A DNA stretch of 64,000 nucleotides from Pseudomonas synxantha BG33R (GTDB lineage: Bacteria > Pseudomonadota > Gammaproteobacteria > Pseudomonadales > Pseudomonadaceae). Location: assembly GCF_000263715.2 (NCBI RefSeq), contig NZ_CM001514.1, positions 6,138,498-6,202,497 on the forward strand, given 5' to 3'. Under the pieces are notes generated by a model. It worked only from the letters and a program-made list of their open reading frames with translations. It searched no databases and was not told the origin of the DNA. Both the position numbers and the translations under genes were made by a program. This document shows positions 1 through 64,000 of the stretch, piece by piece; positions within the stretch are counted from its first letter, which is position 1, and each line of letters starts with the position of its first letter.

Positions 1-813
1 CGGGTATGTTGGCACCCAACCCAGCGCCTTGATGCGCGCATTGCTGCATTGCTTACTGCCGGCACGGCGCACACTGGCGTCCTCAGCCCATTCGGTTACG
101 CCCAGGTACTCGCGCAACCAACCCACCACCTCTGCCAGTGGCGCAGGCGCATCATCGACACCGATGTACACCTTGTCCAATGCACCGCCCTGCTCCACGT
201 GCCGCAATAAAAAGGCCAACAACCCGGCCGCATCATCGGCGTGAATCCGGTTGCCATATAAAGGCGGGTCAACCGCTACGCGGTAGCCTTGACGCACCTG
301 GGTCAACAGCCATTCACGACCCGGGCCGTAAATCCCGGTCAGCCGCACGATGGTGGCCGGAATACCACTATTGAGCGCCACTTGCTCAGCTTCCAGCATC
401 ACCTGCCCGGAATAACCCTTCGCTTGCGTCTCTGACGTTTCGTCGACCCACTCGCCGTTCTGCTGCCCATACACACTGCTGCTGGAGACAAACAGCAAAT
501 GCTTGGGCGTCTGGCCGTAGTCGTCCAGCCACTCCAATACATGCTGCAACCCTTGCACGTAGGCGGCGCGATAGCCGGCCTCGTCGTGGTCGGTGGCAGC
601 GGCGCAGTACACCAGATAATCCACCCCGCCGATCGGCCAGGTGTCCGGGCAATCCTTTTTGAACAGATCGCCAGCGATGCCGATCACGCCGTCGGGCAAG
701 CGTGAAATATCGCGGCGCAGGCCGTGGACCTCCCATTCCGAGGCCAGCAATTGGCTAGCCAGCCGACTACCCACATCACCGCAACCGGCAATCACAACAG
801 AAGGCGCAGACAT
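1..813 (-). CDS. Atypical SDR-family NAD(P)-dependent epimerase/dehydratase-like protein, partial
   Basis: The gene reads leftward off the window edge, so its C-terminus is missing; about 271 codons are visible. The N-terminus has a Rossmann nucleotide-binding motif (VVIAGCGDVGSRLA), and the segment LLFVSSSSVYG is typical of extended SDR enzymes. At the expected Tyr-xxx-Lys site the protein reads YSGQVMLEAEQ, with no lysine four residues after the tyrosine, so it is an atypical SDR like the E. coli YeeZ type. Two ATG codons are adjacent (816 and 813); the second has the better spacing (7 bases) from a GGAG ribosome site. It is divergent from exbB. The substrate is unknown. Confidence 0.8.
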   Translation of the reverse strand, partial: MSAPSVVIAGCGDVGSRLASQLLASEWEVHGLRRDISRLPDGVIGIAGDLFKKDCPDTWPIGGVDYLVYCAAATDHDEAGYRAAYVQGLQHVLEWLDDYGQTPKHLLFVSSSSVYGQQNGEWVDETSETQAKGYSGQVMLEAEQVALNSGIPATIVRLTGIYGPGREWLLTQVRQGYRVAVDPPLYGNRIHADDAAGLLAFLLRHVEQGGALDKVYIGVDDAPAPLAEVVGWLREYLGVTEWAEDASVRRAGSKQCSNARIKALGWVPTYP

Positions 814-905
814 CATAAAACTCCATTCTCAAAGGCGCAGATTAGCCGCGCGAGTGGATCAACGGCCAGTAAAAAGCGAAATAAAGTAACAGTGCCACTT
901 TAGTT

Positions 906-928
906 AACAAGAATTACTTGCAATAATA
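906..928 (+). promoter_or_regulatory. Possible Fur box upstream of exbB
   Basis: The AT-rich stretch AACAAGAATTACTTGCAATA resembles Pseudomonas Fur operators, which often contain GAATTA-TTTGCAAT-like hexamers. It lies about 75 bases before exbB. Iron control by Fur is usual for exbB-exbD-tonB operons, so the context fits, but the match to the 19-base consensus is imperfect. Confidence 0.4.
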
Positions 929-1001
929 ACCGCCCATTTGTCCTCGACCCAAAAGGGTCTGGAAGGACGATCACCCATTTTTTCTCTCAGGTCCGGCCAG
1001 C

Positions 1002-1985
1002 ATGACACGTAATACAACCCCCGCTTCGCCAACCAAGCCTCACAGCCCATCCCGCGCCTGGCGTGCGATTGCTGCGATGCTGTTCAGCGTCCTGCTGGCA
1101 CCGACCGCCGCATTCGCTGATGCCACCGCACCCGCCACTCCGGCAGCTACCGAGCAGAATGCTGCTGCCCCGACGGCGCCTGCCGTTGCGCCAGTGGCTA
1201 CCGACCCGGCCCAGGCCACGGGCGACGCCGCACCTGCCAACGAAACCGGCGTTGTGCTGGAAGAAGACAACACCCTGGGCATGGCCCACGACCTGTCGCC
1301 ATGGGGCATGTACCAGAATGCCGACGTAGTGGTGAAGGCCGTGATGATCGGCCTGGCCATCGCGTCGATCATCACCTGGACCATCTGGATTGCCAAAGGC
1401 TTCGAGCTGCTGGGCGCCAAGCGTCGTCTGCGCGCTGAAATCGTCCACCTGAAAAAAGCCACTACCCTCAAGGAAGCGAGCGAAACCGCAACCAAAAAGG
1501 GCACCCTGGCCAACACCCTGGTGCACGACGCGCTGGAAGAAATGCGCCTGTCGGCCAACACCCGCGAAAAAGAAGGCATCAAGGAACGCGTGGCGTTCCG
1601 CCTGGAGCGCTTGGTTGCCGCTTGCGGCCGTAACATGAGCAGCGGCACCGGCGTACTCGCCACCATCGGTTCCACCGCGCCGTTTGTCGGCCTGTTCGGC
1701 ACCGTATGGGGCATCATGAACAGCTTCATCGGCATCGCCAAAACCCAGACCACCAACCTCGCCGTCGTTGCCCCCGGCATCGCTGAAGCCCTGTTGGCCA
1801 CTGCCCTGGGCCTGGTTGCCGCGATTCCAGCGGTGGTGATCTACAACGTCTTCGCCCGTTCGATCGCCGGCTACAAGGCTCAGGTATCGGATGCGTCGGC
1901 AGAAGTCCTGCTGCTGGTCAGCCGTGACCTCGATCACCTACCTACCGAGCGCAGCTCGCAACCGCACATGGTGAAAGTGGGGTAA
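1002..1985 (+). CDS. exbB: TonB-system energiser ExbB
   Basis: This is an inner-membrane proton-channel subunit of the MotA/TolQ/ExbB family (327 aa). With ExbD it couples the proton gradient to TonB for siderophore and haem uptake. The N-terminus has a hydrophobic segment (AMLFSVLLAPTAAFA) followed by an Ala/Pro/Thr-rich extension of about 50 residues, as in the long Pseudomonas ExbB proteins. The first core membrane helix is near residues 105-130. The conserved C-terminal part contains IGSTAPFVGLFGTVWGIM and the last helix LLATALGLVAAIPAVVIYN. exbD begins 6 bases after the stop, so the two are co-transcribed. Confidence 0.96.
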   Translation: MTRNTTPASPTKPHSPSRAWRAIAAMLFSVLLAPTAAFADATAPATPAATEQNAAAPTAPAVAPVATDPAQATGDAAPANETGVVLEEDNTLGMAHDLSPWGMYQNADVVVKAVMIGLAIASIITWTIWIAKGFELLGAKRRLRAEIVHLKKATTLKEASETATKKGTLANTLVHDALEEMRLSANTREKEGIKERVAFRLERLVAACGRNMSSGTGVLATIGSTAPFVGLFGTVWGIMNSFIGIAKTQTTNLAVVAPGIAEALLATALGLVAAIPAVVIYNVFARSIAGYKAQVSDASAEVLLLVSRDLDHLPTERSSQPHMVKVG

Positions 1986-1991
1986 TCGGCC

Positions 1992-2417
1992 ATGGGCCTG
2001 CATTTGAATCAAGGCGACGACGAACTCGTCGAGAACCACGAAATCAACGTTACGCCGTTTATCGACGTGATGCTGGTGCTGCTGATCATCTTCATGGTGG
2101 CTGCACCGTTGGCCACCGTGGACATCAAGGTTGACCTGCCCGCCTCCAGCGCCAAGCCGGCGCCGCGGCCGGAGAAGCCGATTTTCCTCAGCGTCAAGGC
2201 GGATCAACGCCTGTTCCTGGGCGAAGAAGAGGTCAAGGCTGAAACCCTGGGGCCGGTGCTCGACGCCAAGACTCAGGGCAAGAAAGACACGACGATCTTC
2301 TTCCAGGCCGACAAGGGCGTGGACTACGGTGACCTGATGAGCGTGATGGATGCCCTGCGGGCAGCCGGCTACCTCAAGGTAGGCCTGGTCGGACTTGAGA
2401 CGGCAGCCAAGAAATGA
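1992..2417 (+). CDS. exbD: TonB-system energiser ExbD
   Basis: This 141-aa biopolymer-transport protein has one N-terminal membrane helix and a periplasmic domain. The proton-carrying aspartate is visible as Asp25 in NVTPFIDVMLVLLIIFMV, the same position as in E. coli ExbD. It forms the proton channel with ExbB, encoded just upstream. The last codon overlaps the start of tonB by four bases (ATGA), which points to translational coupling within one operon. Confidence 0.96.
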   Translation: MGLHLNQGDDELVENHEINVTPFIDVMLVLLIIFMVAAPLATVDIKVDLPASSAKPAPRPEKPIFLSVKADQRLFLGEEEVKAETLGPVLDAKTQGKKDTTIFFQADKGVDYGDLMSVMDALRAAGYLKVGLVGLETAAKK

Positions 2418-3160
2418 TCACGACGCGCCACAAACTGACGCGTTACGGCACCAGCCTCGCCGTCGTGCTGGGCGTGCATGCCGTCGCGATCATCATCGCG
2501 CTCCAATGGTCCGCGCCGCAGGTGATCCAGTTGCCGCCGGCCGCGATGGTCATCGACCTGGCGCCGCTGCCAGCGCCACCGCCGCCGCCGGCACCGCCCA
2601 AGGTCGTGGCGCCACCGCCGCCACCGGTTGAAGAGCTGCCCCTGCCGAAATTGGCCGAGGCGCCCAAACCGACGATCCAGGTGCCCAAGCCGGTCAAGCC
2701 CAAACCCAAGCCGCAACCGCCCAAGCCCGTGGAGAAAAAGCCCGATCCGCCCAAGGAGAAACCGTCCGAGGAGCCACCGAGCGAAACGCCGCCGAGCAAC
2801 GCGCCTGCGCAAAAATCCGCCCAGCCCGCTCCCGGTCCTTCGGCACAACAGCTTGCCGCCCAGGCATCCTGGCAAAGTACCCTGCTGGCGCACCTGCAGA
2901 AGTACAAGAAGTACCCGCCGGGCGCCCAGCAACGTGGCAAGGAAGGCATGAACCGCTTGCGCTTCGTGGTCGATGGCGAAGGCAATGTACTGTCCTACGA
3001 ACTGGAAGGCCGCTCCGGCAACGCCGACCTGGACCGTGCGACCCTGGAGATGATCCGCAAGGCTCAACCCTTGCCCAAACCGCCTGCCGACTTGTTGAAA
3101 AACGGCAGTGTCGAACTGGTTGCGCCCTTCGTTTACAACATCGATAAACGTCGCCGCTAG
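2414..3160 (+). CDS. tonB: Energy transducer TonB
   Basis: TonB (248 aa) spans the periplasm and transmits energy to outer-membrane receptors. It has an N-terminal signal-anchor helix (about residues 12-30). A long proline/lysine-rich spacer (about residues 50-140, with repeated PKP, PPPP and KPKPKP units) follows. The C-terminal domain has the family motif LQKYKKYPPGAQQRGKEG and the fold-typical segment LRFVVDGEGNVLSYEL. The start overlaps exbD by four bases. A GC-rich hairpin just after the stop probably ends the exbB-exbD-tonB transcript. Confidence 0.95.
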   Translation: MITTRHKLTRYGTSLAVVLGVHAVAIIIALQWSAPQVIQLPPAAMVIDLAPLPAPPPPPAPPKVVAPPPPPVEELPLPKLAEAPKPTIQVPKPVKPKPKPQPPKPVEKKPDPPKEKPSEEPPSETPPSNAPAQKSAQPAPGPSAQQLAAQASWQSTLLAHLQKYKKYPPGAQQRGKEGMNRLRFVVDGEGNVLSYELEGRSGNADLDRATLEMIRKAQPLPKPPADLLKNGSVELVAPFVYNIDKRRR

Positions 3161-3167
3161 CAGAGCA

Positions 3168-3196
3168 ATGTGGGAGGGGCTCGCACCCTCCCGCAT
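3168..3196 (+). terminator. Hairpin after tonB, REP-like or terminator
   Basis: An 11-base stem (ATGTGGGAGGG against CCCTCCCGCAT, one mismatch) closes a 7-base loop 7 bases after the tonB stop, followed by a short T stretch. It resembles local REP sequences and could act as a terminator. Confidence 0.55.
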
Positions 3197-3316
3197 CGTC
3201 TTTCACCGCGACAACAATTTCCGACATTCCCCACTCAATCCCCAGCAAAGTTCTGATAACGTGCGTCTATCGATTGCAGCCGGTATGCTTGGCCCGCAAC
3301 TTCATGGACGCCCGCT

Positions 3317-4237
3317 ATGACTCTTACAGAATTACGCTACATCGTGACCCTCGCCCAAGAACAGCACTTCGGCCATGCCGCCGAGCGTTGCCACGTCAGC
3401 CAGCCGACGCTGTCGGTGGGCGTGAAAAAGCTTGAAGACGAACTCGGTGTGCTGATTTTCGAGCGCAGCAAGAGCGCCGTGCGCCTCACCCCAGTGGGCG
3501 AAGGCATCGTTGCCCAGGCCCAGAAGGTCCTGGAACAAGCGCAAAGCATTCGCGAGCTGGCCCAGGCCGGCAAGAACCAGCTGACCGCACCGCTCAAGGT
3601 TGGCGCGATCTACACTGTCGGCCCTTACCTGTTCCCGCACCTGATCCCGCAACTGCACCGCGTCGCGCCGCAGATGCCGCTGTATATCGAAGAAAACTTC
3701 ACCCACGTGCTGCGCGACAAACTGCGCAACGGCGAGTTGGACGCGATCATCATCGCCCTGCCGTTCAACGAGGCGGACGTGCTGACCCTGCCGCTCTACG
3801 ACGAGCCGTTCTACGTGCTGATGCCGGCCTCGCACCCGTGGACCAAAAAGGACACCATCGACGCCGGCCTGCTCAACGACAAGAGCCTGCTGCTGCTCGG
3901 CGAAGGCCACTGCTTCCGCGACCAGGTACTGGAAGCCTGCCCGACCCTGACCAAGGGCAACGAAGGCGCCAAGCACACCACGGTGGAATCCAGCTCCCTG
4001 GAAACCATTCGCCATATGGTCGCTTCCGGCCTGGGTATTTCGATCCTGCCGCTGTCAGCGGTAGACAGCCATCACTACGCTCAAGGCGTGATCGAAGTTC
4101 GCCCACTCACGCCTCCGGTGCCGTTCCGTACCGTGGCGATCGCCTGGCGCGCCAGCTTCCCACGCCCCAAGGCAATTGAGATTCTCGCCGACTCGATCCG
4201 CCTGTGTTCGGTGGCCAAGCCGCCCGCTGCGAGCTAA
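3317..4237 (+). CDS. oxyR: Peroxide-sensing LysR-type regulator OxyR
   Basis: This 306-aa LysR-family activator senses hydrogen peroxide through a disulfide and induces catalase and peroxiredoxin genes. The N-terminal winged helix-turn-helix (residues 1-60) contains AAERCHVSQPTLSVGVKKLE. The regulatory domain carries the redox motif GEGHCFRDQVLEACPT, placing the two sensing cysteines at 199 and 208, exactly as in E. coli OxyR. It sits directly upstream of recG, the order found in other Pseudomonas genomes. recG starts 8 bases after its stop. Confidence 0.97.
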   Translation: MTLTELRYIVTLAQEQHFGHAAERCHVSQPTLSVGVKKLEDELGVLIFERSKSAVRLTPVGEGIVAQAQKVLEQAQSIRELAQAGKNQLTAPLKVGAIYTVGPYLFPHLIPQLHRVAPQMPLYIEENFTHVLRDKLRNGELDAIIIALPFNEADVLTLPLYDEPFYVLMPASHPWTKKDTIDAGLLNDKSLLLLGEGHCFRDQVLEACPTLTKGNEGAKHTTVESSSLETIRHMVASGLGISILPLSAVDSHHYAQGVIEVRPLTPPVPFRTVAIAWRASFPRPKAIEILADSIRLCSVAKPPAAS

Positions 4238-4245
4238 GCAACCGT

Positions 4246-6321
4246 ATGACTGAGCTGTCGCAGGTGTCGGTGACGGCACTCAAGGGTGTCGGTGACGCCA
4301 TGGCCGAGAAGTTGGCCAAGGTCGGCCTGGAAAACCTCCAGGACGTGCTGTTCCACTTGCCCCTGCGTTATCAGGACCGCACCCGCGTCGTGCCCATCGG
4401 CCATTTGCGCCCAGGCCAGGATGCGGTGGTCGAAGGCACTGTCAGCGGCGCTGACGTGGTGATGGGCAAGCGCCGCAGCCTGGTGGTGCGCCTGCAGGAT
4501 GGTACTGGCGGCTTGAGCCTGCGCTTCTACCATTTCAGCAACGCGCAGAAAGAAGGCCTCAAGCGTGGCACCCGTGTGCGCTGCTACGGCGAGGCACGTC
4601 CCGGTGCATCGGGCCTGGAGATCTATCACCCGGAATACCGCGCCATCACCGGCGACGAACCGCCACCGGTGGACACCACCCTCACGCCAATCTACCCGCT
4701 GACCGAGGGCCTGACCCAGCAACGCCTGCGCCAACTGTGCATGCAGACCCTGACCCTGCTCGGCCCGCAAAGCTTGCCCGACTGGCTGCCGTTGGAGCTG
4801 GCGCGTGACTATCAACTGGCGCCCCTGGCCGATGCGATTCGCTATCTTCATAACCCGCCGGCAGATGCCGACGTGGACGAACTCGCCCTCGGCCATCACT
4901 GGGCCCAGCATCGCCTGGCCTTCGAAGAGCTGTTGACCCACCAACTGTCCCAGCAGCGCCTGCGTGAAAGCATGCGTTCCCTGCGTGCGCCGGCGATGCC
5001 CAAGGCTACGCGGCTGCCCGCGCAATACCTGGCCAACCTCGGCTTTGCGCCGACCGGAGCACAGCAGCGCGTGGGCAATGAGATCGCCTACGACCTCAGC
5101 CAGCAAGAACCCATGCTGCGCCTGATCCAGGGCGACGTGGGCGCAGGCAAAACCGTGGTCGCCGCCCTCGCCGCCTTGCAAGCACTAGAGGCGGGTTACC
5201 AAGTCGCGCTGATGGCGCCGACAGAAATTCTCGCCGAACAACACTTCATCACCTTCAAGCGCTGGCTCGAGCCGCTGGGCCTGGAAGTGGCGTGGCTGGC
5301 CGGCAAGCTCAAAGGCAAGAACCGTGCGAACGCCCTGGAGCAAATCGCTGCCGGCGCGCCGATGGTGGTAGGCACCCATGCGCTGTTCCAGGACGAAGTG
5401 CAGTTCAAGAACCTCGCGCTGGTGATCATCGACGAGCAGCATCGCTTCGGCGTGCAACAGCGTCTGGCCCTGCGCCAGAAAGGCGTGGGCGGGCGCATGA
5501 ATCCGCACCAGTTGATCATGACCGCCACCCCGATCCCGCGCACCCTGGCCATGAGCGCCTACGCCGACCTCGACACCTCGATCCTCGATGAACTGCCGCC
5601 CGGGCGTACGCCGGTCAACACCGTGCTGGTCACCGACACCCGGCGCGTCGAAGTGATCGAGCGCGTACGCGGCGCCTGCGCCGAAGGCCGCCAGGCGTAC
5701 TGGGTCTGTACCTTGATTGAAGAGTCCGAAGAGCTGACCTGCCAGGCCGCCGAAACCACTTACGAAGACCTCACCAGCGCCCTGGGCGAACTCAAGGTCG
5801 GACTGATCCATGGCCGCATGAAACCGGCAGAGAAAGCCGCAGTGATGGCCGAGTTCAAGGCCGGTAACCTGCAATTGCTGGTGGCTACCACGGTGATCGA
5901 AGTGGGCGTAGACGTGCCCAACGCCAGCCTGATGATCATTGAAAACCCCGAGCGCCTTGGCCTGGCGCAACTGCACCAATTGCGCGGCCGCGTCGGCCGG
6001 GGCAGCGCTGCCAGCCATTGCGTGCTGTTGTATCACCCGCCGCTGTCGCAGATCGGCCGCCAGCGCCTGGGCATCATGCGCGAAACCAACGACGGGTTTG
6101 TCATCGCCGAAAAAGACCTCGAACTGCGCGGCCCGGGTGAAATGCTCGGCACGCGCCAGACCGGTCTGCTGCAATTCAAGGTCGCTGACCTGATGCGTGA
6201 CGCCGACTTGTTGCCTGCTGTGCGCGACGCCGCACAAGCCTTGTTGGAACGCTGGCCCGAACATGTCAGCCCGCTGCTGGATCGCTGGCTGCGGCACGGG
6301 CAGCAATACGGCCAAGTGTGA
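4246..6321 (+). CDS. recG: ATP-dependent DNA helicase RecG
   Basis: RecG (691 aa) reverses stalled replication forks and branch-migrates recombination intermediates. The N-terminal wedge/OB domain occupies about residues 1-250. Helicase motifs follow: Walker A GDVGAGKTVV, the DExH box IIDEQHRFG, TATPIPRTL, and the motif VI region QLRGRVGRG. The C-terminus shows the RecG-typical DLELRGPGEMLGTRQ. The start at 4246 (MTELSQVSV) is preferred over an upstream in-frame ATG at 4204 because the latter lies inside oxyR and the chosen length matches the family. Confidence 0.97.
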   Translation: MTELSQVSVTALKGVGDAMAEKLAKVGLENLQDVLFHLPLRYQDRTRVVPIGHLRPGQDAVVEGTVSGADVVMGKRRSLVVRLQDGTGGLSLRFYHFSNAQKEGLKRGTRVRCYGEARPGASGLEIYHPEYRAITGDEPPPVDTTLTPIYPLTEGLTQQRLRQLCMQTLTLLGPQSLPDWLPLELARDYQLAPLADAIRYLHNPPADADVDELALGHHWAQHRLAFEELLTHQLSQQRLRESMRSLRAPAMPKATRLPAQYLANLGFAPTGAQQRVGNEIAYDLSQQEPMLRLIQGDVGAGKTVVAALAALQALEAGYQVALMAPTEILAEQHFITFKRWLEPLGLEVAWLAGKLKGKNRANALEQIAAGAPMVVGTHALFQDEVQFKNLALVIIDEQHRFGVQQRLALRQKGVGGRMNPHQLIMTATPIPRTLAMSAYADLDTSILDELPPGRTPVNTVLVTDTRRVEVIERVRGACAEGRQAYWVCTLIEESEELTCQAAETTYEDLTSALGELKVGLIHGRMKPAEKAAVMAEFKAGNLQLLVATTVIEVGVDVPNASLMIIENPERLGLAQLHQLRGRVGRGSAASHCVLLYHPPLSQIGRQRLGIMRETNDGFVIAEKDLELRGPGEMLGTRQTGLLQFKVADLMRDADLLPAVRDAAQALLERWPEHVSPLLDRWLRHGQQYGQV

Positions 6322-6398
6322 CGCCCGACGCACTTATCCGACCATCACCCGTATCAAGCTGGTTATACTCCAATGACTGTAAGAAATTGGATCAGGCC

Positions 6399-7799
6399 AT
6401 GTCAGAAGTTGCCCTCGCCACAGCCCCACTGACCGCCCCGCCGGTCATTCGGGCGCTGCTCGCAAAGCTCGCCGTCCCCTACACGGAAGTCGCCGAACAC
6501 GCGGGCCTGAACCCTGCGCGAAAGGTCCAGGCGGTGCTGCTTGAGGATGCGGTCGGCGCACTCATGGTGCTGTTCCCACAAAGCCAGTTGCTTGACCTCA
6601 ACCGCCTCACCGAACTCACTGGTCGCCGCCTTACGGCCGTAGCCCCGGAGCGCGTCGAGCGTATGCTTGGCAAGCATGACCTGAGCCTGCTGCCCGGGCT
6701 GCCGCCGCTCACCAGTTCACCGTGCCTGTATGAAGGCAGCCTGCTCAACGAACCGAGCCTGCTGGTGCATTCGGGCGAAGCCGGGCTGTTGCTGGAAATC
6801 CCCAGTGACGCCTTCAAGAGCCTGCTCACCAAGGCCAGTGCCGCCCAGTTCGGCGAGCCATTGAGCAACATTCGCCCGAACCTGGACCGCCCCAATGATG
6901 ACCGCGAGGAAATCACCCAGGCGATGCAGGCGTTCACCGCCCGCCGCATTCAGCAACGCCTGGAAGCGACCATCGAGATTCCACCGCTGGCCGACACGGC
7001 GCAGAAGATCATCAAGCTGCGCGTCGATCCCAACGCCACCATCGATGACATCACCGGCGTGGTGGAAACCGACCCGGCGCTGGCCGCCCAAGTGGTGAGC
7101 TGGGCCGCGTCGCCCTACTACGCCTCGCCGGGCAAGATCCGTTCAGTCGAAGACGCCATCGTGCGCGTACTGGGCTTCGATCTGGTGATCAACCTGGCGC
7201 TGGGCCTGGCACTGGGTAAAACCCTGAGCCTGCCCAAAGACCGTCCGCATCAGTCAACTCCGTACTGGCATCAGTCGATCTACACCGCTGCTGTGATCGA
7301 GGGACTGACCCGCGCCATGCCCCGCGCCCAGCGCCCGGAAGCCGGCCTGACCTACCTGGCCGGGCTGTTGCACAACTTCGGCTACCTGCTGCTGGCCCAT
7401 GTGTTCCCACCGCATTTCTCGCTGATCTGCCGACACCTGGAGGTCAACCCGCACCTGTGCCACAGCTATGTCGAGCAACATTTGCTGGGGATCAGCCGCG
7501 AGCAGATTGGTGCGTGGCTGATGCGCTACTGGGACATGCCGGATGAACTGTCCACGGCCCTGCGCTTTCAGCACGATCCGACCTATGACGGTCAATATGC
7601 CGAGTATCCGAACTTGGTGTGTCTGGCGGTGCGATTGTTGCGTAGCCGGGGGATTGGATCGGGGCCAGATGAGGCGATTCCGGATGCGTTGCTGGAGCGT
7701 TTGGGCTTGAGCCGGGAAAAAGCTGAGGAAGTGGTCGCCAAGGTGTTGGATGCCGAGGTGCTGTTGCGCGAGTTGGCATCGCAGTTCAGCCAGGGCTAA
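6399..7799 (+). CDS. YbaK-like plus HDOD domain protein
   Basis: This 466-aa protein appears to join two domains. Residues about 10-165 resemble the YbaK/EbsC aminoacyl-tRNA editing fold (VIRALLAKLAVPYTEVAEHA and the later LLNEPSLLVHSGEAGLLLE). Residues about 195-400 are an HDOD domain (IEIPPLADTAQKIIKLRVDP, then VVETDPALAAQVVSWA and YLAGLLHNFGYLLLAHVFP). HDOD domains are HD-related modules, generally without enzyme activity, in signalling proteins. The start MSEVALATAP is chosen over an in-frame ATG at 6318 that overlaps recG. The function is unknown; a regulatory role is an inference. A REPIN follows. Confidence 0.85.
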   Translation: MSEVALATAPLTAPPVIRALLAKLAVPYTEVAEHAGLNPARKVQAVLLEDAVGALMVLFPQSQLLDLNRLTELTGRRLTAVAPERVERMLGKHDLSLLPGLPPLTSSPCLYEGSLLNEPSLLVHSGEAGLLLEIPSDAFKSLLTKASAAQFGEPLSNIRPNLDRPNDDREEITQAMQAFTARRIQQRLEATIEIPPLADTAQKIIKLRVDPNATIDDITGVVETDPALAAQVVSWAASPYYASPGKIRSVEDAIVRVLGFDLVINLALGLALGKTLSLPKDRPHQSTPYWHQSIYTAAVIEGLTRAMPRAQRPEAGLTYLAGLLHNFGYLLLAHVFPPHFSLICRHLEVNPHLCHSYVEQHLLGISREQIGAWLMRYWDMPDELSTALRFQHDPTYDGQYAEYPNLVCLAVRLLRSRGIGSGPDEAIPDALLERLGLSREKAEEVVAKVLDAEVLLRELASQFSQG

Positions 7800-7821
7800 A
7801 TCTTTCACCTGATAAACCGCT

Positions 7822-7904
7822 ATCGCAGGCAAGCCAGCTCCCACAGTTGACCGAGTTCCAGCGTTGGAACGCAGCCAGACTGTGGGAGCTGGCTTGCCTG
7901 CGAT
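7822..7904. repeat. REPIN, GTGGGAGCTGGCTTGCC type
   Basis: Two inverted copies of the REP unit ATCGCAGGCAAGCCAGCTCC (7822-7847 and 7879-7904) face each other across about 31 bases. The same unit recurs at 35707-35800 and 55825-55911. It sits between convergent genes. Confidence 0.9.
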
Positions 7905-7931
7905 GAATCCAACTCGGTATACCTGAAAACC

Positions 7932-8306
7932 CTACTTCTTTTTCTTCGGCTTCAAATACTTGGTCAACCCCTGAAACCAGATCACCAACGCCGGGTTGCC
8001 CTTGATCTGGATCGACTTGTCCTGAATCCCCGTCATGAACGCCAGTTGCTTGTTCTTCGCCTGCATCGTGGCAAAACCGTAGGCGGCATCTTTGAAGGCA
8101 ATCGCAAAGGCAGGCTCAGGGTGAACACCTGAACGGCTGGTGATGCGCTGGTCTTTGACAATGAAGTGACGGGCAACCTTGCCGTCGAGGGTCTGCAGCT
8201 GGAAGGCCAGGTCTTTGTCACCCAGTTGCTGCTGGAAGGCGGGATTGGTGCGGCTGGCTTTGCCCATCATCAGGCCAAGCACCCACAGGAGAAGACGAAA
8301 TTTCAT
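7932..8306 (-). CDS. Small conserved protein, SCP2-like in appearance
   Basis: This 124-aa protein starts at an ATG (8306) with a good GAGG ribosome site eight bases upstream. The N-terminus MKFRLLLWVLGLMMG is hydrophobic and may be a membrane anchor. The middle (LAFQLQTLDGKVARHFIVKDQRI, then FAIAFKDAAYGFATM and IQIKGNPALVIWFQGLTKYL) resembles SCP2-type lipid-binding folds, and the C-terminus ends in a lysine run. I do not recognise a specific function. The gene lies between the recG region and the end of the T6SS cluster and reads in the same direction as tagQ, 124 bases downstream of it. Confidence 0.8.
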   Translation of the reverse strand: MKFRLLLWVLGLMMGKASRTNPAFQQQLGDKDLAFQLQTLDGKVARHFIVKDQRITSRSGVHPEPAFAIAFKDAAYGFATMQAKNKQLAFMTGIQDKSIQIKGNPALVIWFQGLTKYLKPKKKK

Positions 8307-8430
8307 GCACACGGCCTCGGTGTATTTATTGGAGTGGCCGCAGCAGTGTAACGATTTGCAAATAGAACGCCACCGATCTTGCGCTTTAGGCACAGATCGG
8401 CTGGCGTTTAACGCTTATAGCAACAAGTAC

Positions 8431-9357
8431 TTAGACGTTAGGGCAAGGTACCGGCGCCCAGTCAACCAGGTTCGGGTTGGTGCAGTTGAGCTTGAGCTGC
8501 GAATCACCTGCGTTGGCTACCTGCTTGCTTTCAGCTTGCTTGGCCTGGGCCGTTTGCAAGGTCTTCTCGGTGGTGACCGCTTCTTTCGGCACGGTTGGCA
8601 GCACCGGCTTTTTCGGTGGCTTGGTGCCCGCGCCTTTCTTCTTGGTCGGCGTCACGACAGGCGCCACTTCGGCCTGTGCCACGGTAACTACGTCGGCACG
8701 CTGCACACCGACTTGTTGCAGGTCTTTTTCGTAAGCCTGGGTGTAGTTGTTCAGGTCTTCGCCGGCTTTGCCGTTGACTGCGACGATCAGGTCATTGGAT
8801 TCCTTGAGGCCCGCAACGATTTCCGCCAGGCGCTTGCGGCCTTCGGTATCGTTGACGGTCTTGGCCTTGCGGTCGGCCACAAGCTTGGTGAACGCACTCT
8901 GGTAGCACTGCTGCGACGCCTTGGCGTAGGCGGTGCTGCGGTCGATGTCGGAGACGCTTTTATTCACGTCAGCGGCATAGGAGGCGATGCGCTGGTTGTC
9001 ATCGGCGATCTGCTTCTGACGTTCGGTGTAGTAACCCGCCGCGCCGCCGGCCAGGGCGCCACCGGCAGCACCGATGGCGGCATTACGGCCACGTTTTTCC
9101 TTGTCGCCGGTCAGGGCACCCAACAACGCACCGCCAGCCGCGCCGATGGCGGCACCGGTCACCACCGACTTGGTCATGTTCGAATCGGTGGCACGCAGGT
9201 GCTGCACCGGCTCGTAGCAGTTGGGGTAGTACTCGACCTTGGTGCTCGACGCGACCTTGGACGCAGGCGACGTAGCGCAACCGGTCAACACGGTGCTGAA
9301 ACCGGCCGCGATCAGCAGCAGGTGACGCTTGGAAACCGACTTACGGGAAAAAAGCAT
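8431..9357 (-). CDS. tagQ: T6SS lipoprotein TagQ
   Basis: This 308-aa outer-membrane lipoprotein has a signal sequence ending in the lipobox LTGC. Two glycine-zipper stretches follow (VVTGAAIGAAGGALLGAL and AAIGAAGGALAGGAAG). In P. aeruginosa TagQ holds TagR at the outer membrane and is needed for activation of the PpkA pathway. The start at 9357 places the signal peptide correctly; an upstream in-frame start at 9393 would add 12 residues before it. It is the last gene of the leftward T6SS arm, 84 bases after tagR. The assignment rests on position, lipobox and size. Confidence 0.85.
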   Translation of the reverse strand: MLFSRKSVSKRHLLLIAAGFSTVLTGCATSPASKVASSTKVEYYPNCYEPVQHLRATDSNMTKSVVTGAAIGAAGGALLGALTGDKEKRGRNAAIGAAGGALAGGAAGYYTERQKQIADDNQRIASYAADVNKSVSDIDRSTAYAKASQQCYQSAFTKLVADRKAKTVNDTEGRKRLAEIVAGLKESNDLIVAVNGKAGEDLNNYTQAYEKDLQQVGVQRADVVTVAQAEVAPVVTPTKKKGAGTKPPKKPVLPTVPKEAVTTEKTLQTAQAKQAESKQVANAGDSQLKLNCTNPNLVDWAPVPCPNV

Positions 9358-9441
9358 AGATGTGATCTCTGTTAAGTTTGACTTGCCCAGCACGGCCCAC
9401 CGCCGCCTGAGTCCCTTCCAAGCTCGCTAGACAGCCAACGA

Positions 9442-11154
9442 TCAAGACCGCTGACCGCTCGCTGCGAGCAATTCCTTCAAGATCGTTGCCGGGTCGGCCC
9501 GCTGTTGCTTGCGGTAGTTGCCGACATGGCGAACGAACAGTGTTGCGCGCGTCACCAGGCTCTTGCCGAGCACTGGCTTGCGATCCAACTCTTCCTTGAC
9601 CCGTTGAAACTGCGCCTGGATCACCGCATCGGTGTAGCGCGTGCCGGTGGCCAGGTTGTCGATATAAATCGCCACCGCGCCGTCCAGAGCGCTGCGTCCA
9701 TTGGCAATGGCGGTGGCGAACAGCTGCGCGCTGGCTTCGTCCTTGCTGTCCACGGCCTGCTGGCGACTCTTCTGCAGGTTGGCCAGGCGAATGTTGTAGT
9801 TGCTGATGGTCTCGGCCACCAACGCCGCCGACTGGATCAGGTTGCCCGCGGCCTCTTCGCGCTGCTGGGCGATCAGCGAAACGTTGCGCTTGAGCTCTTC
9901 GTTGACCAGGCCCAGCTCGGCTTGCAGCTTGGGGTCGACGCTGGCGGCGATGATGCTGTCCAGGCGCTTGGTCGGGTCCTGGGCGTCGTCGATGGCGTCA
10001 GTCAATGAGGCCAGGCGCCCTTCCTTCTGCCATTGGGCAAACAATTCCTTGTAACGCGAGCGCGGTGCCGACAGTGCGCCAATCGCCACGCGAAAGCCGG
10101 TGGTCTCGTTGCTTTGCTCAGTGCCATCGGCCGCAAACAATGGGTATTCGCGGCGCATACCGGTGAACAAGGTGCCCTCGCCTTCCAGGTAATTGCCGCC
10201 CTTGACCACAAAGCCGCCATAGGTGCCCTGGCGTCGGCCGGCATGTACCAGCTGGAACGATTCCTGGACCATTTCCGCAGCGTTGCCGATCACGTCGAAC
10301 AGGCCGATGGGGTTGGGCAATTTGGTGCCGATGGGCATCAGCCGTGCCGCCTGACCGGTGCCGCCAGCGACCTGGTTGAACACCGCGTAATCAGCCAGCG
10401 GGCCATCGCTTTCGCTGCCCTCGGCGCGCCGTGGATACAAGCGGCCTTCCAGGTCCTGGCGACTCACCGCCTGGCCGCCGCGTGCGGCGTACTCCCACTC
10501 AACCTCGGTAGGCAGGCGCACAAAGCCCAGGCCGCCGTCTTCGGCCGAGGCACCACGCCCGCTCACCGGCAACAACTCGCGGTGGTATTTCATCAGCCAG
10601 GCGCTGTACACCGCCGAAAAACGCTCGGCTTCAAAACGCGACAGCTTCACCTTGGGCAACCGCCCGGCCATGCCGGTGGGCGCGTCACACGCCGGTGCCG
10701 GTTCACCGCTGGCCAGGGATTGCGCCTGGCCCATCACCTGGGCGTATTGGCGTGCGGTCACTTCGTACTTGCCGATGAAGTACAGCATCGGCTTGAGTGG
10801 GGTCTTGGCGTCGGTCTTTGGCATCAGCGGCGCGATGACCTTGTTCCAGGCCTTGGGCAAGTCCTTGAGGGTGAACTGGCCGTTGATGAAGTCGCGGCGG
10901 TAACCGGAAATAAACGACTGCTGGTAACCGGCCTCGCCTTCGGCAAAGGGGTAGCCGAGGCTGACTTCGCGGTCATCCAGGGTGCCCTGGGCCAGCACGT
11001 AGGCGTAGCGGAACACCATGTTGCCTTCGCACGGCAGCGGCAGGCTCACGTCGTCCGGCAACGGTTTGGGATTGTCGAGCTTGTCGCTTGCCTCATCCGC
11101 CCAGGCCAGCGAGGCCAGGCTCAGCGCCACGCAGGCGCCCAGTAACTTATACAT
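9442..11154 (-). CDS. tagR: T6SS threonine-phosphorylation activator TagR
   Basis: TagR (570 aa) is a periplasmic protein with a sulfatase-modifying-factor (FGE-like) fold that acts on the PpkA periplasmic domain. The signal peptide MYKLLGACVALSLASLAWA is clear. The FGE-type domain is seen in YFIGKYEVTARQYAQVMG, RLPTEVEWEYAARGG, PNPIGLFDVIGNAAEMVQE and NETTGFRVAIG, within about residues 30-370. The C-terminal 200 residues are helical and charged. The start at 11154 has AAGGA seven bases upstream and overlaps the tagS end by eight bases. Confidence 0.93.
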   Translation of the reverse strand: MYKLLGACVALSLASLAWADEASDKLDNPKPLPDDVSLPLPCEGNMVFRYAYVLAQGTLDDREVSLGYPFAEGEAGYQQSFISGYRRDFINGQFTLKDLPKAWNKVIAPLMPKTDAKTPLKPMLYFIGKYEVTARQYAQVMGQAQSLASGEPAPACDAPTGMAGRLPKVKLSRFEAERFSAVYSAWLMKYHRELLPVSGRGASAEDGGLGFVRLPTEVEWEYAARGGQAVSRQDLEGRLYPRRAEGSESDGPLADYAVFNQVAGGTGQAARLMPIGTKLPNPIGLFDVIGNAAEMVQESFQLVHAGRRQGTYGGFVVKGGNYLEGEGTLFTGMRREYPLFAADGTEQSNETTGFRVAIGALSAPRSRYKELFAQWQKEGRLASLTDAIDDAQDPTKRLDSIIAASVDPKLQAELGLVNEELKRNVSLIAQQREEAAGNLIQSAALVAETISNYNIRLANLQKSRQQAVDSKDEASAQLFATAIANGRSALDGAVAIYIDNLATGTRYTDAVIQAQFQRVKEELDRKPVLGKSLVTRATLFVRHVGNYRKQQRADPATILKELLAASGQRS

Positions 11155-12331
11155 CTCTGATTCCTTCAGAAGCCTGGATACGCGCCACCCGCCACCCCCC
11201 ACAGGCCGCCGCCACGGCGCTGACGCCGAGCACGGCAGCCAGGGCCAGGCCGTAGTGACGCGCCAACAGATGGCTGGCGTACTCGCCCGGCACCTGCACG
11301 AAGAGTTGATTCAAACCCGCTTCGGCCAGGCCATAAAGCCCGACACTGAGCAAGCCCGCAAAACCGGCGCTGTACAGCGCCTGCAACAGCACAAACAGCA
11401 ACAGCGCGCCGGTGGAAAACCCAAGCAGGCGCAACACTGACAATTCCCGGCGCTTGCGCGCGACCGCCGCCAACGCGCCGGCAAAAATCGCCGCAAAGGC
11501 TCCGGCCAGGGCCAACCCGGCGATGATCCAGAACACAATCGACAGGTTGCGGCTCAACGACTGCACCTGGGCGATAGTGTGCGCCTGGGTCGACACCAGC
11601 AGGTTCTGCCCGGCGAAATACACCCGCAGCGGTTCCACATCACTGAGGCTGCGCGCATACAGGCGAAACGCCGGATAGATACGCTGTTCGCTCACGCCCG
11701 CCACCTCGCCGTCCCAATGCAACGCCGGCACCGCACGGCCATCGCGATAATCTTCCGCCGCTTCCAGCAGCGCTAAATCAGTCAACAGTCCATCACGGGC
11801 AAAGGCTTCCAACGGCAACACCGCCAGCACTTGCAACCGCGTGCGCTGGGCCTCGACGCGCCCCGCCACTTGCCGCGCAAAGCTGGTTTCCAGCCAGTCT
11901 CCGGGCCTTGCTGCAAGCTTTTCGGCAGCGGTATGGCTGAGCACAATCTGATCCAAACCGTGAGGCATCGGTAAGCCTGCCAACAACGGATCACCCGCTG
12001 CGGTTGGCAACATTTCCAGGGTCAGCGCGCCCACTTGGGCCGTTGCCGCAATCTGCCGTGTGCGCGGCAAAGCAAACGCCACATCGCTGCGCTGCCCCAA
12101 CTGCTCGATAAACGCTGCGCTGAATCGGCCACCGCCTAACGGGATAATTTCACGGGTAGCCGGATCGGTCTCCAAGCGTTCGGTCAAACTGCTAACCAGT
12201 CCAAATTTCAGGCCGAATAACACCAGCAATGGCGCGATAACCGCTACCAGCGCCAGCACCGAACAGGCCGACAGCCAACCGTCGTTGCGATAGTCCTGCC
12301 AGGCGAGTGAGGCAAGCAGACCGATGCGCAT
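11147..12331 (-). CDS. tagS: T6SS ABC transporter permease TagS
   Basis: This 394-aa FtsX-like permease partners with TagT. One membrane helix lies near the N-terminus (VLALVAVIAPLLVLFGLKFG). A large periplasmic domain follows, and three helices lie near the C-terminus (WIIAGLALAGAFAAIFAGAL, ALLLFVLLQALYSAGFAGLL and YGLALAAVLGVSAVAAACG). The ATG at 12331 is chosen because it overlaps the tagT stop as TGATG and has GGAGG seven bases upstream; a GTG two codons earlier is possible. TagST act upstream of PpkA in posttranslational T6SS activation. Confidence 0.92.
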   Translation of the reverse strand: MRIGLLASLAWQDYRNDGWLSACSVLALVAVIAPLLVLFGLKFGLVSSLTERLETDPATREIIPLGGGRFSAAFIEQLGQRSDVAFALPRTRQIAATAQVGALTLEMLPTAAGDPLLAGLPMPHGLDQIVLSHTAAEKLAARPGDWLETSFARQVAGRVEAQRTRLQVLAVLPLEAFARDGLLTDLALLEAAEDYRDGRAVPALHWDGEVAGVSEQRIYPAFRLYARSLSDVEPLRVYFAGQNLLVSTQAHTIAQVQSLSRNLSIVFWIIAGLALAGAFAAIFAGALAAVARKRRELSVLRLLGFSTGALLLFVLLQALYSAGFAGLLSVGLYGLAEAGLNQLFVQVPGEYASHLLARHYGLALAAVLGVSAVAAACGGWRVARIQASEGIRDV

Positions 12332-13035
12332 CAGCACGCCTCCCCGAGGGTTGCGGTGACGCCGCCGTCAGCATCGCGACGGCAACCGATACGCCGCACC
12401 TGCAAGCCACTGGCGCGGGCCAGGGGTTCGTCATGGGTGGCGATCACACAGGCCGCCCGCTGTTCACGGGCCCGGGCCAGCAGCGCCTGCATCACCCGCT
12501 CGGCGTTGAACGGGTCGAGGGAAGCGGTCGGCTCATCCGCCAGCACCAGTTGCGGCGCATGGGCCAGGGCGCGGGCACAACTCACGCGCTGGCGCTGGCC
12601 CACCGACAACGCCGCCGGGCGCTTGGCCAACTGATCGCTGACCTGCAACTGCTCGGCCAGACGCGCCACGCTGCCGTCGTCCTTCAAGCCCAGCAATTGC
12701 CGGGACAACGTGATATTTCCGCGCACATCCAGAAATCCCAGCAGCCCACCGGTTTGCGGCACATAGCCCAAGTGCTGGCTGCGCAACGCGGCCAAGGCGG
12801 ATTGCCGGTCGGCACGCCACAGCGCGCCGATGTCCTGCTGGTTGAACGCAAACTGCCCGACCTGATCCGGCGCCAACACCAGCGCCAGCAGATCCAGCAA
12901 CGTGCTTTTGCCGCAACCACTGGGGCCGACAATCGCCAGTTGTTCGCCCGCTTGCAGGTGCAACGCCGGAATCACCAGGCTGTAGCGCTGGCTACCAACG
13001 CCCCGGCTCTTGTGCACTGCGCTCAGGTTCAACAT
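12331..13035 (-). CDS. tagT: T6SS ABC transporter ATPase TagT
   Basis: This is a 234-aa ABC ATPase of the LolD/MacB-like class. The Walker A motif GPSGCGKST is at residues 37-45 and Walker B is LVLADEPTASLD. The signature motif reads LSVGQ instead of LSGGQ, a conservative departure in a key motif. With TagS it forms the inner-membrane complex that helps trigger PpkA in the threonine-phosphorylation pathway. The start overlaps the ppkA stop (TAATG) and the stop overlaps the tagS start. Confidence 0.93.
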   Translation of the reverse strand: MLNLSAVHKSRGVGSQRYSLVIPALHLQAGEQLAIVGPSGCGKSTLLDLLALVLAPDQVGQFAFNQQDIGALWRADRQSALAALRSQHLGYVPQTGGLLGFLDVRGNITLSRQLLGLKDDGSVARLAEQLQVSDQLAKRPAALSVGQRQRVSCARALAHAPQLVLADEPTASLDPFNAERVMQALLARAREQRAACVIATHDEPLARASGLQVRRIGCRRDADGGVTATLGEAC

Positions 13036-16013
13036 TACGGCAGCGTCGACAGCGGCACGCGGTACAACGCATCACCCGGTTCGGCGTCGCCGAAACGGAC
13101 CCAGTTGGCCACGTCGTTATGGAAGGTTTCATACAGGCGGATTTTCGAATCCAGCTCGTCGATAAAGTCTTCCTGCTCGGCCACGCTCAACGACAACCAC
13201 AAATCCTGGGTCATGTTCAGCGACTTGCTGCGGTACGGCAGGCCCTCCAGGTATTCACCGAGCAGACCACCGTCGGCCAGGTTACCGCCCTTGCGCAGGG
13301 CTTGGGGGTCCCGGCTCATGTAGGCCGAGGCGCTGGCGATTTCCTGGAAGAAATCCTTGGGCGAGCTTTGGGTTTTGCGCGCCGCATCCACGATCAACTT
13401 CAGCGACTGTTGCAGGTCATTGAGTTGCAGCTTGGTCAGCATCACGCACACCTGGAACGCTGGCAGTGCCGGGTTGGTCAGGTCGCGGTCGGCGGTCCAG
13501 GCGCTGACCAGTTGCGGCGCCTGGCTGGCGGTTTTGCGCCCGAGGAAGTCCATGTGCATGGCATAACCGACCGCGGTGGATTTGTCCGCCAGACTTGGCG
13601 CCGAACCGAGCAGCGGCACCGGTTGCGGCGTGTTGTTGCGCACCTGATGCACCAGGTCGGCGAACACTGTACCGATCTCATCGACGCGCTCACCCAGCTT
13701 GCGCACATCGCCTCCCGGCACTGGCGTGTACAGGTCGCCGATCTGCGGGTTGGCGTCGGCGGTGAGGATGCGGTACTGGCTCTCGGCACCGGCGTGGGTT
13801 TTCTTGCCGACATCGGTGCGCAGGTGCAGCGCGTAGATCTTGATCTGCTTGCCGAGTGCGGCCTGTCGCACTTCGGCTTCGTTCATCTGGGTAGCGGCGA
13901 ACGGGTCGTTCTTGCGCAGCGCACCCGCGTCGGTGACCAGCAGGATGATGCGCCCGCCATAGCCCGACCAGTCCATGCCATCCACCGCCTGCATCACCCC
14001 GGCAAACGCATCTTCGTTGAAGGAATGGCTGGAGACGGTTGAGGCTTTGACCTGGCGCGCCATATCGAGGAAGCGCTGCGGATCGCGCCCCTGGTCGAGG
14101 CTGATCAGGGTCTTGGCGACGTACTCAAGGCCAGGGGTTTTCTTGATGCTGCTGCGAAAGCCGACCAGGCCGAAGCTGACGCTGTCCAGTTCGCCGCGCT
14201 CGGCGATACGGGTTTGCAGCTCGTGTACCACGTCGCGGATCTGGTCGATGTAGGGCTGCATCGACACCGTGGTATCCACCACCAGCACCACGGCGGTGCG
14301 GAATGCATCGGCATTGGCGCTGAGCGTCGGGGTTGCCGGTGTGGCAGCCGCGCTGCGGCCTGGGTCGATGGAGGCCACGTTGAGCAACTGCACCGGCTGG
14401 CCGTTTTCGTCGAAGCTCTCTTTTGAGTCGAAAATCGGCAACAGGTAGAACTGGTTTTGCGGCACCGCGCTGGCTGTCGGCTCAAGGGCCAGGACTTGCT
14501 GGTTGTCCTCAGGGTTGTTCTGCGCCTTGGTCAGCACGCTTTTCGCGGCAGCAGGATCGGCCAACAGTTTCTCCACCTCGCCGGATTGGCGCAGGAACAT
14601 CACGGGCGCACGCCCCGAGCGCTCGGTGAACTTGAGCACCAGGCTTTGTTTCCAGTCGCTGACCTGGGCGGCCGGCAACCAACCGTCGCTGCGCCCATCG
14701 GTGGCGGCGCCCACGCGTACCCACGGGCTGCCATCCACTTCCTTGCGCTGGTACACGTAGAGCACGGAAAACGCCGGCAACGCCTTACCCGGCGTGCTGC
14801 CCGCGTCTGCTGAAAGCTGGGCGCCGGGCTTGCTGAGTACGCGCTGGAACAGGGTCTTCTTGCCCGCCATCAGCAACGGGCGTTGACCGCCATCCACTGC
14901 AGCGACAGCCACCGGTGGCGTCACCGTGGGCACCACGGCGGCTGGCGGCTGAGCCGGTTCATCGCTGCCACTCAACCACCAGTAGCTGGCGCCACCAATG
15001 GCCAACGCGACGGCGACCGCCACGGCGGCCAAGGCCAATACCGGACCACGGTGCTGCTCGGAGGGGGCACTGTGCTGGGTCGGCGTTACCACCGGTTGGC
15101 GCACTATTGGCTGCGGCTGCGGTTTATCAGTCGGAATGTCGATGGTGACGGGGGTCATGCCTGCCAGATCAAAGCTCAATGGAATCGGCAGCGGCCGTAC
15201 CAGCGTGGCGTCCGATTCATCCGCCGGCAGTTGATCCAGCGCCAACAACAACGCTGCCGCATCCGGATAACGCTGCGCCGGGTCTTTGGCCAACAACTTG
15301 CGCAGCACACCCTGGTAACGCCCGTGATGCACAGGCAATTCCGGCAACGGCTCAGTCAGGTGCGCCAGCGCAGTGGAAAGCGCATCGGTGCCGCTATAGG
15401 GCAGCTTGCCGACGAGGATTTCATACAGCACCACACCGAGTGCGTAGAGATCGGCGCGCCCGTCGATCTCCTGGCCCCGCGCCTGCTCGGGGCTCATGTA
15501 GCTGGGTGTACCCACGGCAAACCCGGCCTGGGTGAATTGGGTGCGGTCGTCCAGCGACTTGGCGATACCAAAGTCGGAAAGTACTGCGGTGCCATCGGCG
15601 CGGAACAGAATATTCGCCGGTTTGACGTCGCGGTGCACCAAGCCCTGGGCATGGGCATAACCCAGCGCCGAGGCGATCTGACGGATCAGCGTCACCCCCT
15701 GCTCCGGCGTCAGGCCGGCAGCGATGCGCTCCTTGAGCGTGCCGTTGGGCAGGTATTCCATGGCCATGTAATACAGCTCACCGACGTTGCCGATGTCATG
15801 GATAGTCACCGTGTGCGGGTGCGAAAGGCGCGCCAGGGTCTTGCCCTCACGCAGGAAGCGCTCGCAGAAACTCGGATCGGCCGCCAGCGCCGCGGCCATC
15901 ACCTTCAACGCTACCTTGCGCTCCAGCGAACGCTGGGTCGCCAGGTACACGCTGGCCATGGCGCCTTCGCCGATCTCGCCTTCGATGTCATAACCTGGAA
16001 TGACAATGTTCAT
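13035..16013 (-). CDS. ppkA: T6SS Ser/Thr protein kinase PpkA with periplasmic vWA domain
   Basis: PpkA (992 aa) phosphorylates Fha1 to promote T6SS assembly. The cytoplasmic kinase domain covers about residues 8-265, with the Gly-rich loop GEGAMASVY, Lys37, the catalytic loop HRDVKPAN (Asp129) and DFG (Asp147). After a proline-rich linker there is one membrane helix (about 324-346). The periplasmic part has a von Willebrand A domain from about residue 570 with the metal-site motif DTTVS (580-584). It lies between pppA, with ATGA overlap, and tagT, with TAATG overlap. Confidence 0.97.
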   Translation of the reverse strand: MNIVIPGYDIEGEIGEGAMASVYLATQRSLERKVALKVMAAALAADPSFCERFLREGKTLARLSHPHTVTIHDIGNVGELYYMAMEYLPNGTLKERIAAGLTPEQGVTLIRQIASALGYAHAQGLVHRDVKPANILFRADGTAVLSDFGIAKSLDDRTQFTQAGFAVGTPSYMSPEQARGQEIDGRADLYALGVVLYEILVGKLPYSGTDALSTALAHLTEPLPELPVHHGRYQGVLRKLLAKDPAQRYPDAAALLLALDQLPADESDATLVRPLPIPLSFDLAGMTPVTIDIPTDKPQPQPIVRQPVVTPTQHSAPSEQHRGPVLALAAVAVAVALAIGGASYWWLSGSDEPAQPPAAVVPTVTPPVAVAAVDGGQRPLLMAGKKTLFQRVLSKPGAQLSADAGSTPGKALPAFSVLYVYQRKEVDGSPWVRVGAATDGRSDGWLPAAQVSDWKQSLVLKFTERSGRAPVMFLRQSGEVEKLLADPAAAKSVLTKAQNNPEDNQQVLALEPTASAVPQNQFYLLPIFDSKESFDENGQPVQLLNVASIDPGRSAAATPATPTLSANADAFRTAVVLVVDTTVSMQPYIDQIRDVVHELQTRIAERGELDSVSFGLVGFRSSIKKTPGLEYVAKTLISLDQGRDPQRFLDMARQVKASTVSSHSFNEDAFAGVMQAVDGMDWSGYGGRIILLVTDAGALRKNDPFAATQMNEAEVRQAALGKQIKIYALHLRTDVGKKTHAGAESQYRILTADANPQIGDLYTPVPGGDVRKLGERVDEIGTVFADLVHQVRNNTPQPVPLLGSAPSLADKSTAVGYAMHMDFLGRKTASQAPQLVSAWTADRDLTNPALPAFQVCVMLTKLQLNDLQQSLKLIVDAARKTQSSPKDFFQEIASASAYMSRDPQALRKGGNLADGGLLGEYLEGLPYRSKSLNMTQDLWLSLSVAEQEDFIDELDSKIRLYETFHNDVANWVRFGDAEPGDALYRVPLSTLP

Positions 16014-16729
16014 GACGAAACCTTCACGACGAGGGTGGTGATGTTGTCCGGTGCGCCGCGATTGAGCCCCAGGTGCACCAGGCTGCGCACGATTTCATCC
16101 GGTGCGTCATGGCTGAGCACGTCGCGGATTTCGCGGTCTTCGACGGTCTTGTTCAGGCCGTCGCTGCACAACAGGTAGCTGTCGCCGGGAGCAATCAACA
16201 GTTCGACCGACGCCACGTCCAGTTGCGCTTCCACGCCGACAGCGCGGGTGACGATATTGGAGCGCGGATGAGTGCGGGCGTCAGCTTCGCTGAGCAAGCC
16301 GCTGTCTTGCAGGTCCTGCACGTAGCTGTGGTCGCGGGAGATGCTTTCCAGCACGCCGTCACGCAGGCGATACAAGCGACTGTCGCCGGCCCACAGGCAC
16401 ACACCGCGCAAGCCGCGGGCGGCGAATACCACCACCGTACTGCCCATCATGGTCACGCCACGGTTGGCGGTTTCTTCGCGTACAGCGGTGTTGATGCGCA
16501 GCAGGTCATTGCGCAGCGCCGCGGTGTATTCGTCGAGGGAGCGGCCCAGCGGCACATGGCGCAGGCTGTCGACGATCAAGCTGCTGACATAGTCCCCCGC
16601 GGCGTGCCCGCCCATGCCATCGGCCACCACCCACAGGCGGTTTTCCGGCAGGTCCAGAAAGGCATCTTCGTTGACTTGGCGAACCATGCCCACATGGCTT
16701 TTGCTCGCGGATTTGTACGTCGCGCCCAT
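16010..16729 (-). CDS. pppA: T6SS PP2C-type phosphatase PppA
   Basis: PppA (239 aa) dephosphorylates Fha1 and so opposes PpkA. The PP2C metal-binding motif VVADGMGGHAAGDYVS is near residues 33-48, and further family motifs are MGSTVVV, WAGDSRLYRL and LLCSDGL. Its stop overlaps the ppkA start by four bases, and tagF ends directly before its start. The adjacent, translationally coupled kinase and phosphatase form one regulatory switch. Confidence 0.96.
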   Translation of the reverse strand: MGATYKSASKSHVGMVRQVNEDAFLDLPENRLWVVADGMGGHAAGDYVSSLIVDSLRHVPLGRSLDEYTAALRNDLLRINTAVREETANRGVTMMGSTVVVFAARGLRGVCLWAGDSRLYRLRDGVLESISRDHSYVQDLQDSGLLSEADARTHPRSNIVTRAVGVEAQLDVASVELLIAPGDSYLLCSDGLNKTVEDREIRDVLSHDAPDEIVRSLVHLGLNRGAPDNITTLVVKVSS

Positions 16730-17383
16730 CTACACCACACCTTCTTGTCCGAGCAAAAACTGCGCAAAATCATCGGCGGCAGGCAAGCCCTGGCACCGTA
16801 ATAAACCAGGTGAAATACGTTGCGAACCACGGCCCCACCACAGGCTCGCGCCCTCGCACGCCTGTTCGGCCAGTGCGGTCATGCGCTGATGGGGCACCGT
16901 AGCGGCCACGCGCTGCAGGCCGGCGAAACGGCTGTCGACCGCACGCGGCTCACTCGCCGGAAAGCCCAGGGCGTCGATCCCCGCGTTGAAGCTTTCGAAG
17001 GTAGCGCCACTGTCCAGGGTGCTGAGCAACAGCTCTTCGGCCTGCTCGAACCAGGTGTCCGGCCCGCCCACCAGGGAGGCGGGGTTGGTGTCGTGATCCA
17101 GCAAGGTGACCACGGCCAGCGGAAAATACCGCCCGACCCGATCAATGCTCGGCATCACCACGCCCGCCGCGGCATCGGGCCCGCATACGCCCGGCGCCAG
17201 TACAAAGCGCCACAACGGGCTGACCAGGTACACGTTGAGCCAGTCACCGCCCAGGCTGTTCTGGCTGGCGAGCAAACCCGCCGCCAGCCAGCTGTCCCAC
17301 GGGCCGATAAAACTCTGGGGCAAGGCGCGGCTGACAAAATCCCCGCGACTGGCCAACTTGCCGTAGAAACCCACAGTCGTCAT
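16730..17383 (-). CDS. tagF: T6SS-associated protein TagF
   Basis: TagF (217 aa, DUF2094 family) is a posttranslational repressor of H1-type T6SS in P. aeruginosa. The family start MTTVGFYGKLASRGDFVSRALP is clear, followed by PLWRFVLAPGVCG and DRVGRYFPLAVVTLL. The start at 17383 overlaps the tssM stop (ATGA); a longer reading from 17650 lies inside tssM and is rejected. The stop is immediately before the pppA start. TagF is separate from PppA here, not fused to it as in some species. Confidence 0.93.
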   Translation of the reverse strand: MTTVGFYGKLASRGDFVSRALPQSFIGPWDSWLAAGLLASQNSLGGDWLNVYLVSPLWRFVLAPGVCGPDAAAGVVMPSIDRVGRYFPLAVVTLLDHDTNPASLVGGPDTWFEQAEELLLSTLDSGATFESFNAGIDALGFPASEPRAVDSRFAGLQRVAATVPHQRMTALAEQACEGASLWWGRGSQRISPGLLRCQGLPAADDFAQFLLGQEGVV

Positions 17384-20300
17384 AGCCGCTCCGGCAGGCT
17401 GAAACCGCTGAGCACGCGGCTTCTGAACGGGTTGAAGGCACTGTTGGCGCGCAGCTCGTAGGCGATGCTCGCACCATCGACCCGCAGGCGCAGGTTGAAG
17501 CGGTCCGGCGAATTGCCCGCGGTGAGATCCGATTGCTCCAGCAGACGGAACCAGGCCCACGGGCCGTCCAGCGTGATACCGGAGCGACCACTGGCCGACG
17601 GCGGCATGATGGAAATACGCACCACGCCGATGCTGCCAGGGTTCGGCCATTGCATCGCCACCGGGCGGCTCGGGCCGTGGTCGTAGCTCAACTGCTGGCC
17701 ATCCAGATCAAGCAGAAACTGGGTGATGGTCGGGTCCATCGACACCGGCTTGAGCTCGAAACGCACGATAGGCTGGGTGCCCCCGGACCTGAAGAACGCA
17801 TCGCGAATTGTCGCCGCCCGCTGGAAGGTTTGCAGCACGCCCGGGGCAATCCCCAGCTTCTGCGCCGCGCCCGGTTGCCAGCGCCAGGTCTGTGCCGATG
17901 TATCCACATAGGGCTGCAAGTATTTGCGGAAGTAGTTATCCATCACCCCGCCCACGCCGAAGAACTGGCCGAAGTCATCCAGGGTGGCGTCCCGCGCACT
18001 GCCCGGCGACATCGGGTAGCGACCGGCCAACGACTGGCGATACACGTTGACCACTTCGCTGACCCAGGCCGCGTTCAGTTGGTTGCGTACCCCGCCCATC
18101 ATGCTGTTGGTGGTGGAATTGACCACCGACTTGACCATGCCCTGCACCAGCGGCGGCTGCCGCTCGGCATTCAGGCTGACCCGCGTGGCCGCAGCCGCCG
18201 CCTGGTTCTTGGCCTCGCCGAGCAGTGCATCACCGCTGGCGCCGACCATGGCGCTGACCTGCACATACAGCGCATTCATGTCCGACAGCAGGCCGTCGAT
18301 GGCCGCCGGTTCGCCTTCGTTTTTGCTGACGATGCTGTTGAGTTCGGCAAAGTGCGCGGTCACCGGATCCTCCGACGCTGCCGGGGCATTCGCCGTCGGT
18401 TGCTCCTGGCCAAGCAAGCTGCCAAGGCGCTCCTTGAGCTTGTCGACGCCACCTTCCACCGGTACACCCTTGGCCGCCAACTGGCGCTCTTCGGCTTGCA
18501 GGTCAGTTTCCCTGGCGACCGCCACCAGCAGCTTTTTCAGCGGCGAGGTCGGGCCGGAAATCACCCGCAGCACGTCGGCGGCCTGGGCCACGCTGGTGAT
18601 CGGCACAAAGTCGATGTCGGCAAGCAGTGCATCCCACTGACGCTGGTAGTCCTGGAAGTACAAGCGACGCACATCCGCGGCCAGGCTCACCACGTTCTGC
18701 TGATCGGCCTGTTCGTGGCCCAGCACCCATTGTTCCTCGGCCAGGGTGCCGGTCTGGTTCAGGCTGCTCAGCAAGAACGCCTGACGATAGCCCTTGGCAG
18801 TGAAGAAGCCACTCAACGGCTCACCCAACGGCTTGCCGCTCTTGCGGCTGAACACCAGCGCGGCGTCACGCCCGGCGGCTTCGTTGAGGCGAAAGTCCGG
18901 GATGCCTTCGGGCAGTTTCTGGCGCTTGACCCGGTCATACACGCGCTGGGCCACCGGCAGTTGCTGCAACTGGCGTCGCAGGTCATCGATCAGGCGTGGG
19001 TCCAGGCGAGCGCTCGGCGGGTGCCGTTCGAACAGCGCCTGCAAGTGCCCGGCCAGCGCCTGACGCTGATCGGCCGGCAGGTCGCGGGGCAGGTTGCGGT
19101 CCCAGTCCAGGGCGATCCAGGCCTTGATAAAGTCCGGGTCGTAATGCTCGCTGTCGGCGAGCATCAGGTAGGCCTTGAGACCCTCGTAGAGGAAGTCGGA
19201 GTTACCGCCGCCGTGCAGTTGCTCTTCAATGCGCGTCACCAAACGTGGCGCGAACACGGCGATCAACAGCTTGCGGTAGACACTGGCGGATTCGGCTTCA
19301 AGCATATCGCCCTGATACAGCCCCAGCCCTTCGGACCAGCTCGGCGAATCCCCCGCGAGGTTCTTCACCGCGTTCAGCAGTGGTAGCACCGCGAGCACTT
19401 CGCGTTGTGCCGGGCTCAGGTTCTGCACGGTCTGGCCCAGGGGCGCAACTTTCTGATCGACCTGGGCGATATACGCCTGGTTGGCGCGATAACTCACCCA
19501 CCACAGGCTGCTGACCACCACGACCAGCGCAACGGTGGCCGCCAGCACACCACGTGCAATCCACTTGCGGCGCCGTTCGACCTTTGGGTTCACACCCACC
19601 AAACCACGCTCGGCAAAGGCCACAGCGGTGAAGAGTTTTTCGATGAAGTAACTGCGCCCGGTGCCGCTCTGACGCGCCAGGTGCTGGCGGTCCAGGTTCA
19701 TGCTCTGGGCCATGGCGCCGATCAGGCGGTCAATCGGGCTGCCTTCCTGGGTGCCGCTGGTGAAATACACACCACGCAGCAACACGCGCTCTTCAAAGGC
19801 GTTGGGCTTGAACACACCTTCAAGGAAGCTTTGCAGACAGTCCTTCAACGCGCCGAACTGCTGCGGGAAACCGTAGATCAGGTCGCGGCGCGCCGGGTCG
19901 CGTTCCTGTTGCAGGCGCTCGACCAGGCGTTCGTTGAGGCGCTGCTCCAGCCCGGCGAATTCGCTTTGCAGGTGCGCCAACGGGCTGTCGCTGTGCTTGC
20001 CGTCGTCCAGGGCGAAGGTCATGCCCCACACCTGGGCGCGCTCTTCCTTGCTCAGGTTGTCGAAGAACTCCATGAAGCCCGGCACCAGGTCGAGCTTGGT
20101 GAGCATCAGGTAGATGGGGAAACGCACGCCCAACTGGGTGTACAGCTCCTGGATACGCAGACGAATCGCGGCGGCATGGGCGGCGCGCTCGGCGTCTGTG
20201 CCCAGCAGCAAATCCGACAGGCTGATGGCGATAAACGCACCATCGATGGGTCGGCGCGAACGTTGCTTTTTCAGCAGGTCAAGAAAGCCCAGCCACGCGG

Positions 20301-20880
20301 CTTTATCCACCGTCGAGTTGCTGTCCTGGGTGGTGTAGCGGCCCGCGGTATCGAGCAAAACGGCCTGATCGGTAAACCACCAGTCGCAGTTACGCGTACC
20401 ACCGACGCCGCGCACGGCACCGGCGCCCAACTGCGCCGCCAGCGGAAAATGCAGCCCGGAATTGACCAGTGCGGTGGTCTTGCCCGAACCCGGCGGGCCA
20501 ATGATCACGTACCACGGCAGCTCGTAAAGGTTGCGGCGTTCGTCACCGCCGAGCTTGGCTTTTTTCAGCAGCGTCAGGGCTTCATCCATGCGCTGGCGCA
20601 AGGTCGACAACTCTTCGGCAGTGGCAACACTGTTGGGATCAGCAGGGGTTTCGGCGGCCAGGCTGCGCATCACCTCGGCGGCCTGGCGGCGGGCCTGGAT
20701 GATACGGAACACGCGGTAGGCGAGCCACAGCGCAAATACCAGAATGATCAGCGCCCAACGTCGCCCCTCGGGCATCAACACGTCGAGCAACGGCCCGACA
20801 AACCAGATGATCAGGCTCAGGGCAATCAGGCCCAGAACGGGGATTACCCAGCGAATCATGAAACTGAAAAACGCCTTCAC
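17380..20880 (-). CDS. tssM: T6SS membrane-complex protein TssM (IcmF)
   Basis: TssM (1166 aa) is the inner-membrane backbone that links TssL and TssJ across the envelope. Two N-terminal membrane helices (about 9-30 and 41-58) precede the cytoplasmic NTPase domain with an intact Walker A (GPPGSGKT, residues 128-135). A third helix (LAATVALVVVVSSLWWVSY) lies near residue 440, and the rest is periplasmic with the IcmF C-terminal domain. The start is a GTG overlapping the tssL stop (GTGA); an ATG seven codons later is the alternative. Confidence 0.95.
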   Translation of the reverse strand: MKAFFSFMIRWVIPVLGLIALSLIIWFVGPLLDVLMPEGRRWALIILVFALWLAYRVFRIIQARRQAAEVMRSLAAETPADPNSVATAEELSTLRQRMDEALTLLKKAKLGGDERRNLYELPWYVIIGPPGSGKTTALVNSGLHFPLAAQLGAGAVRGVGGTRNCDWWFTDQAVLLDTAGRYTTQDSNSTVDKAAWLGFLDLLKKQRSRRPIDGAFIAISLSDLLLGTDAERAAHAAAIRLRIQELYTQLGVRFPIYLMLTKLDLVPGFMEFFDNLSKEERAQVWGMTFALDDGKHSDSPLAHLQSEFAGLEQRLNERLVERLQQERDPARRDLIYGFPQQFGALKDCLQSFLEGVFKPNAFEERVLLRGVYFTSGTQEGSPIDRLIGAMAQSMNLDRQHLARQSGTGRSYFIEKLFTAVAFAERGLVGVNPKVERRRKWIARGVLAATVALVVVVSSLWWVSYRANQAYIAQVDQKVAPLGQTVQNLSPAQREVLAVLPLLNAVKNLAGDSPSWSEGLGLYQGDMLEAESASVYRKLLIAVFAPRLVTRIEEQLHGGGNSDFLYEGLKAYLMLADSEHYDPDFIKAWIALDWDRNLPRDLPADQRQALAGHLQALFERHPPSARLDPRLIDDLRRQLQQLPVAQRVYDRVKRQKLPEGIPDFRLNEAAGRDAALVFSRKSGKPLGEPLSGFFTAKGYRQAFLLSSLNQTGTLAEEQWVLGHEQADQQNVVSLAADVRRLYFQDYQRQWDALLADIDFVPITSVAQAADVLRVISGPTSPLKKLLVAVARETDLQAEERQLAAKGVPVEGGVDKLKERLGSLLGQEQPTANAPAASEDPVTAHFAELNSIVSKNEGEPAAIDGLLSDMNALYVQVSAMVGASGDALLGEAKNQAAAAATRVSLNAERQPPLVQGMVKSVVNSTTNSMMGGVRNQLNAAWVSEVVNVYRQSLAGRYPMSPGSARDATLDDFGQFFGVGGVMDNYFRKYLQPYVDTSAQTWRWQPGAAQKLGIAPGVLQTFQRAATIRDAFFRSGGTQPIVRFELKPVSMDPTITQFLLDLDGQQLSYDHGPSRPVAMQWPNPGSIGVVRISIMPPSASGRSGITLDGPWAWFRLLEQSDLTAGNSPDRFNLRLRVDGASIAYELRANSAFNPFRSRVLSGFSLPERL

Positions 20881-22166
20881 TCGACGCCCTCCGCCAGTAC
20901 GGTGATTTCAACCCGACGATTGCGGGCACGGCCTTCGGCAGTCCCGTTGCTCGCCAGCGGCTCGGTGTCGCTACGGCCTTCGGCGCTGAAGCGATCAGCC
21001 TGGCCGGTCTTGGCCGCGAGGATCTCCAGTACCGACTTGGCCCGGGCTTCGGACAGCGCCCAGTTCGACGGGAAGCGCAGCGTGGCGATCGGGCGGTTGT
21101 CGCTATGGCCGGTGACACGCACCTGGCCCTTGACCTTGCGAATGGCATCAGCGATGCGCAGCATCAGCGGCTGGTAAGCATCGACAATGCTGGAGCTGGC
21201 GGAGGCGAACAGCTCATCGCCACGAATGGTCACCACCGAACGGTCAACCTTGTCTTCCACGGCCACGCGACCGGCCTTGATGTCTTCGGCCAGGAAGCCG
21301 GCCAGGCGCGGCCGCTCGATCACTTTTGGCTGCGCCACCGGACGGTCGATGGCCTGCACCGGGATCTCGCCCAGGGCATGGATATTCTTGAACACCGGCT
21401 CGGCGTCCGAGGCCAGTTTCATGCGCAGGCCAAACAACAACGCCAGCAATAGCGCTAGACCAATCGCCACAGCGATCCACGGCGGCATGAATTGCGCCAG
21501 GCGATCACGGGCCACGGTCACGCCGCGCCAGTGCGGCGACAGCTCACGCTCGTGTTCGCCACGGGCACTGCGAATCGCTGCGGCGGTGCGCTCGCGCAAG
21601 GCTTCCAATTGGCTGCGACCGTCGGTCATCACGCGGTAGCGGCCTTCGAAACCCAGGCACATGCACAGGTACAACAGCTCCAACAGGTACAGGCGTTCCC
21701 GTGGGCTTTGCAGGCAGTGGTCGAGCAACTGGAAGACCTTTTCACCGCCCCAGGCTTCGTTGTGCACGGTGATCAGCAGGCTTTGCTTGCCCCAATCACT
21801 GGTGCTGCCCCACGGCGTGCTCAACACCGCTTCATCCAGGGCGGTGCACAGCGCGTAACGGGCCAGCAGCACTTCGTTGCGCGCCACACCAGCCGCTTCG
21901 GCGCGTTCTTCGAACTGGCGCAGATAGGCCAACAACTGCGCCCGCAGGCTGGCTGGCGCCGGGTGGGCGATGGTGTTGCGCAGCCGCGTCAGCAACGCCA
22001 GTAAAGGGCCGGCGGCGCTTTCCAGCGGGTTCAGGCCGTGGCTCTTGCCAGTGAGGATCGGCGCAGCCGGCATCGACAGCGGCGCCGGTTCTGCGCGTGC
22101 AGGCTCCGGCGCTCGGCCACCCGGGCGCGGCATGAACTGGGTGCGGTCATCGTCATTGGGATGCAT
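20877..22166 (-). CDS. tssL: T6SS protein TssL (DotU) with OmpA-like domain
   Basis: TssL (429 aa) is an inner-membrane T6SS component. The N-terminal DotU domain (about residues 45-215) includes YALCTALDEAVLSTPWG. It is followed by one membrane helix (WIAVAIGLALLLALLFGLRM). The C-terminus has a peptidoglycan-binding OmpA-like domain (VRVTGHSDNRPIATLRFPSN and LSEARAKSVLEIL). This is the extended TssL form, which anchors the complex to the cell wall without a separate anchor protein. It sits 6 bases after tssK. Confidence 0.95.
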   Translation of the reverse strand: MHPNDDDRTQFMPRPGGRAPEPARAEPAPLSMPAAPILTGKSHGLNPLESAAGPLLALLTRLRNTIAHPAPASLRAQLLAYLRQFEERAEAAGVARNEVLLARYALCTALDEAVLSTPWGSTSDWGKQSLLITVHNEAWGGEKVFQLLDHCLQSPRERLYLLELLYLCMCLGFEGRYRVMTDGRSQLEALRERTAAAIRSARGEHERELSPHWRGVTVARDRLAQFMPPWIAVAIGLALLLALLFGLRMKLASDAEPVFKNIHALGEIPVQAIDRPVAQPKVIERPRLAGFLAEDIKAGRVAVEDKVDRSVVTIRGDELFASASSSIVDAYQPLMLRIADAIRKVKGQVRVTGHSDNRPIATLRFPSNWALSEARAKSVLEILAAKTGQADRFSAEGRSDTEPLASNGTAEGRARNRRVEITVLAEGVE

Positions 22167-22172
22167 CGCGGA

Positions 22173-23507
22173 TTATCCTCGGATCGCCCAGAAGGCCAGG
22201 TTCAAGCCCGGGAACTGCCCGGCGATGTGGAAGGCAAAGCCGCCGGAATTGCTCAACTGCTGCCAGTGCTCGCTGCCTCGGTCCAGCTCGTAGTAGGTAC
22301 TACCGGCGTGGTACGGCAATTGGCGCGGCGCCACCGGTAACGGCAGCAAGCCAATGCCTGGCAGTTGCAGGTTGACCATGTCGCGAATGTGCTCCACCGA
22401 ACCGACTTTGCTCTGCTGGCCGAAGCGTGCGCGCAGGGTTTCGCCGGGCACATCGGCACGCACCACGAGGATGAAACTGGCGTTGTCGAGCAGGGTTTTG
22501 TCGGCCAGCATCGCCACGTGGATACCGTAGGCCTTCTCCACAATCGGGATCGGCGTGGCCTTGCTGTCGATCAGCATCGACAGCGCTTCACGCAGGGCCG
22601 CCATCACCGGAGTGAAGCTCAGCGCCAGGTCATCGTGCTGGTATTGCGGGTATTCCTGAGGGCGGCGACCTGAAGTGGAGAAGGTCGAAAACTCACCGGC
22701 CAGGCTCACCAGTTCGCTGAAGAAGCGCTCCGGGTGCAGCGGGCTCAACTGGCTCAAATGCTGGATCAGCGGCTGGGCGCGATTGACCAGCTGCAGCAGC
22801 ATGAAGTCGGCAATCTCCGAAGCGCCGCCAGCGCCGGAGGCCACCACGCGCCCCGCCAGGGCTTCGCCACGCTGGTGCAGCAGGCCGAGCAGTTCACTAC
22901 GAAACGCAGTCAGCGGTTTGCTTGCGGTCACATTCAGCACCGGCGGGATGTAGGTGTCGTCGAGCACCAGCGCACGGTCGGCGCGTTTTTCCTTGATGCG
23001 TACCAGGCCAATCGCGGCATAGTCGCTGATGCCGTCCTGCGCCGTCAGCAGGCGCAATGCCCGCGATCCCACGGCCACCGGGGCGCGGTTTTCGAACGGC
23101 GCGTTGTCGTCACGCACTTCACGCACCTGGCTGACATAACGCGCAGCTTCCAGGGCTTCGCCTTCCTCAACCGTGTCACGCGCACCGGCACGCTTGAGCG
23201 GCAGGGCCAGGTACACCAAGCCGTCGCGCAGGTTGTCGTCGATACTCAACGGACTCGGCGCCAGGTCATCCTGGGGGATATTGAAGGGAGTGCCATCGGG
23301 CAACAGGCCGCGGGCCGATACGATCGCCAGCTTGCCCTGGGCCAGCAGGCCCTGGTCGATCAGCAACTCGGAAAAACCCCAGGCCCCTGCCGACAACGGA
23401 CGGCTGCGCGCGTCGATCAGGTTTTCCAGGTAACGGTCATGCTGCTGGAAGTGCTGCGTTGCGATGAACATGCCTTCCGACCAGACCACGCGATTGTTCC
23501 AGGACAT
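22173..23507 (-). CDS. tssK: T6SS baseplate protein TssK
   Basis: TssK (444 aa) connects the baseplate to the membrane complex through TssL/TssM. The N-terminus MSWNNRVVWSEGMFIATQHFQQHDRYLE is typical of the family, as is the internal FFSELVSLAGEFSTF. The length matches usual TssK. It is in the leftward arm between tssJ (18-base gap) and tssL. Confidence 0.95.
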   Translation of the reverse strand: MSWNNRVVWSEGMFIATQHFQQHDRYLENLIDARSRPLSAGAWGFSELLIDQGLLAQGKLAIVSARGLLPDGTPFNIPQDDLAPSPLSIDDNLRDGLVYLALPLKRAGARDTVEEGEALEAARYVSQVREVRDDNAPFENRAPVAVGSRALRLLTAQDGISDYAAIGLVRIKEKRADRALVLDDTYIPPVLNVTASKPLTAFRSELLGLLHQRGEALAGRVVASGAGGASEIADFMLLQLVNRAQPLIQHLSQLSPLHPERFFSELVSLAGEFSTFSTSGRRPQEYPQYQHDDLALSFTPVMAALREALSMLIDSKATPIPIVEKAYGIHVAMLADKTLLDNASFILVVRADVPGETLRARFGQQSKVGSVEHIRDMVNLQLPGIGLLPLPVAPRQLPYHAGSTYYELDRGSEHWQQLSNSGGFAFHIAGQFPGLNLAFWAIRG

Positions 23508-23525
23508 GGGGGCTCCGATTGCTTG

Positions 23526-24035
23526 TTATTGGGCTGGGCTGGAGGGGGAAACCACGACGTCGGCGCGCACGGCACGCACATCGAGGCTGATCTGGTATTC
23601 GCTGGATTGGCGCGGCGCTACGTTGATCACGGCGCGCCATTGCGCGCGGTCCAATTCGCGATAGCCCACCAGCACGCCGATCTGGCGCGTGGCCGGGTTG
23701 AGGTCACGCTGAATGCTCAGTTGCTGGCCGGGTTGCACCACCACTTCATCCTGGTCCAGCAGGTCGAGGCCGAGGGTGGATTGCGCACGGTCAGCCAGGG
23801 CGAAGTAATCGGAGCGGGAAAAGGTCGCGGCGTTTTTCAGTTCGAAAATACGCACCCGCACCGGCGCAGCCTGGCCATTGGCGCCGGGGTTAAGCCCGGC
23901 GATCGCGTGGAAATGCAACTCGACGGCGGCGCTGTTGGCTTGCGTGTCGGCAGCCGCTTCGGGTTTGGCCGCATCGTTTGCACACGCGGTCAGCAGCAGC
24001 GCGGTAGCAGCTGCGAGTAAAAACCTGGGAATCAT
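23526..24035 (-). CDS. tssJ: T6SS outer-membrane lipoprotein TssJ
   Basis: TssJ (169 aa) is the lipoprotein that anchors the T6SS membrane complex at the outer membrane through TssM. The signal peptide ends in LLLTACAND, so Cys18 is the lipidated residue. The mature domain shows the family pattern, with VRIFELKNAATFSRSDYFAL and the later GQQLSIQRDLNPATRQIGVLVGYRELDRAQWR. It follows fha1 after a 56-base gap and precedes tssK. Confidence 0.94.
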   Translation of the reverse strand: MIPRFLLAAATALLLTACANDAAKPEAAADTQANSAAVELHFHAIAGLNPGANGQAAPVRVRIFELKNAATFSRSDYFALADRAQSTLGLDLLDQDEVVVQPGQQLSIQRDLNPATRQIGVLVGYRELDRAQWRAVINVAPRQSSEYQISLDVRAVRADVVVSPSSPAQ

Positions 24036-24091
24036 CCTGCGTCCTCAATGACGTGTTTAGCTATCCGTTTTATCCATAAGTGCGACGCGCT

Positions 24092-25438
24092 TTAGCTTCG
24101 CTGTCGTGCGCTATGCTCTTCGTAGGCCCGGCTGAATTCGCGACCGAACAGGTCCTGGAAATCCTCCTGGGCCTCGCGCGAAATGTTGCTGTAGAGCTCG
24201 GTAAACTGCTGCCAGTACTGGGCCTGGCGCGAGCCGTTGAAAATGCTCGAAAGGCCACCGGGCTTGCCCATGCGTTCCTCCAACTGCGCCGGTTCAAAGC
24301 GCGTGAGCAGGTGTTTGATCGCCGCCTCCACGCCGGCCATCACGGCCAACTGGTGGGCGCGCAAATCGTCGAAACTGTCCCGTACCGCGATGTCCGGCGC
24401 CATAAACGCCTGGTTGCCATGACGAAGCAGCAGCAGTAACGCTTCGTCGGCATTCGGGGCGAATTTCAACGGGTTGTTTTCGGCGGGGCGGATCATCGTC
24501 TGCTGCATACGGAACTCGCCCTTGAGGCTAGCCCGGGCGCGCAATACGTCGATCAGGCCCTCGACCATCAGCCGGTAGCTGCGGCCGATGCTTTCCATCT
24601 GGGCGCTGGCGTCGGCCTGGTCCAGGCGCAACTGGTCGAGACCGGCACCACGCAGGAAGGCTTGCAACAGGTCGGTAGGTTGCGCAGCGTCGGCCACGGT
24701 GAGCGCAACCGGCTCGACCACGGGCGGCGGAGCAATCGGTGCTGGGGCAATCGGCGCCGGGGCAGGCGCGGCATTGGCGACCGGCGCGGGCGCAGGCGCG
24801 TCGCCAAACAGGTCCCAGTCTTCAGGAATGACAGCGCCTTGCACCACCGGTTTCTCCACTAGCGGTACAGCAACCGGAGCCGGCGGGCGGAAATCGTGTT
24901 GTTCGGATGGCACATGGTCCGCCACGGTGGGCGGCGGCACGGCGGTGGGGCTGAGGAAGTCGAACAGGTCTGGCAGGGTCTCCATCGACGAGGCGCCGTG
25001 GAATTGCGGCGCGATCATCGGCGTAGGCGCAGGCGGACTCACCACAGCGCCCATCAGCGCTTCGAAGCTGTTTGGCGACTCACCGGCAAACGGCTGGCTG
25101 TCGACGGCTTGCACGTTGAAGTCGATGCGCGCCTGGATTTCGTAATCGCCGATGCGGATCAACTCGCCATCTTGCAGCGGCTCGCTGTTACCCCGGCGCA
25201 TACGAATACCGGCCTTGACCAACTCCACACCATTGGTGCTGTTATCGGTTAAGTAATAACGGCCATCTTTGTATTGAATAACGCAATGCTGGGAGGAGAC
25301 GAGACGCTCAGGATCAGGCAATACCCAGTCATTATCCGAACTGCGACCAATAGCTATCCTGCCCTGATCCATGGACTTTTCAGCGCATTGCCCTGGGGTA
25401 ATCTTGTGATAACTAGTGATAGTCAAACACAGCGACAT
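24092..25438 (-). CDS. fha1: T6SS FHA-domain scaffold protein Fha1
   Basis: Fha1 (448 aa) is a phosphothreonine-binding protein and the PpkA substrate that triggers T6SS assembly. The N-terminal FHA domain has the key residues GRSS (31-34), SSQH (48-51) and NSTNG (66-70). A proline/alanine-rich linker (about 150-280) leads to a C-terminal T6SS-specific domain. The start at 25438 (MSLCLTITSYHK) has GGAGG four bases upstream; a longer reading to 25528 adds 30 unlike residues. It is the first gene of the leftward arm. Confidence 0.94.
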   Translation of the reverse strand: MSLCLTITSYHKITPGQCAEKSMDQGRIAIGRSSDNDWVLPDPERLVSSQHCVIQYKDGRYYLTDNSTNGVELVKAGIRMRRGNSEPLQDGELIRIGDYEIQARIDFNVQAVDSQPFAGESPNSFEALMGAVVSPPAPTPMIAPQFHGASSMETLPDLFDFLSPTAVPPPTVADHVPSEQHDFRPPAPVAVPLVEKPVVQGAVIPEDWDLFGDAPAPAPVANAAPAPAPIAPAPIAPPPVVEPVALTVADAAQPTDLLQAFLRGAGLDQLRLDQADASAQMESIGRSYRLMVEGLIDVLRARASLKGEFRMQQTMIRPAENNPLKFAPNADEALLLLLRHGNQAFMAPDIAVRDSFDDLRAHQLAVMAGVEAAIKHLLTRFEPAQLEERMGKPGGLSSIFNGSRQAQYWQQFTELYSNISREAQEDFQDLFGREFSRAYEEHSARQRS

Positions 25439-25730
25439 CTTGCCTCCTTGCTGATGCATCGCGCGCGGTCTACCCAAAGGGCCACGCTTCCCTGAAGATT
25501 TGCCCGCGGTCGCGAAAACGACCGCCAAAATCTGCTTTTACCAGCATGATCGCTGATCTTAACTGGCTTGCATGACAAAAATCCTCCATGGGCACGCCTT
25601 TCGACCCGCCAGTCGCGCAGGTTGTTAAACACCGCACATCTGTCACAGAGGGCGAATAGCTTACCTTGACAAGGCATAAGTACTACACCAAAAATGCACA
25701 ACTTCTTGAACATCAGTGATGGCGCAGTAG

Positions 25731-25746
25731 TGGCACTCTGATTGTA
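25731..25746 (+). promoter_or_regulatory. Possible sigma-54 promoter for tssA
   Basis: TGGCAC, five bases, then TTGTA matches the -24/-12 pattern TGGCAC-N5-TTGCA except for T in place of the -12 C. A start site would fall near 25758, about 75 bases before tssA. The mismatch is at an important position, so this is only a candidate. Confidence 0.35.
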
Positions 25747-25793
25747 TGACCAAGAAAACATGCACAGTTCATTGCGCAACTAATGCATGCGTT

Positions 25794-25811
25794 GCCCGCC
25801 TTCCAGCGGGC
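25794..25811 (+). promoter_or_regulatory. Leader hairpin before the tssA ribosome site
   Basis: GCCCGC and GCGGGC form a perfect 6-base stem with a 6-base loop, ending four bases before the AAGGAG ribosome site (25816-25821). It is placed where it could affect translation. No regulator is shown. Confidence 0.4.
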
Positions 25812-25831
25812 TGATAAGGAGATCGAATTCA

Positions 25832-26851
25832 GTGGATGTGCCGTTGCTGCTCACCGCCGTTTCTGCAACTTCGCCCTGTGGCGAAGACATGGAATATGAC
25901 GCGCAATTTCTGCAATTGGAACGTGATGCCAAGGGCCAGCCCGAACGCAGCATGGGCGACTCGATCCTGCCCGCCGAGCCGCCGGAGTGGCGCAGCATCC
26001 AGCAGCAGAGCCTCGACTTGTTGCAGCGCAGCAAAGACCTGCGCATCACTCATTTCCTGCTGCAAAGCTCCCTCGCCTTGCAGGGCGTGGCCGGGCTGGC
26101 TGAAGTCCTTGGCCTGATCAACGCCTTGCTGCGCGAATACTGGGCCGACGTGCATCCACGCCTGGATGCCGACGACGACAACGACCCCACCGTGCGCATC
26201 AACGCCCTGACCGGCCTGACCTGCGACACCAATATTCGCCTGTTGCGCGAAAGCATCCTGACACGCTCACGCACCTTCGGGCCCGTAAGCCTGCGCGCCG
26301 CGCTCAATGCCAGCGGCCTGCAGAATTTTGCCGACGAGCAGCTGGGCAACCAGCAGCTCAACGCAGCATTCCTCGACAGCGACCCCGAGCTGCTGCAAGC
26401 CACCCGCGACGCGTTGATCGCAGCGCGTACGGCCTGCGAAGCCATCGAGCAACAGGTCAATGACCAGGTCGGCTCCGCCCAGGGCGTGGACCTCAGCGCC
26501 TTGAAGCAACCGCTCAAACAGGCCCTGCAAATACTCAATCAAGCGGTGCCTGGCACCGACAGCAGCAGCGAACCCGAGGCCGTCAGTGAAGACAATGCCC
26601 CCTCGGTCGATTTCGCCGCTGCGCCCGCAGCCCCTCGCCCGACGGGCGACATCGCTACTCGCGATGATGTGCTGCGCAGCCTCGACAAAATCCTTGCGTA
26701 CTACACTCGGCACGAGCCTTCGAGCCCGCTGCCGGTGTTGTTGAACCGAGCGAAAAATCTGGTGCACGCCGACTTCGCGGCCATTGTGCGCAATCTGATT
26801 CCCGACGGCATGTCCCAATTTGAAAACCTGCGCGGCCCGGACAGCGAGTAA
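25832..26851 (+). CDS. tssA: T6SS protein TssA
   Basis: TssA (339 aa, ImpA family) caps or primes the tail tube/sheath during assembly. The N-terminal ImpA_N motif is visible in LLTAVSATSPCGEDMEYDAQFLQLERDAKG. The C-terminus has RDDVLRSLDKILAYYTRHEPSSPLPVLLNRAK, as in TssA1 proteins. The GTG at 25832 is chosen because AAGGAG lies ten bases upstream; an in-frame ATG at 25787 lacks a ribosome site. It is the first gene of the rightward arm. Confidence 0.93.
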   Translation: MDVPLLLTAVSATSPCGEDMEYDAQFLQLERDAKGQPERSMGDSILPAEPPEWRSIQQQSLDLLQRSKDLRITHFLLQSSLALQGVAGLAEVLGLINALLREYWADVHPRLDADDDNDPTVRINALTGLTCDTNIRLLRESILTRSRTFGPVSLRAALNASGLQNFADEQLGNQQLNAAFLDSDPELLQATRDALIAARTACEAIEQQVNDQVGSAQGVDLSALKQPLKQALQILNQAVPGTDSSSEPEAVSEDNAPSVDFAAAPAAPRPTGDIATRDDVLRSLDKILAYYTRHEPSSPLPVLLNRAKNLVHADFAAIVRNLIPDGMSQFENLRGPDSE

Positions 26852-26905
26852 GCCGCCGGACCGTGCAGTAACAACACCGTCGCTCAAGCGACCAGGAGCA
26901 GCAAC

Positions 26906-27412
26906 GTGGCGAAGCAAAGTTCTCAGAAATTCATCGCGCGCAACCGTGCGCCTCGAGTGCAGATCGAGTACGACGTCGAGCTCTACGGCGCCGAGAAAAA
27001 GGTCCAGCTGCCCTTCGTAATGGGTGTGATGGCCGACCTCGCCGGCAAGCCCGCCGAGCCGCTGGCACCCGTGGCCGACCGCAAGTTCCTTGAAGTGGAC
27101 GTCGACAACTTCGACTCACGCCTCAAGGCCATGCAGCCACGCGTGGCGTTCCACGTACCCAACGAGCTGACCGGCGAAGGCAACCTGAGCCTGGATATCA
27201 CCTTCGAAAGCATGGACGACTTCAGCCCGGCCGCCGTAGCGCGCAAGGTTGACTCGCTGAACCAGTTGCTCGAAGCCCGCACTCAGTTGGCCAACCTGCT
27301 GACCTACATGGACGGCAAGACCGGCGCTGAAGAAATCATCATGAAGGCGATCAAGGACCCGGCACTGCTTCAGGCACTTGCCAGCGCGCCCAAGCCTGCA
27401 GGGGAGCAGTAA
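26906..27412 (+). CDS. tssB: T6SS sheath protein TssB
   Basis: TssB (168 aa) is the small sheath subunit; it pairs with TssC to form the contractile sheath around the Hcp tube. Family features are MAKQSSQKFIARNRAPRVQIEYDVE at the start, ELPFVMGVMADL-like residues near 35-50 and FDSRLKAMQPRVAF. tssC starts two bases after its stop. The start codon is GTG (frame check: gtggcgaag), with AGGAG upstream. Confidence 0.96.
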   Translation: MAKQSSQKFIARNRAPRVQIEYDVELYGAEKKVQLPFVMGVMADLAGKPAEPLAPVADRKFLEVDVDNFDSRLKAMQPRVAFHVPNELTGEGNLSLDITFESMDDFSPAAVARKVDSLNQLLEARTQLANLLTYMDGKTGAEEIIMKAIKDPALLQALASAPKPAGEQ

Positions 27413-27414
27413 TC

Positions 27415-28911
27415 ATGACTGACAATACCGCCCGCGAAGGCAGCCAGATCCTGGGTGCTACCGAAGAAGCCAGCGAGTTCGCCAACCTGCTGCTGCAAGA
27501 ATTCAAACCCAAGACCGAGCGTGCCCGCGAAGCCGTGGAAACCGCGGTGCGCACCCTGGCCGAACAAGCCCTGGCGCAAACCGACCTGGTGTCCAACGAC
27601 GCGATCAAGTCGATCGAATCGATCATCGCCGCCATCGACGCCAAGCTCACCGCCCAGGTTAACCAGATCATCCACCACCAGGATTTCCAACAGTTGGAAA
27701 GCGCCTGGCGTGGCCTGCACTACCTGGTCAACAACACCGAGAGCGACGAGCAACTGAAGATTCGCGTGCTCAACATTTCCAAGCCGGAGCTGCACAAGAC
27801 CTTGAAGAAATTCAAGGGCACCGCGTGGGACCAGAGCCCGATCTTCAAGAAGATGTACGAAGAAGAATACGGCCAGTTCGGCGGCGAGCCTTACGGTTGC
27901 CTGGTAGGCGATTACTACTTCGACCAGTCGCCACCCGACGTGGAACTGCTGGGCGAGCTGTCGAAAGTCTGCGCCGCCATGCACTCGCCGTTCATCGCGG
28001 CCGCATCGCCCACCGTAATGGGCATGGGCTCCTGGCAGGAACTGTCGAACCCACGCGACCTGACCAAGATTTTCACCACCCCGGAATACGCCGGCTGGCG
28101 TTCGCTGCGTGAATCGGAAGACTCGCGCTACATCGGCCTGACCATGCCGCGCTTCCTGGCGCGCCTGCCATATGGCGCCAAGACCGACCCGGTGGAAGCC
28201 TTTGCCTTCGAAGAAAACACCGACGGCGCCGACAGCTCCAAGTACACCTGGGCCAACGCCGCCTACGCGATGGCGGTGAACATCAACCGCTCGTTCAAGC
28301 ACTACGGCTGGTGCTCGCGTATCCGTGGTATCGAGTCTGGCGGTGAAGTGGAAAACCTGCCGGCCCACACGTTCCCTACCGATGACGGTGGCGTGGACAT
28401 GAAGTGCCCGACCGAAATCGCTATCAGCGACCGCCGTGAAGCGGAACTGGCGAAGAACGGTTTCATGCCGCTGCTGCACAAGAAAAACACCGACTTCGCC
28501 GCGTTCATCGGCGCCCAGTCGTTGCAGAAGCCGGCTGAATACGACGATCCGGACGCCACCGCCAACGCCAACCTGGCCGCACGTCTGCCGTACCTGTTCG
28601 CCACCTGCCGTTTCGCCCACTACTTGAAGTGCATCGTGCGCGACAAGGTCGGCTCCTTCAAAGAGAAGGACGAGATGCAGCGCTGGTTGCAGGACTGGAT
28701 CCTCAACTACGTCGACGGCGACCCTGCGCACTCCACCGAAACCACCAAGGCCCAGCACCCGTTGGCGGCTGCCGAAGTGATCGTGGAAGAAGTCGAAGGC
28801 AACCCGGGGTACTACAACTCCAAGTTCTACCTGCGCCCGCACTACCAGCTTGAAGGGCTGACGGTGTCGTTGCGTTTGGTATCGAAGCTGCCTTCGGCAA
28901 AAAGCGCTTAA
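27415..28911 (+). CDS. tssC: T6SS sheath protein TssC
   Basis: TssC (498 aa) is the large sheath subunit recycled by ClpV. Diagnostic stretches are FQQLESAWRGLHYLVNNTESDEQLKIRVLN, FGGEPYGCLVGDYYF, WRSLRESEDSRYIGLTMPRFL and RFAHYLKCIVRDKVGSF. Length and sequence are typical. It ends before a REPIN that separates it from hcp. A long reverse-frame reading on the opposite strand is a coding shadow. Confidence 0.97.
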   Translation: MTDNTAREGSQILGATEEASEFANLLLQEFKPKTERAREAVETAVRTLAEQALAQTDLVSNDAIKSIESIIAAIDAKLTAQVNQIIHHQDFQQLESAWRGLHYLVNNTESDEQLKIRVLNISKPELHKTLKKFKGTAWDQSPIFKKMYEEEYGQFGGEPYGCLVGDYYFDQSPPDVELLGELSKVCAAMHSPFIAAASPTVMGMGSWQELSNPRDLTKIFTTPEYAGWRSLRESEDSRYIGLTMPRFLARLPYGAKTDPVEAFAFEENTDGADSSKYTWANAAYAMAVNINRSFKHYGWCSRIRGIESGGEVENLPAHTFPTDDGGVDMKCPTEIAISDRREAELAKNGFMPLLHKKNTDFAAFIGAQSLQKPAEYDDPDATANANLAARLPYLFATCRFAHYLKCIVRDKVGSFKEKDEMQRWLQDWILNYVDGDPAHSTETTKAQHPLAAAEVIVEEVEGNPGYYNSKFYLRPHYQLEGLTVSLRLVSKLPSAKSA

Positions 28912-28930
28912 AAATCGGGACTGGCTCGCT

Positions 28931-29037
28931 CCCCGTAGGAGCGAGCTTGCTCGCGAAAAACTTGCAGGCGCTGCGTTCATCCAGGATGCCCGCGTCGCCG
29001 TTGACGACCTTCGCGAGCAAGCTCGCTCCTACAGGGG
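28931..29037. repeat. REPIN, GTAGGAGCGAGCTTGCTCGCG type, between tssC and hcp
   Basis: Inverted REP units (28931-28957 and 29010-29037) lie in the 174-base gap between tssC and hcp. This REP family differs from the other three in the window. Such structures can stabilise upstream mRNA or separate expression of neighbours. Confidence 0.9.
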
Positions 29038-29085
29038 TCGGCGGCGTTAACAAATACAGTGGCTGAGTCCACACGGGGAGAAAAC

Positions 29086-29574
29086 ATGGCTGTTGATATT
29101 TTCATCAAGATCGGCGACATCAAGGGCGAGTCCATGGACAAGGCCCACAAGGACGAAATCGACGTATTGAACTGGAGCTGGGGCATGGCCCAGTCCGGCA
29201 ACATGCATGTTGGCGGTGGCGGCGGCGCGGGCAAGGTGAATATCCAGGACCTGTCGCTGACCAAGTACGTCGACAAGGCTTCGCCCAACCTGATGATGCA
29301 CTGCGCCAGCGGCAAGCACATCGACAAGGTCAAGCTGACCGTGCGCAAGGCCGGTGGCGAAAGCCAGGTCGAGTACATGGTGATCAACCTGGAAGAAGTG
29401 CTGGTCACGTCCCTGAGCACCGGCGGCTCGGGCACCGATGATCGCCTGACCGAGAACGTGACCCTGAACTTCGCCCAAGTGATGGTCGACTACCAGCCGC
29501 AGAAAGCCGACGGCACCAAAGACGGCGGCGCGATCAAGTTTGGCTGGAACATCCGTTCCAACACCAAGCGCTGA
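29086..29574 (+). CDS. hcp: T6SS tube protein Hcp
   Basis: Hcp (162 aa) forms hexameric rings that make the inner tube and is secreted with effectors in its lumen. The start MAVDIFIKIGDIKGESMDKAHKDE and WSWGMAQSGNMHVGGG are typical of Hcp1. The ATG at 29086 has GGGGAG upstream; an in-frame codon at 29059 is rejected for poor fit. It is followed by a strong hairpin and tssE. Confidence 0.97.
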   Translation: MAVDIFIKIGDIKGESMDKAHKDEIDVLNWSWGMAQSGNMHVGGGGGAGKVNIQDLSLTKYVDKASPNLMMHCASGKHIDKVKLTVRKAGGESQVEYMVINLEEVLVTSLSTGGSGTDDRLTENVTLNFAQVMVDYQPQKADGTKDGGAIKFGWNIRSNTKR

Positions 29575-29579
29575 TAGCC

Positions 29580-29612
29580 CCTGTGGCCGTGACCCCGCGC
29601 CACGGCCACAGG
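29580..29612 (+). terminator. Strong hairpin after hcp
   Basis: A perfect 12-base stem (CCTGTGGCCGTG with CACGGCCACAGG) encloses a 9-base loop, starting six bases after the hcp stop. There is no long T run, so it may partly terminate transcription or protect the hcp mRNA end, letting hcp be made in excess over tssEFG-clpV. Confidence 0.65.
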
Positions 29613-29652
29613 CATCTTGTCCCTCTCGCAACCCGTCCGTGGAGCTGCTTTG

Positions 29653-30168
29653 GTGGTAACTGAAATCGCTTCCCGCGACCGTCTGCAACCGTCCCTGCTG
29701 GACCGGCTGACCGACGACGACCCGACCAATCCCAAGGAAAGCGCCGACAAACGCGTGCTATCCCTGACCCAATTGAAAGCCTCGGTACTGCGTGACCTGG
29801 CGTGGCTGCTCAACACCACCTCGTTGCTTGATGCCGATGCGACGCTGCACACCCCGGCCGGTACCTCGGTGGTCAATTACGGCCTGCCGGCACTGGCGGG
29901 CAACAGCGTTTCCAGTGTCGACATCAAGGCCCTGGAAGCCCTGATCTACCAGGCCATCGCCACCTTCGAGCCACGCATCCTGCGCCACACCCTGCGGGTC
30001 AAAGCCCGTGTCGGCCATGGCGAGATGAACCACAACGCCCTGAGTTTCGAGATCGAAGGCGACCTGTGGGCACAGCCAGTGCCGTTGCGCCTGCTGCTGC
30101 AAACCGACCTCGACCTGGAGTCGGGCCATGTACGCGTGGTCAATGCCGACCAGCGGAGACGCCCATGA
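29653..30168 (+). CDS. tssE: T6SS baseplate protein TssE
   Basis: TssE (171 aa) is the gp25-like baseplate subunit. Family residues include [21 protein letters not shown] near the start, [12 protein letters not shown], and [14 protein letters not shown] with the conserved EPRI. The GTG at 29653 has GGAG eight bases upstream and gives the usual N-terminus; an upstream TTG at 29617 lies in the post-hcp hairpin region. The stop overlaps the tssF start (ATGA). Confidence 0.93.
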
Positions 30169-32024
30169 ATCCGCGCCTGCTGGAGCTGTACAACCAGGAA
30201 CTGCACCACGTGCGCGAAAGCGCCGCCGAGTTCGCCAAGGAATACCCGAAGATCGCCAGTCGGCTGACCCTGTCCGGCATGGACTGCGCCGACCCCTACG
30301 TCGAACGCTTGCTTGAAGGCTTTGCCTACCTCACGGCCCGGGTGCAGCTCAAGCTCGACGCCGAGTACCCGACCTTCACCCACAACCTGCTGGAAATCGC
30401 CTACCCGCACTACCTGGCGCCCACCCCGTCGATGACCGTGGTGCAGTTGCAGACCGACCCGGATGAAGGCTCTCTGGCCAGCGGTTTCCCCCTGCCCCGC
30501 GACACGGTACTGCGCGCCGCCCTGGGCCGCGAAACCCAGACCTGCTGTGAGTACCGCACCGCACATCCAGTAACGCTGTGGCCGTTGCAGGTCAGCGCCG
30601 CCGAATACTTCGGCAACCCCGCCGCCGTGCTCGGTCGCCTGGCCGCCAGCGAGCCGAAAGCCAAGGCGGGTTTGCGCCTGACCCTGCGCACCGGTGCCGA
30701 ATTGCCGTTCAGCAGCCTTGAGCTGGATAACCTGCCGCTGTACCTCAGCGGCGCCGATGAGCAACCATTCCGCCTCTACGAACAACTGCTGGGCAATGCC
30801 TGCGCGGTGTTTGCACGCCAACCCGGCGGCGATTGGGTTGAGCGTTTGCCCCAAGACGCGTTGCGCTCCCGCGGGTTTGACGATGCCGACGCGGCGATGC
30901 CGGTAGTGGCGCGGGCGTTCCAGGGCTACCGGCTGTTGCAGGAATACTTCGCCCTGCCCCACCGCTTCCTGTTCGTCGAGTTTGCCGAACTGGGCCGGGC
31001 GGTCAAGCGTTGCGACGGCCAGGAGCTGGAACTGATTGTGCTGTTCGACCGCCACGAACCGAGCCTGGAAGGCAGCGTTGGCGCAGCGCAGTTTTTGCCC
31101 TTCTGCACCCCCGCGATCAACCTGTTCCCAAAACGCGTGGACCGCATCCACTTGTCTGACCGGGTCAACGAACACCACGTGATCGCCGACCGCACGCGGC
31201 CGATGGATTTCGAGATTCACTCGTTGAGCGGCATCACCGGCCACGGCACCGGGCCGGAGCAGCCGTTTTTACCCTTCTATGCGGTGCGTGATCCGTCGCG
31301 TTATGGCCGTGACCAGGCTTACTACACGGTGCGCCGCGAGCCACGCGTGCTGTCCAGCGACCAGCGCCGCAACGGCCCGCGCTCCACCTACGTGGGCAGC
31401 GAAACCTTCGTCAGCCTGGTGGACAGCCGCCAGGCGCCCTACGGCCATGATTTGCGCCAGTTGGGCGTCACGGCGCTGTGCACCAACCGTGACTTGCCGC
31501 TGTTCATGAGCGTGGGCAACGACAAGACCGATTTCACCCTGGCCGACAGCGCTCCGGTGCTTTCAGTGCGTTGCGTCGCAGGTCCCAGCCGCCCACGCGC
31601 CAGCCATGCCCACGATGCCAAGGCCTGGCGCCTGATCAGCCAGCTGTCGCTCAATTACCTGTCTTTGAGCGAACAGGGCCAGGGTGCCGGCGCCCTGCGT
31701 GAGTTATTGCGCCTGTACGGCGACAGTAACGACGCCGCTCTGCAATTGCAGATCGAAGGCTTGCGCGAAGTCAGCAGCAAGGCGGTGACCCGGCGCCTGC
31801 CGATGCCCGGGCCGATCGTGTTTGGCCGGGGCCTGGAAATCACCCTGCAATTCGATGAAAACGCGTTTCGCGGCACCGGTGTGTTCCTGCTCGGTGCGGT
31901 GTTGGAGCGCTTCCTGGCACGCTATGTGTCGATCAACAGTTTTACCGAGACGGTGATCCGTACCACCGAACGCGGCGAGATCATGCGATGGAAAGCCAAG
32001 CCCGGACGGCGTCCGACCCTGTGA
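30165..32024 (+). CDS. tssF: T6SS baseplate protein TssF
   Basis: TssF (619 aa) is a wedge subunit of the baseplate. The N-terminus [34 protein letters not shown] is highly typical. So are [34 protein letters not shown] and the C-terminal [17 protein letters not shown]. The ATG at 30165 overlaps the tssE stop; longer in-frame readings upstream overlap tssE and are rejected. Confidence 0.96.
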
Positions 32025-33031
32025 GTACCCTGGATGCGATGCATCAGGAGCCCTGGGAATATGACTTCTTCCAGGCGCTGCGGCGTATCGAGTGCGAATC
32101 GCCGGACCTGCCGCGCCTGGGCCATTCCCTGCGCCTGTCGGATGACCCGTTGCGCCTCGGGCAACAGGCCGATTGCACCTTCGCGCCGGCCACGCTGGCG
32201 TCGGTCGACCCCGGCGGCGACGGCAAGCCGGCGCGGCTGGAGCAGTTCTTCTTCGGCCTCGGCGGCCCCAACGGCCCACTGCCGCTGCATATCACCGAGT
32301 ACGTGCGCGAGCGTCAGCGCAATAACGCCGACAGCACCAGCAAGCAGTTCCTGGATGTGTTCCACCATCGCTTGCTGACGCTGTTCTACCGAGCCTGGGC
32401 CGAGGCGCGTCCGACGGTCAGCCACGACCGGCCGGACGATGACTACTGGTCCGCACGCCTCGCCGCCCTCAGTGGCCGCGGTATGCCAAGCCTGCAGAAT
32501 CAGGGCCTTATCCCGGATACCGCCAAGCTGCACTACAGCGGCCACCTGTCGGCGCAAACCCGCTACCCGGATGGCTTGAAGGCGATCCTTGGCGAGTATT
32601 TCGGCCTGCCGGTAGCGATCGAGGAATACGTCGGCCAATGGCTGGAATTGCCCGAGCGCAGCCGCGTCGGTGTGAGCGCCAACCAGTTGGGCGTGGATTT
32701 TTGCCTGGGCCGCTTTGTGTGGGACCGCCAGCATAAATTCCGCATTCGCCTGGGCCCACTCAAGCTGGACGACTACATGGGGATGCTGCCTGGTCATCAA
32801 CCGTTCAACGAACTGGTGGCCTGGGTGGCCGAGTACCTGGGCCATGAACTGGACTGGGACCTGAACCTGGTTTTGCAACAACCCGAAGTTCCGGCACTGC
32901 AACTCAACGGCCAGTTCCGCCTGGGTTTCAATACCTGGCTCGGCCAACCTGCGCATGACGCCAACGACCTAATCCTGGCCCGGCATTACGCCGACCACGC
33001 CACCACCTCAAGGAATCCAGAGCATGGGTGA
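31988..33031 (+). CDS. tssG: T6SS baseplate protein TssG
   Basis: TssG (347 aa) pairs with TssF in the baseplate wedge. Typical stretches are EPWEYDFFQALRRIECESPDLPRLG, FFGLGGPNGPLPLHITEYVRER and RVGVSANQLGVDFCLGRFVWDRQHKFRIRLGPL. With the ATG at 31988 it overlaps tssF by 37 bases. A GTG at 32021, overlapping the tssF stop as GTGA, is an equally sensible start. The stop overlaps clpV by eight bases. Confidence 0.93.
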   Translation: MESQARTASDPVSTLDAMHQEPWEYDFFQALRRIECESPDLPRLGHSLRLSDDPLRLGQQADCTFAPATLASVDPGGDGKPARLEQFFFGLGGPNGPLPLHITEYVRERQRNNADSTSKQFLDVFHHRLLTLFYRAWAEARPTVSHDRPDDDYWSARLAALSGRGMPSLQNQGLIPDTAKLHYSGHLSAQTRYPDGLKAILGEYFGLPVAIEEYVGQWLELPERSRVGVSANQLGVDFCLGRFVWDRQHKFRIRLGPLKLDDYMGMLPGHQPFNELVAWVAEYLGHELDWDLNLVLQQPEVPALQLNGQFRLGFNTWLGQPAHDANDLILARHYADHATTSRNPEHG

Positions 33032-35687
33032 AATCAGTCGCGCCGCACTGTTCGGCAAACTCAACAGCGTGGCCTACAAGGCCATCGAAGCCGCCACCGT
33101 GTTCTGCAAGTTGCGGGGCAATCCGTATGTGGAGCTGGCCCACTGGTTTCACCAGTTGCTGCAATTGCAGGACTCGGACCTGCACCGCATCATCCGCCAG
33201 TTCAACCTAGAACCGGCGCGCCTGGCCCGTGACCTTACCGAGGCCCTGGACCGCCTGCCACGCGGGTCGACCTCCATCACCGACCTGTCCTCCCACGTGG
33301 AGGAAGCGGTGGAACGTGGCTGGGTGTACGGCAGCCTGATGTTTGGCGAAAGCCAGGTGCGCACCGGTTACCTGGTGCTGGGCATTCTGAAAACGCCGAG
33401 CCTGCGCCACGCGCTGCTGGGCTTGTCCGCCGAATTCGACAAAGTCAAGGCCGAAGCCTTGAGCGAGCGCTTTGACGAATACGTCGGTGACTCGCCGGAA
33501 AATGCCTTGAGCGCCAGCGATGGTTTCAATGCTGGAGCAGTGCCGGGTGAAGCCAGCGGTGCGATGGCGCCGAGTGCGATGGGCAAGCAGGAAGCGCTCA
33601 AGCGCTTCACCGTTGACCTGACCGAACAGGCCCGCAGCGGCAAGCTCGACCCTATCGTCGGCCGTGACGAAGAGATTCGCCAACTGGTAGACATCCTCAT
33701 GCGTCGGCGCCAGAACAACCCGATCCTCACCGGTGAGGCCGGAGTGGGCAAGACCGCCGTGGTCGAAGGTTTCGCCCTGCGCATCGTCGCCGGTGATGTG
33801 CCGCCCGCCTTGAAAGACGTGGAACTGCGCAGCCTCGACGTGGGCCTGCTGCAAGCCGGCGCCAGCATGAAGGGCGAGTTCGAACAGCGCCTGCGCCAGG
33901 TCATTGAAGATGTGCAGTCTTCGCCCAAGCCGATCATCCTGTTTATCGACGAAGCCCATACGCTGGTGGGCGCCGGCGGTGCCGCCGGTACGGGTGACGC
34001 GGCCAACCTGCTCAAGCCCGCTCTCGCCCGTGGCACCTTGCGCACCGTGGCCGCGACGACCTGGGCCGAGTACAAGAAACACATCGAGAAAGACCCGGCG
34101 CTGACCCGCCGTTTCCAGGTGGTACAGGTTGCCGAGCCGTCGGAAGACAAGGCGCTGCTGATGATGCGCGGCGTGGCCTCGACCATGGAAAAACACCACC
34201 AGGTGCAGATCCTCGATGAAGCCCTGGAAGCCTCGGTCAAGCTGTCGCACCGCTACATCCCGGCGCGCCAGTTGCCGGACAAGTCCGTGAGCCTGCTGGA
34301 CACCGCCTGCGCCCGTGTCGCCATCAGCCTGCACGCAGTGCCCGCCGAAGTGGACGACAGCCGTCGCCGCATCGAAGCGCTGGAAACCGAGCTGCAAATC
34401 ATCGCCCGCGAACAGGCCATCGGCATTGCCATTGGTACGCGCCAGAGCAACAGCGAAGCCCTGTTGAGCACCGAGCGCGAGCGCCTGGCGACCCTGGAAA
34501 ACCGTTGGGCCGAAGAGAAAGCCCTGGTGGATGAACTGCTCGCCACCCGTGCCACCTTGCGCGAAAAGGCCGGCGTAGTAGACAGCGGCAGCGATGAACT
34601 CCGCACGCAACTGATCGACCTGCAACAACGCCTCACCGCCCTGCAAGGCGAAACCCCGCTGATCCTGCCGACCGTGGATTACCAGGCCGTGGCCTCGGTG
34701 GTCGCCGACTGGACCGGCATCCCGGTGGGCCGCATGGCGCGCAACGAACTGGAGACCGTGCTCAACCTCGACCAGCACCTGAAAAAACGCATCATCGGCC
34801 AGGACCACGCCCTGCAGATGATCGCCAAGCGCATCCAGACTTCCCGCGCCGGCCTCGACAACCCGAGCAAGCCGATTGGCGTGTTCATGCTGGCCGGCAC
34901 CTCGGGTGTGGGCAAGACCGAAACCGCCCTGGCACTGGCCGAAGCCATGTACGGCGGCGAGCAGAACGTCATCACCATCAACATGAGCGAGTTCCAGGAA
35001 GCCCACACCGTGTCCACCCTCAAGGGCGCGCCACCGGGCTATATCGGCTACGGCGAAGGCGGCGTGCTGACCGAAGCGGTGCGGCGAAAACCCTACAGCG
35101 TGGTGCTGCTGGATGAGGTAGAGAAAGCTCACCCGGACGTGCATGAGATCTTCTTCCAGGTGTTCGACAAGGGCGTGATGGAAGACGGCGAAGGCCGAGT
35201 GATCGACTTCAAGAACACCCTGATCCTGCTGACTACCAACGCCGGTACCGAGCTGATCTCCCACGTCTGCAAAGACCCGGCGAACATTCCCGAGCCGGAA
35301 GAAATCGCCAAGGCCCTGCGCCAGCCGTTGCTGGAGATTTTCCCACCGGCGCTGCTGGGGCGTTTGGTGACCATTCCCTACTACCCGCTGAGCGACGAGA
35401 TGCTCAAGGCGATCACGCGCCTGCAACTGAACCGCATCAAGAAGCGCGTGGAGAACACCCACAAAGTCGCCTTTGACTACGACGATGCGGTGGTCGATTT
35501 GATCGTCTCGCGCTGCACTGAAACCGAAAGCGGCGGGCGCATGATCGACACTATCCTCACCAACAGCCTGCTGCCGGACATGAGCCGTGAGTTCCTCACG
35601 CGCATGTTGGAAGGCAAGGCGCTGGCGGGGGTGCGGATCAGCAGTCGGGATAATGAATTGCACTACGACTTCAGCGACGCAGATTGA
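33024..35687 (+). CDS. clpV: T6SS sheath-recycling ATPase ClpV (TssH)
   Basis: ClpV (887 aa) is an AAA+ unfoldase that disassembles contracted TssBC sheath. The N-terminal domain covers about residues 1-160. The first AAA domain has Walker A GEAGVGKT (237-244) and Walker B IILFIDEAHTLVG. The second has GTSGVGKTETAL at about residue 630 and VVLLDEVEKAHPDV. The length matches ClpV1. It ends 19 bases before a REPIN that separates it from vgrG. Confidence 0.97.
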   Translation: MGEISRAALFGKLNSVAYKAIEAATVFCKLRGNPYVELAHWFHQLLQLQDSDLHRIIRQFNLEPARLARDLTEALDRLPRGSTSITDLSSHVEEAVERGWVYGSLMFGESQVRTGYLVLGILKTPSLRHALLGLSAEFDKVKAEALSERFDEYVGDSPENALSASDGFNAGAVPGEASGAMAPSAMGKQEALKRFTVDLTEQARSGKLDPIVGRDEEIRQLVDILMRRRQNNPILTGEAGVGKTAVVEGFALRIVAGDVPPALKDVELRSLDVGLLQAGASMKGEFEQRLRQVIEDVQSSPKPIILFIDEAHTLVGAGGAAGTGDAANLLKPALARGTLRTVAATTWAEYKKHIEKDPALTRRFQVVQVAEPSEDKALLMMRGVASTMEKHHQVQILDEALEASVKLSHRYIPARQLPDKSVSLLDTACARVAISLHAVPAEVDDSRRRIEALETELQIIAREQAIGIAIGTRQSNSEALLSTERERLATLENRWAEEKALVDELLATRATLREKAGVVDSGSDELRTQLIDLQQRLTALQGETPLILPTVDYQAVASVVADWTGIPVGRMARNELETVLNLDQHLKKRIIGQDHALQMIAKRIQTSRAGLDNPSKPIGVFMLAGTSGVGKTETALALAEAMYGGEQNVITINMSEFQEAHTVSTLKGAPPGYIGYGEGGVLTEAVRRKPYSVVLLDEVEKAHPDVHEIFFQVFDKGVMEDGEGRVIDFKNTLILLTTNAGTELISHVCKDPANIPEPEEIAKALRQPLLEIFPPALLGRLVTIPYYPLSDEMLKAITRLQLNRIKKRVENTHKVAFDYDDAVVDLIVSRCTETESGGRMIDTILTNSLLPDMSREFLTRMLEGKALAGVRISSRDNELHYDFSDAD

Positions 35688-35706
35688 CCTGACGGGACAC
35701 GGTCAA

Positions 35707-35800
35707 AATGTGGGAGCTGGCTTGCCTGCGATAGCGGTGTATCAGTCAACATCAATGTTGAATGTTCAATTGCTATCGCAGGCAAGCCAGCTCCCACATT
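35707..35800. repeat. REPIN between clpV and vgrG
   Basis: Inverted REP units of the GTGGGAGCTGGCTTGCC type (35707-35735 and 35772-35800) flank an inner small palindrome (CAACATCAATGTTG, near 35747-35760). It marks the boundary between the core T6SS operon and the vgrG-effector cassette. Confidence 0.9.
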
Positions 35801-35843
35801 GGATTCGGTTCCTTCAGTAATCAAGACCTTTACAGGACGCCCA

Positions 35844-37790
35844 ATGCTATTCAACCAAGCCTCACGCCTGGCCAAGATCACCAGCCCTCTCGGGCCGGAT
35901 GTGCTGTTGCTCAACGAAATGGGCGGCGGTGAAGAGTTAGGAAGGCTGTTCAACTATGAGCTGCAACTGACGTCCCTGGACGCCAACATCGACCTCAACC
36001 AGTTGCTCGGCAAACCCATGAGCGTGGGCCTGCAACTGGCCGACGGTGGCGAGCGGCACTTTCACGGCATCGTCGCTCGTTGCAGCCAGAACATCGACCA
36101 GGGTCAGTTCGCCAGTTACCAGGTCACCCTGCGCCCATGGCTGTGGTTGCTCAGCCGCACCTCCGATTGCCGGATTTTCCAGAACCTGAGCATCCCGCAG
36201 ATCATCAAGCAGGTGTTCCGCGACCTGGGTTTTTCCGATTTCGAAGACGCCCTGAGCCGACCGTATCGCGAGTGGGAATACTGCGTGCAGTACCGCGAGA
36301 CCAGCTTCGATTTCGTCAGCCGCCTGATGGAACAAGAAGGCATCTATTATTTCTTTCGCCATGAACAGGATCGCCACGTGCTGGTGCTGGCCGACGCCTA
36401 TGGCGCCCACACCACGGTGCCGGGCTACGGGTCGATCCCCTACTACCCCAAGGACGAGCAGCAACGCGAACGCGACCATATGCACAACTGGCACCTGGCG
36501 CAAGAGGTGCAGCCGGGTTCGCTGGAGCTCAACGACTACGACTTCCAGCGCCCCAGCGCGAGCATCGACGTGCGCTCGGCCATGCCGCGCCCGCACACCG
36601 GCGGCGACTATCCGCTGTACGACTACCCCGGCACCTACGTGCAAAGCGCCGATGGCGAACACTACGCACGTACCCGCATCGAAGCGCTGCAAACCCTGCA
36701 TGAGCAGATCGAGTTCGCCGGCAATGCGCGTGGCCTGGGGTCGGGCCATCTGTTCAGCCTCACCGGCTTCAGTCGTCAGGATCAGAACCGCGAATACCTG
36801 ATCGTCGGCTGTCGCTACTACATCGTCCAGGAAAGCCTGGAGAGCGGAGGCGGCTCCGGTTCGGCGCAATTCGAAAGCAGCCTGACCTGCATCGATGCAC
36901 AACAGAGTTTCCGCCCACTGGCCAACACCCATCGCCCTATCGTCAAAGGCCCGCAGACTGCATTGGTGGTGGGCCCCAAAGGCGAGGAAATCTGGACCGA
37001 CCAGTACGGCCGCGTGAAGGTGCATTTCTACTGGGACCGCCACGACCAATCCAACGAGAACAGCTCGTGCTGGATCCGTGTGTCGCAATCCTGGGCCGGC
37101 AAGAACTGGGGTTCGATGCAGATTCCACGGATTGGCCAGGAAGTGATCGTCAGCTTCCTCGAAGGTGACCCCGACCGGCCGATCATCACCGGGCGGGTGT
37201 ACAACGCCGAGCAGACCGTGCCCTACGATCTGCCGGAAAACGCCACACAGAGCGGCATGAAAAGCCGATCGAGCAAGGGCGGTACGCCGGCCAACTTCAA
37301 TGAAATCCGCATGGAGGACAAGAAGGGTCTGGAACAGCTGTATATCCATGCCGAGCGCAATCAGGACATCGTGGTGGAGGTGGATGAAAGCCACTCGGTG
37401 GGGCATGACCGCAACAAGAGTATTGGCCATAACGAGACGGTGACCATCGGCAGCAACCGCCTGCGGGTGGTGCGCAACAACGACACCGTGATCGTCGGTG
37501 GCGCCAAGTCCGACAGTGCCGCCACGCACTACACCATCGAGGCCGGCGAGAATCTTCGCCTGGTGTGCGGCGACAGTGTGATCGAGCTCAAGGCAGGCGG
37601 GGATATCAACCTGACCTGCGGCTCGTTCAACCTGTTTTCCACCGGCAGCAGCAAGATCCAGACAAAGGGCAAACTGGACATCAACCTGGGCAGTGACAAG
37701 GGCACATCGCCCGGCGCCCAGGGCGTGCAAAATACGATCAAGTCCGCCGTCGAATCAAAATTCCCCGGCAAGCCCGGCGCTGGTCAATAA
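35844..37790 (+). CDS. vgrG: T6SS spike protein VgrG (TssI)
   Basis: VgrG (648 aa) forms the trimeric spike at the Hcp tip and carries PAAR effectors. The gp27-like part (about 1-370) includes [21 protein letters not shown] and [30 protein letters not shown]. The gp5-like OB region has [41 protein letters not shown]-type sequence. The C-terminal repeat-rich needle ends without an added effector domain, so cargo is delivered through the PAAR-Rhs protein downstream. AGGA precedes the start. Confidence 0.96.
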   Translation: [648 protein letters not shown]

Positions 37791-37805
37791 CGAGATTTCT
37801 TCACC

Positions 37806-38240
37806 ATGAATTACCTGATCAACGAAGCCCAATTCACCCTGCCCGATGCCGAGGTACAGGACACCTCGATCAATATCCTCAAGTTCGCCAAGCTGGGCAC
37901 CACCCTAGTGGTGAGCCGCAGCCCATTGGCGGACGGCGAGAGCTTGCAAAGCAATTTCGAAGGCCAGCTGAAAAAACTCGAGCAGCAGGTCAAGGATCTG
38001 CGCTATTCCCCTGCACAAGCGGTCCAGGTCGGGCCGAAGCAGGACATTGACGCCTTTGAAGTACAGAACCGTTTCAACAAAGGCAGCGACAACATTTACC
38101 AATATCAGCTGGCAATGCAGATACCCGGCACCCGCCAACTGATTGCGCTGAGCTACGTCAAGACCCAGCCCCTGGGCCCTGTCGAGGCGGCTCATTGGGC
38201 AACGCTGAAAAACACGCTCAATTTTACTGCTACGCCCTGA
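37806..38240 (+). CDS. Eag-type chaperone (DcrB/DUF1795 family)
   Basis: This 144-aa DUF1795 protein lies between vgrG and the PAAR-Rhs gene, where Eag chaperones are found. Eag proteins bind and shield the N-terminal membrane helices of PAAR effectors and load them on VgrG. Sequence features are MNYLINEAQFTLPDAEVQDTSINILKF and FNKGSDNIYQYQLAMQIPGTRQLIALSYV. The spacing of 14 bases to the rhs gene suggests co-translation. Function is inferred from family and position. Confidence 0.9.
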   Translation: MNYLINEAQFTLPDAEVQDTSINILKFAKLGTTLVVSRSPLADGESLQSNFEGQLKKLEQQVKDLRYSPAQAVQVGPKQDIDAFEVQNRFNKGSDNIYQYQLAMQIPGTRQLIALSYVKTQPLGPVEAAHWATLKNTLNFTATP

Positions 38241-38254
38241 GTCGAGCCTGAGCG

Positions 38255-41200
38255 ATGAGTGACGATCTCTGGGCTGCCCGCGAAGGCGACGCACTGCTGC
38301 ACACCTCGGTGATGGCCGATATTCTCGGCGGTGTGCTGGAAGTGGCCGCCTATGCGGCGATCACTACCGTGGGCTGCCTGGCCGTTGCCGGGGCGGTTTT
38401 CCTCGCGACCGGTGCAACCATTGCCACTGGTGGCGTCGCATTGGTGTTGGTAGTGGGCGCGGTCGTCGGCATCACCGCGGGCCTCACGGGGGCGGACCTG
38501 GAGATATCCAGTTGGTGCGAGTCCGCCGCTAACTGGGTGTTCCCGCCGGTGATCGATGCGTTCATCACCAGCGGCTCGCACAACGTGTTCATCAATGGCA
38601 AAAAGGCTGCCCGCGCTGCCGGCAAGATGACGGCTGTGCCCGTCGCGCCCAGCGAGCCGGCAGCGCCGAGCTTCCTGGATATGGCAGGTGAGTTTTTCTC
38701 GCAGATGTGGCGCCCGACCGTCGCCTCGCCTGCGCCCGGCACCGAGCCGTGCCCGCTGGATACCGTGGGGTGCAACAAGCACCCGCCGATGCCGCTGCAA
38801 TTCATTGCCGAGGGTTCCAGCTCGGTATTCATCAATGGTCAGCCGGCGGCACGCAGCGGGGATCGCAGTACCTGCGATGCGAAGATTGGGACGGCTGAGG
38901 GCCTGATTTCGCCGGATGTGCGCATTGGTGGCGAGACCATCGTGGTGCAGGAGATTCGCAGCGGGAAAACGCCGGGGGTGGGGCTGGCGATTGCCGTGGT
39001 GATGGCATTGCGGGGCAATGTGAAGTGTTTCTGGACCAAACTGCCGTGCATGATCGGAAGTGCGTTGGTGGGCGGCGCGATTTCTTATGGGACCGCCAAG
39101 GTCACCTCTGCGCTCAAGGGCGCCATGAATGGCTCGCCCAATCCGGTGCACAGCGCGACAGGGGCCAAGGTCTTGGGCGAAGAGGAGGAGTTGGACTTTG
39201 TTCTGCCCGGCCTGCTCCCTATCGATTGGCAACGTTTCTACAACAGTCTCGATACACGTCGCAACGGCCTCTTCGGCGCAGGCTGGAGCGTCGACTATGA
39301 GGTGTCGGTCGAAATAGATGCCGACGAAAACCTGTTCTATATCGATGAGCAGGGACGGCGCCTGGAGATCGGTTATATCCCGTTGTCCGGTGGAGCGTTC
39401 GATCCGGGCGAAGGCCTTGCGGTGAGACGCAGCGGTGAAGGCGCGGTATTGATTGAGAGCATCGACGGTCTGTATCGGCTGTTCGAAATCGACCCGCAGA
39501 ACAACTCACGGATGCGCTTGCACCTGCTGGGTGATCGCAATGAAGGGCGGATCTTTCTCGATTACGATGCCCAGGGAAGGCTTCACCGCTTGCGTGACAC
39601 CCATGATTTCATGCACGTCGAGTTGAGTTATACAACTCAGCATCCGCGTCGTGTGAGCCACATCGAGCGGCGATACCTGCGCCAGGACCACTTCGATGCA
39701 CGCAGCGACGTACTTGTCAGTTATCGCTATGACAGCAACGGCGATCTTGCCGAAGTATTGGATGCACAAGGCACGACCCTACGACGCTTTGCCTACGACA
39801 GCAGCAGACGCATGGTCGAGCACCAATTGGCGAGTGGTCTGCGTTGCTTCTACCAATGGGCTCAAGTACCTGGACCAGACGGCCAGGAATGGCGCGTCAG
39901 TCGGCACTGGACAGATGCGGGCGATGAATACACCTTCGACTACGACTTGGATGCGGGCATTACACGCGTAACCGATGGGTTGATGCGCGTCAGCACTCGG
40001 CATTGGAACCCGCAATATCAGATCACCCGATACGTTGATAACGCAGGCAGTATCTGGGAATTCGAATGGAACGAAGATCGCCAGTTTGCAGGCGCGATTG
40101 ACCCAAAGAACGGCAGATGGCGCTTCTGTTACGACGACTCCGGCAACCTGAGTACAGTGACCGATCCGCTGGGCAGGACCCGTGGCACACAATGGCTTGC
40201 GCATTGGGCATTGCCTCAGGTTGAAACCGACCCTGCGGGCAATAGTTGGCATTACCGCTACGACCAACGTGGCAACTGCATTGAGGAAGTCGATCCACTG
40301 GGCAACCGCACGCGCTATGTCTATGACGGTTTCGGACAGCCGGTGCGCATCATCGATGCGACGGAAAAATCCAGAACATTGCATTGGAACGAGTGGAGCC
40401 AACTGGTCGAAGAAGTGGATTGTTCGGGTTATCCGACGCGTTATCAATACGATGCGTTTGGCAATCTGGTGGTGCAGACCAATGCCGAAGGTGAATCGGT
40501 GCGTTACCGATACGGCCCTCAGGCGCTGCTTCTGGAATGTCAGCTTCCGGACGGCCGCGTCGAACAATTCCAACGCAGCGCAAGTGGTTATCTGACTGCC
40601 CACGTAGACCCTGCCGGCAGCACCACACGCTATGTCTATGACATTCGCGGTCTGGTCAAACAGCGCTGGGACGCGCATAACCGTTCGGTCATGTTCGATC
40701 ATGATGCCTACGGACGTCTGAGCAAGCTGACCAACGAGAACGGTGAGAGTTATCGCTTTGAGTGGGATGCAGCCGACCGCATGGTGCAGCAGCAGGACCT
40801 GGATAAAAGCCGGCGCTGCTACACCTATGACCCGCTGGATGATGTCGTCGCCGTTGACTACCTGCCGGGAACGGAAGGTGAGCCGGTAGCGCCGCTGTCA
40901 CATCAGTTTCAGCGAGATCCCGTGGGACGCCTGGTCAGCAAAATAACTGCGGACGGTACCACCAGCTACGCGCACGACCTCAACGACCAACTGGTCGGTG
41001 TTACTTTCACGGCGCCTGATGGTAATGAGCAATTACTTGGCTTCAGCTATGACGCCATGGGGCAGCTCCTTGAGGAGAAAAGCTCGGCAGGGTCTGTGCA
41101 GCATCGTTACGACGAACTGGGAAATCTGATTCAAACCGGCTTGCCTGATGGTCGATGGCTGAACCGCCTGTATTACGGCAGTGGCCACCTGCATCAGTTG

Positions 41201-42613
41201 AATCTCGATGGAAAGGTTATCAGCGACTTCGAGCGTGATCGCTTGCATCGCGAAGTGCAGCGTACCCAGGGTCAACTCAAGACAAGTACCGCCTATGATC
41301 GAAGTGGAAGGGTCCGCTCGCGTCAGCGGCGCAGCATCGATCAGCCGTGGCAGCTGCCACCACTGGTAGAGACCGACTATAGCTACGATCCCAGCGACAA
41401 CGTGATTGGACGTCATCGTGTCGATCGCGTGCACGATCATCAAGAGCATCTGGGTTACGACAGTACCGAACGGATTCTTGTCAGCCACCAGGCAGGACGG
41501 AGCGAAACCTGCGCCTATGATGCCGCAGCCAACCTGCTCGATAGTTCACATCAAGGTGGCTTGGTAAAACATAACCGGCTGCTGACCTATCAAGATAAGC
41601 GTTACCGGTACGACGCCTTGGGTCGCCTGGTCGAAAAGCGCAGTGCCTCTCGCGGTTTACAGCGCTTTGTCTACGATGCGGAAAGTCGTCTGATTGAAGT
41701 ACGAAATGATAGCGGCAACAGGATAAGGATGACCTATGACCCCCTGGGGCGTCGCATTGAAAAAGCCGAGTATGGCAGCGATGGCTATCAGTTGGGGATG
41801 ACGCGCTTCCTCTGGGACGAGCTGCGTCTCTTGCAGGAATCCAGGCATAGTCAGTCCAGCCTTTATATCTATGAAGATGAAGGCTACAAGCCCGTAGCCC
41901 GGGTCGACGGCACGGGGCCTGTGCAAAAAATCCGTCACTACCATAACGACCTCAATAGCCAGCCGGAGCAGCTAACCGAAGAAGACGGCGAAGTCATCTG
42001 GCGGACCAGTTACCGAATGTGGGGCGGTACGGTGGAGGAAGTGCGCGAGCCTACCTACATCGAAGAGCAGAACTTACGGTTTCAGGGGCAATATCTAGAT
42101 CGAGAAACGGGACTGCATTTTAATACATTCCGGTTTTACGACCCGGATATCGGGCGGTTTACCACACCGGATCCTCTTGGGTTGGCGGGAGGGATCAATC
42201 TCTATCAATATGGGCCGAATCCGATCGCCTGGATCGACCCGTGGGGCTGGAAATGTTGGAGCACAGCAAGGAAAGGTGTTTGGAAAGCCGCGGGTGCCAA
42301 TGCCCGGCCAGGCCAGTACTCAACTAGAAACCTGGCTCGAATGGCCCTAGGCAAGGCACCGCAGATGAGAATAGAGGTTCGTTATCGTAATACTCTGAGA
42401 AGCCGACTAAAGGGACGTGTTGGCAGGACCAAGGAAATCACGGTGTCGATGGAGCTGAATCATCAATACATTCCACAACGCGCCGGATCAAAAGTGGCTC
42501 ATGAAGATTGGAACTTGACCAAGGCGACGCCTTGGGGGCATGAGTCAATGGACAAGTATCGCCATACCGGCTGGGATTTGGTGAGAATTGTAAAAACCAC
42601 AGGGCAATTTTAG
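38255..42613 (+). CDS. PAAR-Rhs T6SS effector with putative HNH-type nuclease tip
   Basis: This 1452-aa protein begins with a prePAAR motif AAREGDALLH (residues 7-16). Hydrophobic segments follow (about 25-78), then a PAAR region (about 102-230, two VFING strands) and further hydrophobic segments (about 241-280). The Rhs shell has many YD repeats (YDAxGRL-like) and ends in PDPLGLAGGINLYQYGPNPI with DPWGW at about 1328-1332. The last 120 residues are a distinct toxin tip: Glu1400, His1403, His1416, His1429 and His1437 (in ELNHQYIPQR, AHEDWNLT, WGHES and DKYRH) suggest an HNH/EHHH-type DNase. The class I prePAAR-Eag architecture is clear; the toxin activity is inferred. Confidence 0.93.
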   Translation: MSDDLWAAREGDALLHTSVMADILGGVLEVAAYAAITTVGCLAVAGAVFLATGATIATGGVALVLVVGAVVGITAGLTGADLEISSWCESAANWVFPPVIDAFITSGSHNVFINGKKAARAAGKMTAVPVAPSEPAAPSFLDMAGEFFSQMWRPTVASPAPGTEPCPLDTVGCNKHPPMPLQFIAEGSSSVFINGQPAARSGDRSTCDAKIGTAEGLISPDVRIGGETIVVQEIRSGKTPGVGLAIAVVMALRGNVKCFWTKLPCMIGSALVGGAISYGTAKVTSALKGAMNGSPNPVHSATGAKVLGEEEELDFVLPGLLPIDWQRFYNSLDTRRNGLFGAGWSVDYEVSVEIDADENLFYIDEQGRRLEIGYIPLSGGAFDPGEGLAVRRSGEGAVLIESIDGLYRLFEIDPQNNSRMRLHLLGDRNEGRIFLDYDAQGRLHRLRDTHDFMHVELSYTTQHPRRVSHIERRYLRQDHFDARSDVLVSYRYDSNGDLAEVLDAQGTTLRRFAYDSSRRMVEHQLASGLRCFYQWAQVPGPDGQEWRVSRHWTDAGDEYTFDYDLDAGITRVTDGLMRVSTRHWNPQYQITRYVDNAGSIWEFEWNEDRQFAGAIDPKNGRWRFCYDDSGNLSTVTDPLGRTRGTQWLAHWALPQVETDPAGNSWHYRYDQRGNCIEEVDPLGNRTRYVYDGFGQPVRIIDATEKSRTLHWNEWSQLVEEVDCSGYPTRYQYDAFGNLVVQTNAEGESVRYRYGPQALLLECQLPDGRVEQFQRSASGYLTAHVDPAGSTTRYVYDIRGLVKQRWDAHNRSVMFDHDAYGRLSKLTNENGESYRFEWDAADRMVQQQDLDKSRRCYTYDPLDDVVAVDYLPGTEGEPVAPLSHQFQRDPVGRLVSKITADGTTSYAHDLNDQLVGVTFTAPDGNEQLLGFSYDAMGQLLEEKSSAGSVQHRYDELGNLIQTGLPDGRWLNRLYYGSGHLHQLNLDGKVISDFERDRLHREVQRTQGQLKTSTAYDRSGRVRSRQRRSIDQPWQLPPLVETDYSYDPSDNVIGRHRVDRVHDHQEHLGYDSTERILVSHQAGRSETCAYDAAANLLDSSHQGGLVKHNRLLTYQDKRYRYDALGRLVEKRSASRGLQRFVYDAESRLIEVRNDSGNRIRMTYDPLGRRIEKAEYGSDGYQLGMTRFLWDELRLLQESRHSQSSLYIYEDEGYKPVARVDGTGPVQKIRHYHNDLNSQPEQLTEEDGEVIWRTSYRMWGGTVEEVREPTYIEEQNLRFQGQYLDRETGLHFNTFRFYDPDIGRFTTPDPLGLAGGINLYQYGPNPIAWIDPWGWKCWSTARKGVWKAAGANARPGQYSTRNLARMALGKAPQMRIEVRYRNTLRSRLKGRVGRTKEITVSMELNHQYIPQRAGSKVAHEDWNLTKATPWGHESMDKYRHTGWDLVRIVKTTGQF

Positions 42614-42637
42614 AGAACCCTTTCAGGAGCAGCAGAT

Positions 42638-43084
42638 ATGAGTGAGTTGACTGATTTTCACGTTTTCTGGGGCACGGCAATGACTGTCGCGGAAAAAAAA
42701 TCTGCCTCGATGGAAGATGAAAGCGCAGAGGATTTTGCTCGCAAGCTTTACGAAGAATATGTAGCGCAAGGCGCACCGAAAAATAAAAAAAAATGGCTAA
42801 CGGAGCGACTCGATAACGAATACCTTTGCATGAAGGATAAACCCGTATGGGTAGGCGAACCTGCCTGGCTGTATCATCAGGGGCACCCTATGGTCTTTTT
42901 GCATCAATTCCTGGTACCCCCTACAGCGCAGCACATCAAAGAAAGGATATCGCTAGGTGAGACTGTTTATGTATTTGGTGCAAAACACCTTGTTAAAAGG
43001 CCGACAGGGGATATATGGACCGATATCTATCGGATGGCTGTGCAAACTTACGAGGGGGAAACAACGTGGGAAATCTTCAAGTAA
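42638..43084 (+). CDS. Putative immunity protein for the Rhs toxin
   Basis: The gene encodes 148 aa and starts 24 bases after the rhs stop with an AGGAG ribosome site. It is AT-rich compared with its neighbours, as usual for immunity genes. The protein is soluble-looking and acidic in the middle (SASMEDESAEDFARKLYEEY) with PVWVGEPAWLYHQGHPMVFLHQFL. I do not recognise the family. Its role is inferred from its position directly after the toxin tip. Confidence 0.75.
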   Translation: MSELTDFHVFWGTAMTVAEKKSASMEDESAEDFARKLYEEYVAQGAPKNKKKWLTERLDNEYLCMKDKPVWVGEPAWLYHQGHPMVFLHQFLVPPTAQHIKERISLGETVYVFGAKHLVKRPTGDIWTDIYRMAVQTYEGETTWEIFK

Positions 43085-43119
43085 CCTCAAGGTTTTATTT
43101 CACATAAAAAATCTAAAAA

Positions 43120-43156
43120 GAGGACGGGACGGATTTATTCAGCTAAATCCGCCCTC
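43120..43156. terminator. Hairpin between convergent immunity and unknown genes
   Basis: CGGATTTA and TAAATCCG (43130-43137, 43144-43151) form a perfect stem with a 6-base loop, extended by partial GC pairing. It lies between two convergent genes and could end both transcripts. Confidence 0.55.
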
Positions 43157-43171
43157 ATTGCATTTACAAAT

Positions 43172-44155
43172 CTAGTCAGCGTCAGCTTCGTTCTGCTTAA
43201 GTGTGACCAATGTTTTAATCATCTTATTCATAAACGCGTAGCGCTTTTCAACATTTTCCATACGCGCCTTGTCAGTCGGCGCCTCCGATGACTCAGACGC
43301 CTCATACGGGGTATAGATAAGCCCGTAACGCTTAGCGATGTCGGGCATTTGGCTTTCTATCGCGTCCATCCGCTTCTCAAGGTTGGTTAAACGCCCCTGT
43401 GTATCCGTTGGCGCGTCGGGGCTAGCTACCACAGCCTTCGCGTCTGGGCCTTCGTTGATGAAAATGATGCTGTTGGTCAGAGACTCAGTGTTTATTTCTG
43501 CGCCTGTAAGACGCGCCTGCATTTTTTGCTCCTCCGTCGCGGCAGGGTCTACGGTACCCGTCGTGCCGTCTGGTTTCTTTACTTCTGCTCCAGGCATCTT
43601 TGCCTGTGCTGCAACCCTTTCTTCCAGGCCTTTGGAAACGAAATGCTGCCCCACGGTAAAACCGCTATTGACCAAATTGCTGGTCCCTGACGTTAGAAGC
43701 GCATTACGTATAGTCATCGCGACTGACGGCGAAACCGGTGGGAAAGCGTTGTTCTGTTGCAAGCCGACAATGTCATTTCCAGTGTTACGTGCCGCCCCGG
43801 GACCGTTCGATCCTCCCGCTGGCTTTGGGGGCGTGGGTTTCGGCTTGGGCGCGGGAGGCGCGGGCTTAGGCTTGGGCTTGGACTCGGGTTTAGGTTTGGG
43901 CTTGGGTTTGGGCTTGAAGCTGATCCTTGGCGTGCCGAGTCTTTCAGCAGCACGTTTGCTTCGACTAACGAGTTCCTCAGGGGTCGCTTGAGGGTATTGA
44001 GCGCTCCCTTTGTTCTGACTGTAATCCGGTTTATCGTTTGAACTATTTGCCTCGGTACCCGTACTACCCGACGTCGACGGCGATTTGATCTCCGTCTTTT
44101 TTTGCTGGGTTAATGGCGTGAGCAATGGAACACGGGGCTGATCGAAGATTTGCAT
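43172..44155 (-). CDS. Unrecognised cysteine-free, Pro/Lys-rich protein, possibly secreted
   Basis: This 327-aa protein contains no cysteine. The first 60 residues are rich in Ser, Thr, Gln and Asn with no classical signal peptide. Residues 81-112 are a KP-repeat linker (KPKPKPKPKPESKPKPKP). Two predicted coiled-coil segments lie at about 254-275 (RLTNLEKRMDAIESQM) and 296-320 (DKARMENVEKRYAFMNKMIKTLV). The start at 44155 has AGAGG upstream. The upstream region has an HrpL-box-like sequence. These traits would fit a type III secreted protein or helper, but no family is recognised. The surrounding DNA is AT-richer. Confidence 0.75.
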   Translation of the reverse strand: MQIFDQPRVPLLTPLTQQKKTEIKSPSTSGSTGTEANSSNDKPDYSQNKGSAQYPQATPEELVSRSKRAAERLGTPRISFKPKPKPKPKPESKPKPKPAPPAPKPKPTPPKPAGGSNGPGAARNTGNDIVGLQQNNAFPPVSPSVAMTIRNALLTSGTSNLVNSGFTVGQHFVSKGLEERVAAQAKMPGAEVKKPDGTTGTVDPAATEEQKMQARLTGAEINTESLTNSIIFINEGPDAKAVVASPDAPTDTQGRLTNLEKRMDAIESQMPDIAKRYGLIYTPYEASESSEAPTDKARMENVEKRYAFMNKMIKTLVTLKQNEADAD

Positions 44156-44207
44156 ATATACACCTCTAAAAATTAGTTTAGAGCGCGCTCCCTGCTGTCT
44201 CATGCCG

Positions 44208-44236
44208 TATGTGTCAATCCGTACCGATGTAGTTCC
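44208..44236 (-). promoter_or_regulatory. HrpL-box-like promoter
   Basis: On the minus strand GGAACT, 16 bases, then ACACATA resembles the HrpL box GGAACC-N15/16-CCACNNA, with two mismatches (last C of the first half and first C of the second). It lies 52 bases before the start at 44155. A TTGACA hexamer overlaps the second half but has no clear -10 partner. Confidence 0.4.
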
Positions 44237-44364
44237 ATATCAACTATATAATTCGATTATTACTCAATAAAAACTCGCTACAACTCAGCTTCCACTTCGA
44301 CCATTAATAATTCTGCAGGAGACAACTGCTTATATTCCCCACTGCCCTTTTTTCACCCCCAATA

Positions 44365-44400
44365 AAAATGGGCACCCGACCCAGTCGACGTGCCCATTTT
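44365..44400. terminator. Rho-independent terminator after hupB
   Basis: AAAATGGGCAC and GTGCCCATTTT form an 11-base perfect stem with a 14-base loop. On the minus strand it ends in a T run (ATTTTTATT), 40 bases after the hupB stop. Confidence 0.9.
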
Positions 44401-44440
44401 CTTTACCGCCCCGTCTCCCTTCGAGACGGTACCGCTTAAC

Positions 44441-44716
44441 TTACGGGTTGACGCTGTCTTTGAGCGACTTGCCCGGTTTGAACGCTACGGTGTTGCTTGC
44501 CTTGATCTTCACAGGCTCACCGGTTTGCGGGTTTTTGCCGGTGCGGGCGCCGCGGTGGCGTTGCAGGAAGGTGCCGAAACCCACCAGGGTGACGCTATCC
44601 TTGCGGTGCAGGGCGCCGGTGATTTCTTCGAGTACGGCGTTAAGGACGCGGTTGGCCTGCTCTTTGGTGAGGTCTGCTTTTTCAGCGATGGCGGCTGCAA
44701 GATCTGGTTTACGCAT
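44441..44716 (-). CDS. hupB: DNA-binding protein HU-beta-like
   Basis: This 91-aa protein is a histone-like HU subunit that bends and compacts DNA. It has KPDLAAAIAEKADLTKEQANRVLNAVLEEI and the DNA-binding arm VTLVGFGTFLQRHRGARTGKNPQTGEPVKIKASNTVAFKPG, with the conserved GFG, RxxRxGRNPxTG-like and PAFKPGK-like positions. A good terminator follows. Annotations of HU subtypes vary; the hupB symbol follows the Pseudomonas locus beside the rubredoxin genes. Confidence 0.9.
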   Translation of the reverse strand: MRKPDLAAAIAEKADLTKEQANRVLNAVLEEITGALHRKDSVTLVGFGTFLQRHRGARTGKNPQTGEPVKIKASNTVAFKPGKSLKDSVNP

Positions 44717-44907
44717 AAATGAAGCCTCTTTGACGGTTTTTTGTTGTTATGTCCGTGCTGCTCTCTGGTGGAGCAGCGCCCAAGGCGCCGCAGGCTCTAC
44801 TCTGCGGCAGACGGGAGTGAGGATGGCACGCCCTCGCACGCTCCGCCAGTCTCCAGGCGACCTTTCTACAGGCGAAACGATGCTGATTCCGACAGAACGG
44901 CTGGCAT

Positions 44908-46056
44908 TTACGCCAGCAATGGCGGAAGTTCTTTGTTCAGGGCCAGTTTTTCCATAACGGCGCTGCCGGTCAGCGCGTAACCCAGCAGGCGGCCGCTGGC
45001 ATCGCGACACAGGGCCTTGATGTCGGCGCCCTGCCCTTCGACGCTCCACACACCTTCGGTGCCCCGTGGCGCAGGTGACACCACCAGCGGGCAGACCGGG
45101 GTTTTCACGGTGATCGGCATAGGCCCATAGCTCACCGCCGTGGCGTTGCCGGCCAAGGTTTGCGCCAGGGCACGGGCGCAACTCATCAGTGGCATCACGT
45201 ACAGCAGGTTCAAACCGTCGACTTCGGCGCAGTCGCCCAGGGCGTAGATGTTGGCGTGGGACGTCTTGAGGTGACGGTCCACCATGATCCCGCGATTGAT
45301 TTGCAGGCCGGCGGCGGCGGCCAGGTCTACACGAGGACGCAGGCCGATGGCGGACACCACTAGGTCACAGTGGATCACATCACCGTCCGACAGGTGCGCC
45401 TCAAGGCCATCAGCCGTGCGTTGCAGGCGATTGAGCACCGGGCCCAGGTGGAAACGCGCGCCGATGCCTTCCAGCCCGGCTTGCACCGCTGCAGCAGCCG
45501 CCGGGTGCAGCAGGGTCGGCATGACCTGCTCGCACGGCGCAACCAGATCGACTTCATAGCCGCCGAGGATCAGGTCGTTGGCAAATTCGCAGCCGATCAG
45601 GCCGGCGCCAAGCAACAACACGCGACGTTTGCCGGCAGCCGCGGCGCGAAAGCGCGCGTAGTCTTCCAGGTCGTTGATCGGAAAAATCAGTTCAGCCCCA
45701 TCGCCTTCGACCGGTACACGCACGGTTTCTGCGCCCCAGGCCAGGACCAGGTCGCGGTAGGCCACCGCTTCCTCGCCGATCCACAGGCGCTTGTGGCCCG
45801 GGTCGATGCCGCTGATGCGTGTGTGGGTGCGCACTTGGGCCTTGAGTTGCTCAGCCATGGCGCCGGGTTCGGCCATGCTCAGGCCATCGGCTTCCTTGTT
45901 CTTGCCAAAGCCGGTGGAGAGCATGGGCTTGGAGTAGGAGCGCCCGTCATCCGCGGTGATCAGCAGCAATGGAGTCTCGCTGTCGAGCTTGCGAAACTCC
46001 CGGGCTACGTTGTAACCGGCCAATCCTGTGCCGATGATCACGACGGGTGCGTTCAT
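44908..46056 (-). CDS. Rubredoxin-NAD(+) reductase
   Basis: This 382-aa FAD-dependent oxidoreductase passes electrons from NADH to rubredoxin. The FAD motif is [18 protein letters not shown] near the N-terminus, and the NAD motif is [17 protein letters not shown] near residue 145. The C-terminal FAD contact includes [12 protein letters not shown]. The rubredoxin gene lies 28 bases upstream in the same direction, so the pair are likely co-transcribed. In Pseudomonas this pair serves alkane hydroxylation or oxidative stress defence. Confidence 0.93.
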
Positions 46057-46084
46057 TCCCTTCTCCTTGTAGTACGTTTCTTAA

Positions 46085-46252
46085 TTAGATGATTTCGATC
46101 ATTTCGAAATCCATTTTGCCCACACCGCAGTCCGGGCACAGCCAATCTGCGGGGACATCTTCCCACCGGGTGCCTGGTGCAATACCGTCATCCGGCCAGC
46201 CGTCCTCTTCGTTGTAGATCAAGCCACAGACGATACATTGCCACTTCTTCAT
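46085..46252 (-). CDS. rubA: Rubredoxin
   Basis: This is a 55-aa iron-only electron carrier. The two Cys-x-x-Cys knuckles are CIVCG (residues 6-10) and CPDCG (39-43), which bind one Fe atom. The start MKKWQC at 46252 gives the usual rubredoxin length; a longer in-frame reading to 46456 has no support. Only one rubredoxin gene is present, where P. aeruginosa has two in tandem at this locus. Confidence 0.96.
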
Positions 46253-46447
46253 TACGAGCTTCCTCAAGTCCAGGCATTTTGGCCGGCGGTCGATGGATCC
46301 AGCGTTGCCGCACAGCTCAGGGCGTTTTGTACTGATCGGGGCCGGCAGATGCAAGCACGATCGACGCAAACGGCCGGTTTGGCGCGGCAAAAGTTCAGGG
46401 TGCCATGGTAAGCTCGCCGCCTCTTTTGCTGCCAATACTGACTCACC

Positions 46448-47011
46448 GTGCCGCACTCAATCGCCCCTTCCGATGCTTGCCAATGGCTGACCCAGAGCCT
46501 TCTGAGTCCCTTGCCCACGCCCTTGACCCTCAACTGGCTGTTTGACGAAGGCTCGCTGACGCGACGGCTGACTTGGCTGTCCAACGAGGGTTTCAGCGTG
46601 ACGCCGCTGTTCGAAGGCTGGCAGCCATTGCGCGACGATGAATGTGCCGCCCTGGGCCTGGCCCCGGCCAGCATCGGCTGGGTGCGCGAGGTGTACCTGC
46701 GTGGGCATGACCAGCCGTGGGTGTTTGCCCGCAGCGTGGCGGCACGCAGTGCCTTGCAGGGCGACGGGCTGCACATGGACGAGCTGGGCAGTCGCTCGCT
46801 GGGGGAGCTGTTGTTCTGCGACCGCGCCTTTACCCGCCAGGCCATCGAAGTGTGCCATTACCCTCGCCCATGGCTACCGGCAGCGGACCAGACCGACGGT
46901 TTGTGGGCGCGCCGCTCTCGCTTCGATCGCGGCGCGCTGAGCGTGCTGGTGGCAGAAGTCTTCCTGCCGGGTTTCTGGCACGCGCTGCATGACCATCCGG
47001 AGAACTGCTGA
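46448..47011 (+). CDS. ubiC: Chorismate lyase UbiC
   Basis: UbiC (187 aa) converts chorismate to 4-hydroxybenzoate and pyruvate, the first step of ubiquinone synthesis. It starts with GTG. Family residues include [33 protein letters not shown] and [18 protein letters not shown], which carry the active-site Arg and the C-terminal Phe/Arg positions. Its stop overlaps the ubiA start (TGATG). It is divergent from the rubredoxin gene across a 195-base gap that must hold both promoters. Confidence 0.94.
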
Positions 47012-47901
47012 TGTATCAACGTCTGCTCAAGTCCTTGAACCGCCTGAACCCCAGGGCCTGGGATTTCATTCAGTTGACGCGCATGGACAAGCCCATCGGC
47101 ATCTACCTGTTGCTGTGGCCGACATTGTGGGCACTGTGGATCGCCGGCAAGGGTTCGCCGTCGCTGCTTAATATCGTGATTTTCGTGTTGGGCGTGGTGC
47201 TGACCCGCGCCGGTGGCTGCGTGATCAATGATTGGGCTGACCGCAAGGTCGATGGCCATGTGAAGCGCACCGAGCAACGCCCACTGGTGAGCGGCAAGAT
47301 CAGCTCGAAAGAGGCATTGGTGTTTTTTGCCGTGCTGATGGGTGTCAGTTTCCTGCTGGTGCTGCTGACCAACGCCAGCACGATCCTGCTATCCCTGGGC
47401 GGCCTGGCGCTGGCGGCCAGCTACCCGTTCATGAAGCGCTACACCTACTACCCGCAGGTGGTGCTGGGCGCGGCGTTTTCCTGGGGGATGCCGATGGCGT
47501 TTACCGCCGAGACCGGCCATCTGCCCGCCACCGCGTGGTTGCTGTATATCGCCAACCTGTTGTGGACCGTGGGCTACGACACCTATTACGCCATGACCGA
47601 CCGTGACGACGACTTGAAAATCGGGGTGAAATCCACCGCCATTCTGTTTGGCGATGCTGATCGTGTGATCATCCTCACGCTGCAAGGGCTGTCGCTGGTG
47701 TGTCTGTTGCTCGCCGGCGCGCGGTTCGAGCTGGGCGGCTGGTTCCACCTCGGCCTGCTGGGGGCAGCGGGCTGTTTTGCCTGGGAGTTCTGGTACACCC
47801 GTGATCGGGACCGTATGAAGTGCTTCAAGGCGTTTTTGCACAACCATTGGGCGGGGTTGGCGATTTTTGTCGGGATTGTTCTGGATTACGCGGTTCGGTA
47901 G
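47011..47901 (+). CDS. ubiA: 4-hydroxybenzoate octaprenyltransferase UbiA
   Basis: UbiA (296 aa) is an integral membrane prenyltransferase that attaches the polyprenyl tail to 4-hydroxybenzoate. The two Asp-rich, Mg-binding motifs are [15 protein letters not shown] and [13 protein letters not shown]. Eight or nine hydrophobic helices fill the rest. It is translationally coupled to ubiC. A REPIN lies 24 bases after the stop. Confidence 0.97.
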
Positions 47902-47924
47902 TGCAGGACTGACGCCATCGGGGG

Positions 47925-47990
47925 CAAGCCCCCTCCCACATTTTGAAAGCATTCACAAATCAAGTGTGGGAGGGGGCTTGCCCCCGATGG
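47925..47990. repeat. REPIN, GTGGGAGGGGGCTTGCCCCCGAT type
   Basis: Inverted REP units (47925-47950 and 47965-47990) separate convergent ubiA and the gene at 48010. A single copy of the same type lies after phoR. Confidence 0.9.
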
Positions 47991-48009
47991 ATTCAGCAGC
48001 ACCGCAGGC

Positions 48010-48387
48010 TTATGGCTTGATGATGTGCCAGGCGCCACCCTTGCCATCCCCGGTCTTGTCACCGGCTTTCTTGTCGTCCTTGTAGGTGTAGACAGGCTTG
48101 CCTTTGTAGGCCCACTGGCTGGTCTGGTCGTCGCGGGTGATCACCGTCCACTCACCGGTCTTGGTGTCGGTGGACTCTGCCTTCAGCGGTGGCCAGTTGG
48201 TCGCGCACTGGTCTTTGCACGCTGACTTGCCGTCGGCGTCCTTGTCGAAGGTGTAGAGCGTCATGCCCTTATGATCCACCAGCAGGCCACCTTGGACCAT
48301 CGCCGGTTCTGCCGCGAACGCCAGGCCCGGCAGCGTCAACGCGGCCGTCACCAGCAGGGTTTTCCAGGAAACAGTGCTGTAAGTCAT
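48010..48387 (-). CDS. Small periplasmic protein, Lipoprotein_15-type repeats
   Basis: This 125-aa protein has a signal peptide (MTYSTVSWKTLLVTAALTLPGLAFA). Two copies of the family repeat follow (LYTFDKDADGKSACKDQCATNWPPL and VYTYKDDKKAGDKTGDGKGGAWHII). Such proteins are common in proteobacteria and unassigned. The start has AGGAAGG upstream. It is divergent from phoB, sharing a 154-base region with a Pho box, so it might also respond to phosphate. Confidence 0.88.
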   Translation of the reverse strand: MTYSTVSWKTLLVTAALTLPGLAFAAEPAMVQGGLLVDHKGMTLYTFDKDADGKSACKDQCATNWPPLKAESTDTKTGEWTVITRDDQTSQWAYKGKPVYTYKDDKKAGDKTGDGKGGAWHIIKP

Positions 48388-48469
48388 CGGAACCTTCCTT
48401 TTGTGGTTGTCAGGATTCGGACCCAAAGGGTAGTCCAGAGTGCCCTGAATTGCCCAAGCGACTAAATTA

Positions 48470-48487
48470 CTGTCACACGACTGCAAT
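48470..48487 (+). promoter_or_regulatory. Pho box upstream of phoB
   Basis: CTGTCAC, four bases, then CTGCAAT matches two 7-base PhoB half-sites (consensus CTGTCAT) at 6 of 7 and 5 of 7 positions. It is 54 bases before the phoB start. phoB autoregulation by this means is usual. Confidence 0.75.
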
Positions 48488-48541
48488 AATTCCGTTATCT
48501 AATGCGGCGCAAGACAGTTAAATGACAAGAGGATTTTGAGC

Positions 48542-49231
48542 ATGGTTGGCAGGAGCATTCTGATTGTTGACGACGAAGCGCCCATTCGCGAGATGATCGC
48601 CGTTGCGTTGGAAATGGCCGGCTATGACTGCCTGGAGGCGGAAAACTCCCAGCAGGCCCACGCCATTATCGTCGACCGCAAGCCGGACCTGATCCTGCTC
48701 GACTGGATGCTGCCCGGCACGTCCGGCATCGAGTTGGCCCGGCGCCTCAAGCGTGACGAACTGACCGGGGATATCCCGATCATCATGCTCACCGCCAAGG
48801 GTGAAGAGGACAACAAGATCCAGGGCCTGGAAGTGGGCGCTGATGACTACATCACCAAACCTTTTTCCCCTCGGGAGCTGGTGGCGCGCCTCAAAGCCGT
48901 ATTGCGCCGTGCCGGCCCGACCGATGGCGAAGCGCCGATCGAAGTCGACGGCCTGATTCTGGACCCGATCAGCCACCGCGTGACCATCGACGGCAAACCC
49001 GCCGAGATGGGCCCGACCGAATACCGATTGCTGCAATTCTTCATGACCCACCAGGAGCGCGCCTACACCCGCGGCCAATTGCTGGACCAGGTGTGGGGCG
49101 GCAATGTGTATGTGGAGGAGCGCACCGTGGACGTGCATATCCGCCGCTTGCGCAAAGCCTTGGGCGACGCGTACGAGAATCTGGTACAAACCGTGCGCGG
49201 CACCGGCTATCGGTTTTCCACCAAAAGCTGA
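48542..49231 (+). CDS. phoB: Phosphate response regulator PhoB
   Basis: PhoB (229 aa) activates the Pho regulon when phosphate is low. The receiver domain has the acidic pair DD (10-11), the phospho-acceptor Asp54 ([11 protein letters not shown]) and Lys in [10 protein letters not shown]. The C-terminal winged-helix OmpR/PhoB domain ends in the conserved [13 protein letters not shown] and [10 protein letters not shown]. The ATG at 48542 gives the usual [11 protein letters not shown] start. It precedes phoR by 45 bases. Confidence 0.98.
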
Positions 49232-49276
49232 GCCAGCCCCTTCCTCCCTTAACAGCTGACAAGGACGCATGTTTAA

Positions 49277-50599
49277 GTGAACCAGAACTGGCATGGCACC
49301 CTGATCCGCCACATGCTTCTGTTGGTCACTGCTTGCCTGCTGGTCGGGCTGATCAGTGGCTATTACGGCTGGAGCCTGGCCGCCGGCATCGCGTTGTACC
49401 TGGGCTGGACCCTCAAACAATTGCTGCGCCTGCATGAATGGCTGCGCCAGCACAAACCCGACGAGGCGCCGCCCGATGGCTATGGCCTGTGGGGCGAGGT
49501 GTTCGACAGCATCTACCACCTGCAACGCCGCGACCAACGGGTACGCGGGCGCCTGCAAGCGGTGATCGACCGGGTGCAGGAATCCACCGCCGCACTCAAG
49601 GACGCGGTGATCATGCTCGACAGCGACGGCAACCTTGAATGGTGGAACCGCGCGGCCGAGACCCTGCTGGGCCTCAAGACGCCCCAGGACAGCGGCCAGC
49701 CGGTGACCAACCTGGTACGCCACCCGCGCTTCAAGGAATACTTCGAGCAGGACAACTACGAAGAGGCCCTGGAAATCCCCTCGCCCACCAATGACCGCGT
49801 CCGCATCCAGCTGTACCTGACGCGCTACGGCAACAACGAGCACCTGATGCTGGTGCGCGACGTCACCCGCATCCACCAGCTGGAACAGATGCGCAAGGAC
49901 TTCGTCGCCAACGTCTCCCACGAGTTGCGCACGCCCTTGACGGTGATCTGCGGCTACCTGGAGACGCTGCTGGACAACGTCGACGAGATCAACCCGCGCT
50001 GGAGCCGCGCCCTGCAGCAGATGCAGCAGCAGGGCTCGCGCATGCAGACCCTGCTCAACGACTTGCTGCTTTTGGCCAAGCTTGAAGCCACCGATTACCC
50101 CTCGGATAACCACCCGGTGGCAGTGCAAAGCCTGCTGCACACCATAAAGAATGACGCCCAGGCGCTCTCCGGTGAACGCGGCCAGCAGATCACCCTGGAA
50201 GCCGACCCAACGGTGCTGCTCAAGGGCAGTGAGGGCGAGTTACGCAGCGCGTTCTCCAATTTGGTGTTCAACGCGGTGAAGTACACCCAGGACAAGGGCA
50301 ATATTCGTATTCGCTGGTGGGCCGACGAACAGGGCGCGCACCTGAGCGTGCAGGACTCGGGTATCGGCATCGACGCCAAGCACCTGCCGCGCCTCACCGA
50401 ACGCTTCTACCGCGTTGACTCCAGCCGCAACTCCAACACCGGCGGCACGGGGCTCGGCCTGGCCATCGTCAAGCATGTGTTGTTGCGCCATCGGGCACGC
50501 CTGGAAATCAGCAGCGTGCTGGGGCATGGCAGTACGTTTACCTGCCATTTTCCAACAACGCAGGTGACGCGTTCGCCAGTGATCGACAATGATGAATAA
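49277..50599 (+). CDS. phoR: Phosphate sensor histidine kinase PhoR
   Basis: PhoR (440 aa) phosphorylates and dephosphorylates PhoB, controlled through PstSCAB and PhoU. It has two short N-terminal membrane helices (about 13-45), a PAS domain (about 100-200), and the H-box FVANVSHELRTPL with His215. The ATPase domain contains the N box NLVFNAVKYT, G1 DSGIGID and G2 GGTGLGLAIVKHV. It starts with GTG. A REP palindrome after the stop may end the phoBR transcript. Confidence 0.96.
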   Translation: MNQNWHGTLIRHMLLLVTACLLVGLISGYYGWSLAAGIALYLGWTLKQLLRLHEWLRQHKPDEAPPDGYGLWGEVFDSIYHLQRRDQRVRGRLQAVIDRVQESTAALKDAVIMLDSDGNLEWWNRAAETLLGLKTPQDSGQPVTNLVRHPRFKEYFEQDNYEEALEIPSPTNDRVRIQLYLTRYGNNEHLMLVRDVTRIHQLEQMRKDFVANVSHELRTPLTVICGYLETLLDNVDEINPRWSRALQQMQQQGSRMQTLLNDLLLLAKLEATDYPSDNHPVAVQSLLHTIKNDAQALSGERGQQITLEADPTVLLKGSEGELRSAFSNLVFNAVKYTQDKGNIRIRWWADEQGAHLSVQDSGIGIDAKHLPRLTERFYRVDSSRNSNTGGTGLGLAIVKHVLLRHRARLEISSVLGHGSTFTCHFPTTQVTRSPVIDNDE

Positions 50600-50620
50600 C
50601 TCAAATACAGCACAAATCTA

Positions 50621-50653
50621 AATGTGGGAGGGGGCAAGCCCCCTCCCACATTG
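50621..50653. repeat. Single REP palindrome after phoR
   Basis: AATGTGGGAGGGGGC and its complement GCCCCCTCCCACATT form one near-perfect hairpin, 22 bases after the phoR stop. It is a lone REP of the type seen at 47925-47990 and could act as a terminator. Confidence 0.85.
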
Positions 50654-50807
50654 GATTTGTATGCTTTTGGAGAACAGGTTCCTTGCCCCGCCCGGCAGCG
50701 GGCACTAGGCAAGCGCCCCGTCAGCCGCTACATTGGCCGACTTGCGCCTGCCTTTCAGGCTCACCTGTCATCCCTTATTGAACACACGGAACCTGCAAAA
50801 CCCCATC

Positions 50808-52148
50808 ATGGACCCTTCCCCTGGCATTACCCTCGCTACACTCTTCGCCGATTTCGGCATGATTCTTTTTGCACTGATCCTGGTACTGCTCAACGGTTTC
50901 TTCGTTGCGGCGGAATTTGCCATGGTCAAACTGCGCGCCACGCGGGTCGAGGCCATCGCCCACAAGAACGGCTGGCGCGGGCAGATCCTGCGCACCGTAC
51001 ACAGCCAGCTCGACGCCTACCTGTCGGCCTGTCAGCTGGGTATCACCCTGGCGTCCCTGGGCCTGGGCTGGGTCGGTGAACCGGCCTTTGCGCACATCCT
51101 CGAGCCAATGCTGGGCGCGATCGGCGTGCAGTCGCCGGAAGTGATCAAGGGCGTGTCGTTCTTTGCCGCCTTCTTCGTGATTTCCTACCTGCACATCGTG
51201 GTCGGCGAGCTGGCGCCCAAATCCTGGGCGATTCGCAAGCCCGAGTTGCTGTCGCTGTGGACCGCGGTGCCGCTGTACCTGTTCTACTGGGCGATGTACC
51301 CGGCCATCTACCTGCTCAACGCCAGCGCCAACGCCATCCTGCGCATCGCAGGCCAAGGCGAGCCTGGCCCGCACCATGAGCACCATTACAGCCGCGAAGA
51401 ACTCAAACTGATCCTGCACTCCAGCCGTGGCCAGGACCCGAGCGACCAAGGTATGCGCGTACTGGCCTCTGCGGTGGAAATGGGCGAGCTGGAAGTGGTG
51501 GACTGGGCCAACTCCCGCGAAGACCTGGTGACCCTGGACTTCAACGCCCCGCTCAAAGAGATTCTTGCGCTGTTCCGTCGCCACAAATTCAGCCGGTACC
51601 CGGTGTATGACGCGGTGCGCAATGAGTTCGTGGGCCTGTTGCACATCAAGGATCTGCTGCTGGAACTGGCCGCCCTGGACCATATTCCCGAATCCTTCAA
51701 CCTGGCCGAACTGACCCGCCCGCTTGAACGCGTCTCGCGGCACATGCCGTTGTCGCAACTGCTGGAGCAGTTCCGCAAAGGCGGCGCGCACTTCGCCCTG
51801 GTGGAGGAAGCCGACGGCAAGATCATCGGCTACCTGACCATGGAAGACGTGCTGGAAGTACTGGTGGGCGATATCCAGGATGAACACCGCAAGGCCGAAC
51901 GCGGCATCCTCGCCTACCAGCCCGGCAAATTGCTGGTACGTGGTGACACGCCGTTGTTCAAGGTGGAACGCCTGTTGGGCGTCGACCTGGACCACATCGA
52001 AGCCGAAACCCTGGCCGGCCTGATCTACGACACCCTCAAGCGCGTGCCGGAAGAAGAGGAAGTGCTGGAAGTGGAAGGCTTGCGGATCATCATCAAGAAG
52101 ATGAAAGGGCCGAAGATAGTACTGGCCAAGGTCTTGCTGCTGGACTGA
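50808..52148 (+). CDS. CNNM/CBS-domain membrane protein, hemolysin-C family
   Basis: This 446-aa protein has the DUF21 (CNNM) membrane domain at residues 1-190 (MILFALILVLLNGFFVAAEFAMVKLRATRVE). A pair of CBS domains (about 210-345) and a C-terminal CorC/HlyC domain (LLVRGDTPLFKVERLLGVDL) follow. Such proteins are implicated in Mg or Co efflux or tolerance. The ATG at 50808 gives a sensible N-terminus; a reading from 50733 adds 25 residues. The gene is also found near pho genes in other Pseudomonas genomes. Confidence 0.9.
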   Translation: MDPSPGITLATLFADFGMILFALILVLLNGFFVAAEFAMVKLRATRVEAIAHKNGWRGQILRTVHSQLDAYLSACQLGITLASLGLGWVGEPAFAHILEPMLGAIGVQSPEVIKGVSFFAAFFVISYLHIVVGELAPKSWAIRKPELLSLWTAVPLYLFYWAMYPAIYLLNASANAILRIAGQGEPGPHHEHHYSREELKLILHSSRGQDPSDQGMRVLASAVEMGELEVVDWANSREDLVTLDFNAPLKEILALFRRHKFSRYPVYDAVRNEFVGLLHIKDLLLELAALDHIPESFNLAELTRPLERVSRHMPLSQLLEQFRKGGAHFALVEEADGKIIGYLTMEDVLEVLVGDIQDEHRKAERGILAYQPGKLLVRGDTPLFKVERLLGVDLDHIEAETLAGLIYDTLKRVPEEEEVLEVEGLRIIIKKMKGPKIVLAKVLLLD

Positions 52149-52154
52149 CCTTCG

Positions 52155-52179
52155 ATTGCCCAATGCAAAATTGGGCAAT
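52155..52179 (+). terminator. Hairpin after the CNNM/CBS gene
   Basis: ATTGCCCAAT and ATTGGGCAAT form a 10-base stem with a 5-base loop, seven bases after the stop. There is no long T run. A second palindrome (CGTGACGA and TCGTCACG) follows at 52191-52215, overlapping the end of the antitoxin gene. Confidence 0.6.
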
Positions 52180-52210
52180 ATCCCAAGCGTCGTGACGACC
52201 TAAACGATCG

Positions 52211-52510
52211 TCACGCAGGCAGCGCGTTGAAACAGATATCCACATTCATCTGCGCCGCGGCCGACAGATTGACTAACGCATCAAGAGAACACTTGTCGAT
52301 CTTGCCATTGAGTACGTCGTTCAGGCGAGGCTGGCTGATACCCAGCCTTAGCGCCGCATCCTTCTGGGACAGCTCCCAGCTACGAATGGTGTTGCACAAC
52401 TCCAACAGCAACTTTGAGCGTAGGCGCATATTGGCGGCTTGCGCTGGCGTGTCCTCCAGAGCATCCCACACAGAGTTGAAACGTTCGGTATGTAACTTTT
52501 GATTTGTCAT
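52211..52510 (-). CDS. XRE-family antitoxin, HigA-like
   Basis: This 99-aa helix-turn-helix protein (HTH_37-like) contains WELSQKDAALRLGISQPRLNDVLNGKIDKCSLDALVNL, the DNA-binding helix pair, at about residues 43-83. It lies 4 bases downstream of a RelE/Gp49-like toxin gene in the same direction. The toxin-first order is typical of higBA modules. It probably neutralises the toxin and represses their shared promoter. Confidence 0.88.
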   Translation of the reverse strand: MTNQKLHTERFNSVWDALEDTPAQAANMRLRSKLLLELCNTIRSWELSQKDAALRLGISQPRLNDVLNGKIDKCSLDALVNLSAAAQMNVDICFNALPA

Positions 52511-52514
52511 GGGC

Positions 52515-52838
52515 TTAACCTAATTCCTGCAATCTGGCACGCGCCAATTCGATATCCCGCCCTTCGGTTTTCCGTGTGGTCTTGCGCAACGCGTGCAGCA
52601 CATAGACAGCTTCCGGCCGATTGACCACGTAGAACACTCGAAACGCACCCGACTCTTCAGTGATCCGAATCTCATTGACGCCCCTTCCGATCGTTTTCAT
52701 CGGCTTGCAATCGAAGGGCTGCTCACCCTGTTGCAACAGATCCAACTGAAAACCGGCTGCCCTTCGGGCGTCGAGAGGAAAATCCTTGAGATCCTTGAGC
52801 GAGCTTCCTAGAAACACCACATCCTTGTGCCTTGGCAT
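52515..52838 (-). CDS. RelE/Gp49-family toxin, HigB-like
   Basis: This 107-aa protein belongs to the phage-derived Gp49-like toxin family, likely ribosome-dependent mRNA interferases. Family motifs include FPLDARRAAGFQLDLLQQGEQP and the C-terminal FRVFYVVNRPEAVYVLHALRKTTRKT. The start at 52838 has GGAG upstream; a longer in-frame reading is rejected. The gene precedes the antitoxin by 4 bases. The two-gene unit sits in the pho region and may be mobile. Confidence 0.88.
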   Translation of the reverse strand: MPRHKDVVFLGSSLKDLKDFPLDARRAAGFQLDLLQQGEQPFDCKPMKTIGRGVNEIRITEESGAFRVFYVVNRPEAVYVLHALRKTTRKTEGRDIELARARLQELG

Positions 52839-52952
52839 TGATTTCTCCTTTCCTGGAAAGAAAAAGCGTAATCGACGACTCAACCAAAGGCGGTGCAGCT
52901 TTGTTTCAAGGCATAGCAAAGGCTCGACAACACTGAAGCGTTATCGAGAGCC

Positions 52953-52970
52953 TATATCGGAACAGATATA
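52953..52970. promoter_or_regulatory. Palindrome, possible toxin-antitoxin operator
   Basis: TATATC and GATATA flank six bases (GGAACA). It lies about 115 bases before the toxin start, where an operator could be. No consensus is known to me; this is a position-based suggestion. Confidence 0.3.
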
Positions 52971-52989
52971 AATCAAGCCATCTAGCAGG

Positions 52990-53017
52990 AATCAGACAAC
53001 CGGTCGGTTGCTTGATT
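52990..53017 (-). terminator. Hairpin after the response-regulator gene
   Basis: CAACCG and CGGTTG (52997-53010) form a 6-base stem with a 2-base centre, with outer AATC/GATT pairing. It follows the response-regulator stop by about 8 bases on the minus strand. No T run is seen. Confidence 0.4.
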
Positions 53018-53024
53018 CAGGCCA

Positions 53025-53924
53025 TCAGGCACCCGGCACAAAATGCTTCTGCGCCGTGCCGCGGGCGATCAGGCGTGAGATGTAGTCCAGCTTCTGCGCA
53101 TCCTGGTCGATAAAGCGAAAGGTCAGTTGCAACCAGTCGCTGTCGGGCCTGGGCTCGTAGGCGACGATGGCATGCAGGTAGCCGTTGAGGCGTGCGACTT
53201 CGGCATTGTCGCCCTGCTCAAGGTCGAGCACGGCGCTTTCCAGTACCTGAGGCAGGACGTCGCCGCGCTTTACCACCAGCAACGCTTCCTTGATGCTCAG
53301 GGCCTTGATCACGCATTGCTGAGTGCCACTGGAGAGGCGCAACTGGCCCTGACCGCGACTGCCAGCCGGCGCCGCTGCTGCCGGGGCCTTCACGGGTGGG
53401 GTGTTGAGCAGACCTTTACTGGGCGCCGCCACCGGAGCCGGCTTGACCGCTTCGGGTCTGCCGCCGGTCAGGGCGCTCAGGGAGTCGTTGCCGAAGGCCG
53501 AGTTCATCTTGGTCGGCGCGCTGGCGATCAGTGCGTCGAGGCGGCCGATCTTGTGCAGGGCCTGCTTGACCTTGTTCAGCAGTTGCTCGTTGGTGAACGG
53601 TTTGCTGACATAGCCGGAAACGCCGGCCTGGATCGCCTGAACCACGTTTTCCTTATCGCCACGGCTGGTCACCATCACGAACGGCATGGCCTTCAGATGC
53701 GCTTGCTCGCGGCACCAGGTCAAGAGCTCAAGACCGGACATCTCAGGCATTTCCCAGTCACACAGCACCAGGTCGAAGGTTTCGCGCATCAGGATGGATT
53801 GCGCCTTTTTGCCGTTCACCGCATCTTCGATCTTGATTCCGGGGAAGTAATTGCGCAGGCACTTCTTCACCAGGTCGCGAATAAACGAGGCGTCATCCAC
53901 CACCAATACACTGACTTTGCTCAT
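53025..53924 (-). CDS. Response regulator with PilZ-like C-terminal domain
   Basis: This 299-aa protein has an N-terminal receiver domain (about 1-125) with Asp12/Asp13 and the phospho-site Asp in LVLCDWEMPEMSG, plus Lys in GYVSKPFTNEQLL. A low-complexity linker rich in Ala/Pro leads to a C-terminal domain (QLRLSSGTQQCVIKALSIKEALLVVKRGD, DWLQLTFRFIDQ) that resembles PilZ, a c-di-GMP-binding fold. It lies between the toxin-antitoxin unit and phoU, and corresponds to a regulator seen next to phoU in other Pseudomonas. The c-di-GMP link is inferred. Confidence 0.88.
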   Translation of the reverse strand: MSKVSVLVVDDASFIRDLVKKCLRNYFPGIKIEDAVNGKKAQSILMRETFDLVLCDWEMPEMSGLELLTWCREQAHLKAMPFVMVTSRGDKENVVQAIQAGVSGYVSKPFTNEQLLNKVKQALHKIGRLDALIASAPTKMNSAFGNDSLSALTGGRPEAVKPAPVAAPSKGLLNTPPVKAPAAAAPAGSRGQGQLRLSSGTQQCVIKALSIKEALLVVKRGDVLPQVLESAVLDLEQGDNAEVARLNGYLHAIVAYEPRPDSDWLQLTFRFIDQDAQKLDYISRLIARGTAQKHFVPGA

Positions 53925-54050
53925 CGACCCTTCATCCTATAAAAACCTCGGCTGGCAGTACGCCTGACTGATGGCATTTTGCCAAAACCTTGCAGTCACG
54001 TTCGGACTTTATTCGCCGCCCGCGCAAAAAATTCAGCTGCCACAAACGAA

Positions 54051-54075
54051 AACGCCCGGCCAATGGCCGGGCGTT
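54051..54075 (-). terminator. Rho-independent terminator after phoU
   Basis: AACGCCCGGCC and GGCCGGGCGTT form an 11-base stem with a 3-base loop. On the minus strand it ends with TTTTC, 17 bases after the phoU stop. Confidence 0.9.
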
Positions 54076-54091
54076 AATTTCACGGGCAACC

Positions 54092-54853
54092 TTACTTATC
54101 GTCAGATTCGCCTGGAACATTAGGCGTTTGATCGGCGGAGCCCTCAACTTCGGCCTTCATGCGCTTGAGGCCCATGTGCCGAACGTCGGTACCGCGCACC
54201 AGGTAGATCACCAGTTCCGAGATATTACGCGCGTGATCGCCGATCCGCTCCAGGGAGCGCAGCACCCAGATAATGCTCAAGACCCGCGAGATAGAGCGTG
54301 GATCTTCCATCATGTAGGTGGCCAGCTCACGCAAGGCGGTCTTGTACTCGCGGTCGATGACCTTGTCGTACTGAGCCACCGACAACGCCAGGTCTGCATC
54401 GAAACGCGCAAACGCGTCGAGGGCATCGCGCACCATGTTGCGCACCTGGTCGCCGATATGGCGCACTTCCACGTAACCGCGTGGCGCTTCACCTTCTTCG
54501 CACAGTTGGATGGCACGGCGGGCGATCTTGGTGGCTTCGTCGCCAATGCGCTCCAGGTCGATCACCGACTTGGAGATGCTGATGATCAAACGCAAGTCCG
54601 AGGCCGCCGGCTGGCGACGGGCAAGAATGCGCAGGCACTCTTCATCGATATTGCGTTCCATCTGGTTGATCTGGTCATCGATCTCGCGCACCTGCTGGGC
54701 CAGGCCCGAGTCGGCCTCGATCAGCGCGGTGACGGCATCGTTGACTTGCTTCTCCACCAACCCGCCCATCGCCAGGAGGTGGCTGCGCACTTCCTCAAGC
54801 TCGGCGTTGAACTGCGCGGAGATGTGATGGGTAAGGCCTTCTTTGCTAATCAT
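54092..54853 (-). CDS. phoU: Phosphate-signalling protein PhoU
   Basis: PhoU (253 aa) links the Pst transporter to PhoR and restrains the Pho regulon when phosphate is plentiful. It has the two three-helix repeats of the family, each with the metal-binding pattern seen in INQMERNIDEECLRILARRQPAASDLRLI and in the second repeat near LERIGDHARNISELVIYLVRG. It starts at 54853 and lies 70 bases after pstB. Confidence 0.95.
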   Translation of the reverse strand: MISKEGLTHHISAQFNAELEEVRSHLLAMGGLVEKQVNDAVTALIEADSGLAQQVREIDDQINQMERNIDEECLRILARRQPAASDLRLIISISKSVIDLERIGDEATKIARRAIQLCEEGEAPRGYVEVRHIGDQVRNMVRDALDAFARFDADLALSVAQYDKVIDREYKTALRELATYMMEDPRSISRVLSIIWVLRSLERIGDHARNISELVIYLVRGTDVRHMGLKRMKAEVEGSADQTPNVPGESDDK

Positions 54854-54923
54854 GTTGGCGTCCTTGGAGCGTCCGGTAAGGTGCGGAGAACCGCAGCGTC
54901 AGTGCAATCAGAACCACAGCTTC

Positions 54924-55757
54924 CTAGCCGTAGCGACCGGTGATGTAGTCTTCGGTCTGCTTCTTCGCCGGATTGGTGAACAGGGTATCGGTATCGCCGA
55001 ACTCCACCAGCTTGCCCATGTACATGAACGCGGTGTAGTCCGAAACCCGCGCCGCCTGTTGCATGTTGTGGGTCACGATAACGATGGTGAACTTGGACTT
55101 GAGCTCGTAGATCAGCTCTTCGACTTTCAGGGTCGAGATCGGGTCGAGCGCCGAGCACGGTTCGTCGAGCAGCAGCACTTCCGGCTCTACGGCGATGGTA
55201 CGGGCGATCACCAGACGCTGCTGCTGGCCGCCGGACAAGCCAAGTGCCGACTCGTGCAGACGGTCCTTGACCTCGTCCCACAACGCGGCGCCCTTGAGAG
55301 CCCATTCAACCGCTTCGTCGAGAACGCGCTTCTTGTTGATGCCCTGGATGCGCAGGCCATAGACCACGTTCTCATAAATGGTCTTGGGGAACGGGTTGGG
55401 CTTCTGGAACACCATGCCCACCCGGCGTCGCAACTCGGCCACGTCTTCACCCTTGCGGTAAATATTGGTGCCGTAGAGATTGATCGCGCCTTCCACACGG
55501 CAACCGTCCACCAGGTCATTCATACGGTTGAAGGTGCGCAGCAATGTCGACTTGCCGCAGCCGGACGGGCCGATAAAGGCGGTCACGCGCTGCTTGGGGA
55601 TGTTCATGCTGACGTCGAACAGCGCTTGTTTTTCGCCGTAGTACAGGCTCAGGCCCGGGACTTCGATGGCCACGGTTTCCTGGGCCAGGCTCAGGCTCTG
55701 TTTGTCGCGACCCAGGGCAGACATGTTGATGCCGTGAGGTTGGTTTTCGTGTTGCAT
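54924..55757 (-). CDS. pstB: Phosphate ABC transporter ATPase PstB
   Basis: PstB (277 aa) drives high-affinity phosphate import. Walker A is GPSGCGKST, the ABC signature LSGGQQQRL, and Walker [14 protein letters not shown]; the switch His follows in [14 protein letters not shown] short N-terminal extension of about 25 residues precedes the ATPase core. It is separated from pstA by a REPIN, so its expression may be partly independent. Confidence 0.97.
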
Positions 55758-55824
55758 GGGATGCTCCCTGTGCTACCAATTCGTTTCGTTGAACCGCCGG
55801 GGCGGCTTACTCAAATTCTGTGTC

Positions 55825-55911
55825 TGTGGGAGCTGGCTTGCCTGCGATGGCATCACTGCGGTCTGACTGATACACCGCGTCGTCTGCATCGCAGGCAAGC
55901 CAGCTCCCACA
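55825..55911. repeat. REPIN between pstA and pstB
   Basis: Inverted REP units (55825-55849 and 55887-55911) of the same family as at 7822 and 35707 lie within the pst gene set. Confidence 0.9.
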
Positions 55912-55921
55912 TTGGACCGTG

Positions 55922-57592
55922 TCAGCTATCCAGCGCCTTGTATTTTTCGCGCAGGTGGTTACGAATCCACACCGCCGACAGGTTGAGCGTGGCGATCACC
56001 AGCACCAGCAGCAACGCGGTGGCGTACACCAGCGGCCGTGCGGCTTCGACGTTGGGGCTCTGGAAGCCGACGTCATAAATATGGAAGCCCAGGTGCATGA
56101 TCTTCTGGTCCAGGTGCAGGTACGGATAGTTGCCGTCCAGCGGCAGCGACGGCGCCAGCTTCACTACCCCCACCAGCATCAGCGGCGCCACTTCGCCGGC
56201 GGCGCGGGCCACGGCGAGGATCATGCCGGTCATCATGGCCGGGCTGGCCATCGGCAGCACGATCTTCCATAGCGTTTCCGCCTTGGTCGCGCCCAGTGCC
56301 AGGGAGCCTTCACGCACCGTGCGAGGGATCCGCGCAAGGCCTTCTTCTGTGGCCACGATCACCACCGGCACCGCCAGTAGCGCCAGGGTCAGAGAGGCCC
56401 AGAGCAGGCCCGGAGTACCGAAGGTCGGCGCCGGCAAGGCTTCGGCGAAGAACAGGCGGTCAACCGAACCACCCAGTACATAGACGAAGAAGCCCAGGCC
56501 GAATACGCCGTAGACGATGGCCGGTACGCCCGCCAGGTTGTTCACGGCGATACGGATGATCCGCGTCAGGGTGTTCTGCTTGGCGTACTCACGCAGGTAC
56601 ACCGCCGCCAGCACGCCAAACGGGGTGACGATCATCGCCATGATCAGGGTCATCATCACGGTGCCGAAGATGGCCGGGAAGATCCCGCCTTCGGTGTTGG
56701 CTTCCCGTGGGTCATCGCTGAGAAACTCCCAGACCTTGCTGAAGTAGAAGCCGATCTTGGTCAGGGTGCCCATGGCGTTCGGCTGGTAGGCGTGCACCAC
56801 TTTGCCGATGCCGATTTCCACTTCCTTGCCGTTGCCGTCGCGGGCGGTCAGGGCATCGCGGTTGAACTGGGCGTGCAGGTCGGCCAGGCGCGCTTCGATA
56901 TCTTGATAGCGGGCGTTGAGTTCGGCGCGGTCGGCGTCCATATCGGCCTGGGCGGCGGCATCGAGCTTACCTTCCAGTTCCAGTTTGCGCCCGTGCAGGC
57001 GGATGCGTTCCAGGCCGGCGTTGATCGCACCGATATCGGTTTTTTCCAGGGTCTTGAGCTGGGCGGCGAGCTTGTTGACACGGTCCACGCGAGCTTGCAG
57101 CTCTGGCCATGCGGCCTCGCCTTCAGCGATGACCTTGCCGTCCTGCTTGACGTTGACCAGGGTGCCGTAGAAGTTGCCCCACTCACGACGCTCAATGGTC
57201 ATCAGGTTGGCCGGCTTGGTCTGGTCCTTCAACCATTCGCCGACGATCCAGGTGAAGTCGTTGCCGTTCAAGTCGCGGTTGCCGACCTTGATCAGCTCGC
57301 GGGTCATGAATTCCGGGCCCTGGTCCGGCACCGGCAGGCCCGCGCTCTTGAGGCGCTCACGCGGCACTTCTTCTTTCTGTACCACTTCGCCGATGACGAT
57401 ATGGTTGGCCTGGCCCGGCACGTTGTAGTTGGCCTGGATCAGGTCGGCCGGCCAGAAGTGGCCCAGACCACGCACGGCAATCACAGCCAGCAAACCAATG
57501 GTCATGATGACCGCGATGGACACCGCGCCACCGCTGATCCAGACGCCTGGGGCGCCGCTCTTGAACCATCCATTCAGGGAGTTCTGTTTCAC
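55922..57592 (-). CDS. pstA: Phosphate ABC transporter permease PstA, extended form
   Basis: PstA (556 aa) is about 260 residues longer than E. coli PstA. The extra part is a large N-terminal periplasmic region with a coiled-coil stretch (about 160-260) after the first membrane helix; this matches the DUF3333-type extension. The C-terminal 290 residues are the transport domain with the permease loop EEGLARIPRTVREGSLALGATKAETLWKIVLP. It lies 15 bases after pstC. Confidence 0.93.
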   Translation of the reverse strand: MKQNSLNGWFKSGAPGVWISGGAVSIAVIMTIGLLAVIAVRGLGHFWPADLIQANYNVPGQANHIVIGEVVQKEEVPRERLKSAGLPVPDQGPEFMTRELIKVGNRDLNGNDFTWIVGEWLKDQTKPANLMTIERREWGNFYGTLVNVKQDGKVIAEGEAAWPELQARVDRVNKLAAQLKTLEKTDIGAINAGLERIRLHGRKLELEGKLDAAAQADMDADRAELNARYQDIEARLADLHAQFNRDALTARDGNGKEVEIGIGKVVHAYQPNAMGTLTKIGFYFSKVWEFLSDDPREANTEGGIFPAIFGTVMMTLIMAMIVTPFGVLAAVYLREYAKQNTLTRIIRIAVNNLAGVPAIVYGVFGLGFFVYVLGGSVDRLFFAEALPAPTFGTPGLLWASLTLALLAVPVVIVATEEGLARIPRTVREGSLALGATKAETLWKIVLPMASPAMMTGMILAVARAAGEVAPLMLVGVVKLAPSLPLDGNYPYLHLDQKIMHLGFHIYDVGFQSPNVEAARPLVYATALLLVLVIATLNLSAVWIRNHLREKYKALDS

Positions 57593-57607
57593 AGACTTCT
57601 ACCTTTC

Positions 57608-59893
57608 TTAAAGCGACGAGTATTTCTTGCGCAGACGCTGACGAATCAGCTCGGCGAGGGTGTTCATGATGAACGTGAACAACAGCAGCACCAGCGCCGA
57701 GAGGAACAGCACGCGGTAGTGGCTGCCACCGACTTCCGACTCGGGCATTTCCACCGCGACGTTGGCCGCCAGGGTGCGCAGGCCCTCGAACAGGTTCATC
57801 TCCATCACCGGGGTGTTACCGGTGGCCATCAGCACGATCATGGTTTCACCCACGGCACGGCCCATGCCGATCATCAGCGCCGAGAAAATCCCCGGGCTGG
57901 CGGTCAGGATCACCACACGGGTCATGGTCTGCCAGGGCGTGGCGCCCAGGGCCAGGGAGCCCAGGGTCAGGCCGCGGGGTACGCTGAACACGGCGTCTTC
58001 GGCGATCGAGTAGATGTTCGGGATCACCGCAAAACCCATGGCCAGGCCAACCACCAGGGCGTTGCGCTGGTCGTAGGTGATCCCCAGGTCATGGGAGATC
58101 CACATGCGCATGTCGCCGCCAAAGAACCAGGTTTCCAGGTACGGGCTCATGTACAGCGAGAGCCAGCCCACGAACAGGATCACCGGGATCAGGATCGCGC
58201 TTTCCCAGCCGTCCGGCACCCGCAGGCGAATCGATTCGGGCAAGCGGCTGAACACAAAACCGGCGACCAGGATGCCAATCGGCAACAGCATCAGCAGGCT
58301 GAAAATCCCCGGTAGATGCCCTTCCACGTACGGCGCCAGGAACAGGCCGGCGAAGAAGCCGAGGATCACGGTCGGCATGGCTTCCATCAGCTCGATCACT
58401 GGCTTGACCTTGCGGCGCAGGCTCGGGGCCATGAAGTACGCGGTGTAGATCGCGGCGGCAACCGCCAGTGGCGCGGCCAGCAGCATGGCGTAGAACGCAG
58501 CCTTCAACGTGCCGAAGGTCAGCGGGGCCAGGCTCATCTTGGGTTCGAAGTCGGTGTTGGCGGCGGTGGACTGCCAGACGTATTTAGGCTCGTCGTAGTT
58601 CTCGTACCAGACCTTGCTCCACAACGCGCTCCACGAGACTTCCGGGTGCGGGTTGTCGAGCAGCAACGGTTGCAGCTTGCCGCCGGCCTCGACGATCACA
58701 CGGTTGGCCCGTGGCGACATGCCGAATAGGCCCTGGCCGTCGACCACCGGGTCCACCAGCAGGGTACGGTGGGCGGTGCTGTGGAACACGCCGAACTTAC
58801 CCGAGGCGTCGAGCGCGGTGAAACCTTTGCGGCGCTCTTCAGCACTGATTTCGACAATGGGCGCAGTGCCCATCTGGAAGGTGCGGATCTGTTTCAGGCG
58901 TTGCTCGCCATCCGGGTCACGGGCCATGAACCACTGGGCCAGGCCGCCCTTGGAGTTGCCGACGATCAGCGAGATACCGCCCACCAGCTGAGTGCTGGCG
59001 GTGACTTCGGCTGCGCCGTCTTCCAGGAGTTTGTAGCGACCGTTGAGGCTGTTGTCGCGCAGGCTGAACACGTCGGCCAGGGCGCGACCGTTGATCACGT
59101 AAAGCCATTGCTGGCGTGGGTCGACAAAGATGGCTTTCACAGGCTCGGTCATCTGCGGCAGCTCGATGCGCTTCTGCTCGCTGGTGACTTCACCGGTCAT
59201 CATGTTTTCCTCGCGGCTCAACGACAGCACGTTCAGGTGCGAACCGGCCGAGCCGGCCACCACCAGGGTGGAGTCGGTGGCGTTGAGGGCGACGTGTTCC
59301 AGTGGTCGTCCGGCGTCATCCAACACAATCGGCGTTTCGCCGTAGGGGTATTCGATCGCCGGGGTGATGGTCTTCTTGCCATCCGGGTACGACACCTTGT
59401 AGGTGTGGCGGAACACCAGGGACTGGCCATTGGACAAACCAAGGATAACCAGCGGGCTTCCCGGCTGGTCTTCACCAATAGAAGCAACGCTGGCACCGGC
59501 CGGAAGCGGCAAGTCGACACGCTTGAGCTCAGCGCCGGAGTCCACTTCAAAAAACAGCGCCTGGCCCTTGTCGGAAACCCGCATGGCAACCTGGTTCTGT
59601 TCTTCAAGGGAGATCATCAACGGCTTGCCGGCGTCCTGCATCCAGGCGGGTGTCAGCGCGTCTTCCCTGGTCAACGAGGCGCCCTGGAACAGAGGTGCAA
59701 CGACGTAGGCGAGGAAGAAGAAGATCAGGGTGATGGCGCCGAGGACGGCGAGGCCACCGACCAGCACGTACCAGCGAGTCAGGCGATCCTTGAGCGCGCG
59801 AATGCGGCGCTTGCGTTGCAGCTCAGGCGTATTGAAATCAATGCGCTTGGGGGGAGAAGTTGTCGTCATGGTGGAATTGGCCAGATCATTCAT
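57608..59893 (-). CDS. pstC: Phosphate ABC transporter permease PstC, extended form
   Basis: PstC (761 aa) is more than twice the E. coli length. After one N-terminal helix (about 46-70) comes a periplasmic domain of roughly 400 residues with repeat-like beta character (QLVGGISLIVGNSKGGLAQWF), then the permease domain (about 470-760) with EDAVFSVPRGLTLGSLALGATPWQTMTRVV. The ATG at 59893 is preferred (AGGG seven bases upstream), but a perfect Pho box ends only 22 bases before it; an ATG at 59869 is the alternative. Confidence 0.9.
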   Translation of the reverse strand: MNDLANSTMTTTSPPKRIDFNTPELQRKRRIRALKDRLTRWYVLVGGLAVLGAITLIFFFLAYVVAPLFQGASLTREDALTPAWMQDAGKPLMISLEEQNQVAMRVSDKGQALFFEVDSGAELKRVDLPLPAGASVASIGEDQPGSPLVILGLSNGQSLVFRHTYKVSYPDGKKTITPAIEYPYGETPIVLDDAGRPLEHVALNATDSTLVVAGSAGSHLNVLSLSREENMMTGEVTSEQKRIELPQMTEPVKAIFVDPRQQWLYVINGRALADVFSLRDNSLNGRYKLLEDGAAEVTASTQLVGGISLIVGNSKGGLAQWFMARDPDGEQRLKQIRTFQMGTAPIVEISAEERRKGFTALDASGKFGVFHSTAHRTLLVDPVVDGQGLFGMSPRANRVIVEAGGKLQPLLLDNPHPEVSWSALWSKVWYENYDEPKYVWQSTAANTDFEPKMSLAPLTFGTLKAAFYAMLLAAPLAVAAAIYTAYFMAPSLRRKVKPVIELMEAMPTVILGFFAGLFLAPYVEGHLPGIFSLLMLLPIGILVAGFVFSRLPESIRLRVPDGWESAILIPVILFVGWLSLYMSPYLETWFFGGDMRMWISHDLGITYDQRNALVVGLAMGFAVIPNIYSIAEDAVFSVPRGLTLGSLALGATPWQTMTRVVILTASPGIFSALMIGMGRAVGETMIVLMATGNTPVMEMNLFEGLRTLAANVAVEMPESEVGGSHYRVLFLSALVLLLFTFIMNTLAELIRQRLRKKYSSL

Positions 59894-59915
59894 GCGCACA
59901 CCCTAGCGATCCTGT

Positions 59916-59933
59916 ATGACAGAAAGATGACAG
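59916..59933 (-). promoter_or_regulatory. Perfect Pho box before pstC
   Basis: On the minus strand CTGTCAT, four bases (CTTT), CTGTCAT matches both half-sites of the PhoB consensus exactly, with a weaker third repeat upstream. A TAGGGT -10-like hexamer follows at 59905-59900. This gives pstC its own PhoB-controlled promoter. Confidence 0.9.
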
Positions 59934-60006
59934 TGCAGTGACGCAACAAATCCGCCGCGAAGCAAAGCTGGCAGCGGACTTAAAATTAGGGATGTAACCG
60001 GGCTTT

Positions 60007-60028
60007 GTGTGGGAGCGGGCTCCCACAC
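60007..60028. terminator. Hairpin between pstS and pstC
   Basis: GTGTGGGAGC and GCTCCCACAC form a perfect 10-base stem with a 2-base centre; a second small hairpin (CCCGGT/ACCGGG, 60032-60048) is adjacent. They lie just after the pstS stop and may limit read-through into pstC. Confidence 0.7.
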
Positions 60029-60058
60029 GGGCCCGGTATTACACCGGGTATCGCAGGC

Positions 60059-61045
60059 TTAGTTGCCTTCTTTCAGACCCAGCTCAGCCAAGGCCTTGGC
60101 GGCCACTTTGGCAGGCAGTGGGATGTAGCCGTCCTTGACGACAACTTCCTGGCCCTGCTTGGACAGCACCAGTTTCACAAACTCGGCTTCCAGCGGGGCC
60201 AGCGGCTTGTTCGGGGCTTTGTTGACATACACGTAGAGGAAGCGCGACAGCGGGTATTTGCCGTTCAGGGCGTTTTCTTCGCTGTCTTCGATGAAGTCAG
60301 TGCTGCCTTTCTTGGCCAGGGCCACGGTCTTCACGCTGGCGGTCTTGTAGCCGATGCCCGAGTAACCGATGCCGTTCAGCGAGGAGCTGATCGACTGCAC
60401 GACCGAAGCCGAGCCAGGTTGTTCGTTCACGTTTGGCTTGTAGTCGCCTTTGCACAGGGCTTCTTCCTTGAAGTAGCCGTAGGTGCCGGATACCGAGTTA
60501 CGCCCGAACAATTGCACTGGCTTGTTGGCCAGGTCGCCGGTCACACCCAGGTCGCCCCAGGTTTTAACGTCAGCTTTGGCGCCGCACAGGCGAGTCGAGG
60601 AGAAGATCGCGTCGACTTGCTCCATGGTCAGGTGCTGGATCGGGTTGTCCTTGTGCACGAACACCGCCAGGGCGTCCACGGCAACCGGGATAGCGGTTGG
60701 CTTGTAACCGTACTTCTGCTCGAAGGCCGCCAGTTCGGTGTCCTTCATCTTGCGGCTCATCGGGCCCAGGTTGGAGGTGCCTTCAGTCAGCGCAGGTGGC
60801 GCGGTGGCGGAACCGGCAGCTTGAATCTGGATGTTGACGTTCGGGTATTCCTTTTTGTAACCCTCAGCCCACAAAGTCATCAGGTTAGCCAGGGTGTCGG
60901 AGCCGACGCTGGACAGGTTGCCCGACACACCAGTGGTCTTGACGTACGCCGGGATTGCCGGATCAACACCAGCGGCCACCGCGTTGGCGGTCGCAACGCC
61001 AGCAGCGACAAAAGTCATTGCCGCCATCAAACGTTTCAGTTTCAT
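60059..61045 (-). CDS. pstS: Phosphate-binding protein PstS
   Basis: PstS (328 aa) is the periplasmic phosphate receptor. It has a signal peptide ([25 protein letters not shown]). The mature protein has [35 protein letters not shown] with phosphate-contact Ser/Asp, and the later motif [13 protein letters not shown]. It lacks a lipobox. It has its own Pho box and lies at the head of the pst set. Confidence 0.96.
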
Positions 61046-61112
61046 GCCTTGCTCCTAGCAGATAGGGATAATTGGATCGGGGCCAAGTATCGAGAGGCCG
61101 TGTGAACACTCT

Positions 61113-61141
61113 ATGTCTGCAATGTGACAATTAGATGAAAG
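61113..61141 (-). promoter_or_regulatory. Pho box cluster before pstS
   Basis: On the minus strand CTTTCAT, TTGTCAC and CAGACAT are spaced by four bases each, giving three tandem PhoB half-sites with 6, 5 and 5 of 7 consensus positions. They lie 68 bases before the pstS start. Confidence 0.8.
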
Positions 61142-61196
61142 GCCACTATCGGGAAGCAAAGGTATGCGAAGTCAAAAACGGAACACACACTCTCCT

Positions 61197-61226
61197 TGTG
61201 GCGAGGGAGCCTGCTCCCTCACCACA
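61197..61226. repeat. REP-like hairpin, GTGGCGAGGGAGC type
   Basis: GAGGGAGC and GCTCCCTC form the stem, with flanking TGTGG/CCACA pairing. It follows the MFS gene stop by 16 bases on the minus strand and may serve as its terminator. Confidence 0.7.
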
Positions 61227-61242
61227 GTAGATCAGGCTGGCG

Positions 61243-62532
61243 TCAGCGGCCGCGTTTCCACAGATACCCACCCACCAACATCCCCATCACACACAGGACG
61301 GCCACATAGTAAGCCGGGCCCATCGGGCTCTCCTTCATCAGCAGCGACACCGCCAATGGCGTCAACCCGCCGAACACGGCATAAGCAACGTTGTAGGAGA
61401 ACGACAGGCCGCTGAAACGCACCACCGGCGGGAACGCCTTGACCATCACGTAGGGCACTACACCGATGGTGCCCACGAACAAACCGGTCAATGCGTACAA
61501 CGGAAACAGCCAGTCCGGGTGGGCCATCAGGCTGTGATACAGCGTCCAGGAGGTCGCCAGCAGCAGTGCGCAACCGGTGACCAGCACGCGACCGGCGCCA
61601 AAACGGTCGGCCAGGGCACCCGAGGCGATGCAACCCAGGCTCAGGGTCACGATGGCCAGGCTGTTGGCTTGCAGTGCCACCGTGGGGCTGAAGTGGTAGA
61701 CGGTTTGCAGCACGGTCGGCGTCATCAGGATAACCACCACGACGCCGGCGGACAGCAGCCAGGTGAGCAACATCGACAACACAATGGCGCCACGGTGGTC
61801 ACGCAGCACTGCGCGCAACGGCAGCTCGGCAGCCAGGGTCTTGCGTTGCTGCATCTCAGCGAAGATCGGTGTTTCATGCAGCCAGCGGCGCAGATACACC
61901 GACAACAGACCGAATACACCACCAAGCAGGAATGGGATCCGCCAGGCGTAATCGGAGACCTGCTCCGGGGTATAGGCCGTATTGATCGCAGTAGCTACCA
62001 GCGAGCCGAGCAGAATACCGGCGGTGAGGCCGCTGGTCAGGGTGCCGCAGGCGTAGCCGATGTGGCGCGGCGGAACGTGCTCGGAGACGAACACCCAGGC
62101 GCCCGGTACTTCGCCGCCAATCGCCGCCCCCTGGATGACGCGCATCAGCAGCAGCAAGAGCGGCGCCCACAGGCCAATCTGCGCGTAAGTCGGCAGCAAG
62201 CCCATGATCAGGGTCGGCACGGCCATCATGAAGATGCTCAGGGTGAACATCTTCTTGCGCCCCAGCAGGTCGCCGAAGTGCGCCATGATGATGCCGCCCA
62301 AGGGGCGGGCCAGGTAGCCGGCGGCGAAGATGCCGAAGGTCTGCATCATGCGCAGCCATTCGGGCATGTCGACGGGGAAGAACAGTTTCCCGACCACGGT
62401 GGCGAAAAACACAAAGATGATGAAGTCGTAGAACTCCAGCGCCCCGCCCAAGGCAGACAGCGACAGGGTTTTGTAGTCGTTGCGGGTCAGCGGGCGCGAG
62501 GGCTGCGCACTGCTTGCGGGCACGGAGGACAT
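61243..62532 (-). CDS. MFS transporter, metabolite:H+ symporter type
   Basis: This 429-aa protein has about twelve membrane helices and the MFS signature loop in LARPLGGIIMAHFGDLLGRKKMFTLSIF. The sequence resembles the ProP/ShiA/KgtP metabolite symporter family (GALEFYDFIIFVFFATVVGKLFFP, VIQGAAIGGEVPGAWVFVSEH). The start at 62532 (MSSVPASSAQ) is chosen; an in-frame reading to 62793 has no ribosome site. The substrate is unknown, an organic acid or sugar acid being likely. Confidence 0.88.
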   Translation of the reverse strand: MSSVPASSAQPSRPLTRNDYKTLSLSALGGALEFYDFIIFVFFATVVGKLFFPVDMPEWLRMMQTFGIFAAGYLARPLGGIIMAHFGDLLGRKKMFTLSIFMMAVPTLIMGLLPTYAQIGLWAPLLLLLMRVIQGAAIGGEVPGAWVFVSEHVPPRHIGYACGTLTSGLTAGILLGSLVATAINTAYTPEQVSDYAWRIPFLLGGVFGLLSVYLRRWLHETPIFAEMQQRKTLAAELPLRAVLRDHRGAIVLSMLLTWLLSAGVVVVILMTPTVLQTVYHFSPTVALQANSLAIVTLSLGCIASGALADRFGAGRVLVTGCALLLATSWTLYHSLMAHPDWLFPLYALTGLFVGTIGVVPYVMVKAFPPVVRFSGLSFSYNVAYAVFGGLTPLAVSLLMKESPMGPAYYVAVLCVMGMLVGGYLWKRGR

Positions 62533-62937
62533 GGCAAGGCTTCTCTTATAGTAATCATCGTAAAGGACTGCACGCCCGTGACTTGCGGCGGGTTTGGCAA
62601 GATAGCAAATCGCCTGAAAAAGCACAGCGCCAGGAACACAGTTGCGCGCAAAAGCCCCGATACAGCGTCTATTTACCGACCAAATGAGCGTCCGGAGGTC
62701 GTCGTGGCGCCAGGGTCTCGATATACTCGCCAGTGCAAGCGCCAGACCCGCTGTCTTGAGGGGCTGCTGTGCCAAAACGTTGTTGGGTACCATCCAGCCG
62801 ATTTGGCAGAGTTTCCCTTTAGTTCGCCTTACGAGAAACGCATCGAGCGGTGTATGTTGGTGCTGAAACGTTTTTCCAGAAGACGGCTATCCACTTCAAA
62901 TACCCATGAAGCGTCACGGGTCAGAGGCACCCTCGGC
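62533..62937. other. 405-base intergenic region without a clear gene
   Basis: This gap between the divergent MFS and thioesterase genes holds an in-frame extension of the latter (from about 62854) with no ribosome site and low-likelihood residues. I see no RNA gene or repeat. Promoters for both genes must lie here. Confidence 0.6.
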
Positions 62938-63342
62938 ATGATCGAACTCGAACAAGAAGATCCTATCCCGCAAGGCGATCTCGCCCTGCAAATCACTGCA
63001 CTGCCGCGTGAAACCAATGGTTTTGGCGATATCTTCGGCGGCTGGCTGGTCGCGCAGATGGACCTGGCAGGCACGGCAATGGCCAGCAAGGTCGCCGGCG
63101 GGCGCGTAGCCACCGTCGCCATTGATCGCATGGCCTTCCTGGTACCGGTAGCCGTGGGTGCACAGCTTTCCTTCTATACCCAGGCTCTGGAAATTGGTCG
63201 CAGCTCGATCCAGATGATGGTCGAAGTGTGGAGCGATGACCCGCTGTCCAGCGAATGGCGCAAGGTCACCGAGGCGGTATTTGTGTTCGTCGCCATCGAC
63301 GGCAGCGGTCGCACCCGTTCGGTACCGTCACGGGCGCGTTAA
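62938..63342 (+). CDS. Acyl-CoA thioesterase, YciA-like
   Basis: This 134-aa hotdog-fold enzyme hydrolyses acyl-CoA to free acid and CoA. The family region LPRETNGFGDIFGGWLVAQMDLAGTAMASKVAGGRVATVAIDRMAF has the conserved Asn, Gly-Gly and Asp. The start at 62938 (MIELEQEDP) is preferred over an upstream in-frame ATG, since it fits the usual length. A weak GAGG lies ten bases upstream. Confidence 0.9.
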   Translation: MIELEQEDPIPQGDLALQITALPRETNGFGDIFGGWLVAQMDLAGTAMASKVAGGRVATVAIDRMAFLVPVAVGAQLSFYTQALEIGRSSIQMMVEVWSDDPLSSEWRKVTEAVFVFVAIDGSGRTRSVPSRAR

Positions 63343-63360
63343 ACCTCGCCGGGTTTTAAC
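63338..63360 (+). terminator. Possible weak terminator after the thioesterase gene
   Basis: GTTAAACC and GGTTTTAAC pair with one bulge around a short loop, overlapping the thioesterase stop codon. The T tract is internal, so this is a weak candidate. Confidence 0.35.
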
Positions 63361-63401
63361 GGTCAATTGCCCCATTGCCTGCCACTTGAGAGAGCTTTGT
63401 T

Positions 63402-64000
63402 ATGCCTACGCCCCACGTTGAGACGATGAAAATCGACGAGCTGGACTGCTGGCGCATCCGCCACAACGGCGCCGAGCTGATGGTGGCCCAACAGGGTGCG
63501 CATATCTTCAGTTACCAGCGCGAGGGCGAACAGCCACTGATCTGGCCGAACCCTGCGGCGGTGTTCAAGCGGGGCAAAGGCATCCGTACCGGCGTGCCGG
63601 TGTGCTGGCCGTGGTTTGGTGTTTTCGACCGTAACCCGCAGAGTGTAAAAGCCATGCGCCAAAGCGATCAGCCTGCCGGCGCCCACGGCTTTGTGCGCAC
63701 CGCGCTCTGGGAGTTGGCCGGGACGGCAATCGAAGGTGAAGCCCTGCGTATCGAGCTGGTGCTGCCGACTCCTGCGAACGGCTTCCCCGGCTGGCCCCAT
63801 AAGGTCGACTTGAAGTTGAGCCTGCTGCTGGACGACCAACTGCATATCCGCCTCACCAGCCACAACCGCGGCACCGACACCGTGACCTTCAGCCAGGCAC
63901 TGCACACCTACTTCGCTGTGAGCGACGTGCGCAACGTGCAGGTCGAGGGGGTGGATGGCTTGGCCTATATCGATACTGCTGATGGGTGGACCGAGAAGCA
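63402..64000 (+). CDS. D-hexose-6-phosphate mutarotase (YeaD-like), partial
   Basis: The gene runs off the window end; 199 residues are visible. It resembles aldose-1-epimerase-fold YeaD proteins that interconvert anomers of glucose-6-phosphate. Seen features are RTGVPVCWPWFG and the active-site stretch AHGFVRTALWEL with its His, plus QALHTYFAVSDVRNVQVEG. It lies 59 bases after the thioesterase gene and is probably read from its own or that promoter. Confidence 0.9.
   Translation, partial: MPTPHVETMKIDELDCWRIRHNGAELMVAQQGAHIFSYQREGEQPLIWPNPAAVFKRGKGIRTGVPVCWPWFGVFDRNPQSVKAMRQSDQPAGAHGFVRTALWELAGTAIEGEALRIELVLPTPANGFPGWPHKVDLKLSLLLDDQLHIRLTSHNRGTDTVTFSQALHTYFAVSDVRNVQVEGVDGLAYIDTADGWTEK

Follow-up and report, generated by a model that had tools for sequence, protein, structure and literature searches.

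A predicted colicin E7-type HNH nuclease tip and its likely immunity protein in an Eag-dependent Rhs locus of Pseudomonas synxantha

A toxin and its antidote must fit each other at all times, so how a toxin gains an unrelated antidote is an open question. It is raised by an Rhs effector gene and the short gene behind it in 64,000 nucleotides of Pseudomonas synxantha BG33R (contig NZ_CM001514.1, positions 6,138,498 to 6,202,497; the whole stretch is called the window). The tip of this effector is probably an HNH DNase of the colicin E7 type, which the T6SS likely injects into rivals, and the 148-residue product of the next gene likely binds and inactivates it in the producer; gene content, homology and predicted fold are the observations from which we infer the remainder of this mechanism.

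The effector locus

The genes stand in the usual order, with the T6SS cluster followed by VgrG, the Eag gene, the Rhs gene (prePAAR, PAAR, core and tip) and the 148-residue gene (Table 1). All 10 of the T6SS proteins scanned (TssE being outside the scan) matched Pfam models, and the ClpV label for 33024-35687 is based on AAA/ClpB domains and position. The initial annotation had assigned the effector to the Eag-dependent Rhs class, and the locus agrees with this assignment: a prePAAR motif (consensus AARxxDxxxH as printed in PMC7773334), PAAR and RHS/YD repeats and an adjacent DcrB/Eag gene, with the T6SS cluster adjoining, are the features of class I prePAAR effectors. One N-terminal transmembrane region and Eag binding also belong to this class, and a hydrophobic stretch is visible in the Rhs translation when inspected by eye. 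The core ends in the DPxG-(18)-DPxG motif quoted in PMC9020831; exactly 120 residues follow DPWGW, as had been annotated, and both the Rhs frame and the 148-residue frame are present. The T6SS encoded just upstream would inject the Rhs effector into rival bacteria, where cleavage near DPWG would free the tip to cut DNA of the target cell in a metal-dependent reaction.

Table 1. Features of the effector locus (positions in the window)
Feature	Position	Strand	Basis or remark
T6SS cluster	17380..35687		TssM, L, K, J on - strand; TssA, B, C, F, G and ClpV-type ATPase on + strand
VgrG spike protein	35799..37790	+	Pfam Phage_GPD 3.7e-108, Gp5_trimer_C, Phage_base_V
Eag-type chaperone (DcrB/DUF1795 kind)	37806..38240	+	Pfam DcrB 3.4e-20; position between vgrG and rhs
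Rhs effector, 1452 aa	38255..42613	+	PAAR, DUF6531, RHS_repeat, RHS domains; Rhs_assc_core 1253-1331
prePAAR motif AAREGDALLH, residues 7-16	38273..38302	+	fits AARxxDxxxH
PAAR motif, best stretch residues 169-211	38759..38887	+	Pfam
Rhs core end DPLG-18-DPWG, residues 1306-1331, likely cleavage region	42170..42247	+	
Toxin tip, 120 aa, predicted colicin E7-type HNH DNase	42251..42610	+	
Variable segment before HNH core, Rhs 1370-1398	42362..42448	+	alignments, region identities; binding role putative
HNH core motif E1400-L-N1402-H1403 ... N1420 ... H1429-X3-D1433	42452..42553	+	
AGGAG, likely ribosome-binding site of immunity gene	42625..42629	+	sequence
Likely immunity protein (ImmA family, name coined here), 148 aa	42638..43084	+	

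The G+C content drops from 58.0% (Rhs N-terminus and core) to 51.1% (tip) and 46.1% (148-residue gene), the window as a whole having 61.3%, and a swapped-in cassette would be expected to show such a fall. Tail to tail with the immunity gene lies a 343-residue Pro/Lys-rich frame (43172-44203, minus strand), for which Pfam gave no match up to E 1 and NCBIfam only chance-level rows.

The toxin tip and its predicted active site

Glu1400, His1403, His1416, His1429 and His1437 had been read as the signature of an EHHH-type nuclease, and all five stand at the positions named. As a signature the set holds in part: Glu1400, His1403 and His1429 are conserved, while His1416 and His1437 (tip residues H84 and H105) vary even within the seven nearest tips. 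The residues invariant in 32 aligned tips are E68, H71, N88, H97 and D101 (Rhs 1400, 1403, 1420, 1429 and 1433), and the annotated list lacked Asn1420, Asp1433 and the position of Asn1402. The number of His residues alone says little because 471 of 2000 shuffled tips contain the loose pattern H-X5-20-H-X5-20-H. The stricter E[LI][HNDE]H-X13-18-N-X8-H-X3-[HD] arises in none of 2000 shuffles and once in the 95,023 six-frame residues of the window, a count that is descriptive since the motif was written after the relatives were known; conservation is more telling. A single tip, L065, deviates from ELxH.

In an alignment to colicin E7, E-L-x-H of the family profile stands opposite E-L-H-H, Asn opposite Asn and His opposite His, and the family Asp falls on the last His; the window counterparts are E1400, N1402, H1403, N1420, H1429 and D1433. 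In the colicin DNases the general base has been assigned and three His residues are the metal ligands; Vvn and Cap5 are His-Me nucleases. In the HNH motif the metal is bound by the two His, and the Asn serves to restrain the loop (PMC5536347). The tip is predicted to form a His-Me finger in which His1403 acts as general base and Asn1402, His1429 and Asp1433 hold the metal, in place of the three His of colicins.

The first of these ligand places is occupied by Asn in six tips of the window clade (window, L007-L011) and in L036 and L068, by Glu in L016 and by Ser in L074-L076, with five changes on a toxin tree that was built with this column included. The Asn raises the alternative that the HNH-fold tip acts chiefly on RNA, or that Asn1402 leaves it a weak or inactive DNase, and that it harms the target in some other way. 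This is improbable, given that the solved relatives found are DNases, that the remaining motif residues are invariant across the 32 tips, that purifying selection acts on the tip wherever dS is measurable (0.08-0.32), and that Glu or Asp is normal at the Asn1402 place in Tox-EHHH (PMC3482391, Table 2). The Ser-bearing Pseudomonas tips L074-L076 (ELSH) have a shortened stretch at the place of the conserved Asn and lie beside weaker C-type immunity matches; they may be either a further branch or decaying copies.

Homology and fold prediction both back the proposal that the tip is a nuclease of the HNH superfamily. The EHHH label itself found no support, since the solved structures nearest to the tip are colicin E7-type DNases and Tox-HNH-EHHH (PF15657) matched neither the window tip up to E 10 nor any of the relatives scanned likewise. 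The Tox-EHHH motif is [ED]H, H, H (PMC3482391, Table 2), whereas in the window tip Asn1402 precedes the base, Glu1400 lies three residues before His1403 and the last motif position is Asp. Despite the shared superfamily and a Glu and three His that can be picked out by eye, it is hardly credible that the tip belongs to Tox-EHHH or another named HNH toxin clade: none of those profiles matched it, and the best named neighbors, Col-Pyo_DNase and LHH, were matched in relatives only. For the colicin/pyocin DNase profile (PF21431, cut-off 27 bits) the window tip gave no match, while L092 passes (27.2) and L093 and L021 score 26.9 and 25.1. LHH (PF14411) calls for 23.3 bits and an LHH sequence; the window tip has LNH and no match, and L033, L037, L038, L092 and L093 pass. 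Distant ELHH tips reach this cut-off (3 of 10 in one scan, 2 of 2 in another), although the match spans only ~30 of 76 model positions. Tox-HNH-HHH touched relatives below its cut-off only (best 20.8 of 26.1 bits) and was rejected.

With colicins E2/E7/E9 and pyocins S2/AP41 (Col-Pyo_DNase PF21431; Tox-ColE7, Zhang et al. 2012) the tip family shares the profile, the NX8HX3 spacing and a predicted fold that corresponds to the catalytic part of the colicin/pyocin DNases. The window tip differs from them in lying below Pfam detection, in its start (the alignment begins at E7 residue 490, so that about 45 residues at the beginning of the colicin domain have no counterpart), in replacing two of the three metal-binding His by Asn and Asp, and in reading NHX16NX8HX3D in place of the strict HHX14NX8HX3H given in PMC5536347. 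Its partner likewise differs from the Im type, which is helical and ~85 residues long: the 148-residue neighbor gave no Pfam Im match and is modeled as helix plus sheet.

The kind of toxin is already known, because colicin-type DNases in RHS proteins are listed as Tox-ColE7, which Table 2 of PMC3482391 records for T6SS and RHS proteins together with Imm-ColE7 and Imm-SUKH. By description, not by sequence, the pair can also be likened to Rhs-HNHc of Salmonella Tennessee (PMC13224477), an Rhs-linked tip with a ColE7-like predicted fold, a WHH motif unlike that of the window tip, and a DNase activity reported to be blocked by its own immunity protein; to VPA1263-Vti2 (PMC9602870), a DNase of the colicin/pyocin HNH kind that is delivered by a T6SS and has its immunity gene downstream, but is described on a MIX carrier with a Pyocin_S domain, not Rhs/Eag; to Tde5-Tdi5a/Tdi5b (PMC13392607), a His-Me DNase whose relatives have structurally different immunity proteins, one a predicted exosite binder, but which is described as a FIX effector with two antidotes per toxin, unlike the window; and to Txe1-Txi1 of Pseudomonas plecoglossicida (PMC9020831), also a prePAAR Rhs, with reported DNase activity and immunity and a tip of no known domain bearing an HH motif, but of 130 residues and with a predicted CAD-like fold, unlike the window tip. 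The literature searched, which left many journals outside, described neither the tip nor the immunity family; as far as the searches reach, the tip subfamily, the immunity family and the series of partners are new.

The 148-residue protein and its contact with the tip

That the 148-residue protein belongs to no recognized family, as in the initial annotation, is borne out. Its family (family A) counts 40 database members at E <= 0.001; no member carries a precomputed Pfam domain, and the named ones are all hypothetical proteins. Pfam touched it only below cut-off: DUF6756 (PF20541) scored 15.3 bits (E 0.019) against a cut-off of 27 bits, with 4 of 42 members matching at E <= 1, and QueF_N and DUF1963 also fell short. 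The predicted model (pLDDT 90.7) has three helices followed by a sheet, and PDB searches with it found no convincing fold. A 196-residue relative follows more colicin-like tips (L092, L093, L095) and shares a core stretch with the 148-residue protein (hhalign 98.6%, 73 columns); DUF1963 touched one such relative (L092, E 0.012), which is a lead only.

Family A directly follows the tip in 11 of 11 cluster-A loci, and the 148-residue protein is likely the immunity protein of the tip. Among 398 Pseudomonas genomes an A-type match was found in 17 (the toxin profile matched in 63, many of these matches being weak and pyocin-like). A related tip lies beside the A-type gene in nine (G000, G068, G376, G401, G438, G260, G434, G443 and G422, the last cut by a contig end) and is absent beside it in eight, as would be the case were the gene a bystander of the locus. 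This is very unlikely, since against it stand the constant position behind the tip in cluster A and the intact stand-alone copies (L089-L091), which lie among small genes and Rhs pieces like orphan immunity genes. Of the eight, G257, G381 and G226 have such full-length copies, G255 and G054 a longer relative, and G419, G048 and G357 fragments. In G257, G381 and G226 the toxin search, which scored the best candidates per genome only, gave no match at E <= 1e-5. The G226 locus (L091, 1-11001) carries several short Rhs core ends with different tips and small genes behind each, and a full-length A-type immunity gene without its toxin. Searches of E. coli genomes with the tip and immunity DNA and of phages with the immunity protein gave no match, and the plasmid search gave one tip, in Phytobacter.

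In the producer, the 148-residue protein would bind the tip and keep it inactive. The least certain step is where it does so. Rhs 1370-1398, immediately before the HNH core, appears from sequence to occupy the place of the colicin immunity exosite, and alignments show it to be lengthened in the window clade. When gaps count as differences and five regions are compared, it shows the lowest identity both across 43 tips (0.20) and across 15 tips with A-type immunity (0.25); within the window clade it does not (0.59, against 0.56 for the N-helix), and there the HNH core is the most constant part (mean identity 0.84). By analogy with Im on colicin E9, the immunity protein may grip this segment, beside rather than in the active site, which we put at about even. 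That the protein instead plugs the active site directly, with no exosite, has a somewhat less than even chance. Tdi5a does so on the His-Me DNase Tde5 in a crystal structure, and AlphaFold3 places other Tde5-type immunity proteins in the active site, both as reported in PMC13392607; a basic tip (pI 11.2) and an acidic immunity protein (net -4) also speak for it. Against plugging, the HNH core stays constant while immunity families change, and colicin E9-type immunity uses an exosite (PMC13392607), neither point being decisive. A reciprocal rule, by which a toxin with a long exosite would go with an immunity protein lacking a 12-residue insert, and vice versa, was dropped because L022 breaks it, although the window clade, L017 and L029-L031 obey it.

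Unrelated immunity families behind related tips

Clustering of the first downstream frame of at least 100 residues at 37 loci gave families A (11), B (17), C (6) and D (2) and one single. A second pass over 52 distinct full-length tips, which left out 13 partial matches (two being second pieces of kept tips), 16 duplicates, L001 and L003-L006, gave A 15, B 18, C 9, D 1 and nine pyocin-type tips with no A-D match, whose next frames are mostly Im-like by eye, not by profile test. For the A-D set of 43 tips, an Rhs context is established for only part. Profile comparison, which covered A-C, found A, B and C mutually unrelated (0.1% each). The toxin tree requires the immunity label to change 6 times (7 if the uncertain pyocin row is set apart), compared with 28.4 times in shuffles; the tree count is soft because 20 of 49 inner branches are well supported. 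Near neighbors can have different partners, as for L017 (family A) beside L024 (family D) with support of 93/89.

On a broader reading, which is tentative and more doubtful than probable, one colicin-type nuclease fold, ranging from S-pyocins to Rhs tips in several phyla, would have repeatedly swapped its immunity between unrelated folds (Im and at least four others), with the switch mainly in the short exosite before a near-constant HNH core. The window pair would then represent a new branch, marked by Asn, His and Asp at the metal site and by a longer exosite, and its immunity protein would have a new fold that is also kept as an orphan shield by strains lacking the toxin. A near-constant active site with several unrelated downstream families offers a ready series for binding and cross-protection tests, useful for asking how toxin-antidote pairs change partners, and the window pair adds two exact predictions, namely that Asn replaces a metal-binding His and that the lengthened segment contacts the new immunity family.

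Tannerella tips are followed by a fourth downstream family of 249 residues with no Pfam match (L026, 3329-4078), and a partial planctomycete tip by a 257-residue protein unlike families A-D (L039, 3192-3965). Finally, at L002, L013-L015, L019-L021, L025, L027, L028, L030, L031, L034 and L041 the downstream frame begins 7 bases before the tip frame ends, suggesting translational coupling, whereas in the window a 24-base gap separates the Rhs stop from the start of the 148-residue gene.
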